Shown here: positions 1-33,364 of the stretch, in pieces
Position numbering within the stretch: the stretch's first letter is position 1
How the letters are laid out: each line of letters opens with the position of its first letter
Origin: Deltaproteobacteria bacterium CG_4_9_14_3_um_filter_63_12
GTDB taxonomy: Bacteria; Myxococcota_A; Bradymonadia; UBA4248; UM-FILTER-63-12
Direction of reading: 5' to 3'
DNA: 33,364 bases
Assembly (NCBI GenBank): GCA_002789955.1
Contig: PFUG01000425.1
Location: forward strand, 1 to 33,364
The notes under the pieces: model-generated
Database searches by the model: none
What the model was told of the DNA's origin: nothing
What the model saw: only the letters and a program-made list of their open reading frames with translations
Position numbers and translations under genes: made by a program

Positions 1-2449
1 TCTCGTCGTTCTCGTATTGGGTCTCGTACGCCAGGGACCCGTCTCTGCGCCACTCCATGAAGGGGCCGAATTTGCGCCCGTCTGGGCGTCGGCAACTTCG
101 ACGCTCGCGCCAATCGTCGACCCCCTGCTCGAGAACTACGCTCGACCCCAACGGACACGGAAAACTCGAAACCTCGCCCCAGGCCAAGGCTCCCCGCAGG
201 TCCTCGCACTCTACCAGGCCCTGGGCAGCGGCAGCGTCGCAGCGGCGGGTGAGCTGTCCGGACTCGTCCCACCATTGCTCGCGCCCAGTCGCGGCGCCAT
301 CCAGCGTCTCCACTTCGTAGCGCGGCCCGCCGTTGTCGAAGAAGTATCGCGTCATGAGGCGATGGGGGGCAGCGGGTTCGAAGGTTGGCGGCACAGGTGG
401 AATGATGAAGACGACCTCGCGCTGGTCTAGGGGGGAGCCGTCTCCGTAGGCCACGAGCTGGCCCCGTAAGACCTGGATTTCGTCGTTGCCGGGGACGCTG
501 AGATTCTTGGCCGGCGTGAGCGACCAGCACACCGCGGTGCCGGCGGCGACGCCGATGAACGCGTCGTCCCGACCGTCACCATTGGAGTCCGAGCTGGCCG
601 CAGGTCGTGCACACCCCGCGGTCTGCCGGTCCACCTCCAACGTTTGCACCAGTGTGTTCAAGTCGACACGCTGACCCTTGGCTTCGACGGCATCTTCCGA
701 GTGCGTGTGCCCCGCGAACGCGATTGGGGCGCCATCGATCTGCTTCATGTCCACGTCGAGCCGCAGCGGCACCCCGCGGATGATCGCCTTGATGGCGTCG
801 GCGGTGCTGCGGACGACTCGGTCGTTGAGAGCCTCATAGACAAACACTCGTCCGTCCACATCGGTGCTGCCCGAGGCCTGACCAATATTGGTCGGGACGC
901 TGCGAGGGGTGCTGACCTCCAAGAGAGGTCGGTCGATACCGGCCTCCCGGACCCAGACGTTGTAGGCCTCTTGGGGGAAATTGTCGCAATCCGGGGCGCG
1001 ATAGTCGCAGCGATCGTTGCCATAGAGGCCAATGAACTTGATGCCCATGTTAGCCAACTCTCGTCCGGCGGTCTCAGCGTCGAATTCCGCGCAGCGCCCC
1101 ATCCCGAAGAACATGGTGGGGAAGCTGCTGGTGCCGATGGTCCCTTTCGCTCCGGCGACCGGATCGGCGCACTGATTGTCCGCGTCGCTGATCTGGATGT
1201 AGACGCGCACGGCCTCGCTGCGATAGCCGACACACCCGAGCCCATGGTCTGTGCAGCCCTTGTTCTCGTTGATGCAATGGTCTCCGTCGGCGACACAGGC
1301 CGGGACCTGGTAAGGTGCCTCGGCCCAGGGCCCATCGAGTGGCCCATCTGGGCCCAGCGAGCGCGCTGGCACGCCCTCCTCGGGGATCCGGTCGGCCGTC
1401 AGCGTGGCGTCCGGCTGCAAACTGAGGTGATTGACGAATGAGTCCAGGTTTCCGAAGGTGCCGACCCCAGTCCAAATGTCTGGGACGCAGCCGTTGGCGA
1501 CCGGATCAGTGACGCACAACCCTCTGGGGCCGCATGCGTAACCAACCGAGCAATCCTGATCTCGCGCACAGTGCGTGCGCTGTGCATCAACGGGGCAACG
1601 CAGCTTGTCGATGATGCTGGGCAAACCGCTTGCGACGTTGCGCATCGCCGCAAACTCCTCGTTCATGCTCGAGCTCTCGTCAAAGCCAAAGTACACGTCG
1701 AGCAGCTGCACCGCGGTGGTGAAAATCGCGCTGCGGCGCGCCGGAAAGGGCTCGCTGTCGTAGGGCACGACGAAGTAGAGCGGGTCATAAAGGGGCGTGA
1801 CCTCGACGACCAGAGGATTCGTGCCGGCCACGACCTCCACGATGTCGAGTTGCCCGTCCCCGTCGGTGTCGGCCTTGTGGGGCGAGGCCCCATAGCGGTC
1901 GACCTCATCCAAATCGAAGAGGCCGTCGTTGTCCGAATCCCAGACTACCGTGTTGGTGACGCCATCCCCGTCTGAATCACAGGTCTCATCCTCGCACTCC
2001 TTTTCGTCCGGCACCCCGTCGCTGTCCGAATCCAGGTCTCGGTAGTTGCGCAGCCCGTCACGGTCTGGGTCGGCGGCCCCCTCTTGCCTGTCGGACAGGC
2101 TGTCGCCGTCGCTGTCGGCGTCCCTGAAGTCCGGCGTCCCGTCGCCATCAGTGTCCATGGCCGCGGTGCGCAGGTCGAGGTCGCCGCTCTCGAGCACATC
2201 GGGCAAGAGATCGCCGTCGGAGTCCTCGTCGAGAAAGTCAGGCACGCCGTCGCTGTCTGTGTCTGTGCGTTCGCCCGAGCCTTCCTGGACGTTGGTCAGC
2301 CCGTCGTGATCCTCGTCCTCGAGAACTGCAGCGCTCTGGGGAATGCTATTTGGGCATGCGCTGGTCTGCTCTTCTGCGGCGACCTTCTCCTGGCTCGTAC
2401 AGCCTGGCGTTAACACGAGTGCAACAAAGATCACGAACGCAGTGCTCAC
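1..2449 (-). CDS. Secreted lipoprotein (partial; C-terminus runs off the left edge): lipobox, thrombospondin type-3-like Asp repeats, VWA-like domain, C-terminal MORN_2-like segments
   Basis: Not in the ORF track because it starts with GTG and is open at the edge. I translated the minus frame from GTG at 2449: VSTAFVIFVALVLTPGCTSQEK (lipobox LTPGC), then DTDSDGVPDFLDEDSDGDLLPD / DTDGDGTPDFRDADSDGDSLSD / DSDSDGVPDEKE / DSDGDGVTN / DSDNDGLFDLDE / DTDGDGQLDIVE, then LLDVYFGFDESSSMNEEF (MIDAS DxSxS) and VYIQISDADNQC, ending KFGPFMEWRRDGSLAYETQYENDE. The segments I translated codon by codon (1-430 and around 1664) are in the same frame; the rest was read less formally. Confidence 0.82.
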   Translation of the reverse strand, partial: MSTAFVIFVALVLTPGCTSQEKVAAEEQTSACPNSIPQSAAVLEDEDHDGLTNVQEGSGERTDTDSDGVPDFLDEDSDGDLLPDVLESGDLDLRTAAMDTDGDGTPDFRDADSDGDSLSDRQEGAADPDRDGLRNYRDLDSDSDGVPDEKECEDETCDSDGDGVTNTVVWDSDNDGLFDLDEVDRYGASPHKADTDGDGQLDIVEVVAGTNPLVVEVTPLYDPLYFVVPYDSEPFPARRSAIFTTAVQLLDVYFGFDESSSMNEEFAAMRNVASGLPSIIDKLRCPVDAQRTHCARDQDCSVGYACGPRGLCVTDPVANGCVPDIWTGVGTFGNLDSFVNHLSLQPDATLTADRIPEEGVPARSLGPDGPLDGPWAEAPYQVPACVADGDHCINENKGCTDHGLGCVGYRSEAVRVYIQISDADNQCADPVAGAKGTIGTSSFPTMFFGMGRCAEFDAETAGRELANMGIKFIGLYGNDRCDYRAPDCDNFPQEAYNVWVREAGIDRPLLEVSTPRSVPTNIGQASGSTDVDGRVFVYEALNDRVVRSTADAIKAIIRGVPLRLDVDMKQIDGAPIAFAGHTHSEDAVEAKGQRVDLNTLVQTLEVDRQTAGCARPAASSDSNGDGRDDAFIGVAAGTAVCWSLTPAKNLSVPGNDEIQVLRGQLVAYGDGSPLDQREVVFIIPPVPPTFEPAAPHRLMTRYFFDNGGPRYEVETLDGAATGREQWWDESGQLTRRCDAAAAQGLVECEDLRGALAWGEVSSFPCPLGSSVVLEQGVDDWRERRSCRRPDGRKFGPFMEWRRDGSLAYETQYENDE

Positions 2450-2952
2450 GAGCCCCCCCTGTACCGGGAAGCGAGCGAAATCCGATACACCTCGGCGTGT
2501 GCGGTGAGCTTTCTGACAAGTGTTCACAGTCAGCCTGGCCAGGAGGAAAGCGAAAGGACGGCGACCCGTCTTCGCTATTCAACTGCTCGACAATATAGGC
2601 CAGAAGAACCGTGGCGGCGATCGTCACGGGTCGCTTTGGGGTGGGGGCGCCGGCCCGGCTCCGTGGCATGCCCACAAGCCGACCGATCCCGTGAGCAGAT
2701 CGGCCTGTGCTGGCGGCCCTTGGACCAGTCCAACCCTACCAGTGCGATCTACTCGACCTCGCCTTCGTCCCTCGTGGAGCAAGTGGTCACGTCGCGATCG
2801 CGCGTAGGGACGTGAGAGGGCTCGCCTCGAGCCCACCTTTGTTCCGAGCAGCGCGCGGAAATCCGATCGCGTGCGACGCCGCCATCAGCCGCCGCTCCAT
2901 TCCGAGGAGGAACGACGGGGACGACACTTCGAGGGACAAGACTAAGATTGAA

Positions 2953-2974
2953 GGGTTGCGCCTCAACGCAACCC
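2953..2974 (-). terminator. Probable intrinsic terminator downstream of rpsU
   Basis: Perfect 8-bp stem GGGTTGCG-CCTCAA-CGCAACCC, followed on the minus strand by TTCAATCTTAGTCTT; about 33 nt past the rpsU stop. Confidence 0.6.
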
Positions 2975-3006
2975 TGCGGTCTACGGTTTTAGGTCGCCAG
3001 AGTCGG

Positions 3007-3249
3007 CTAGCCCATGAACCGCGAACGACGACGGGCTTCTTTTCTGCGTCGGCGGGCCGCTTCTTTCTGCTTGCGCTTGCGAACCACACTCGGCTTCGAG
3101 TAGTGCCGACGGCGCTTGAGCTCCTTCAACACACCTTCCCGAGCCATGTGCCGCTTGAGCTGATTGATTGCGCGATTGAGGTTCGAACCCTCGACGACAA
3201 CCTCGAGAGGTCCGAGCTCTCGTGACTTCGTATCAAATGCCATCTTCAA
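3007..3249 (-). CDS. rpsU: 30S ribosomal protein S21
   Basis: 80 aa: EVVVEGSNLNRAINQLKRHMAREGVLKELKRRRHYSKPSVVRKRKQKEAARRRRKEARRRSRFMG, the typical bS21 architecture with basic tail. ATG at 3243 is an alternative start. Confidence 0.93.
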   Translation of the reverse strand: MKMAFDTKSRELGPLEVVVEGSNLNRAINQLKRHMAREGVLKELKRRRHYSKPSVVRKRKQKEAARRRRKEARRRSRFMG

Positions 3250-3348
3250 AGACTCCTAAAGTTTTTCCGCTCTCTTTGGCTCAAGGGCCAACGACGTGGC
3301 GCGTTAAGGTAGTCTTCGAGGCTGCCCTTGTCAATTCCCATTTTGCTT

Positions 3349-4266
3349 TCACAAGAACCCGACGAACCCACTGCTCAACGAGAAATTGAAGATGAAGCCA
3401 TCCGTCATCCACAACCAGTTCGCGTTGATGTCGAACTCGAGGGCCGCACCGCCCCAATTGAGCAAAGCCCCTGTGGTGAGGCCCGGAGCCTGCAGATACT
3501 GTTGGTTGCCGGTGAGCTCGACGAGCGTATTCGATTGAAATCCCAGCAGTTGGTATTCCGGCTGAATGAAGACGAAGAGGTTGATGGCGTCCGAGGTCGG
3601 AATGAAGAACCGCGGAGCGATCGCAAAGCTGAAGAGCTGGACCCCGTGGTCGAAAGGCATCGAGGTGTCGTGGGTCGGAACGATCGTGGAGCCAAGCCTC
3701 ACCGCGACTCCCCAGTACCCTGATTGCAGCGTCTCCTGCGCGGTTAGACCTACGCCGGTCCCAGTCGATTGCCCGAGACTCCCGCCGACGAGCTCGAATG
3801 CGGAGACTCCCGCGCTGAACGTTGAACGTGTCCGGCGAAACCCTCTGGGCTCGGCATGCGCAGTGCCAACCAGAGTCGCGGTCAACAAACAGGCCGTCGC
3901 GCAAAACGTGACAATGGGGAAACCCCTGCGAGCACGGGGTCTTCGCTGGCCTGCGTGTCGGCTCAGAGCCAACAAGAATCCGAGCGCGAGTAACCACAGT
4001 GGCGAAGTGACCGTGCGGGCTCTTGGTGCGAGGTCGCAGCTCGTCTGATCGAGTCGGACCTTGTTCTCGCAGATCCCACGGTCGTTGCAGACTCGGCCGC
4101 TGCCGCAGACGGTATGTTGGAAACACTCGACGGCCTCGAACTTGAAGACCGCCTCCATGCTCGCCTCGCAGACTTGTCCAAAGCAACAGGGCATCTCTAC
4201 GTTTGTGGACGGAGGTCGGATCGAGCCCACAAGCCCTTTGGTAGGCAAGCACACAATTTCGGGCGC
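3349..4266 (-). CDS. Downstream part of a disrupted/fused reading frame: Cys-rich segment, TM plus Arg-rich tail, then signal-peptide-like stretch and outer-membrane beta-barrel-like domain
   Basis: Frame of ORF 3349..4344: VEMPCCFGQVCEASMEAVFKFEAVECFQHTVCGSGRVCNDRGICENKVRLD...TSPLWLLALGFLLALSRHAGQRRPRARRG, then FPIVTFCATACLLTATLVGTAHAEPRG and a C-terminal barrel-like ...FEFDINANWLWMTDGFIFNFSLSSGFVGFL-type pattern. An independent OMP gene could start at TTG 3975 or 3972. Confidence 0.55.
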   Translation of the reverse strand, partial: APEIVCLPTKGLVGSIRPPSTNVEMPCCFGQVCEASMEAVFKFEAVECFQHTVCGSGRVCNDRGICENKVRLDQTSCDLAPRARTVTSPLWLLALGFLLALSRHAGQRRPRARRGFPIVTFCATACLLTATLVGTAHAEPRGFRRTRSTFSAGVSAFELVGGSLGQSTGTGVGLTAQETLQSGYWGVAVRLGSTIVPTHDTSMPFDHGVQLFSFAIAPRFFIPTSDAINLFVFIQPEYQLLGFQSNTLVELTGNQQYLQAPGLTTGALLNWGGAALEFDINANWLWMTDGFIFNFSLSSGFVGFL

Positions 4267-5173
4267 AGAAGAAGCCTTCCGTCGGGTCGCTCGTGTCGCA
4301 CTCGCTGGTGCACGCAGCCGGATAGCTGCGACAATCCGGCTCACAGCGTGTTTCGACGAGGTTGCTGTCCACGAGCATGACGGCTTGGTTTTCGACTGAC
4401 CACGTCCAGGAGCACAGCCCAGTGGTGGCGGTGCACATCGAGCAGGGAATCAACACTGCATCGTTCTTGGGCGTCGTCTGCCCGCAGCGCTCGTACATGG
4501 CAAGGCAGGTGCCGACACAGGCCGCGGCAGCGGATGCGCATTGGTCTGTGCAACAGCTCGTTCGACACTCGCTGTCCGTGCAGTCCAAACACGTCGAGTC
4601 CACCGCGTCGACGCAATCCTGAGTGCAGCCCTCCAACCGTCCGCACCCCTCGACACAGACCGCAGGCGTGGTCGCACTGCCTGGGCACAAGACTTTGCGC
4701 GGCAAACAGCGGCTCGCCCCGCAGCACTGCAGAGAGAGATCGACGGAGTTGCCGAGCTGCAGCTCTAGGTCAGAGATCCTCCCCTCCGCAACCGCGCCAG
4801 CGTCGAGCTGCAGCACAGCCCAGCCGGCAGCGCGAACGATGCCATTCACCAAACTCTCTGCGTGAACGACGACCTCGACCGCCTCACCTTGTTCACTCGT
4901 GTTCGAGACTCGATAGTCCACTTCGTGTCGGGTGATGATGGGGTGATAGTAGGGCTCGACGAGCGAGGTCTCGGCGATGCCTTGGCTCGCTGACACGACC
5001 AGCACTTCGTCGAGCTGGCGAAAGTCCTGTTGCTCGCAGGTCGACCCCAGACCGCCGAAGACGACAACCAGGACAGCTAGGGCGAGCCCGACCCGCCTCA
5101 TTCGCTTCAGAGCCATCATGATTGCCTGGTGCAGGTTGCCCAGCGGATCACCGATTTTCGCACCGCGGAGCAA
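4262..5173 (-). CDS. Secreted Cys-rich protein, N-terminal part (frame apparently broken near 4261-4264)
   Basis: MMALKRMRRVGLALAVLVVVFGGLGSTCEQQDF signal-like N-terminus, then a Cys-rich region CVEGCGRLEGCTQDCVDAVDSTCLDCTDSECRTSCCTDQC. Past about 4262 this frame becomes Arg-rich out-of-frame sequence while the Cys-rich pattern resumes in the neighbouring frame. Confidence 0.6.
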
Positions 5174-5185
5174 TAGGACAATGGG

Positions 5186-6223
5186 CTACCTGAGCTTCCC
5201 GACCTTGGCGAGATACGCGCCTCGGTCCAGGACACCTTGCTCCAGGAGCAATTCCACAAGTTGGCGAACCAGGTTGATCTCCAGCTGCAGACTGGTCTCC
5301 AAGCGGTGAATCTGCTGACGGAGGACCAGGTTCTCTTTGTGCAGGTGGTCCAGGACCTGGTCATCTTGGAAGGCCGAAACCGAACTGCCCAGCGAGGTTT
5401 GCACCCCGTGCCCATCCTCGTCGTAGAGTCCACTGCTCTCGAGGTTGTCGCCGAAGACCCCGACGTTGCCGTCGGAATCCTGCAGCGACTCTGCACCGTG
5501 AAGATCCCCAAGCGCGTTGCTGACCGCTCGCGCCTCTCCGAAGAAGTTGCTCGTCGCGCGGCGATCGTCGCCAAACGTCCCAGACCGAGAGCCACCAGAA
5601 AGATCCTGTTCGAAGAACCGGTCGACAGCAGAAACTTGAGGTCGCGGCCGCCTTTTGTCCACGCCGCAGGTCGCCTCCCGACCTCCTACTTGTGAGTCGA
5701 AACCTGGCACCGCGGCCATGGTTGAGACCTCTGCGCTAGATGGCGCCACCCTCGCGCTGGCCTCGAGGGACGGGGAATACCCTAGCCCCACCCCTGGACA
5801 ATGCCTTCGAATGGCCTCTCGCAGGGCGTTTCGTGGCGCGACATAAGGCCGGATCGCCCGGCCGATTTTCGCCTGCAGGCTGTCGAGGACCGCCATCGCG
5901 GCGAATGGGTCCGAGATCGCGACGAGAAGGTCGCCGCTTGGGCGATCCAGCGAAAACGGGAGGAGCAAATGAGTTTGGCACACGTCGGTGGCGACGAGCG
6001 CCAGCGCTTCTGCCTTAGGCTTCACGCGGTTGATGTCCACGACTTTGTATTTGAACAGCGAGCCGAAACCTCGGGCGAGGTCAACCTCGTTGATCGCCCC
6101 GCCCTTCAACAGCAGGTCAACTAGGTCGCCACCAGTCTCTTTCTGCTTGGCGACGACCGCTCTCAACGTCGTGACGTCAACCAGACGTAGGCGCACGAGA
6201 TGATCCAAGAGCTTTCGATTCAT
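5186..6223 (-). CDS. MshEN/GspE-N-terminal domain protein without an ATPase, C-terminal coiled coil
   Basis: MNRKLLDHLVRLRLVDVTTLRAVVAKQKETGGDLVDLLLKGGAINEVDLARGFGSLFKYKVVDI...AEALALVATDVCQTHLLLPFSLDRPSGDLLVAISDPFAAMAVLDSLQAKIGRAIRPYVAPRNALREAI is the N-terminal GspE/PilB pattern. The C-terminus has a heptad-like LHKENLVLRQQIHRLETSLQLEINLVRQLVELLLEQG. No Walker motif. ORF extends to 6289; ATG 6223 preferred. Confidence 0.75.
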   Translation of the reverse strand: MNRKLLDHLVRLRLVDVTTLRAVVAKQKETGGDLVDLLLKGGAINEVDLARGFGSLFKYKVVDINRVKPKAEALALVATDVCQTHLLLPFSLDRPSGDLLVAISDPFAAMAVLDSLQAKIGRAIRPYVAPRNALREAIRRHCPGVGLGYSPSLEASARVAPSSAEVSTMAAVPGFDSQVGGREATCGVDKRRPRPQVSAVDRFFEQDLSGGSRSGTFGDDRRATSNFFGEARAVSNALGDLHGAESLQDSDGNVGVFGDNLESSGLYDEDGHGVQTSLGSSVSAFQDDQVLDHLHKENLVLRQQIHRLETSLQLEINLVRQLVELLLEQGVLDRGAYLAKVGKLR

Positions 6224-6450
6224 AGACGCTCTCTTGCCTTCACGAACCCACTCCTCACCGTCGCCACAATACAGTTCAAAGGTGTACAAACCAGCGTTTC
6301 TCGTGGACTATCGCACAGTCGTCTTTCAGTGGTCAAATCATTGTCACGCTAACAGACTGACCTCACTGACCGTCTCGAACCGACTGCCCCCTCTGTGTAG
6401 AGGGTGCCCCTATACAACGAACTCCTGACGCGGCTGCCAAGCACGAACTG

Positions 6451-7386
6451 ATGCAGACCTTCACAGACCCTTCGGAATTTCCCCGCCTCTCGAACACCTC
6501 TGCGACTATTGGTAACTTCGACGGTGTCCACCTCGGACATCAGAGGCTCCTCGATTCGCTGGCAGAGGTCTCGCAAAACACCAACAGCAGAAGCTGTGCC
6601 ATCACTTTCGAGCCGCACCCTCTGCAATTCTTCCACAAAGCCCCCGAGCGACCCTTTGTCTTGAGTTCGATTGCAGAGAAAGTTCGTCTCCTCGAGCAGC
6701 GCTCACTAGACTTCTTGCTGGTGCTCCCCTTCGAAAGGGTGGCAAGCCTGACCCCGGCTGAATTCGTCGAGCGCTACCTCATCAAAGCGCTCAACATCAG
6801 CTTCCTGCTCGTAGGCTATGACTTCTCGTTTGGTAGGGACCGAGCCGGCTCGTTTCAGCACCTTTTGGATGCAGGAAAGCAATTCGGCTTCGATGTGGAC
6901 CGGTTTCCGCCGGTTCTGCACGACAACGAACCCATTTCATCGAGCCGCATTCGCCAGCGGTTGTGGGATGGAGACGTCGCGGCCGCGGCGTTGCTCCTCA
7001 ACCGGCCTTATTCCCTCTCAGGAACGGTCATCCGGGGCGACGCCAGGGGGCGACAGCTCGGATTTCCAACCGCAAATGTGGCGGACGAACAAACGTTGCT
7101 GCCAAACGGCGTGTATTGCACCCAGCTGTCATGCAGGGGTCGCACGCACGCGGCAGTGACCAATATCGGCACCAGACCGACGTTCCATGGCGCGGCCCAA
7201 GTGAGGCTTGTCGAAACCCACGTGTTGGATGCTGGCCCAAACTTCAATCTCTATGGGCAATTGGTCGAAGTTCGGTTCCTGGAATACCTGCGCCGACAAG
7301 AGACCTTTGCCTCCGCCGAGGCGCTCGTCCAGCAGATCGGCCAAGACATCGACCGCTCCCGTCAATGGTTCGCGGCGCACACTTGA
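6451..7386 (+). CDS. ribF: Bifunctional riboflavin kinase/FAD synthetase
   Basis: TIGNFDGVHLGHQRLL, AITFEPHPLQFF, ISSSRIRQRLWDGD, GTVIRGDARGRQLGFPTANV, PNGVYCT, ATVTNIGTRPTF-like (AAVTNIGTRPTFHG): all signature RibF motifs. Confidence 0.96.
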   Translation: MQTFTDPSEFPRLSNTSATIGNFDGVHLGHQRLLDSLAEVSQNTNSRSCAITFEPHPLQFFHKAPERPFVLSSIAEKVRLLEQRSLDFLLVLPFERVASLTPAEFVERYLIKALNISFLLVGYDFSFGRDRAGSFQHLLDAGKQFGFDVDRFPPVLHDNEPISSSRIRQRLWDGDVAAAALLLNRPYSLSGTVIRGDARGRQLGFPTANVADEQTLLPNGVYCTQLSCRGRTHAAVTNIGTRPTFHGAAQVRLVETHVLDAGPNFNLYGQLVEVRFLEYLRRQETFASAEALVQQIGQDIDRSRQWFAAHT

Positions 7387-7429
7387 GGCGGACGGCACTA
7401 TACGAAGCCAGCCACCTTGCTATCGGGGC

Positions 7430-9619
7430 TCAGGGCCGATCGGTGGAGTGGTCGTAGTACTGACCATAGCGTCGATAGTAATAGTAATACTTGCCGTAGC
7501 GTCGGTTCTCGAAGTTGACGTTATTCAGAATCGTCCCAATCAAATTCGCGCCGATTCCTTCAAGCAGCTCTTTGCTTCGTTTCAGGAGTTCTCGTCGAGT
7601 GCTTCCAGCCTTCGAGACAAGGATGACACCATCGACGAGTTGGGCCAGGATCATGGCGTCTGTCACGGCGATCACCGGGGGGCTGTCGATGATTACACGC
7701 TCGTAACGCTTCTTGAGCTCCTCCAGCACATCGAGAAACCTCTGGGTGTGGAACAACTCCGCTGGATTCGGCGGAATGGGACCACAGGGCAGCAGGTCCA
7801 GCCCATCGATCTCCGTCTCGAGGATGGCCTGTTCGAGCGTGGCGTGCTCGATGAGCACTTCCGATAGCCCAGTGGCAGGTTCGACTCCAAAAGCCCGATA
7901 CAGCCTCGGTCGACGCATGTCCGCCTCGATCAGGATGACTCGTCGGCTCGATTGCGACATGACTGTCGCGAGATTGATGGCGGTCGTCGTTTTTCCTTCG
8001 AGCGGACTTGGCGAGGTGACCAGGATAGTGTCCAAGCGCTTATTGGGGGACATGAAGAGGATGTTCGTACGAATCGTTCGGGCACATTCCGCGACCCGAG
8101 ACTTTGGGAAGAACCCCACGTGGAGGTCCGGTCGGTAGGTCTTGCCTTCAGGAATCTTGGCAGCCGAACGGTGATCGGTATCACGAATCGTCGGAATCGC
8201 TCCCAGGAACTGCATTCCGGTAATCCGCTCAACCTCCTCTTGCGTCTTGATCGTCGTGTCGAGCATCTCAAGGAGGAAGGCCAACACGACGCCCCCAAGA
8301 AGCCCCATGATGGCGGCGATCATGAGGTTGAACACCACGCGAGGCTTCGCGGGCTCGGTCGGGACCGTTGCGCGATCGAGGATGCGAATGTTGTTGCTCT
8401 TCAAGAGCTTCGTCAGGCTCACCTCGTTCAAACGTCGCTGCACCAACTCGAAGAGCCGCTCTTGCTCAGCCTTCTGGCTCTCGACTTGCTCATACAGCAG
8501 CTTGAGTTGGTCGAGCTTCAGCGCCTCTCCCTCGACACTGGTGATCTGCTTGCGCAGGTCGGCCTCTGAGCCTTTGTAGGCATCGTATCTGGCTTGGTAG
8601 CCACGACGAATGCTGCTGACCTCGGTCTCGAGTGCTTGTTCGACCAGCGCGAGCTGCGCCTTGATGCTGTTCGCCTGCTCCGTCCCTTCGAGATAGGTTG
8701 CGAGTACCTTCTTCTCCTCCTGACTGAGGTCAACGTACTTCTCGGTCAGCTGGGAGAGATTCGCCGACTCTGTAAGGAGCGCGACCCCGCTCGAACCTAG
8801 ATTTTCGACCTTGAACGCCTTGAGCTCCTTCAGTACGTAGCCGTACTGCCGCCGCATGGCCTCCACTTCAATCAGATTGGTGTTCAGTTCCTTGATCCGA
8901 TTGTTCGTAATGACCTGCTGTTCCTGAGGACTGGTAAACAGCAGGGGGTTCTCTTCCTTGAAGACCGTAAGCGCCCTAGTGGACTCGTTGAGCCGACTCT
9001 CATACGCAGTATATTGCGACTCCAACCAGTAGAAGGCGTCCTGCATCGTCTGCAGTCGGTTCTCGATGTTCTGGTCTCGATAGGCTTCCGCCACTGCATT
9101 CGCCAGATCTGCCGAGAGCTGAGCGGACTCGTGCTGCACTTTGATGTGCACCATCCGGGTTTCTTTCTCGGGTTCCACGCTCAGCATATCCATCAGCCGC
9201 TGCGCGGGATCGCTCTCCTCGAGCTCACGGCTCAAGACCTCCTCGTCGGTGATCTTGTCCAATCCCAGGAACTCGAGGTTCTCAGCCAAGCCGTGGTCTC
9301 GAACCACCCTTTCGGCCACGTGCCTCGACTTGATGACCTGCAGTTGAGTCTCGAAATATTGCTTCAGCATCAGCCAACTGGCTTGTCCAACTCCAGTCTC
9401 GTCGATCGCATCGCCGAAGACGCTTGGGGGCTCAAAATCGATGATCACGGTCACAGACGCTTCGTAGATCTTCGGCTGCTGAAACGTGTACAGCCCAACT
9501 CCAGTCACAATAACAACGAAGACCAAGACGACCGTCCAGAGCCGCTTGACGATAACCCCCCAATACTCTCGGAGGAGGAGGCCTTCGCTGTCTTGTGCTG
9601 CTTCAGGGGTATCCGACAT
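7430..9619 (-). CDS. Polysaccharide co-polymerase fused to bacterial tyrosine kinase (Wzc-like)
   Basis: Two TM segments with a Wzz-like periplasmic coiled coil; Walker A TSPSPLEGKTTTAINLA, A' VILIEADMRRP, B RVIIDSPPV; C-terminal Tyr cluster RRYGKYYYYYRRYGQYYDHSTDRP. Upstream alternative start at 9637. Confidence 0.92.
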   Translation of the reverse strand: MSDTPEAAQDSEGLLLREYWGVIVKRLWTVVLVFVVIVTGVGLYTFQQPKIYEASVTVIIDFEPPSVFGDAIDETGVGQASWLMLKQYFETQLQVIKSRHVAERVVRDHGLAENLEFLGLDKITDEEVLSRELEESDPAQRLMDMLSVEPEKETRMVHIKVQHESAQLSADLANAVAEAYRDQNIENRLQTMQDAFYWLESQYTAYESRLNESTRALTVFKEENPLLFTSPQEQQVITNNRIKELNTNLIEVEAMRRQYGYVLKELKAFKVENLGSSGVALLTESANLSQLTEKYVDLSQEEKKVLATYLEGTEQANSIKAQLALVEQALETEVSSIRRGYQARYDAYKGSEADLRKQITSVEGEALKLDQLKLLYEQVESQKAEQERLFELVQRRLNEVSLTKLLKSNNIRILDRATVPTEPAKPRVVFNLMIAAIMGLLGGVVLAFLLEMLDTTIKTQEEVERITGMQFLGAIPTIRDTDHRSAAKIPEGKTYRPDLHVGFFPKSRVAECARTIRTNILFMSPNKRLDTILVTSPSPLEGKTTTAINLATVMSQSSRRVILIEADMRRPRLYRAFGVEPATGLSEVLIEHATLEQAILETEIDGLDLLPCGPIPPNPAELFHTQRFLDVLEELKKRYERVIIDSPPVIAVTDAMILAQLVDGVILVSKAGSTRRELLKRSKELLEGIGANLIGTILNNVNFENRRYGKYYYYYRRYGQYYDHSTDRP

Positions 9620-9786
9620 GCGCAACCCAAATTCCATGCTGTGCGCCCCCGCTCACGAGCGCCGGGCGCCCAAGAGAGCGCCACTGTCAAACGTTCCGCA
9701 ATCCGGCGGCAACCGAGAGCCCACCAGAATGACCACAGCTGTTCAGCAAATCACTGTCCAAGTTCGAAAGTACGCTGAAAGGCGCT

Positions 9787-9810
9787 AATAAAAACCGGCT
9801 TTCGCCGGTC
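9787..9810 (-). terminator. Rho-independent terminator (minus strand)
   Basis: Minus strand reads ACCGGC-GAAA-GCCGGT-TTTTATTA: 6-bp perfect stem, GAAA loop, U-tract. Separates the OPX gene from the Wzc-like gene. Confidence 0.85.
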
Positions 9811-9930
9811 TGTCAATAACCGTTTGGTGATTCTGCGGGCTAGACGACATCCAGAGTGCCGATACACCCGAATCGTTAACGAAGTTCCGATGGGAGTAGT
9901 GTCTGCGCGTTCACACCCACCGACCAGACG

Positions 9931-10554
9931 CTAGAAGGGAGCTTCGGGGACGTAGATGAAGTCCCCTGGGTGAAGGCAAACGTTGGAAGCTCCTTCGGCG
10001 CCGGTGACGATCAAGTGGTACGGAACGACGACGGCTTCTGTCTTCCCATCACCGATCTTTCTCGTAATCACGAGTGTTTTCTGCGCCCTCACCGTCAGCC
10101 CTGCCGATTGCGCGATGGCGTCGGTCAGCATCAATCCAGGACGGAACTCGATGCTGCCAGGCGTAGTCACCTGACCGTCCACGGTCACCGCAGTGCGTTT
10201 GACCTCTTTGTTCACACATACGACAGACGGGTTCTTGAGATACTGTTGTCCGAGCTGTGCGGTCAACAAAGTCTCAATCTCATCGCAGCGAAGCCCCGCA
10301 ATCGCGATGTTCCCGAGCAACGGGAAGTTGATGTTGCCTAGCGGCGATACCTCATACTCTCCCGTCAGGTCTTGCTCGCCATACACTCGAATCTCGAGAC
10401 GGTCCCATGGCTCGAAGCGGCCAATCTCCGCATCGGTGGGGCACTGCTGCAACGCCGCTTGCCAGTCTGGGGTCGGTGTACCTGAGCACGACGTCAGCAC
10501 GACCACACATAGCCAAGACACAACAATCCAAGCGAATTTCAATTTGATACTCAT
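9931..10554 (-). CDS. Short polysaccharide export (OPX/Wza-family) lipoprotein
   Basis: MSIKLKFAWIVVSWLCVVVLTSCSG lipobox; Poly_export motif RFEPWDRLEIRVYGEQDLTGEYEVSPLGNINFPLLGNIAIAGL; SLBB-like VTVDGQVTTPGSIEFRPGLMLTDAIAQSAGL; ends ...VCLHPGDFIYVPEAPF with no C-terminal amphipathic helix. Confidence 0.9.
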   Translation of the reverse strand: MSIKLKFAWIVVSWLCVVVLTSCSGTPTPDWQAALQQCPTDAEIGRFEPWDRLEIRVYGEQDLTGEYEVSPLGNINFPLLGNIAIAGLRCDEIETLLTAQLGQQYLKNPSVVCVNKEVKRTAVTVDGQVTTPGSIEFRPGLMLTDAIAQSAGLTVRAQKTLVITRKIGDGKTEAVVVPYHLIVTGAEGASNVCLHPGDFIYVPEAPF

Positions 10555-10653
10555 AGGTCCGCGCTCGCACAGAGCTGACTGCTGCATGGAGCCACCGCTC
10601 CACCACTGCAAACAGCGTGACGGCTGAGACTCGAGGTCTGGACGTCGCCTTGC

Positions 10654-11934
10654 TCAGAATTCGTAAGCCAGGTTGAGCAGCGCTTGATGCTTCACATATG
10701 AAGCGGACCCGACCGGCTGCCCGCCAACCTGGCTTCCAAAATCGGAGGAGTTGCCTCTGAGCAGGTAGGCCAACCGCGCAGTGAGACCGGGCACAAAGGT
10801 GTAGCCCAAGGCGGCGTCGACATCATAGACAGAGTCCGACCGCCCCGAGAGATCCTCTATGGCACCAAAGTCATCAAAGTTGATGTGTCCACCCAAGCTG
10901 GCATCAAAGCGGTTGGCGAACTCGGTCTGGAACTTGAGGTACAGCCTGTGGAACTTGAAGTAGTTACCAAAGGTGGAGTCCTCGAAGTTCTTGATGTAAC
11001 CGAACGTGAGCCGGGTCGCTTCCGTCCACTCGTAGCCCAACTCCCCCTGCGCGATGAACAGGTGCTCGTTTGCGCCCGCATCATAGAATGTGTAGGCGTA
11101 TCCAGCCTGGAGATTGACGTTGAGCCGGTTGAACAGCAATCCCCGCAAACCAGCCTGGGCCCGAAAGGGAGTGGCTCCGTTGTTCGCAAGGTCGAGAGGG
11201 GCTGGCAACGATCGCGTTGCGTTCGAATAGGTCAGAATGTCCTGCTCGATGCGAAGGGTGACCGCCGTCTGCGGCAAAAAACTCCAGCGCGTGATCGAAC
11301 TCAAGTGGTGATTCTGGCTGTCGATATCGCTGATCCCGTCGAAGATGCGCAGCCGAAGCTGGTAGCCAAAAGTCTGACCGAAGATCTTGCCGTCTTCGGG
11401 TTCGATGAGCGCTTCGATCCCCGGGCTGACCAAGTGGTTGTCAAGACTCACATTCGACGCCTGGTCGGCGGGCCCATTCGACAGCGCGTAGAGGAAGTTA
11501 GGCTTCATTTTGAACGTTTGAGTTGGCCAGAGCAGCAGCGAAGTGGCTGCGGAGACTTCGATTCCGCTGTTGTTCGACACGCGCTCGGCCCCGGAGAGAT
11601 ATTGCTCCCAGGTCCCGCGCACATTGGCTTCCCATTCAGCCACGGTCGGCGCTGGAGTTTCCGCGCGCAGGCTCAGGCCGGGCTTGAGCACGAACGAAGT
11701 GGTCAGCGACTCCCCTGGCGCCAACTCGCTCGGATCTTCGTAGAAGAGATTCGAGTCGTAGCCGCTCTCCACAAACGCGCCAGGATGGAGCAGCACGCTG
11801 CCCGCGCGGAGCCCCAAGGGCTCGAACTCCTGTGCCATGCCCACGCCTGGCACCAGCGCCCACATAATGGCCGCCAACACCATCGCCCGGTTTGCAGCTA
11901 CGAGACGATCATTTTGCAGGAGTGGTTTCAACAA
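10654..11934 (-). CDS. Outer-membrane beta-barrel protein, candidate export porin
   Basis: Signal peptide MLAAIMWALVPGVGMAQ-like; many alternating-residue strands (LLLRGNSSDFG..., FVPGLTARLAYLLRGN); C-terminal HQALLNLAYEF ends in Phe as BAM substrates do; adjacent to the OPX gene. Confidence 0.75.
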   Translation of the reverse strand: MLKPLLQNDRLVAANRAMVLAAIMWALVPGVGMAQEFEPLGLRAGSVLLHPGAFVESGYDSNLFYEDPSELAPGESLTTSFVLKPGLSLRAETPAPTVAEWEANVRGTWEQYLSGAERVSNNSGIEVSAATSLLLWPTQTFKMKPNFLYALSNGPADQASNVSLDNHLVSPGIEALIEPEDGKIFGQTFGYQLRLRIFDGISDIDSQNHHLSSITRWSFLPQTAVTLRIEQDILTYSNATRSLPAPLDLANNGATPFRAQAGLRGLLFNRLNVNLQAGYAYTFYDAGANEHLFIAQGELGYEWTEATRLTFGYIKNFEDSTFGNYFKFHRLYLKFQTEFANRFDASLGGHINFDDFGAIEDLSGRSDSVYDVDAALGYTFVPGLTARLAYLLRGNSSDFGSQVGGQPVGSASYVKHQALLNLAYEF

Positions 11935-11988
11935 TCGAGTTCCGATGATGAAGGCAACCCAGTCGCCAAATGGTGACCGAGCCGTGCT

Positions 11989-12570
11989 TTATCGAATAGG
12001 TGAAACGTCTGGATACGGATACGTTCCGATGTCCGTTGTGTCAACCACGCCGACATCACCGATCCCATCGTCGCGGAGATCATCCGCGACTTTCACCTTT
12101 AGCTTTGTTCCATCGTCGACCTGCTGAACAATCTGTCCGTAGCAGGATTCCGCCTCTTCACCAAGTTGCTGCACTTGTGCCCCTGAGAGCCCAATCAGCT
12201 TGGCCTGGTGAATCTCTTTCTCCTCGTCGGTTCCCGATAGGCTGCGAAGAGTCACATTCGCCTTCTCGGCGACCTTGGTGAAGCCCTTGATCGCAGAAAG
12301 TCTCTCGTTGATGCAATTCAACTTCAAGACGTCCTGCTCCTCGGCTCTCGTCTGCTCCAGGAGACCTTCGACGCGGACTCGAACTTCGTTCATGTCGGAG
12401 AGCAACTCGGACGCCCAGGACAACCGCTCACTCGACGAGAGATTCTTGATGTCGGTCACCACCGGCGTCGCTCCGGCTGGCAGGTCATCGCCGCCGGCCT
12501 CTTGGCCAGTGGCAACGGGACTCAGCGACGTCAAAGCGATTAGAACGACAAGGATGGTTGTGATTTTCAT
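11989..12570 (-). CDS. Exported protein of unknown function, coiled-coil-prone
   Basis: MKITTILVVLIALTSLSPVATGQE signal peptide; helical body, 193 aa. Confidence 0.65.
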   Translation of the reverse strand: MKITTILVVLIALTSLSPVATGQEAGGDDLPAGATPVVTDIKNLSSSERLSWASELLSDMNEVRVRVEGLLEQTRAEEQDVLKLNCINERLSAIKGFTKVAEKANVTLRSLSGTDEEKEIHQAKLIGLSGAQVQQLGEEAESCYGQIVQQVDDGTKLKVKVADDLRDDGIGDVGVVDTTDIGTYPYPDVSPIR

Positions 12571-12864
12571 GGCGTACCCTCAAACTCGGCTGGGTTGAAA
12601 TGAGCGCGTTCGAAGGAGCTGTGCAAGATTTCGACCAACGAAACCGCCTCCTCCTTCTTCGCTCAACTGCCAGCGGTTCATAGTAACGATTGACGCGCGC
12701 GAGTCAACGGAACACATCCACGGCGGTGAGAGCCTGCTGCGTTCCATGAGTGAAATACGCTGCCCTTCAGAGCCATGCTCAGGCCGAACGGCACGAACGG
12801 ACGTCCAACCAACGACCCGAGCGGCGCATGCCCCTTTTCTCAGGCGTGTACCCCTTTCTGAGCA

Positions 12865-12945
12865 CTAACCCGATACCCAACGCTCTCGCGACGGAATCGG
12901 CTGCCCATCCCGGGAACGTCCCACGCTCAACCAGCGACGCGAGCA
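12865..12945 (-). pseudogene. Degenerate duplicate of the 3' end of the adjacent AgmX-domain gene
   Basis: Minus-strand GRSRDGQPIPSRERWVSG* mirrors KMGKPITVAKRWVFG* at the end of 12966..14372. Plus-strand nucleotides: ctaacccgatacccaacgctctcgcgacgg..atcggctgcccatcccgggaacgtcc versus ctaaccaaacacccagcgctttgcgacggtgatcggcttgcccatcttggggaacgtcc. Confidence 0.6.
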
Positions 12946-12965
12946 ACCCGTCCGCGTCCTGGGAA

Positions 12966-14372
12966 CTAACCAAACACCCAGCGCTTTGCGACGGTGATCG
13001 GCTTGCCCATCTTGGGGAACGTCCAGCGCTTGATCTTGGCCTCGACGCACTCAGCCAGGCCTTTGCCAACGTCATCCACTGACGTGTTCACGCTCAGCAC
13101 TTTGCCATCGGTTCCAATCGTGATCTTCACGACCAACTTGCCCGATTGATCGCCGTACTTCTGGATGATTCTCTTGTAGCAGTTCTCGATCTGCTTGCTC
13201 TTGCTCTTGAAGACGCTCTCGAGACCGATCTTGTCGCCCTTGGCGACACTCTCCGGGATCTTAGTCTCCTCCTTGATCTTCAGCTCAACTTTGGCACGCT
13301 CACCGGTCTCAGCCGTCTTGGGGCCAGAGCCAATGATCTTGTTGCCGCCGCCTTCGACGGACTTCAGGGAGGGTTCTCCCGTGGCGTCGCCGGCTCCACC
13401 TAGGCCCAGGCCCGATGTGGGCCCGCCGCCACCGCCGCCTCCGATATCCTCGGCATTGAGTCCGCTGAGCGCGCTGATGTGCGCATCGGCGCCGACGATG
13501 TCCTGCGCGATCGCTCCACCCAGTGAGCTCTCTCCGCCGTCCACACCAAAGACCTGTCCGATGATCTTCTTGCCTTGCTCCTTACGCATCCGCTTCTCGG
13601 CCCGGGCCTGCTCAGCGGACTTAGGTGCACGGTCTTTCTTCTCCTCGACGGCCGCCTTCTCGGGCTTGACCTGGACATCCTCGACCACCTCAGTGTTCGT
13701 GTCGTCCTTTAGGCCCTCATCGTCTTTGTTCTCGTCCTCGTCTTCGACTTCCTCTTTCTTCTCTTCCTCCTCGATGGCCTCGGCCTCCTGGTCGAGATAC
13801 CAGTCGGGGAGGTCTTCATAGCCCTCGGGTTCCGGCCAGTCCTGCAACATCACATAGAAGAGAGGACCGATCTGGAAGAGAGCGCTCATGGCAACGAAGA
13901 TGAGGATGGCGGGCCCGAGGAACGTGGAGAAGCCGGCGAGGGCCCCGCCTCCAAGTGCCGTTGGAAGCATGCCTACCGAGGCGGACGGCGGAGTGACGAA
14001 CTGAAACAGCAGACGGGTCTCCCCGATCGTCACCTTGCCTCGACCAGAGTCGTTGAGCTCGACGTCATATCCTGCTGCAGTCTTGGTCGCCGCGCTGACG
14101 TTGCGAAGCCGTGTCAGGTCGATGACCTCGTTGCCACCCAAGCTAATGCGCCCACCCATGCGGTCGTTGACATGGAGTATGTATCGACCTTGGGGGTTGA
14201 GCGTGAGCAGCGCATACGACGCTGGCATTGTCGAGGTAGGGATGACGAACGTGTTGGACAGCGTTTGCCCAATGGTCACTCCCACCCGTTTCCTAAGGAG
14301 TCGCTCTTCGACGCAGCGATCTCCCTGGAACACCCCGATACGCAGAACTTTTACGGCTGTTGGACCTGACAT
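12966..14372 (-). CDS. FHA-like / single-TM / TonB-like AgmX-PglI C-terminal domain protein (GltG/GltJ/NfsG-like)
   Basis: N-terminal FHA-like beta-rich domain, TM STFLGPAILIFVAMSALFQIG, acidic then Gly-rich linker, C-terminal QIENCYKRIIQKYGDQSGKLVVKITIGTDGKVLSVNTSVDDVGKGLAECVEAKIKRWTFPK, the AgmX/TonB-like signature. Confidence 0.85.
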   Translation of the reverse strand: MSGPTAVKVLRIGVFQGDRCVEERLLRKRVGVTIGQTLSNTFVIPTSTMPASYALLTLNPQGRYILHVNDRMGGRISLGGNEVIDLTRLRNVSAATKTAAGYDVELNDSGRGKVTIGETRLLFQFVTPPSASVGMLPTALGGGALAGFSTFLGPAILIFVAMSALFQIGPLFYVMLQDWPEPEGYEDLPDWYLDQEAEAIEEEEKKEEVEDEDENKDDEGLKDDTNTEVVEDVQVKPEKAAVEEKKDRAPKSAEQARAEKRMRKEQGKKIIGQVFGVDGGESSLGGAIAQDIVGADAHISALSGLNAEDIGGGGGGGPTSGLGLGGAGDATGEPSLKSVEGGGNKIIGSGPKTAETGERAKVELKIKEETKIPESVAKGDKIGLESVFKSKSKQIENCYKRIIQKYGDQSGKLVVKITIGTDGKVLSVNTSVDDVGKGLAECVEAKIKRWTFPKMGKPITVAKRWVFG

Positions 14373-14508
14373 GGCGTTCCCTTCGGTCTTACACTGGGCA
14401 GAGCTGGTGGCCTTCGTCTTTCAGTGACTTCGGCCCCGCCAGTGACCCATCTGTGGAGGTCGAACCAAGGCGACCTGACCTCGATTCCACCCCCACACGA
14501 GTTCTTGC

Positions 14509-15087
14509 CTAGGGGATCGCGCCACTGAAGGCGAACTTGTTCTTGATGACAGCAAACCGGAACTTCTTGAACTCCGTCGATATCGCAGTCTGCATCACCT
14601 CGGCGATCAGCCGATAGGGCGTCTCCACATCCGCGATAATTGTCATCTCTCCCTGAAACTCTCCCTTCGTCTGGCGAGCAAAATTCTTCTGCTCTTCAAC
14701 TGCATCCCTGAGGGCCGTCTCCAAAGGCTGAATAATCAACCCCGTGGCGCCGCCCTTCTTCAGCGTCTTATCGACCTTCCGGTCCGTCAAGGGCACCACC
14801 TGCTGCTCCATGACCACGATCGCCTTGCCGGTAATCGTCACTGTCGTCATGTCCTTCGGAATCACCTCAGAGGTGCTGAAGGGCAGGTCCATGTCCGGAA
14901 GCACCTTGATGGGCTCCTGACCGTAGTTCTTGAGCAAGAAGCACAGGATGATGGTCATCATATCCATCATCGAGTTCAAGTTCAGCGCCGCCTTCTCATC
15001 ACCATGAGCCTTCTTGCGCTTCGCCTTCCTCTTGTCGCGCATGCGCTTCTGAAGCAGGTCGTGTATCTGCTTCTCTTGATTATCCAT
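14509..15087 (-). CDS. ExbD/TolR-family protein (TM Asp present)
   Basis: KAALNLNSMMDMMTIILCFLLKNYG TM segment with Asp42; periplasmic region follows; next to a TolQ-like gene. Confidence 0.8.
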   Translation of the reverse strand: MDNQEKQIHDLLQKRMRDKRKAKRKKAHGDEKAALNLNSMMDMMTIILCFLLKNYGQEPIKVLPDMDLPFSTSEVIPKDMTTVTITGKAIVVMEQQVVPLTDRKVDKTLKKGGATGLIIQPLETALRDAVEEQKNFARQTKGEFQGEMTIIADVETPYRLIAEVMQTAISTEFKKFRFAVIKNKFAFSGAIP

Positions 15088-15119
15088 TAGATTATCTCCG
15101 TCGCTTTCGAAGTAGGCGT

Positions 15120-15767
15120 TTACTGAGTCGTGGGCAACCCAAGGACAACCAGAGGGAAGAGCCCCAGAGATCTCAACCCTGTTGCCCCCGTCTCCTCATC
15201 CGTCCCTTCGATCTGCACCACTGTAGAGTCATAGAGGTCTTCGGGCTTCGAAAACGAAGTTCCCTTGCTGGCGTCTTCATTACCCGGCGGCACCCGCTGG
15301 AACCGGCTCGTGTCCATCGCCTTGACGATGACCCCGAAGCTGATGTCAGCACCCGCCACAACCTCGAGCTGCTCATGGTCTGACCACATCGCATCGCCCT
15401 TGATAGAAAGGAGAGTGTTGTACAGCATCAGCCAATCATAGCGGTCGATAGGCTCTTTCGCCTCGGCGTCCCGAAGACAGATCGTCACCTGACTCCCGCG
15501 CCCCTGGCACTCGGGAATCGTTGGCATCGCACGCTCACCCTGAATGATCCAGAACCCTTCCTTGCTCACCATCAGTTGTAGACGCTTGGGGGGCTCCCCC
15601 GCGTTCGCAGCCGCTCCCAGAGACTTCTGCGGCATGGTCACATTGATGACGGTAATCTCGAGAAACACAACGCTCAAAAGGAGCAGTGGAATGAGAATTA
15701 GAACCAGGTTCATGATTGGAATGAGATCCAAGTCTCCGAAATCCTGCTCTTCTCGTACTTTCGCCAT
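15120..15767 (-). CDS. ExbD/TolR-family protein (TM position is Asn)
   Basis: GDLDLIPIMNLVLILIPLLLLSVVFLEITVINVTMP; position comparable to the protonatable Asp is Asn20 (AAC). Confidence 0.8.
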   Translation of the reverse strand: MAKVREEQDFGDLDLIPIMNLVLILIPLLLLSVVFLEITVINVTMPQKSLGAAANAGEPPKRLQLMVSKEGFWIIQGERAMPTIPECQGRGSQVTICLRDAEAKEPIDRYDWLMLYNTLLSIKGDAMWSDHEQLEVVAGADISFGVIVKAMDTSRFQRVPPGNEDASKGTSFSKPEDLYDSTVVQIEGTDEETGATGLRSLGLFPLVVLGLPTTQ

Positions 15768-15806
15768 GACGCCTCCGTTCTATAAGACTTTCAAGTAACG
15801 GTGGCC

Positions 15807-16442
15807 TCAGCTGCCGCCTTTCGCACGACTGATCAGCAGGTTCTCCAACTTCACCGAATACTGATCAATCTCTTCGACGATCTTCTTCGACATACTTGAC
15901 AACAAAAGGTGGGCAAACAAGGTCGGGATCGCGACGATCAGACCGAAAGCAGTCGTATTCATTGCGAGCGCGATACCGCGCGCCAACATCTCCTGCCGTT
16001 TGTCGGGGGTTGCAGTCTCGAGGGCCTTGAATGCGTCAATCAGACCGATGATGGTCCCGAGCAGTCCCAGAAGGGTAGCGATGTTCGCCAAACCAGCCAG
16101 AGTCGCCGTACGCTTCATCACCAACGGAACCACTTCCAGACTCGCCTCTTCGATCGCGTTCTGAATCTCGATTTCGCCCTTGTTGGCTCGCGTCAAACCA
16201 GCTTTGATCACCCTCGGCAACGCTGCACTCGGGGCTGCGTTGCAAAGCTTGATCGCGCGGTCGATGTTATTCGCCATCACCAGCTTCTGGATCTGCGCCA
16301 TGAAAGCGTGCGCATTAATGTTGTACTTGAAGAAGATAAATACGAACCGTTCGATGACGACACCTAGGGCGAGAATCGAGACGCCTAGAATCAGGTACAT
16401 CCAGATACCGCCAGTGGCGAACGCTTTCTTGATCTCACCCAT
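15807..16442 (-). CDS. MotA/TolQ/ExbB proton channel family protein (AglR-like)
   Basis: IEEASLEVVPLVMKRTATLAGLANIATLLGLLGTIIGLIDAFKAL...LARGIALAMNTTAFGLIVAIPTLFAHLLLSS: canonical TolQ/ExbB TM2-TM3. Confidence 0.95.
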   Translation of the reverse strand: MGEIKKAFATGGIWMYLILGVSILALGVVIERFVFIFFKYNINAHAFMAQIQKLVMANNIDRAIKLCNAAPSAALPRVIKAGLTRANKGEIEIQNAIEEASLEVVPLVMKRTATLAGLANIATLLGLLGTIIGLIDAFKALETATPDKRQEMLARGIALAMNTTAFGLIVAIPTLFAHLLLSSMSKKIVEEIDQYSVKLENLLISRAKGGS

Positions 16443-16756
16443 GTCTCACTGACCTCCTTCCTCGAAATTTTTTGCCATGAGCAGTAGCCAGCTCCCGCTG
16501 CCCACATACGATTTATCGCCTCGCTGCCTTGGAGCAACCGTCGATATTCTTCACTTAGCCCTAGAAACCATAAGGCGCGGCGGTGCCCTTTGGACTTTGA
16601 CCGCACTGCTATAGCACGCCTCTTTAAACCCGCCAACTCTTTTTGAAAGAGCGTTTCGGGAGCAAACCCGCCCCCTTTCAGCAACCACAACGCTCCCCAT
16701 TCGTTGTCCCCCGACCGAACAACGACCACCTCAAACGAACCACAACATTACGAATC

Positions 16757-17014
16757 TCAAAACGGGGGATTCTCGACGGTGTCATAGAGCTCAGGGAGGA
16801 ACGTCCGCTTGGGGTCGAGATTCTCGTACCGCAGCCCTTTGAATGCCAGCACTAAGTCGACACTGGGGATGTCCGCCTCGACATCCAACTGTTCGTCGTC
16901 CAGGAAGATGTCAACTGACTTGCGGCCACCACTGTCCTGCGCCATTGCACTCAAAGGAGCCAACACTACCGCACAACAAAAGACCGCGAAGATTCCCCTT
17001 ACTACCCTGCTCAT
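16757..17014 (-). CDS. Small exported protein of the motor cluster
   Basis: 85 aa; signal peptide MSRVVRGIFAVFCCAVVLAPLSAMAQ; mature DVEADIPSVDLVLAFKGLRYENLDPKRTFLPELYDTVENPPF; overlaps the upstream gene by ATGA. Confidence 0.75.
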   Translation of the reverse strand: MSRVVRGIFAVFCCAVVLAPLSAMAQDSGGRKSVDIFLDDEQLDVEADIPSVDLVLAFKGLRYENLDPKRTFLPELYDTVENPPF

Positions 17015-18387
17015 TTACCATCCTCCTCGAAGGGGTCGTCCCCACCGTCGTCGCTTGGCACAGGTTCGTCGCCAAAGGGGTCATCACCGGTCGTATCCTT
17101 GGGCTCGTCCCCAAATGAATCCGCGTCGTTGGCGCCATCGCCGAACGGGTCGTCCCCCCCACCCTCCTGCTCGATCTTCTTCAACTCGTCCTCAGCTTGC
17201 AGGATCTCGATCGCCTTGTTCGCCTTGGCGATGAACTGGTCTGGCAGCTCTGTCCCTTCTTCGTCGTCCCAGAGGTCACGGGCCTTTTGCAGCGTGGATT
17301 TCGCTTTCTCGAGCCGTGCCATTCCGCTGAAACTCGACAACGAAATGACCTCCGTCGCAAGGTACAAGGCACCGAGCGCAAAATGCGCATCCGCCCAATT
17401 CTGGTCGAACGAGATGGCTTTCAAGTAGGCAGCCTCGGCCTCGTCACCTCGCCCCTGGGCTTTCAACGCATTCCCGAGATTGAGGTGGGCGTCCTTGTAG
17501 TTCGGCGAATACTTGATCGCCGTTAGGAACGCCGACTCAGCGTCCTCAAAGTTGCGTGTGTTGTAGATCATCAACCCAAGCGCATTCTGGGCTTCTGGGT
17601 AGTCTCCACGAAGGTCCACAGCGTTGCGGAAGTACTCTTGGGCACGAATCTGGTTGTCGAGATGGAGATATACCTGCCCCTGCAGAAATTGGATCTCGGG
17701 GTCCGATGGGTCCATCTCGACGGCTTGGCCAATGATGTATTCCGCCAAACGGTACTTCTTAGCCTTGAAATTGGCGGCGGCAAGATAGTAGCGGGCACGC
17801 ACATTCGCCTCGTCGCGCTTCAACACCACGCGAGCCTGGTCAATCGTGTCGTCATAACGGCCTGCAGCAACAAGCGACTCGAGTTGCGCGATCTTGTGAA
17901 AGATGTTGTCCGGCCGTCGGTCGACCCAAAGCTTGGCAGTTGCCTCGTAATCCTCGCCCGTTCGGATCTTTGTGCGAATCAAGTTCAGCAAGGCTGGCGA
18001 GAAATCCGGCTCGATATCTAGAGCCTTCTCGTAAAATTGCGCGGCCGTTCGCGCTTCACCGGCCTGGTCGCTGAGTACACCTAAATTATAGGCCGCGAGA
18101 AAGGCCTCGGCGTCATCCGAGAGAACCTTCTGCAGTTGCGAGGTGGCCTCGCTGACCTTCCCCTCGTCGGCCAAAGCCAACGCCGCGTCGATGCGCTCGT
18201 TGCTCTCGTCGCTCGCCTTCGCAGTATAGACGACCTTGATAGGCTCCTTCTTGATCTCGACCGGACCTTCGGCTTTCTTCTCGACCGCTTTGTTCGGCTC
18301 TTCGATTTGCTTGGGCGTGCTTGAACATCCCGCCGTCGCGATCAGCAGAACAACGCCAGCCATTATGCAGGTCATTTTGTGGCTCAC
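17011..18387 (-). CDS. TPR lipoprotein (GltE/NfsE-like)
   Basis: MSHKMTCIMAGVVLLIATAGCSS lipobox; repeated TPR units (AAYNLGVLSDQAGEARTAAQFYEKALDIEPDFSPAL; DAHLNLGNALKAQGRGDEAEAAYLKAISFDQNWADAHFALGALYL); acidic C-terminus. Confidence 0.88.
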   Translation of the reverse strand: MSHKMTCIMAGVVLLIATAGCSSTPKQIEEPNKAVEKKAEGPVEIKKEPIKVVYTAKASDESNERIDAALALADEGKVSEATSQLQKVLSDDAEAFLAAYNLGVLSDQAGEARTAAQFYEKALDIEPDFSPALLNLIRTKIRTGEDYEATAKLWVDRRPDNIFHKIAQLESLVAAGRYDDTIDQARVVLKRDEANVRARYYLAAANFKAKKYRLAEYIIGQAVEMDPSDPEIQFLQGQVYLHLDNQIRAQEYFRNAVDLRGDYPEAQNALGLMIYNTRNFEDAESAFLTAIKYSPNYKDAHLNLGNALKAQGRGDEAEAAYLKAISFDQNWADAHFALGALYLATEVISLSSFSGMARLEKAKSTLQKARDLWDDEEGTELPDQFIAKANKAIEILQAEDELKKIEQEGGGDDPFGDGANDADSFGDEPKDTTGDDPFGDEPVPSDDGGDDPFEEDGK

Positions 18388-21300
18388 TTGTCCTCCATGT
18401 CGACGTCTTTAGGCTCAACGTCCTGCTCACCCTCGCTCTTGGTCGCACGGAGCAACCCGGCCGGGGATGTAGTGGTCTGCGTCAGTGCCGTTCGCTCCCC
18501 TTCGAACATCGGGTATTCCTTCGGCGCAATGTCATTCAGACCGTTGAGGGACTTGCGGGTCCACTCGTTTACGATGCTGTTGTCGCGGCCGAACTGTACC
18601 ACGGCCTCGTAGTTCTCCCTGGCCTTGTCTTTGAGCTCAAAGGCTCCTTCGAGAAGGCTCTCGAGAAATCCGTCGCAAGTGTCCGCATCGAACGACGGCG
18701 GGCACTCGGCCTGCTCCATCGAGCTCGCGAAATTGTGGAACATGCCGCCGATGCTGTACAGAGCGGCCATTGTCCACTCGGCGTTCTTATAAGTCAGCAC
18801 TTGATTGAACTTCTGTGCCACGACTGCGGAGCCTTCCTTCTTGCTCGCGACATTCTGCTTGAACTGCTTCAAGGTGCCATTGAGCTTGATCTTGCTCCAG
18901 CTCTTGAACTCCATGTCGGCCAGAAGGTACTGCGCCTTGGCGGCGAGGTAGTTGGCCTTCGTCCCCCCGACCGACGGGCTATCTTGATAAACCGTCACAA
19001 CCTTCTCGTAGAATGGTTTCGCCTTCTTCAGGTCGTTCTTCTTGTTGAAGTAGTCCCCTTGCTTCACGTAGCTCGTCAACGTGAATACCCGGAACTCGGG
19101 ATCTCCAGCGTACTTCTTCCGGAACTTCTCGAAGGTCTTGTCCATCTTCGAGTAGTTGCCCATTTCTTCGTACATCAGGCACGCCTCGAAAAGGAGCTCT
19201 GGTGCGTCCGTCTGCTCATTGTGTTCGTCGTGGTAACGCTCCATCAGTTGCGCAGCGCGTTCGAAGCTCTCGGTGTACTTCAGGATGATCGCGGCCTTGC
19301 GCAGCGCGGTGACGCGCTCTGGGTGATCAAGGAACGTCTGCCGCTTGCTGTCATGCAGCTCCAAGTAACTGTCGACCGCGGTCTCGAAATCGAAGAACCG
19401 TTCGCCGTTCACGCCGACTCGGTACAAGGCGTCCGCCGCCTCTGGCTTGTCGTTGTATTCCGTATACACGCGCTTATAGAGCCGCATCGCCGACTCGTAG
19501 CGCTGGATGCGCTCATATGCGACACCGGCGTTGTACAGGGCTAGGTGGATGTCATCGAAAGTTGGGTTCTCGTCAGCGATCCTTTCGTATTCGTAGGCCG
19601 CCTCTGCGTATTGCTCGGCATCAAAGAGCTGGCGCGCCTTTTCGAAGAGGGCGCTGTACTTGATGTCCTGCAGTTTCGTGTCGAGGTCGCTGGTTCCCTC
19701 ACCGGTGCCCAACTTCTTCTCGCGGAGCGAATCACTGATCTCCGCGACCTTATCGAGGTCACCCTCCTCTTGATACGTGTTGATCACGAACCCGGCAGAC
19801 ACCACAGCAAAGTCCGTCTCTGGATGCTGGTCGATGATGCGTCCAAAACGTGTCCGAGCCTGCTCGTAGTCGCCGTAGTGGTAGTACGTCAGCGCGTTGA
19901 GGTACTCGTAGTCATCTTCGAGCGGCTCCTCCGTCTCGGGTCGACGCGAGTCGAGGTGGTACTCTGCGTACTTGTCGCGAGCGTCCAACACTCTCTGGGT
20001 CTCCTGCGGAATCGGACGCATTACCGCCTTCTGTCCGTCGCGAGCCGCGAGCTCGGCTTCGATTGCCGCTTGATCTCCCTTGCCTTCCGAAGCCAACTCC
20101 GAGAGCAGGTACGTCGGGACGATGCTCGCTTGAACGGCACCGCGACCATATAGGGTCTTGATGTCCTCGGGGGGCAGTCCGAGTGGATCGACCTGGCCTT
20201 GCTCAACCCCTTGGTAGAGCAAGATGCTCCGCGCATCGATCGAACCCATCGCCGCGTCTCTTCGGAAACGGCCGTCGGACAGGTCTCGAATGTCATCGAA
20301 CACCACCGCCGACTTCTCGTATTGTTCAGAGTTGTAGAGCGCGTCGGCGAGAATGTAGCGATACAGATAGACGTCTTGGTCGTTGGGATACTTTTCGAGG
20401 AACCCTTGTGTCAGCTCGGCGGTACGCGTGTAGACCTCGATGGCCTTGGCTCTCGTCGTATCATGCTGGGCTTGCAACTCGGCTTGTGTCGCAGGGCTCC
20501 TCGCGGAGTCAGCCTTGGCCAAAGCCTCCTCTGCAGCGACATCGAGCTCACCAGCTTGCGTGTAGTACGTGCTGATGGAGTACATCATCGCCTTGCGTGC
20601 GATTGAATCCGCGTAGGCGATGGCCTCAAGGTTGCCATTCTGCTCCTGGCACTTGTACCACTCCGAGGTCTTCCCATAAATCGCGTCGAGATTCGACTGC
20701 ACCAACACCGCTTTCTCTCTCTGCTCCGAGAGGTTGAGTGCAGTGATGTAGGACTGGTGGATCTTGGGATTCTCGGGATTGCATACGTCTCTCTGCAGGA
20801 GAGCCTCATAGGCCTCTGCGGCGAAATCGTACCGGGCCTGCTCGGCGAGGGTGTCGGCGTAGACTCGCAGCACCTCCAACTCAAAGTCCTGTCCACTATT
20901 CAGGTACTTGTTGAACCGCGACATGCCAAAGTCCGGGTCACGGTCGATGGTGTCCTGCAGGTTCCAGTCCTCTTCGGCCAGGGCGGCGGCCATGAACTCG
21001 ATGGCCTCTTGGCGCAACGACGAACCCTTGGGAACCTGGTCGGCGTACTCCACGAGTTCGATGAAGCGGTGGATCATGCTGTCGTAGTCTTCGTTGTAGT
21101 ATTCTGTCCAAGCCAGCCGGTAGAGCGCGCGGTCATAGATCGCGTAGTCGGGTCCGTAAGCCACAGCCCGTGCGTAATACGATTTGGCGACATCCCACGT
21201 CACCTCGGACCCGACCCCCTGGATGGCATCCTGGGAACGGCTGAAGTGGTACTCCCCGATACGCGTCAACGCCTCTGGCGTCTTCGAGCTGTCTGGGAAC

Positions 21301-22058
21301 TTCTCTACCAACGCCATGAACGTGTCGTTGGCGGCGTCCTCTTGGTCCATTTGGAGCTGGCAGAAGCCAAGTAGGTAGTAGGCGCCGTCCGCCTGCGGGA
21401 AGTTCGGGAAGCGGCGGATGAGCTCGCCGGAGTAGCCAATCGACTTGCTAAAGTCAGGATAGTCCTGAGTCAGCGTCGATGGATCCGCCGAGAGATACTC
21501 TTCATCCGCCTTCTCGTAGTGAAGGACCGCGAGCCTGTAGAGCACCCCGGGGGCATAGGTCTCGTTCCGACCGTGTTTTTCGAGGAAGCGCTCGAGGCGA
21601 GCGATGGAGTCGGTGCGTTGGATCCGCTCGTCGTCTCTCAGCTTGGTGAGCTCACCCGCATAAACCTTATCGATGCTCTTGAGCTTGGCGTCGTACTCGG
21701 AGAGCACTGCGGTGCGCAGCTCGTTGCGGTACTCCGAGACCTCGTCAATGTACCGGAGGGTGGCGTTTTGGTACGCGGCCAGCTCAGCGATGGTGTTCTC
21801 ATCGGCATTCGGTGGTGTTGGGATCGGGTCGGAGAAGACACCGGTCTTCGGTTGCGCCTCGGCATCTGGAGCAGTGGGCGCGGCGGCAGCCCCATCTGTG
21901 GGTGCTGGACCTTCGTCCGCCGTCTCGGTGTCGGCCTCGGCCAACTCTGGCTCTGCTGCATCCTCGTCCTGAGCCCAAACCAGGGCCGGAACGAAGAGAG
22001 CCAGCCCCGAGAAGGCCAACCAGCAGAGCATTGGGCTCTTCCATGTCCTTCGATTCAT
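18384..22058 (-). CDS. Very large periplasmic TPR protein (GltD/AgmU/NfsD-like)
   Basis: 1224 aa; signal peptide ...ALFVPALVWAQDEDAAEPE; TPR-like repeats throughout (AYEYERIADENPTFDDIHLALYNAGVAYERIQRYESAMRLYKRVYTEYNDKPEAADALYRVG). Confidence 0.88.
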   Translation of the reverse strand: MNRRTWKSPMLCWLAFSGLALFVPALVWAQDEDAAEPELAEADTETADEGPAPTDGAAAAPTAPDAEAQPKTGVFSDPIPTPPNADENTIAELAAYQNATLRYIDEVSEYRNELRTAVLSEYDAKLKSIDKVYAGELTKLRDDERIQRTDSIARLERFLEKHGRNETYAPGVLYRLAVLHYEKADEEYLSADPSTLTQDYPDFSKSIGYSGELIRRFPNFPQADGAYYLLGFCQLQMDQEDAANDTFMALVEKFPDSSKTPEALTRIGEYHFSRSQDAIQGVGSEVTWDVAKSYYARAVAYGPDYAIYDRALYRLAWTEYYNEDYDSMIHRFIELVEYADQVPKGSSLRQEAIEFMAAALAEEDWNLQDTIDRDPDFGMSRFNKYLNSGQDFELEVLRVYADTLAEQARYDFAAEAYEALLQRDVCNPENPKIHQSYITALNLSEQREKAVLVQSNLDAIYGKTSEWYKCQEQNGNLEAIAYADSIARKAMMYSISTYYTQAGELDVAAEEALAKADSARSPATQAELQAQHDTTRAKAIEVYTRTAELTQGFLEKYPNDQDVYLYRYILADALYNSEQYEKSAVVFDDIRDLSDGRFRRDAAMGSIDARSILLYQGVEQGQVDPLGLPPEDIKTLYGRGAVQASIVPTYLLSELASEGKGDQAAIEAELAARDGQKAVMRPIPQETQRVLDARDKYAEYHLDSRRPETEEPLEDDYEYLNALTYYHYGDYEQARTRFGRIIDQHPETDFAVVSAGFVINTYQEEGDLDKVAEISDSLREKKLGTGEGTSDLDTKLQDIKYSALFEKARQLFDAEQYAEAAYEYERIADENPTFDDIHLALYNAGVAYERIQRYESAMRLYKRVYTEYNDKPEAADALYRVGVNGERFFDFETAVDSYLELHDSKRQTFLDHPERVTALRKAAIILKYTESFERAAQLMERYHDEHNEQTDAPELLFEACLMYEEMGNYSKMDKTFEKFRKKYAGDPEFRVFTLTSYVKQGDYFNKKNDLKKAKPFYEKVVTVYQDSPSVGGTKANYLAAKAQYLLADMEFKSWSKIKLNGTLKQFKQNVASKKEGSAVVAQKFNQVLTYKNAEWTMAALYSIGGMFHNFASSMEQAECPPSFDADTCDGFLESLLEGAFELKDKARENYEAVVQFGRDNSIVNEWTRKSLNGLNDIAPKEYPMFEGERTALTQTTTSPAGLLRATKSEGEQDVEPKDVDMEDK

Positions 22059-24379
22059 CAGGGTTCCTCGCTCTCTTGCCCGAGCTCTTTGAGCACCTGC
22101 TCGAAGTCCTGCTCGAGGATCTCTCTCTCTTTGTTGCGCTCGGACATCAACCGCTCGATTCTTTGGCTCTTCGCATCCTTCTGCAGCCAGGCAACGTCGA
22201 CGACGCCGACGTCCGCGGCCAAGATGAGGTCGTCGAAGAGGTTCTTGACATGCTGCCAGTGGTGGTAAGCGATCTCACCGGCGACCAACTCGACGTCGCC
22301 GTGCAGCTGGTCATATCGGACATCATATTGCTCGAGGAGGGAGCGCTCGATCGCGATTCGCAGCTTGATCTCGGAGACCTTCGAGTCGACCACGCCGGCC
22401 ACTTGCTTTCGCAGCGTGTCCAGCTCGCCCGACAGGGAGTCGACCTCGGCTCGATACTGGTCCAGCGCCTCGAATTCACCGGAGCGGCCACCGCGCGCAG
22501 TGGCCAACTCGGCCTGCTCAGCCTTGAGCGCGTCGCGATACTCATTGCGGACCCCAGACTCACGGTCGGCCAGGTTGGCGCTCATTCCTCCCAACGAAGA
22601 CTGGATGCGCAAATCGCGCTCCACGGCCAGCAGCTCTTCATGAAGCAGTTTGACGGTCTCTTTAGTGTCATTCAGCTCTTTGCTCAGCTGAACCTCCTCC
22701 TCTTCGGTGAGATCGGACTTTGGCCCGTCGATTAAGAGCCACCGTTCCATGGCTTCAACCTGCAAGCTCGTGGCCTCCAACACGGTGCTGAGTCGGTATG
22801 CCTTGAGGCTACGGTCTTCGAGAGCTGCGCGCATCTCGCGCTCACGTTGAACGTAGGCGTCGCGTGAGTTTGGAAGCTCTTCGTAGGCCTTCTCTTTTTC
22901 CTCGCGGCCGCCCTTTGCAGCGGTGTCGACGTCGAGCATCTCAGCCTCTAGGTCGTTGATGTCCCTCTGCAGCGCCTGCAGTTTCCCGTCGAAGTCCAAC
23001 GCCGCCACCCACGCCCCGCGCAACTCCGCGAAGAGCTCGTAGCGGTTTTCCGATTGGAGTGCGGCCTCCAGCTCGGAGATGAGTGCGCGAGATTCCTCGA
23101 TGTTTTGTGCGCTTTCGCCGAGGGAATGCACCATCTCTGAGGCCTCGACGGTCTGCTTATCCGGCTTGATCCAGCGGCTCGCCGAGCGCGGCAGATACTG
23201 AGCCCGGCCAACCTCATCGCGGGCAACTAGGTCTTGGAAAAAGGCCAGCTCATCGGGCTGCCCTTCAACCAACGCGTTGAGCTCGAGCAACACGGGTTCG
23301 TAGGTGTGCAGAATAGTCTCGTAGGTATCGAGGGCCTTCTCGTATTGTCCGGAGTCCTTGAGCAGATCCCCGGCGAGCCGCTGCCCATCTGGGCGGAAGA
23401 GACTGTCTGGCTTGGCGAGGTCGAGGATCTCGAGGTTTCGCAGCGCAGCCTTGACCTCTCCACGGCGGATGAAGGTCCAGGTGATCTCGTAGAGCGCCTG
23501 ATCGAAGACGTCGCTGTTGCGGTCGATGTTCTGGTAGGTATCGAGCGCCTCGGTCCACTCCTCCCGCTCGTAGTGGATGCGGGCTTTGGCCATGTTGGCC
23601 AAGTCGAGCAGCCCAACGGATTCTGCCTCGGCGAAGGCTGGGCCTTGCTCCAGTACCGTCACAAAGTTTGCCTCGGCCTCATCCAGATGTCCGAGCTTTG
23701 CTTGGACGACTCCGGCAAAATAGACCCCCTTCAGGCCGAGCAGCGAGGTCGGTTTAATGAACGCAAAGACCGCGGCCGCCTCGTCTAAGCGGCCTTCTGA
23801 GTAGAGCCCCTTTCCGCGCGCGTAGAGCAGGCCGGGCTCGGTGTTTGCGTCGGTGCCGATGTGGAGTTCCTGGTAGATCGTGTCCACAGCAGACCAATCT
23901 CCCGAGACGATGCCTGACTCGAGCAAAAGCGCGACCGCGGCCTGCTGGTCTTCCGGCCGCCCCTCCTTGAGCACCTGCAGGATCCGCCGCCTGGCGCTGG
24001 CGTGGTGGCCACTCTCGAAGAGTGCTTGAGCTTCGAGGAACAAGGCCTGTTTGTACCCTGGCTTGTCCTTCCACTGCTCGCGACTAACGATGTCAAGAAA
24101 CAGGACGCTCGCCCTCTCAGGGTCGCCCAACTCCATCAGCTTGAGGCCTTCCGCTAGTCGCAGCTCGAGTTGGAACTCCTCCTCGGCCAGGACCGAGCCG
24201 ACGTAGCGGTCGCTGAGCTCCTTGAGCGAGGCGCGCGCGCTCTCGAGCCGCTCGCCAATCGTGTTGAGCGAATTGCCACCCAGGTCTTCTTGCGACTGCG
24301 CCGTCGAGGCGGCCATCATGCTGAGCACCAGCCAAACGGCTGAGGCGAACCACAGCTTCTTCGAAGGGTCTATGGACAT
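22058..24379 (-). CDS. Exported TPR/coiled-coil protein (GltC-like candidate)
   Basis: 773 aa; signal peptide; N-terminal TPRs (FAFIKPTSLLGLKGVYFAGVVQAKLGHLDEAEANFVTVL); C-terminal long coiled coil. TGATG overlap with the following gene. Confidence 0.8.
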   Translation of the reverse strand: MSIDPSKKLWFASAVWLVLSMMAASTAQSQEDLGGNSLNTIGERLESARASLKELSDRYVGSVLAEEEFQLELRLAEGLKLMELGDPERASVLFLDIVSREQWKDKPGYKQALFLEAQALFESGHHASARRRILQVLKEGRPEDQQAAVALLLESGIVSGDWSAVDTIYQELHIGTDANTEPGLLYARGKGLYSEGRLDEAAAVFAFIKPTSLLGLKGVYFAGVVQAKLGHLDEAEANFVTVLEQGPAFAEAESVGLLDLANMAKARIHYEREEWTEALDTYQNIDRNSDVFDQALYEITWTFIRRGEVKAALRNLEILDLAKPDSLFRPDGQRLAGDLLKDSGQYEKALDTYETILHTYEPVLLELNALVEGQPDELAFFQDLVARDEVGRAQYLPRSASRWIKPDKQTVEASEMVHSLGESAQNIEESRALISELEAALQSENRYELFAELRGAWVAALDFDGKLQALQRDINDLEAEMLDVDTAAKGGREEKEKAYEELPNSRDAYVQREREMRAALEDRSLKAYRLSTVLEATSLQVEAMERWLLIDGPKSDLTEEEEVQLSKELNDTKETVKLLHEELLAVERDLRIQSSLGGMSANLADRESGVRNEYRDALKAEQAELATARGGRSGEFEALDQYRAEVDSLSGELDTLRKQVAGVVDSKVSEIKLRIAIERSLLEQYDVRYDQLHGDVELVAGEIAYHHWQHVKNLFDDLILAADVGVVDVAWLQKDAKSQRIERLMSERNKEREILEQDFEQVLKELGQESEEP

Positions 24380-24390
24380 GGGTCCTCTTC

Positions 24391-25167
24391 TTACTTGCTC
24401 GTGGCGGCGACCGCCGAATTCGACTGGTCCAGTTCGTGCTCGGTCGTCTCGTATTGAATGCTCGGACGATCTTCGAGGGGCGTGAAGAATCCGCCCTTCT
24501 CGTGGGCCCGCACGATGATCTCGTGGGCCCGGCCTTCCTCAGCATTGAAGACATAGCTCGAACTCAAAGAGTACTCGTACCCATCCATGTAGCGGAAGAT
24601 TCCCCAGTCGTTGCCCTTGTAGACCATCTTGACGACGAGCCCGTGGCTTCCTGGTACGACTTTCTCGTCGATCACGACTTCGGCATCCATCTTGTCCAGC
24701 TTGCCCGAGTAATCCAACCTCTCGAACTTCGGGTCGCCGTCCAGCGCGTAGAGCACTTGGATGAGTTGGTACTCCGCCCCCATCTCGTTGGAGTGGATGA
24801 CCACCACTTTGCTCCCGGCGATCGTGCGGCGCAGCACGGATTCGCGCAAAAGAAGCAGACGACTCTTCGTGGCGAACGTGTCCTCCTTGAGGATGTCGAC
24901 CTGGTTGCCGATCTCTCGCAGTCGCTGATCCGTTGCGTTGCGGTCCTCGAGCTGCGCTCCCCCCTCGAGCGGATCCACGAGAGGCTCCGCGGCCGTATTG
25001 ACCTCATCGGCCGCTGCAGGAACCTCGACGACTGGGACCGTGGGTTCCTCGGCCGGTGTCGCTTCCGTCTGGGCCGAAACTCCAGAGGTCGTCAGCAACA
25101 CTGCGATTGCCGAACAAACGGCGACGATTCCCTCAAAGCCGATCCAACCTGTCCTAGGCATTTGCAT
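24391..25167 (-). CDS. Exported protein of unknown function, first gene of the motor operon
   Basis: 258 aa; signal-like N-terminus ...AVCSAIAVLLTTSGVSAQTE; coiled coil LREIGNQVDILKEDTFATKSRLLLLRESVL followed by a beta-rich domain KVVVIHSNEMGAEYQLIQVLYALDGDPKF. Confidence 0.75.
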   Translation of the reverse strand: MQMPRTGWIGFEGIVAVCSAIAVLLTTSGVSAQTEATPAEEPTVPVVEVPAAADEVNTAAEPLVDPLEGGAQLEDRNATDQRLREIGNQVDILKEDTFATKSRLLLLRESVLRRTIAGSKVVVIHSNEMGAEYQLIQVLYALDGDPKFERLDYSGKLDKMDAEVVIDEKVVPGSHGLVVKMVYKGNDWGIFRYMDGYEYSLSSSYVFNAEEGRAHEIIVRAHEKGGFFTPLEDRPSIQYETTEHELDQSNSAVAATSK

Positions 25168-25639
25168 CTCGCCTTTCCTTTGGTGCTGCGAACAGCTCGA
25201 CCATCGAAATCTTTGACAGAAACAGGCCGTTCACCTTTCGCTCCATCACGCGGAGGGCGAACCGGACACTCGGGGGTCTTCTTCCCGCTGAATTCACGAA
25301 CGCACAATCTAGTGGTAAACGACACACGTTGCAATCGTCCTGGCGAACGTCCGAGCACGGCTCACAAGCTTCTAAATTTGCAGATCAAAAAGCTTCCGGG
25401 TGAGTCCGCAGACTCACGGTTCGCAAAAGATCCCTTGGGCTGCGAATCTCGTACTGTAGAGCTGCGCTGGTCTCCTGGCCAGGCGCAAACGTGCCCAGCA
25501 AGTGCTTGGCAGTCGATTGATACTCTTGAAGCTGGTTGCTATATTGCATCGCCTTGGTCGTCGCTGGATGGAGTGCCGTCCAGTCCGCTTGGGAAGTCCC
25601 GATGAGCTGTCGTGCTTCCTGCTTCCCCACGAGTAGTGG

Positions 25640-26122
25640 ATGTTTGACCGTATCACCATCTCGGAGGTCCCGACCAGTCGAACCTTCCGAATCGCTTTTA
25701 CCCTTCTGAAGCCTGAGGGGTGGAGGACCGTTCACGACAACCAGTGGCTCGCGTTCGCTCCATCTTGGCGCCGGGACTCTGGCTTCGCTGTGCTGATGCC
25801 GAACAAGGAGTGTACAGGGGACGAGCGTCTCCTTGGTCGCACACGTGGGATCGAGAACTACCTCGAGACCGTCTTCACCGAGCTCCAAGAGGTCACCCTC
25901 GAGGAGAACGAAGACGAGATGGGTCCTTACGACCTGCAGGCTTTCCGTGGTCGATTGCCGGGTGTCTTCGGACGCGTGATCCTCGTTGTTGCGTCTGTAG
26001 CCGTCGAAGACGTCAACTTTTTCCTAGTCGGGTTCTCCCAGGACGAGCGCTTCGAGGTGCTCGAACCTACCTTTCGGGCGATGGTGGGGAGCTTCCGGCC
26101 CATGGTCACCGTCCCGCGATGA
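25640..26122 (+). CDS. Unknown 160-aa protein, possibly PsbP/DcrB-like (DUF1795-type) fold
   Basis: FTLLKPEGWRTVHDNQWLAFAPSWRRDSGFAVLMP... FEVLEPTFRAMVGSFRPM resembles the 'P.gW ... F..i..SFr' layout of that fold. Weak, by eye only. Confidence 0.55.
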   Translation: MFDRITISEVPTSRTFRIAFTLLKPEGWRTVHDNQWLAFAPSWRRDSGFAVLMPNKECTGDERLLGRTRGIENYLETVFTELQEVTLEENEDEMGPYDLQAFRGRLPGVFGRVILVVASVAVEDVNFFLVGFSQDERFEVLEPTFRAMVGSFRPMVTVPR

Positions 26123-26319
26123 GCAGGGAGACGTCGGTCGAGCTGCCTCCCTGGATGAGAACGCTCATCGAAGGTGGCGAGGTCGATGCGCTCAGGCCTA
26201 GGAGTCGTCAGGAAACAACCTGCCCATTTGGGCATCGCCAGAGGCGCGATGGCAGCGTCGGTCTGCTTCGACGATGCTGGGCATCGCCTGCATCGACCTC
26301 CTTGCCCTCCCTCCTCTGA
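26119..26319 (+). CDS. Short ORF overlapping the previous stop (ATGA); possibly truncated or decayed
   Basis: MSRETSVELPPWMRTLIEGGEVDALRPRSRQETTCPFGHRQRRDG...; coding-like start, low-quality C-terminus. Confidence 0.3.
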   Translation: MSRETSVELPPWMRTLIEGGEVDALRPRSRQETTCPFGHRQRRDGSVGLLRRCWASPASTSLPSLL

Positions 26320-26413
26320 CTTCGCCCAAATGCGCATTTTGTTCCCGGACGACTCCTCAGCGCCACCGGAGTGTGGAGCTACCGTGGGACCTGCGTAGAA
26401 CACCCCAAGGTCA

Positions 26414-26836
26414 TTGCGCTCTTTTCGCGCGGCATTCGGCGTACGATCGACGGACATAAGGGTTCTCGCAATTGGGCGGCACGTCTACCCGATCGAGGTC
26501 GAAGACACCGCACTCTTCGTGGTCGACTACTTCGCAGCTGACGACCTGCTGCGACTGTCGCTCAGCGACGGAACGGAGCAGACGGTGGGTGGAGTGGCCC
26601 TGAGCTACACCGAGGCCGGCATCTACGCCAAGCTCGACAACGGCCTCACGGCCCGCTTCGCGCGCCAAGCACTTCGATTTTGCGGAACAATGTCTTCAGT
26701 AGGGCGAAGCGCTCAGCCTGCGATTCGGCTCGACGACCTTGAGGCGACGAGACCCTTGACACGCTCAAAGCACGCTCACGCCCTCAATCCTCTTCCGGAA
26801 TCCAGTCCCCCTCGATGGAACCATCCTCGAATTTGA
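26414..26836 (+). CDS. Hypothetical protein; 3' part doubtful
   Basis: Plausible segment IRVLAIGRHVYPIEVEDTALFVVDYFAADDLLRLSLSDGTEQTVGGVALSYTEAGIYAKLDNGLTARFARQALRFCG; TTG start; last ~17 codons overlap a better minus-strand ORF. Confidence 0.4.
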   Translation: MRSFRAAFGVRSTDIRVLAIGRHVYPIEVEDTALFVVDYFAADDLLRLSLSDGTEQTVGGVALSYTEAGIYAKLDNGLTARFARQALRFCGTMSSVGRSAQPAIRLDDLEATRPLTRSKHAHALNPLPESSPPRWNHPRI

Positions 26837-26954
26837 CCTCGGCGGCGGTCGCGAGCTTGAGACATCCCTCAGCCTGCCCACCGTAATTCAAGTCCTTGAT
26901 CTCTTGCTCATCAAACGAGTCGAAGAACCTCATTGGCGTCTTGGTTTCGGTCAT
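26784..26954 (-). CDS. 56-aa small acidic protein, absent from the supplied ORF track
   Basis: MTETKTPMRFFDSFDEQEIKDLNYGGQAEGCLKLATAAEVKFEDGSIEGDWIPEED*; upstream AGAGGA Shine-Dalgarno-like sequence about 8 nt before ATG. Confidence 0.6.
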   Translation of the reverse strand: MTETKTPMRFFDSFDEQEIKDLNYGGQAEGCLKLATAAEVKFEDGSIEGDWIPEED

Positions 26955-27145
26955 TGGTTTCGGTCCTCTTTACGTTCGGAGCCAGCAGGACTGGCGTTGC
27001 GTGCGGCTCGATGTCGAATCGAAGGACATCGCGACCGCAAGAGTGATAGACGGACTGGCGCTGCGCGGCAAGGATGCCAGCGCTTGCTGCCCGGCGACTC
27101 AGCCCGTTGCGGGCTCTTGAACGGTGGGTTAGGCTGCCGGCCCTA

Positions 27146-29098
27146 ATGAAAGGAACGCCCCCAAACCTCAGGAGTGCTGTGGCCATACGCCTGATCTGCC
27201 GAGATGGGTCGATCGACCAGACCTTCACACAGAGCCTCGTCACCATCGGCCGCGGACCTGGCAACACCGTCCGCGTCGAGAACGCCCAGGTCTCGGGCAT
27301 CCATGGACAGATCGTGCTGTCCGAAGGCGTCTATTGGTACCACGACCTCAAGAGCACCAACGGCTCTTTGGTCGAGAACCACCTCGGCAGTTTTGCCCTC
27401 GATGGGCAACAGCAGCGCAGCGCGCCTCTCTCCGACGGAGCACGCCTCGTTCTTGGTGACCAGCGCGCTCCTGTCGTGTTCGAGGTCGTCGTCGTCGAGG
27501 ACGAAGCCGAGAAGGATGAAAACGTCCCTCGTACCGTGATCGTGAGCCGTTCCATCGCGGAAGCCAGCCGACTCAGCGTGCAGATGTTGACCGACTCCGC
27601 GTCGAGTCATGGGAGGCTGAAGCAGCTGTTGGCGCTGACGGAGAGCTTGCAGGCGAAGCTGGAGCCTTCGAGCATCGCCGATCAGTTGATCAAAACCATC
27701 TTCGCGTCGGTGCCGCTCTCTTCCGTAGCCGGCGTCTATTTCGAAAGCGAGAAAGGGCTCGTGCCCGTGCTACTGCGCGCCCGCAAGGCCGCAGAGCCTC
27801 TGGCGTTGCCCTGGCAACGCGTCGGCCCGCTCTTTCTCGAAGCCGTTCAAGAGCAAAGAGTCGTCCAGGTCGAGGACGAGCGTTCGATCGCCCACCGCTT
27901 CGAACGAGCCGCCCCTAGCCTGCGCGCTGCCGTGGCCTGCCCTCTGGTTGAGGGAGATGTGGTCAAAGGGGTCTTGGTCGTCGCCAGCCCGGAGCGCTTC
28001 AACGAGAGCGACGTCGACTGGATTGCGTTGCTCGGCTGGCAAGTCCAGCTCGCGCTGCGCAACGCCAAGCTCTTCACGGAGCTCGAGGGCTTGAAGAGCA
28101 AACTGGAAGAACAGAACTCGTTCCTGCGACGAAGCCTCGACAAAGAGACCCATGGAACCGTCGAGATCGTCGGCGAGAGTGCCGCGCTGAAACGGACTCT
28201 CAAACAGGTTGAGATCGTCGCGCGAACCGACACCACGGTCCTCGTGCTCGGTGAGACTGGGACTGGAAAAGAGCTCGTCGCACGCATGCTGCACGATAAG
28301 AGCCCCCGCGCCGCCGGATTCTTTGCCGCAGTCAACTGTGGCGCCTTGACCGAAACCTTGCTCGAGAGCGAGCTCTTCGGACACGTTCGAGGCGCCTTCA
28401 CTGGGGCGAGTCGAGACAAGAAGGGCCTCTTCGAGGTCGCGGATGGCGGCACGCTCTTCCTCGACGAGTTCGGCGATGTGTCTCCCAGACTCCAGGTCAA
28501 GCTCCTGCGCGTTCTCGAGAACGGCGAAGTGACGCCGGTCGGCGCCGTGCAGAGCCACACCGTCGACGTGCGCATCGTCGCCGCGACCAACAGAGACCTC
28601 AAAGCCGAAGTCGAGGCCAAGCGCTTCAGAGAGGACCTCTACTACAGAATCAACGTCTTTCCGCTCCAACTCCCGCCACTGCGTGAGCGACTCGGCGATG
28701 TCGAACGCCTCTGTGAGCACTTCCTCGCCCGGTTCAACGAGCGCTTCAAGAAGTCCCTCAAAGGCTTCAGCCGCGGCGCCCTAGAGCGGTTGCAGAGCTA
28801 CGGCTGGCCGGGAAACGTGCGAGAGCTCCAGAATGAGCTCGAACGGGTCGCGCTGCTCGCCGAAGATCACACCACCATCGGCGCCGAAGATCTGTCCGAA
28901 CGTATTGTTGGGGCCATAGAGTTGCCCACCCGCTTCGGCGCACTGCACGAGACCATGGAGGAGCTCGAGGCCCGCTACATTCGTCGCGTCCTGGCTCGGC
29001 ACGACTACAACCGCACGCAGTCGGCCAAGACCTTGGGCATCAGCCGACAAGCCCTCACCGCCAAGCTGCACAAGTACGACCTCATCGACCTGAAGTGA
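27146..29098 (+). CDS. Sigma-54-dependent transcriptional activator with FHA and GAF-like sensory domains
   Basis: FHA VTIGRGPGNTVRVENAQVSGIHGQIV...LKSTNGSLVENH; GAF-like middle; AAA+ VLVLGETGTGKELVARMLH, GAFTGA, GGTLFLDEFGD; Fis HTH NRTQSAKTLGISRQALTAKLHKY. Confidence 0.96.
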   Translation: MKGTPPNLRSAVAIRLICRDGSIDQTFTQSLVTIGRGPGNTVRVENAQVSGIHGQIVLSEGVYWYHDLKSTNGSLVENHLGSFALDGQQQRSAPLSDGARLVLGDQRAPVVFEVVVVEDEAEKDENVPRTVIVSRSIAEASRLSVQMLTDSASSHGRLKQLLALTESLQAKLEPSSIADQLIKTIFASVPLSSVAGVYFESEKGLVPVLLRARKAAEPLALPWQRVGPLFLEAVQEQRVVQVEDERSIAHRFERAAPSLRAAVACPLVEGDVVKGVLVVASPERFNESDVDWIALLGWQVQLALRNAKLFTELEGLKSKLEEQNSFLRRSLDKETHGTVEIVGESAALKRTLKQVEIVARTDTTVLVLGETGTGKELVARMLHDKSPRAAGFFAAVNCGALTETLLESELFGHVRGAFTGASRDKKGLFEVADGGTLFLDEFGDVSPRLQVKLLRVLENGEVTPVGAVQSHTVDVRIVAATNRDLKAEVEAKRFREDLYYRINVFPLQLPPLRERLGDVERLCEHFLARFNERFKKSLKGFSRGALERLQSYGWPGNVRELQNELERVALLAEDHTTIGAEDLSERIVGAIELPTRFGALHETMEELEARYIRRVLARHDYNRTQSAKTLGISRQALTAKLHKYDLIDLK

Positions 29099-29126
29099 CC
29101 TGACCCGCGGTCGGGTGGAGGACCTC

Positions 29127-30065
29127 ATGAGCGAAAGCGAAGCGACTGAGACAGGAACACCCGTGGTGCTGCTCGGCTGGGACGGCCTCGAGGCGATCGC
29201 TGTGCGCCTCGAGGTGCGCGACCACTCCCTCACCGAGACCCGCGCTCACCTGCACGCCGCACGCAAGGGCCTCGCCGACGACTTTCTTCGCGCACCAGTG
29301 ACGACGCGCGAATTCCCGAATGCAGGCGCCGCGCAGGAGGCGATCAAGAACCGGATCGCCGAGCTGCAGGAGCAAGGCATGGACTTCGGCGCCGAGCCGC
29401 TCACCCTCGAGTCCTTTGCCTCCTTACCACCCCTCATCGAACAACACCTCAAGACCGTGCTCGTTCCAGACCCAGAGGGCGACCAGGAGATTCTGACGCG
29501 CTTTGGTGGCCTGCCGCGGCTGGCGAAGGACGCCCTCTGGCCGGCCTGTGGGTGCTGCGAGAACCCGCTCTCCTTCCTCGGGGAGATCGAGCTCCCGTCG
29601 GTGCGCGAATCCACGCAGCTCTTCATTTGCTTGCACGGGGGACGCGCTGGCTCCTGCGTACCGCGAGTCATCGTGCACAGCGTTGACCTCGCCGACGCAA
29701 TGGAAAGGGAGGCGTTCCCTCACACCGAGGTTTTCGGCGAGACCGTCATTTCGAATTGGAAGACCCGGCGCGAGCTGCCCTCGGCTGCCGACCACCGCAG
29801 ACTGGGGCTGCGAGCCAAAAGGCCGAGCTCTCGCCCAGTGCTCGAGGCGCATTTCTCCGGCACCAAGATCGGCGGATGGCCGACGTGGGGCGAGTTCCCC
29901 GAGCGACCCATCTGTGAAGCCTGCTGCAAACCGATGACGCTCGAGCTTCAAACCTTGGGGATTCCACCCGACCTCCTGTGGGGCGCGCCAGTGGGACACA
30001 TCCAGGTGTTCCGGTGCGTCCCCTGTGACCGCCGCCTGGCTCAACACGTTCCGCCTCCCGGCTGA
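29127..30065 (+). CDS. DUF1963-like protein with possible N-terminal WGR-like region and Cys-rich C-terminus
   Basis: TRFGGLPRLAKDALWPACGCCENPLSFLGEIEL (DUF1963-like start); TTREFPNAGAAQEAIKNRIAELQEQGMDF resembles the end of a WGR domain; CEACCKPM...RCVPCDRR. GGTGGAGG precedes ATG 29127. Confidence 0.6.
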   Translation: MSESEATETGTPVVLLGWDGLEAIAVRLEVRDHSLTETRAHLHAARKGLADDFLRAPVTTREFPNAGAAQEAIKNRIAELQEQGMDFGAEPLTLESFASLPPLIEQHLKTVLVPDPEGDQEILTRFGGLPRLAKDALWPACGCCENPLSFLGEIELPSVRESTQLFICLHGGRAGSCVPRVIVHSVDLADAMEREAFPHTEVFGETVISNWKTRRELPSAADHRRLGLRAKRPSSRPVLEAHFSGTKIGGWPTWGEFPERPICEACCKPMTLELQTLGIPPDLLWGAPVGHIQVFRCVPCDRRLAQHVPPPG

Positions 30066-30393
30066 CCGAGGTTTTTCGGACGATCGGTCAGCAGGAGCTC
30101 TGGCGGCCGTTGGTGTGGCAGATGTCTGTGCGCCGCGACACCGGACGCGCAGAGTCCAGCAGCCTCTGACTCCGTGATGGCGATGATATTTTACCGAGAG
30201 AAGTGTTCTGTCGTCACCGCCGACCAAGCGAACCGAGAGGTCTGCCAGTCACCGGCGAGCAAGAGAACACTTGACCCGCGGGGGCCTTTGGGACAGCCTC
30301 GGCGACCGCAATTTCACAGTTGGAACCTCCTCGAGCTTCGTTGTGGACTCGAGTCGAGCGACTTTTGAGAGACCCGTACAGGAAAGGTGCGCC

Positions 30394-31001
30394 ATGGCTC
30401 AAGAGATCGTCGTCAACGTCAATGGTGCAGCCGCTTCGGGTTGAGCCGACTCAGCCGCGAGAAGCTCTATGGGAAGAAGTCGCGAGTGATCGTCGACCAA
30501 AACGAAGAGCCCTGCGTGGTCGGGTTCCTTACCCGCGATGGCGCCGCGCTCATCCCCCCAGGATGCGTCGCCAGCCTCTACGTCGACGAGGGCAACCGCG
30601 TCGTCGAACGCGGCGAGCTCGTCGCGGTCGACGCGACGGGAAATCCGGTCCAAGCGATTTCCTCGACGCTCGGAAACGAACAACCGCTCACCGGCCCCAT
30701 CGACCCCAGGCGAGTCCTGGACCACCTGACGACTGCCGTCTATCAGCTCGACGCCACCGAGGTCGGCGCCGCTCTGGCGGCGAAGCTGGCCGGCGGAGAC
30801 ATCTTCGAGGGCCGCTTCTCGTACCGCGGTGGCTTCGGGGATTCGGCCATGTTTCTGCTGCAAAACGACGCGGGGTTCTTCGCCCTCATCGGCAGCCCGA
30901 CGAATTTCGAGTTCGTCAGCCGCGACCTTCCGGCCGCGGAAGACGACGAGAACGACGAAGCGATCGACGACGACGACGAACTTGACTTCGGCATGATGTA
31001 G
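30394..31001 (+). CDS. Unknown protein with acidic C-tail, first gene of the ligase operon; single -1 frame disruption at ~30440
   Basis: GGAAAGG RBS then ATG 30394: MAQEIVVNVNGAAASG-TGA; continuation one frame back LSRLSREKLYGKKSRVIVDQNEEPC...AEDDENDEAIDDDDELDFGMM. The ORF-track start (GTG 30387) gives an Arg-rich, implausible N-terminus. Confidence 0.65.
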
Positions 31002-31011
31002 GGGAAAGAAG

Positions 31012-31716
31012 ATGCCACGACTCATCAACATCACAGACGAGCGCAAACGTGACGCTCAGGTCTCGATTGCCTCGCCGAAGCGCGCTGAGCGCTGGTCCTA
31101 CATTGGGCCGGACAGCCAACCGGTGGCCAACGAGCGCTTCATCAAAGCCACAGAGGGCCACGACTTCCAGGCCCTGCTTCGAACCCACGGGGACCCGCGC
31201 AACGTGAGCCAGGCGCTCATCGACGGCGACCCCGAAATCGACCTGGAGTTGGTCGGACGACGTCTCGGAGAGGTCGACCGCGTCTGGGTCCGCAAGGACG
31301 GCAGCATCCTCTATTCGGCTCGTCCCCTGCTGGTCGTGAGCAACCCAGCCGGCGAGGAGACCTCTCGCGGCGACTTCGTCGACGTCGAGGCCACTGTGAC
31401 GGAAGACGCGGCGCTGCCGTGGTCGGGAAAGCTCTTTCCCATCGCAGAGGTCGTGCGCCGCTTCGTCCTCGGCCGCAAGGTCCAGCTGCGGCACATCAAC
31501 GGCTTGACCTTCGATTTCCTCTTCGAGATCGCCCAGTCGCTGCACACCGCCAACAAGATGGTCTTGGTCGGCGCGGGCCCCAAAGCCGCCAAGCCCCTCA
31601 TCTTCCAGTCCAATGGCAGCCCCTTCCGCGGCTTCCTCGAGGGTCGCGTCGAGGGTGACGCGTTCCTGTTGGTCCTCCACCTCTCGAACCTCGAGCTCAA
31701 GCAGGTCGAATCATGA
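31012..31716 (+). CDS. Unknown protein, second gene of the ligase operon
   Basis: 234 aa with strong RBS (GGGGAAAG) 11 nt after the previous gene; ATGA overlap with the ligase-like gene. No family recognised. Confidence 0.75.
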   Translation: MPRLINITDERKRDAQVSIASPKRAERWSYIGPDSQPVANERFIKATEGHDFQALLRTHGDPRNVSQALIDGDPEIDLELVGRRLGEVDRVWVRKDGSILYSARPLLVVSNPAGEETSRGDFVDVEATVTEDAALPWSGKLFPIAEVVRRFVLGRKVQLRHINGLTFDFLFEIAQSLHTANKMVLVGAGPKAAKPLIFQSNGSPFRGFLEGRVEGDAFLLVLHLSNLELKQVES

Positions 31717-33161
31717 GCATCGCCACGAACTACGCCGACTACGGCTCAGGAAAGCTCGCCCCCGCCGACAGCATCGACGACCCCGTCCTGGCCGGGAAGC
31801 TCAAGAAGTACAAGAAGACCGTCGCCAAGCGCTACCGTATCTGTGAGCCCGACGTCATCGACAAGCGTCTGCCCGAAGGCACCCTGTGGCTCTCGCCCAA
31901 GATCGACGGGCAGCTCTGGTTCCTCATCAAGAAAGACGGCGACGTCGCCATGTGCGCCTACAACGGCCGTGTCCTCAAGGGCGTGCCCGTGGTCGACGAG
32001 GCCGAGGAGCTCTTGAAGTCGGTCGGCGACATCATCATCGCTGGCGAGCTCTTCGCCATCCCGCCCAAAGGCGAGGGACGCCCCCGTGTGCACCACGTCA
32101 ACAAGGCGTTGGCCCAAGGAGACCTCGACAAGACCTTGGGCTTCAAGGCCTTCGACCTCGCCGAGGAAGGCGACGTCGACCTCCTCGGCGAGCCCTACGG
32201 CGGCCGCCTCGAGCGCCTCAACGCCCTGCTCGAGGGAGGACGCCGCGTCTCGGCCATCACCACCGTCGAAGGCGACCGCACTGCGGTCTCGAACTACTAC
32301 CAAGAGTGGGTCCGTTCCTCGAAGTTCGAAGGCATCGTCGCCCGCTCCGAGCAAGGCCTGACCTACAAGATCAAGCCCACTCTCTCGGTCGACGTCGTCG
32401 TCATCGCCTTCGGCGAAGCCCACAACAACGGCGTCGCGCAGATGCGTGAGCTCACCGTCGGCGTCATGCGCGACGACGGCACGTTCCACCTCATCGGCAC
32501 CGTGGGCAACGGCTTCAGCGACGAGGATCGCGTCGCTTGGCACCGTCGCTTGGCCGCCATGGAGGTGACGAGCTCCTTCCGCTTGGCCAACCGCGAGGGG
32601 ACGCTGTGCCGGTTCGTGCGGCCCGAGATCGTCATCGAGGTGAAGTGTTCTGACCTCATGGATACCGACAGCTCCGACCTCCCCGTCCGCCGCATGGTCG
32701 TCGAGTACGCGGAGGGGAATTACGCGACGCTGGGCGTCATGCCCATCCCGTCCATGCTCTTCCCCATCTTCCTGCGGGAGCGCGACGACAAGAAGGTCGA
32801 CATCCCGTCGATTGGCTTGGACCAGATCTACCAGCACCTGCCGTTCACGGCCCGGCACGAGACGCCGAGATTGGTCTCGCTGTCCACCGCCGAGGTCATC
32901 CGGCGCGAGGTCTACACCAAGTTCACGAAGAAGGATGAGACGACCGCCGTGCGGAAGTTCGTTGTCATCGCCACCCACAAGGACAAGGAAGATCCCCGCT
33001 ACCCGCCGTTCGTGGCGTTCTTCACCGACTACTCGCCGACTCGCTCCGAGCCGTTGAAGACGGCGCTCAAGGTCGCTCCTACGCTGGAGGACCTCGAGAT
33101 CCACATCAAGGCGTGGTTAGTCGAGAACGTGAAGAAGGGTTGGGATTTGCACGCAGGTTGA
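31713..33161 (+). CDS. ATP-dependent polynucleotide ligase-like nucleotidyltransferase with OB-like domain and unassigned C-terminal domain
   Basis: Motif I SPKIDGQLWF (KxDG, Lys63), III DIIIAGELFA, IIIa LGFKAFDL, IV SKFEGIVAR, V TYKIKP; OB-like DVVVIAFGE...ELTVGVMRDDGTFHLIGTVGNGFSDEDR...RPEIVIEVKCSDL; then ~140 aa of unassigned sequence. Confidence 0.85.
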   Translation: MSIATNYADYGSGKLAPADSIDDPVLAGKLKKYKKTVAKRYRICEPDVIDKRLPEGTLWLSPKIDGQLWFLIKKDGDVAMCAYNGRVLKGVPVVDEAEELLKSVGDIIIAGELFAIPPKGEGRPRVHHVNKALAQGDLDKTLGFKAFDLAEEGDVDLLGEPYGGRLERLNALLEGGRRVSAITTVEGDRTAVSNYYQEWVRSSKFEGIVARSEQGLTYKIKPTLSVDVVVIAFGEAHNNGVAQMRELTVGVMRDDGTFHLIGTVGNGFSDEDRVAWHRRLAAMEVTSSFRLANREGTLCRFVRPEIVIEVKCSDLMDTDSSDLPVRRMVVEYAEGNYATLGVMPIPSMLFPIFLRERDDKKVDIPSIGLDQIYQHLPFTARHETPRLVSLSTAEVIRREVYTKFTKKDETTAVRKFVVIATHKDKEDPRYPPFVAFFTDYSPTRSEPLKTALKVAPTLEDLEIHIKAWLVENVKKGWDLHAG

Positions 33162-33182
33162 GGTCCGGTCCCGTCTGATCCG

Positions 33183-33196
33183 CGCGGCAAGCCGCG
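33183..33196. repeat. Perfect hairpin CGCGGC-AA-GCCGCG
   Basis: Inverted repeat read directly; about 20 nt downstream of the ligase-like stop codon, no U-tract. Confidence 0.7.
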
Positions 33197-33234
33197 CTCT
33201 GGAGTTTGTACACATCTCTGGAGCTTGTACACAT
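33197..33234 (+). repeat. Tandem direct repeat, 2 x 19 bp (CTCTGGAG[T/C]TTGTACACAT)
   Basis: 33197-33215 and 33216-33234 differ at one base. Confidence 0.95.
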
Positions 33235-33261
33235 GTGGGATCGAGCGGGCGGACGTCGTTC

Positions 33262-33282
33262 GCCCAAGGTTACACCTTGGGC
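33262..33282. repeat. Perfect 9-bp hairpin GCCCAAGGT-TAC-ACCTTGGGC
   Basis: Inverted repeat read directly. Confidence 0.9.
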
Positions 33283-33292
33283 TGGGGAATGT

Positions 33293-33311
33293 TCGGCCCC
33301 CAAGGGGCCGA
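33293..33311. repeat. Perfect 8-bp hairpin TCGGCCCC-CAA-GGGGCCGA
   Basis: Inverted repeat read directly; 10 nt after the previous hairpin. Confidence 0.9.
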
Positions 33312-33364
33312 TGCCTCGGGCTATGCCCTCGGCGGCTTCGACATCGCTTGGAATGCGGCCGTTC

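Follow-up and report, generated by a model that had tools for sequence, protein, structure and literature searches.

The gene cluster on the minus strand of the analysed stretch of 33,364 nucleotides (hereafter the window) probably encodes a pmf-driven trans-envelope machine of the Agl-Glt/Nfs class that is devoted to a polysaccharide leaving the cell through an OPX/barrel pore of its own, a reading to which we give a probability of about 0.6. A pmf motor, a Glt/Nfs scaffold and an outer-membrane polysaccharide pore, which are scattered in Myxococcus, lie here on one piece of DNA, and their co-location could represent a physical counterpart of the published proposal that capsule assembly and gliding are linked. 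Judged by its sequences, the cluster can be placed in the Agl-Glt/Nfs class in the broad sense, with homologues of GltC, D, E and G accompanied by a motor whose subunits are one TolQ-like protein and two TolR-like ones.

Gene Content and Extent of the Cluster

The window corresponds to contig C654 of a genome of 8.29 Mb in 689 contigs, approximately 94% complete. Nine minus-strand ORFs (258, 773, 1224, 458, 85, 211, 215, 192 and 468 aa) were found within 12966-25167, all at the places and with the lengths given in a first-pass annotation of this DNA, and, of the domains that it had named, Pfam/NCBIfam searches also confirmed TPRs, one TolQ-like (211 aa) and two TolR-like (215 and 192 aa) proteins and an AgmX tail. 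With regard to the overlapping junctions, TGATG at 22058 (between C and D) and ATGA at 17011 are present as described, while the junction at 18384 reads GTGA and not ATGA, the start codon of the 458-aa lipoprotein being GTG. The end of the unit had been set too early at 12966, as its conserved part takes in the OPX gene, down to 9931, and, in the window, is followed by Wzc, to 7430 (Table 1).

Table 1. Genes of the cluster in the window, with the basis of their assignment.
Gene	Position	Strand	Product and evidence
X	24391..25167	-	258-aa exported protein; AlphaFold pLDDT 80.7
C	22058..24379	-	GltC-like periplasmic TPR/coiled-coil; NF033756; conserved position
D	18384..22058	-	GltD-like TPR, 1224 aa; profile scores and tree
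E	17011..18387	-	GltE-like TPR lipoprotein; NF033758
F	16757..17014	-	85-aa exported CglF/GltF-like peptide; NF033764 via orthologues
R	15807..16442	-	AglR/TolQ-like motor ring subunit; MotA_ExbB and tree
Q	15120..15767	-	first TolR-like subunit; ExbD; Asn20, codon 15710-15708
S	14509..15087	-	second TolR-like subunit; ExbD; Asp42, codon 14964-14962
G	12966..14372	-	short GltG-like TonB-type transducer, AgmX/PglI tail; NF033760, NF033768
H	11989..12570	-	exported protein, two conserved cysteines
barrel	10654..11934	-	18-stranded AlgE-like outer-membrane beta-barrel; BBP2_2, AlphaFold, PDB matches
OPX	9931..10611	-	short OPX/Wza-type lipoprotein; PF02563 and SLBB; true start probably ~10554
Wzc	7430..9637	-	co-polymerase / tyrosine kinase; Wzz, GNVR, AAA_31

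The grouping of these genes goes beyond chance, because RQSG is contiguous in 55/55 orthologous loci with enough sequence, and the other genes stand upstream of it in 36 to 41 of the 42 loci compared (X in 40, C in 39, D in 41, E in 41 and F in 36). The single operon of the first-pass annotation is a candidate, with intergenic gaps of 314 bp between the 85-aa gene and the TolQ-like gene and of 395 bp after G. Terminator-like matches in the cluster were not more frequent than in shuffles, and an Rfam scan of the window gave no match. Divergent from the cluster, on the plus strand, the window also holds an FHA-GAF-sigma54 activator (27074-29098), a candidate regulator, and, further on, an ATP-dependent DNA ligase-like protein (31713-33161).

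Scaffold Proteins

TPRs are present in the 773-, 1224- and 458-aa proteins (Pfam/NCBIfam). The GltC model NF033756 scored 46.5 bits on C (P0002; cut-off 450), the GltE model NF033758 93.2 bits on E (P0004; cut-off 225) and the GltG model NF033760 81.7 bits on G (P0009; cut-off 650), while the tail of G reached 52.6 bits with NF033768 (AgmX/PglI), above the cut-off of 40. As C, E and G are far under the curated cut-offs, they can be regarded as relatives of the gliding proteins and not as those proteins themselves, and none of the three scores would make the cluster an equivalog of the Glt gliding machine. Although the 85-aa protein of the window (P0005) itself gave no match to the CglF model NF033764, this model matched 14 of 29 orthologues (best E 1.4e-4), and F sits between E and G, as gltF does in M. 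xanthus (PMC3169522). With a profile built from D, scores of 240-576 bits were obtained for its counterparts in 15 Glt/Nfs-type clusters, so D groups as GltD-like; C and D also match YbgF-type TPR models. The homology to Glt/Nfs that had been proposed for the cluster is upheld by these matches. M. xanthus GltD, GltH, Nfs and AglRQS entered all comparisons through NCBIfam models or published descriptions.

In the D tree, which is unrooted, the operon-type and the Glt/Nfs-type proteins form two clades (support 100). The suggestion that the cluster might be an ancestral version finds no backing in these two groups without a root, nor in the motor, whose lost Asp is derived (see below). In the TolQ-like tree, long detached branches nest within the operon clade, with a long-branch warning.

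The label FHA-like given earlier to G proved weak, as neither P0009 nor its 19 orthologues gave an FHA match. X has no Pfam family, and it was found in operons of the window's type only, with no counterpart detected in the 15 Glt/Nfs-type clusters. Its AlphaFold model (pLDDT 80.7) consists of a long helix and a beta-sandwich, and a fold search returned weak matches only (TM ~0.3), adhesin-like and carbohydrate-binding-module-like.

Motor Subunits and Their Asp Residues

R was matched by MotA_ExbB (E 8e-25), and Q and S were matched by ExbD (E 6e-6 and 1.2e-10, respectively). In the tree of TolQ-like proteins, built without M. xanthus AglR itself, the R-type proteins of the cluster and those of detached Q-R-R motors form one clade (support 100/94) that excludes TolQ and ExbB of E. 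coli as well as the myxobacterial TolQ encoded next to TolB/Pal-like genes. The AglRQS-type motor of the first-pass annotation is borne out by this clade, and branching with TonB-ExbB or Tol-Pal systems, named there as evidence against it, was not observed. A Tol-Pal or TonB-ExbB origin of the motor is ruled out by the same tree, and a TolQ next to TolB/Pal-like genes is present separately in the window's genome.

At the position of the membrane Asp of E. coli TolR and ExbD, the column of the proton-carrying residue, the window has N20 in Q and D42 in S. Among 104 non-redundant motors, the Q/S residues were N/D in 65, S/D in eight, A/D in three, G/D in two, D/G in two, D/A in one and D/D in 23, and a motor with no Asp in either TolR-like subunit did not occur (0/104). 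Exactly one Asp-bearing TolR-like subunit was found in 78 of the 85 motors of the cluster's type, and S was devoid of Asp only where Q retains it (L122, L134, L139). Parsimony on the tree requires four changes of this column for Q and two for S; the Asp loss in the motor is a derived state.

The loss of Asp, widespread in one partner and never seen in both, suggests either a mixed axle or one partner that is out of the ion path. The sequences would most simply be read as an axle that pairs one Q with one S and has a single proton site; alternatively, Q may no longer take part in the ion path. For M. xanthus, the Asp is reported in AglQ as well as in AglS, and according to a 2022 review (PMC9389320) it is not known whether the two pair with each other or each with itself, a question on which the one-Asp pattern bears. 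A more far-reaching version, in which an obligate two-chain axle with one proton-carrying chain directly energises polysaccharide export through the OPX/barrel pore, is put forward tentatively, and we consider it rather doubtful. If true, each turn of such a motor would consume five protons, not ten, and OPX-dependent export would include a pmf-driven step that is absent from the accepted scheme.

Several related motor genes are organized differently. At five loci (L124, L129, L133, L135, L137), a TolQ-like gene with 62-65% identity to P0006 stands as an orphan, with no adjoining TolR-like gene, and the genomes of L133 and L137 also carry the full cluster. Two divergent Q-R-R motors stand back to back at L208 (G178) and L214 (G340), with Asp in both TolR-like subunits, while L143 holds two tandem Q-R-R motors away from any C-D-E-F-G cluster.

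Downstream Export Genes

The first-pass annotation had reported no barrel in the operon; an 18-stranded barrel is, in fact, encoded by the second gene after G. It scores just under the cut-off of BBP2_2, its AlphaFold model (pLDDT 87.5) has 18 long strands, and most of the best PDB matches of this model are AlgE, the alginate exporter. The OPX protein (226 aa) matches PF02563 (E 3.7e-18) and SLBB. Short OPX proteins are known to work with a barrel of this kind, as EpsY does with the 18-stranded AlgE-like EpsX (PMC9601211), and the pair in the window, a short OPX (<=280 aa) with a syntenic barrel modelled with 18 strands, is predicted to be a composite OPX/barrel translocon of the same sort.

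The OPX of the cluster is the only copy of PF02563 found in the window's genome. Throughout 57 genomes of the class, one OPX gene was found in 46, two in nine and none in two. In 24 genomes, an OPX gene is no more than ~13 kb away from D or R, and in 21 of these it is the sole OPX found.

H (193 aa, exported) has no Pfam family and carries two conserved cysteines, C86 and C143; its identification with GltH is unsupported, given these cysteines and no match to a Pfam autotransporter or other barrel domain. Wzc was rejected as a constant part of the unit, since it lies directly downstream in only 8 of 30 relatives. Nothing in the cluster was identified as a glycosyltransferase, Wzx or Wzy.

Conservation in Relatives

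The cluster is not unique to the window's genome, as it is widespread in Myxococcota. The order X-C-D-E-F-R-Q-S-G-H-barrel-OPX repeats in most of 80 loci from named genomes, including those of Plesiocystis pacifica, Enhygromyxa salina and Lujinxingia vulgaris. Downstream of G, the barrel was found in 35 and OPX in 33 of 46 loci with enough sequence; the remaining 13 had no OPX in reach, some owing to an insertion after G. In contrast, none of the 15 Glt/Nfs-type clusters surveyed has an OPX beside C-D-E-F-G.

In relatives of the same order, X-C-D-E-F, R-Q-S-G and barrel-OPX-Wzc occur on separate contigs. Such modules can separate, which makes the argument from linkage weaker, yet still standing, and gene order indicates that the linkage of barrel and OPX to the motor cluster is conserved, not incidental. 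The orthologous clusters of three genomes (G108, G040, G077) are without RQS, and related motors elsewhere in these genomes are D/D where the pair is readable.

One sub-lineage (L097, L101, L122, L130, L139) has extra conserved genes between G and H, coding for a ~345-aa protein, a cNMP-binding protein (PF00027) and an FG-GAP propeller protein of 1283-1601 aa. The propeller is integrin-like, with cellulose-binding-like matches, and could be a surface adhesin.

Relation to Known Systems

The motor and complex in one unit had been presented as a novelty, which was overstated, as such clustering was published in 2011 (PMC3169522) and 2013 (PMC3858216). Luciano et al. reported that gltC, D, E and G are clustered with aglRQS in several bacterial groups (PMC3169522), Wartel et al. 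described gltCDEG-aglRQS as a standalone core machine (PMC3858216), and this core, which occurs in gamma-proteobacteria, Geobacter and Fibrobacter, was proposed to be a basal machine (PMC3169522, PMC3858216). The window has the same C, D, E and G with the motor in one cluster and differs by adding F, X, H, the barrel, OPX and a one-Asp motor, in a comparison that covers C, D, E, G and the motor genes of the published cluster.

With the Nfs, AglRQS and Exo systems of M. xanthus, the cluster shares the C-D-E-F-G parts, the class of motor and a polysaccharide exported by OPX and barrel (ExoA/ExoB). There, however, motor, nfs and exo lie at three loci, and NfsA/B-type barrels, judged from the description of Nfs, were not seen in the window's cluster. 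The Glt machine (GltA-K) of the same species is likewise built of C, D, E, F and G, paralogues of those in the cluster, and has a motor of the AglRQS type, whereas G of the window is without a detected FHA domain and the scores are far below the equivalog cut-offs; GltA, GltB, GltI, GltJ and GltK models matched none of the nine proteins, and a scan of the neighbours with Pfam only also gave no match. As for AglRQS itself, the composition of one TolQ-like and two TolR-like subunits is the same, with R in the clade of detached motors, and the difference lies in the Asp, present in both AglQ and AglS but usually in only one TolR-like subunit of motors of the cluster's type. R also sets the motor apart from Tol-Pal and ExbBD-TonB, being outside the TolQ and ExbB clades. 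Like EpsX/EpsY, the window combines a syntenic 18-stranded AlgE-like barrel with a short OPX without a membrane-spanning part, although this pair ends a motor operon and not a biosynthesis cluster.

As far as the searched open literature shows, the recurrent OPX/barrel ending, the OPX that is sole in its genome, X, H and the one-Asp motor are new. Part of the capsule link, and perhaps the OPX linkage, may have been anticipated by Agrebi et al. in 2015 (Nat Rev Microbiol 13:318).

Proposed Function and Alternative Explanations

We infer that the parts of the cluster form one complex, that its cargo is a polysaccharide and that its job is export or surface transport, not gliding. R and the Q/S pair would form a TolQR-type motor in the inner membrane, whose work would be carried across the periplasm by G, a single-pass TonB/TolA-like transducer, and passed to the small peptide F and to the scaffold of TPR proteins, C-D-E. 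The polymer, fed by Wzc or an unlinked co-polymerase, would reach the short OPX as a periplasmic adaptor and exit via the barrel, and the motor complex could pull, move or gate the polymer or the pore, in the way in which Agl-Nfs spreads the spore-coat polymer Exo. X and H would be adaptors peculiar to the motor-OPX version. In Myxococcus, GltG and NfsG are both binding partners of AglR, and once the Exo polymer has been exported, the Agl motor transports it, together with Nfs, round the spore (PMC3858216); by analogy, the cluster is most likely comparable to Nfs with the Exo exporter built in.

The emphasis of the first-pass annotation was on gliding, and the kinship of the parts with GltC, D, E, F and G, together with the AglRQS-type motor, would suit an alternative Agl-Glt engine that moves surface adhesions, with OPX and barrel merely secreting slime underneath; the FG-GAP and cNMP-binding proteins between G and H in one sub-lineage, the former a possible adhesin, would fit as well. 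We regard this as unlikely. Because of the OPX/barrel linkage, gliding is the less likely reading and a capsule or slime machine the more likely one; no GltA/GltB-type barrel gene was recognised in the unit, G is without a detected FHA domain, and the core alone occurs in non-gliders (PMC3169522). Moreover, L061 of the same genome, where an OMP_myx_plus barrel adjoins C-D-E, is a better Glt candidate.

The polysaccharide reading is itself tempered, because genetic linkage is no proof of shared cargo. According to Wartel et al., machines of the Agl-Glt/Nfs class may have a protein or a lipid as their cargo (PMC3858216), and the complex could transport a protein or lipoprotein on the surface, with OPX and barrel handling a glycan that decorates it, as the adhesin-like and carbohydrate-binding-module-like matches of the X beta-sandwich might suggest. 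These matches are weak, however, and no cargo protein is conserved across all clusters, so we see little likelihood in such a cargo. It is equally improbable that the genes encode a Tol-Pal-like machine for general envelope maintenance with polysaccharide export genes adjacent by chance: the TolQR/TolA-like parts and the YbgF-type matches of C and D would agree with it, but R falls outside Tol-Pal, the genome has its own TolQ by TolB/Pal-like genes, and barrel and OPX are conserved neighbours of the cluster.

Other Glt/Nfs-type Loci in the Genome

Besides the motor-OPX cluster, the window's genome carries two further clusters of the Glt/Nfs type, both motorless, and an AglRQS-type motor at a locus of its own. 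L060 is organized as GltC (311 bits)-D-E-CglF-GltG (362 bits), and the other motorless cluster is L061; if the organism glides, either of them is a better candidate for its Glt machine than the motor-OPX cluster. The detached Q-R-R motor (L062; G000:C156, 7711-13428) adjoins a 1012-aa Ser/Thr kinase fused to an AgmX/GltG-type tail. The AgmX/PglI C-terminal domain has 26 matches in this genome (G000), apparently a large set of TonB-like tails.
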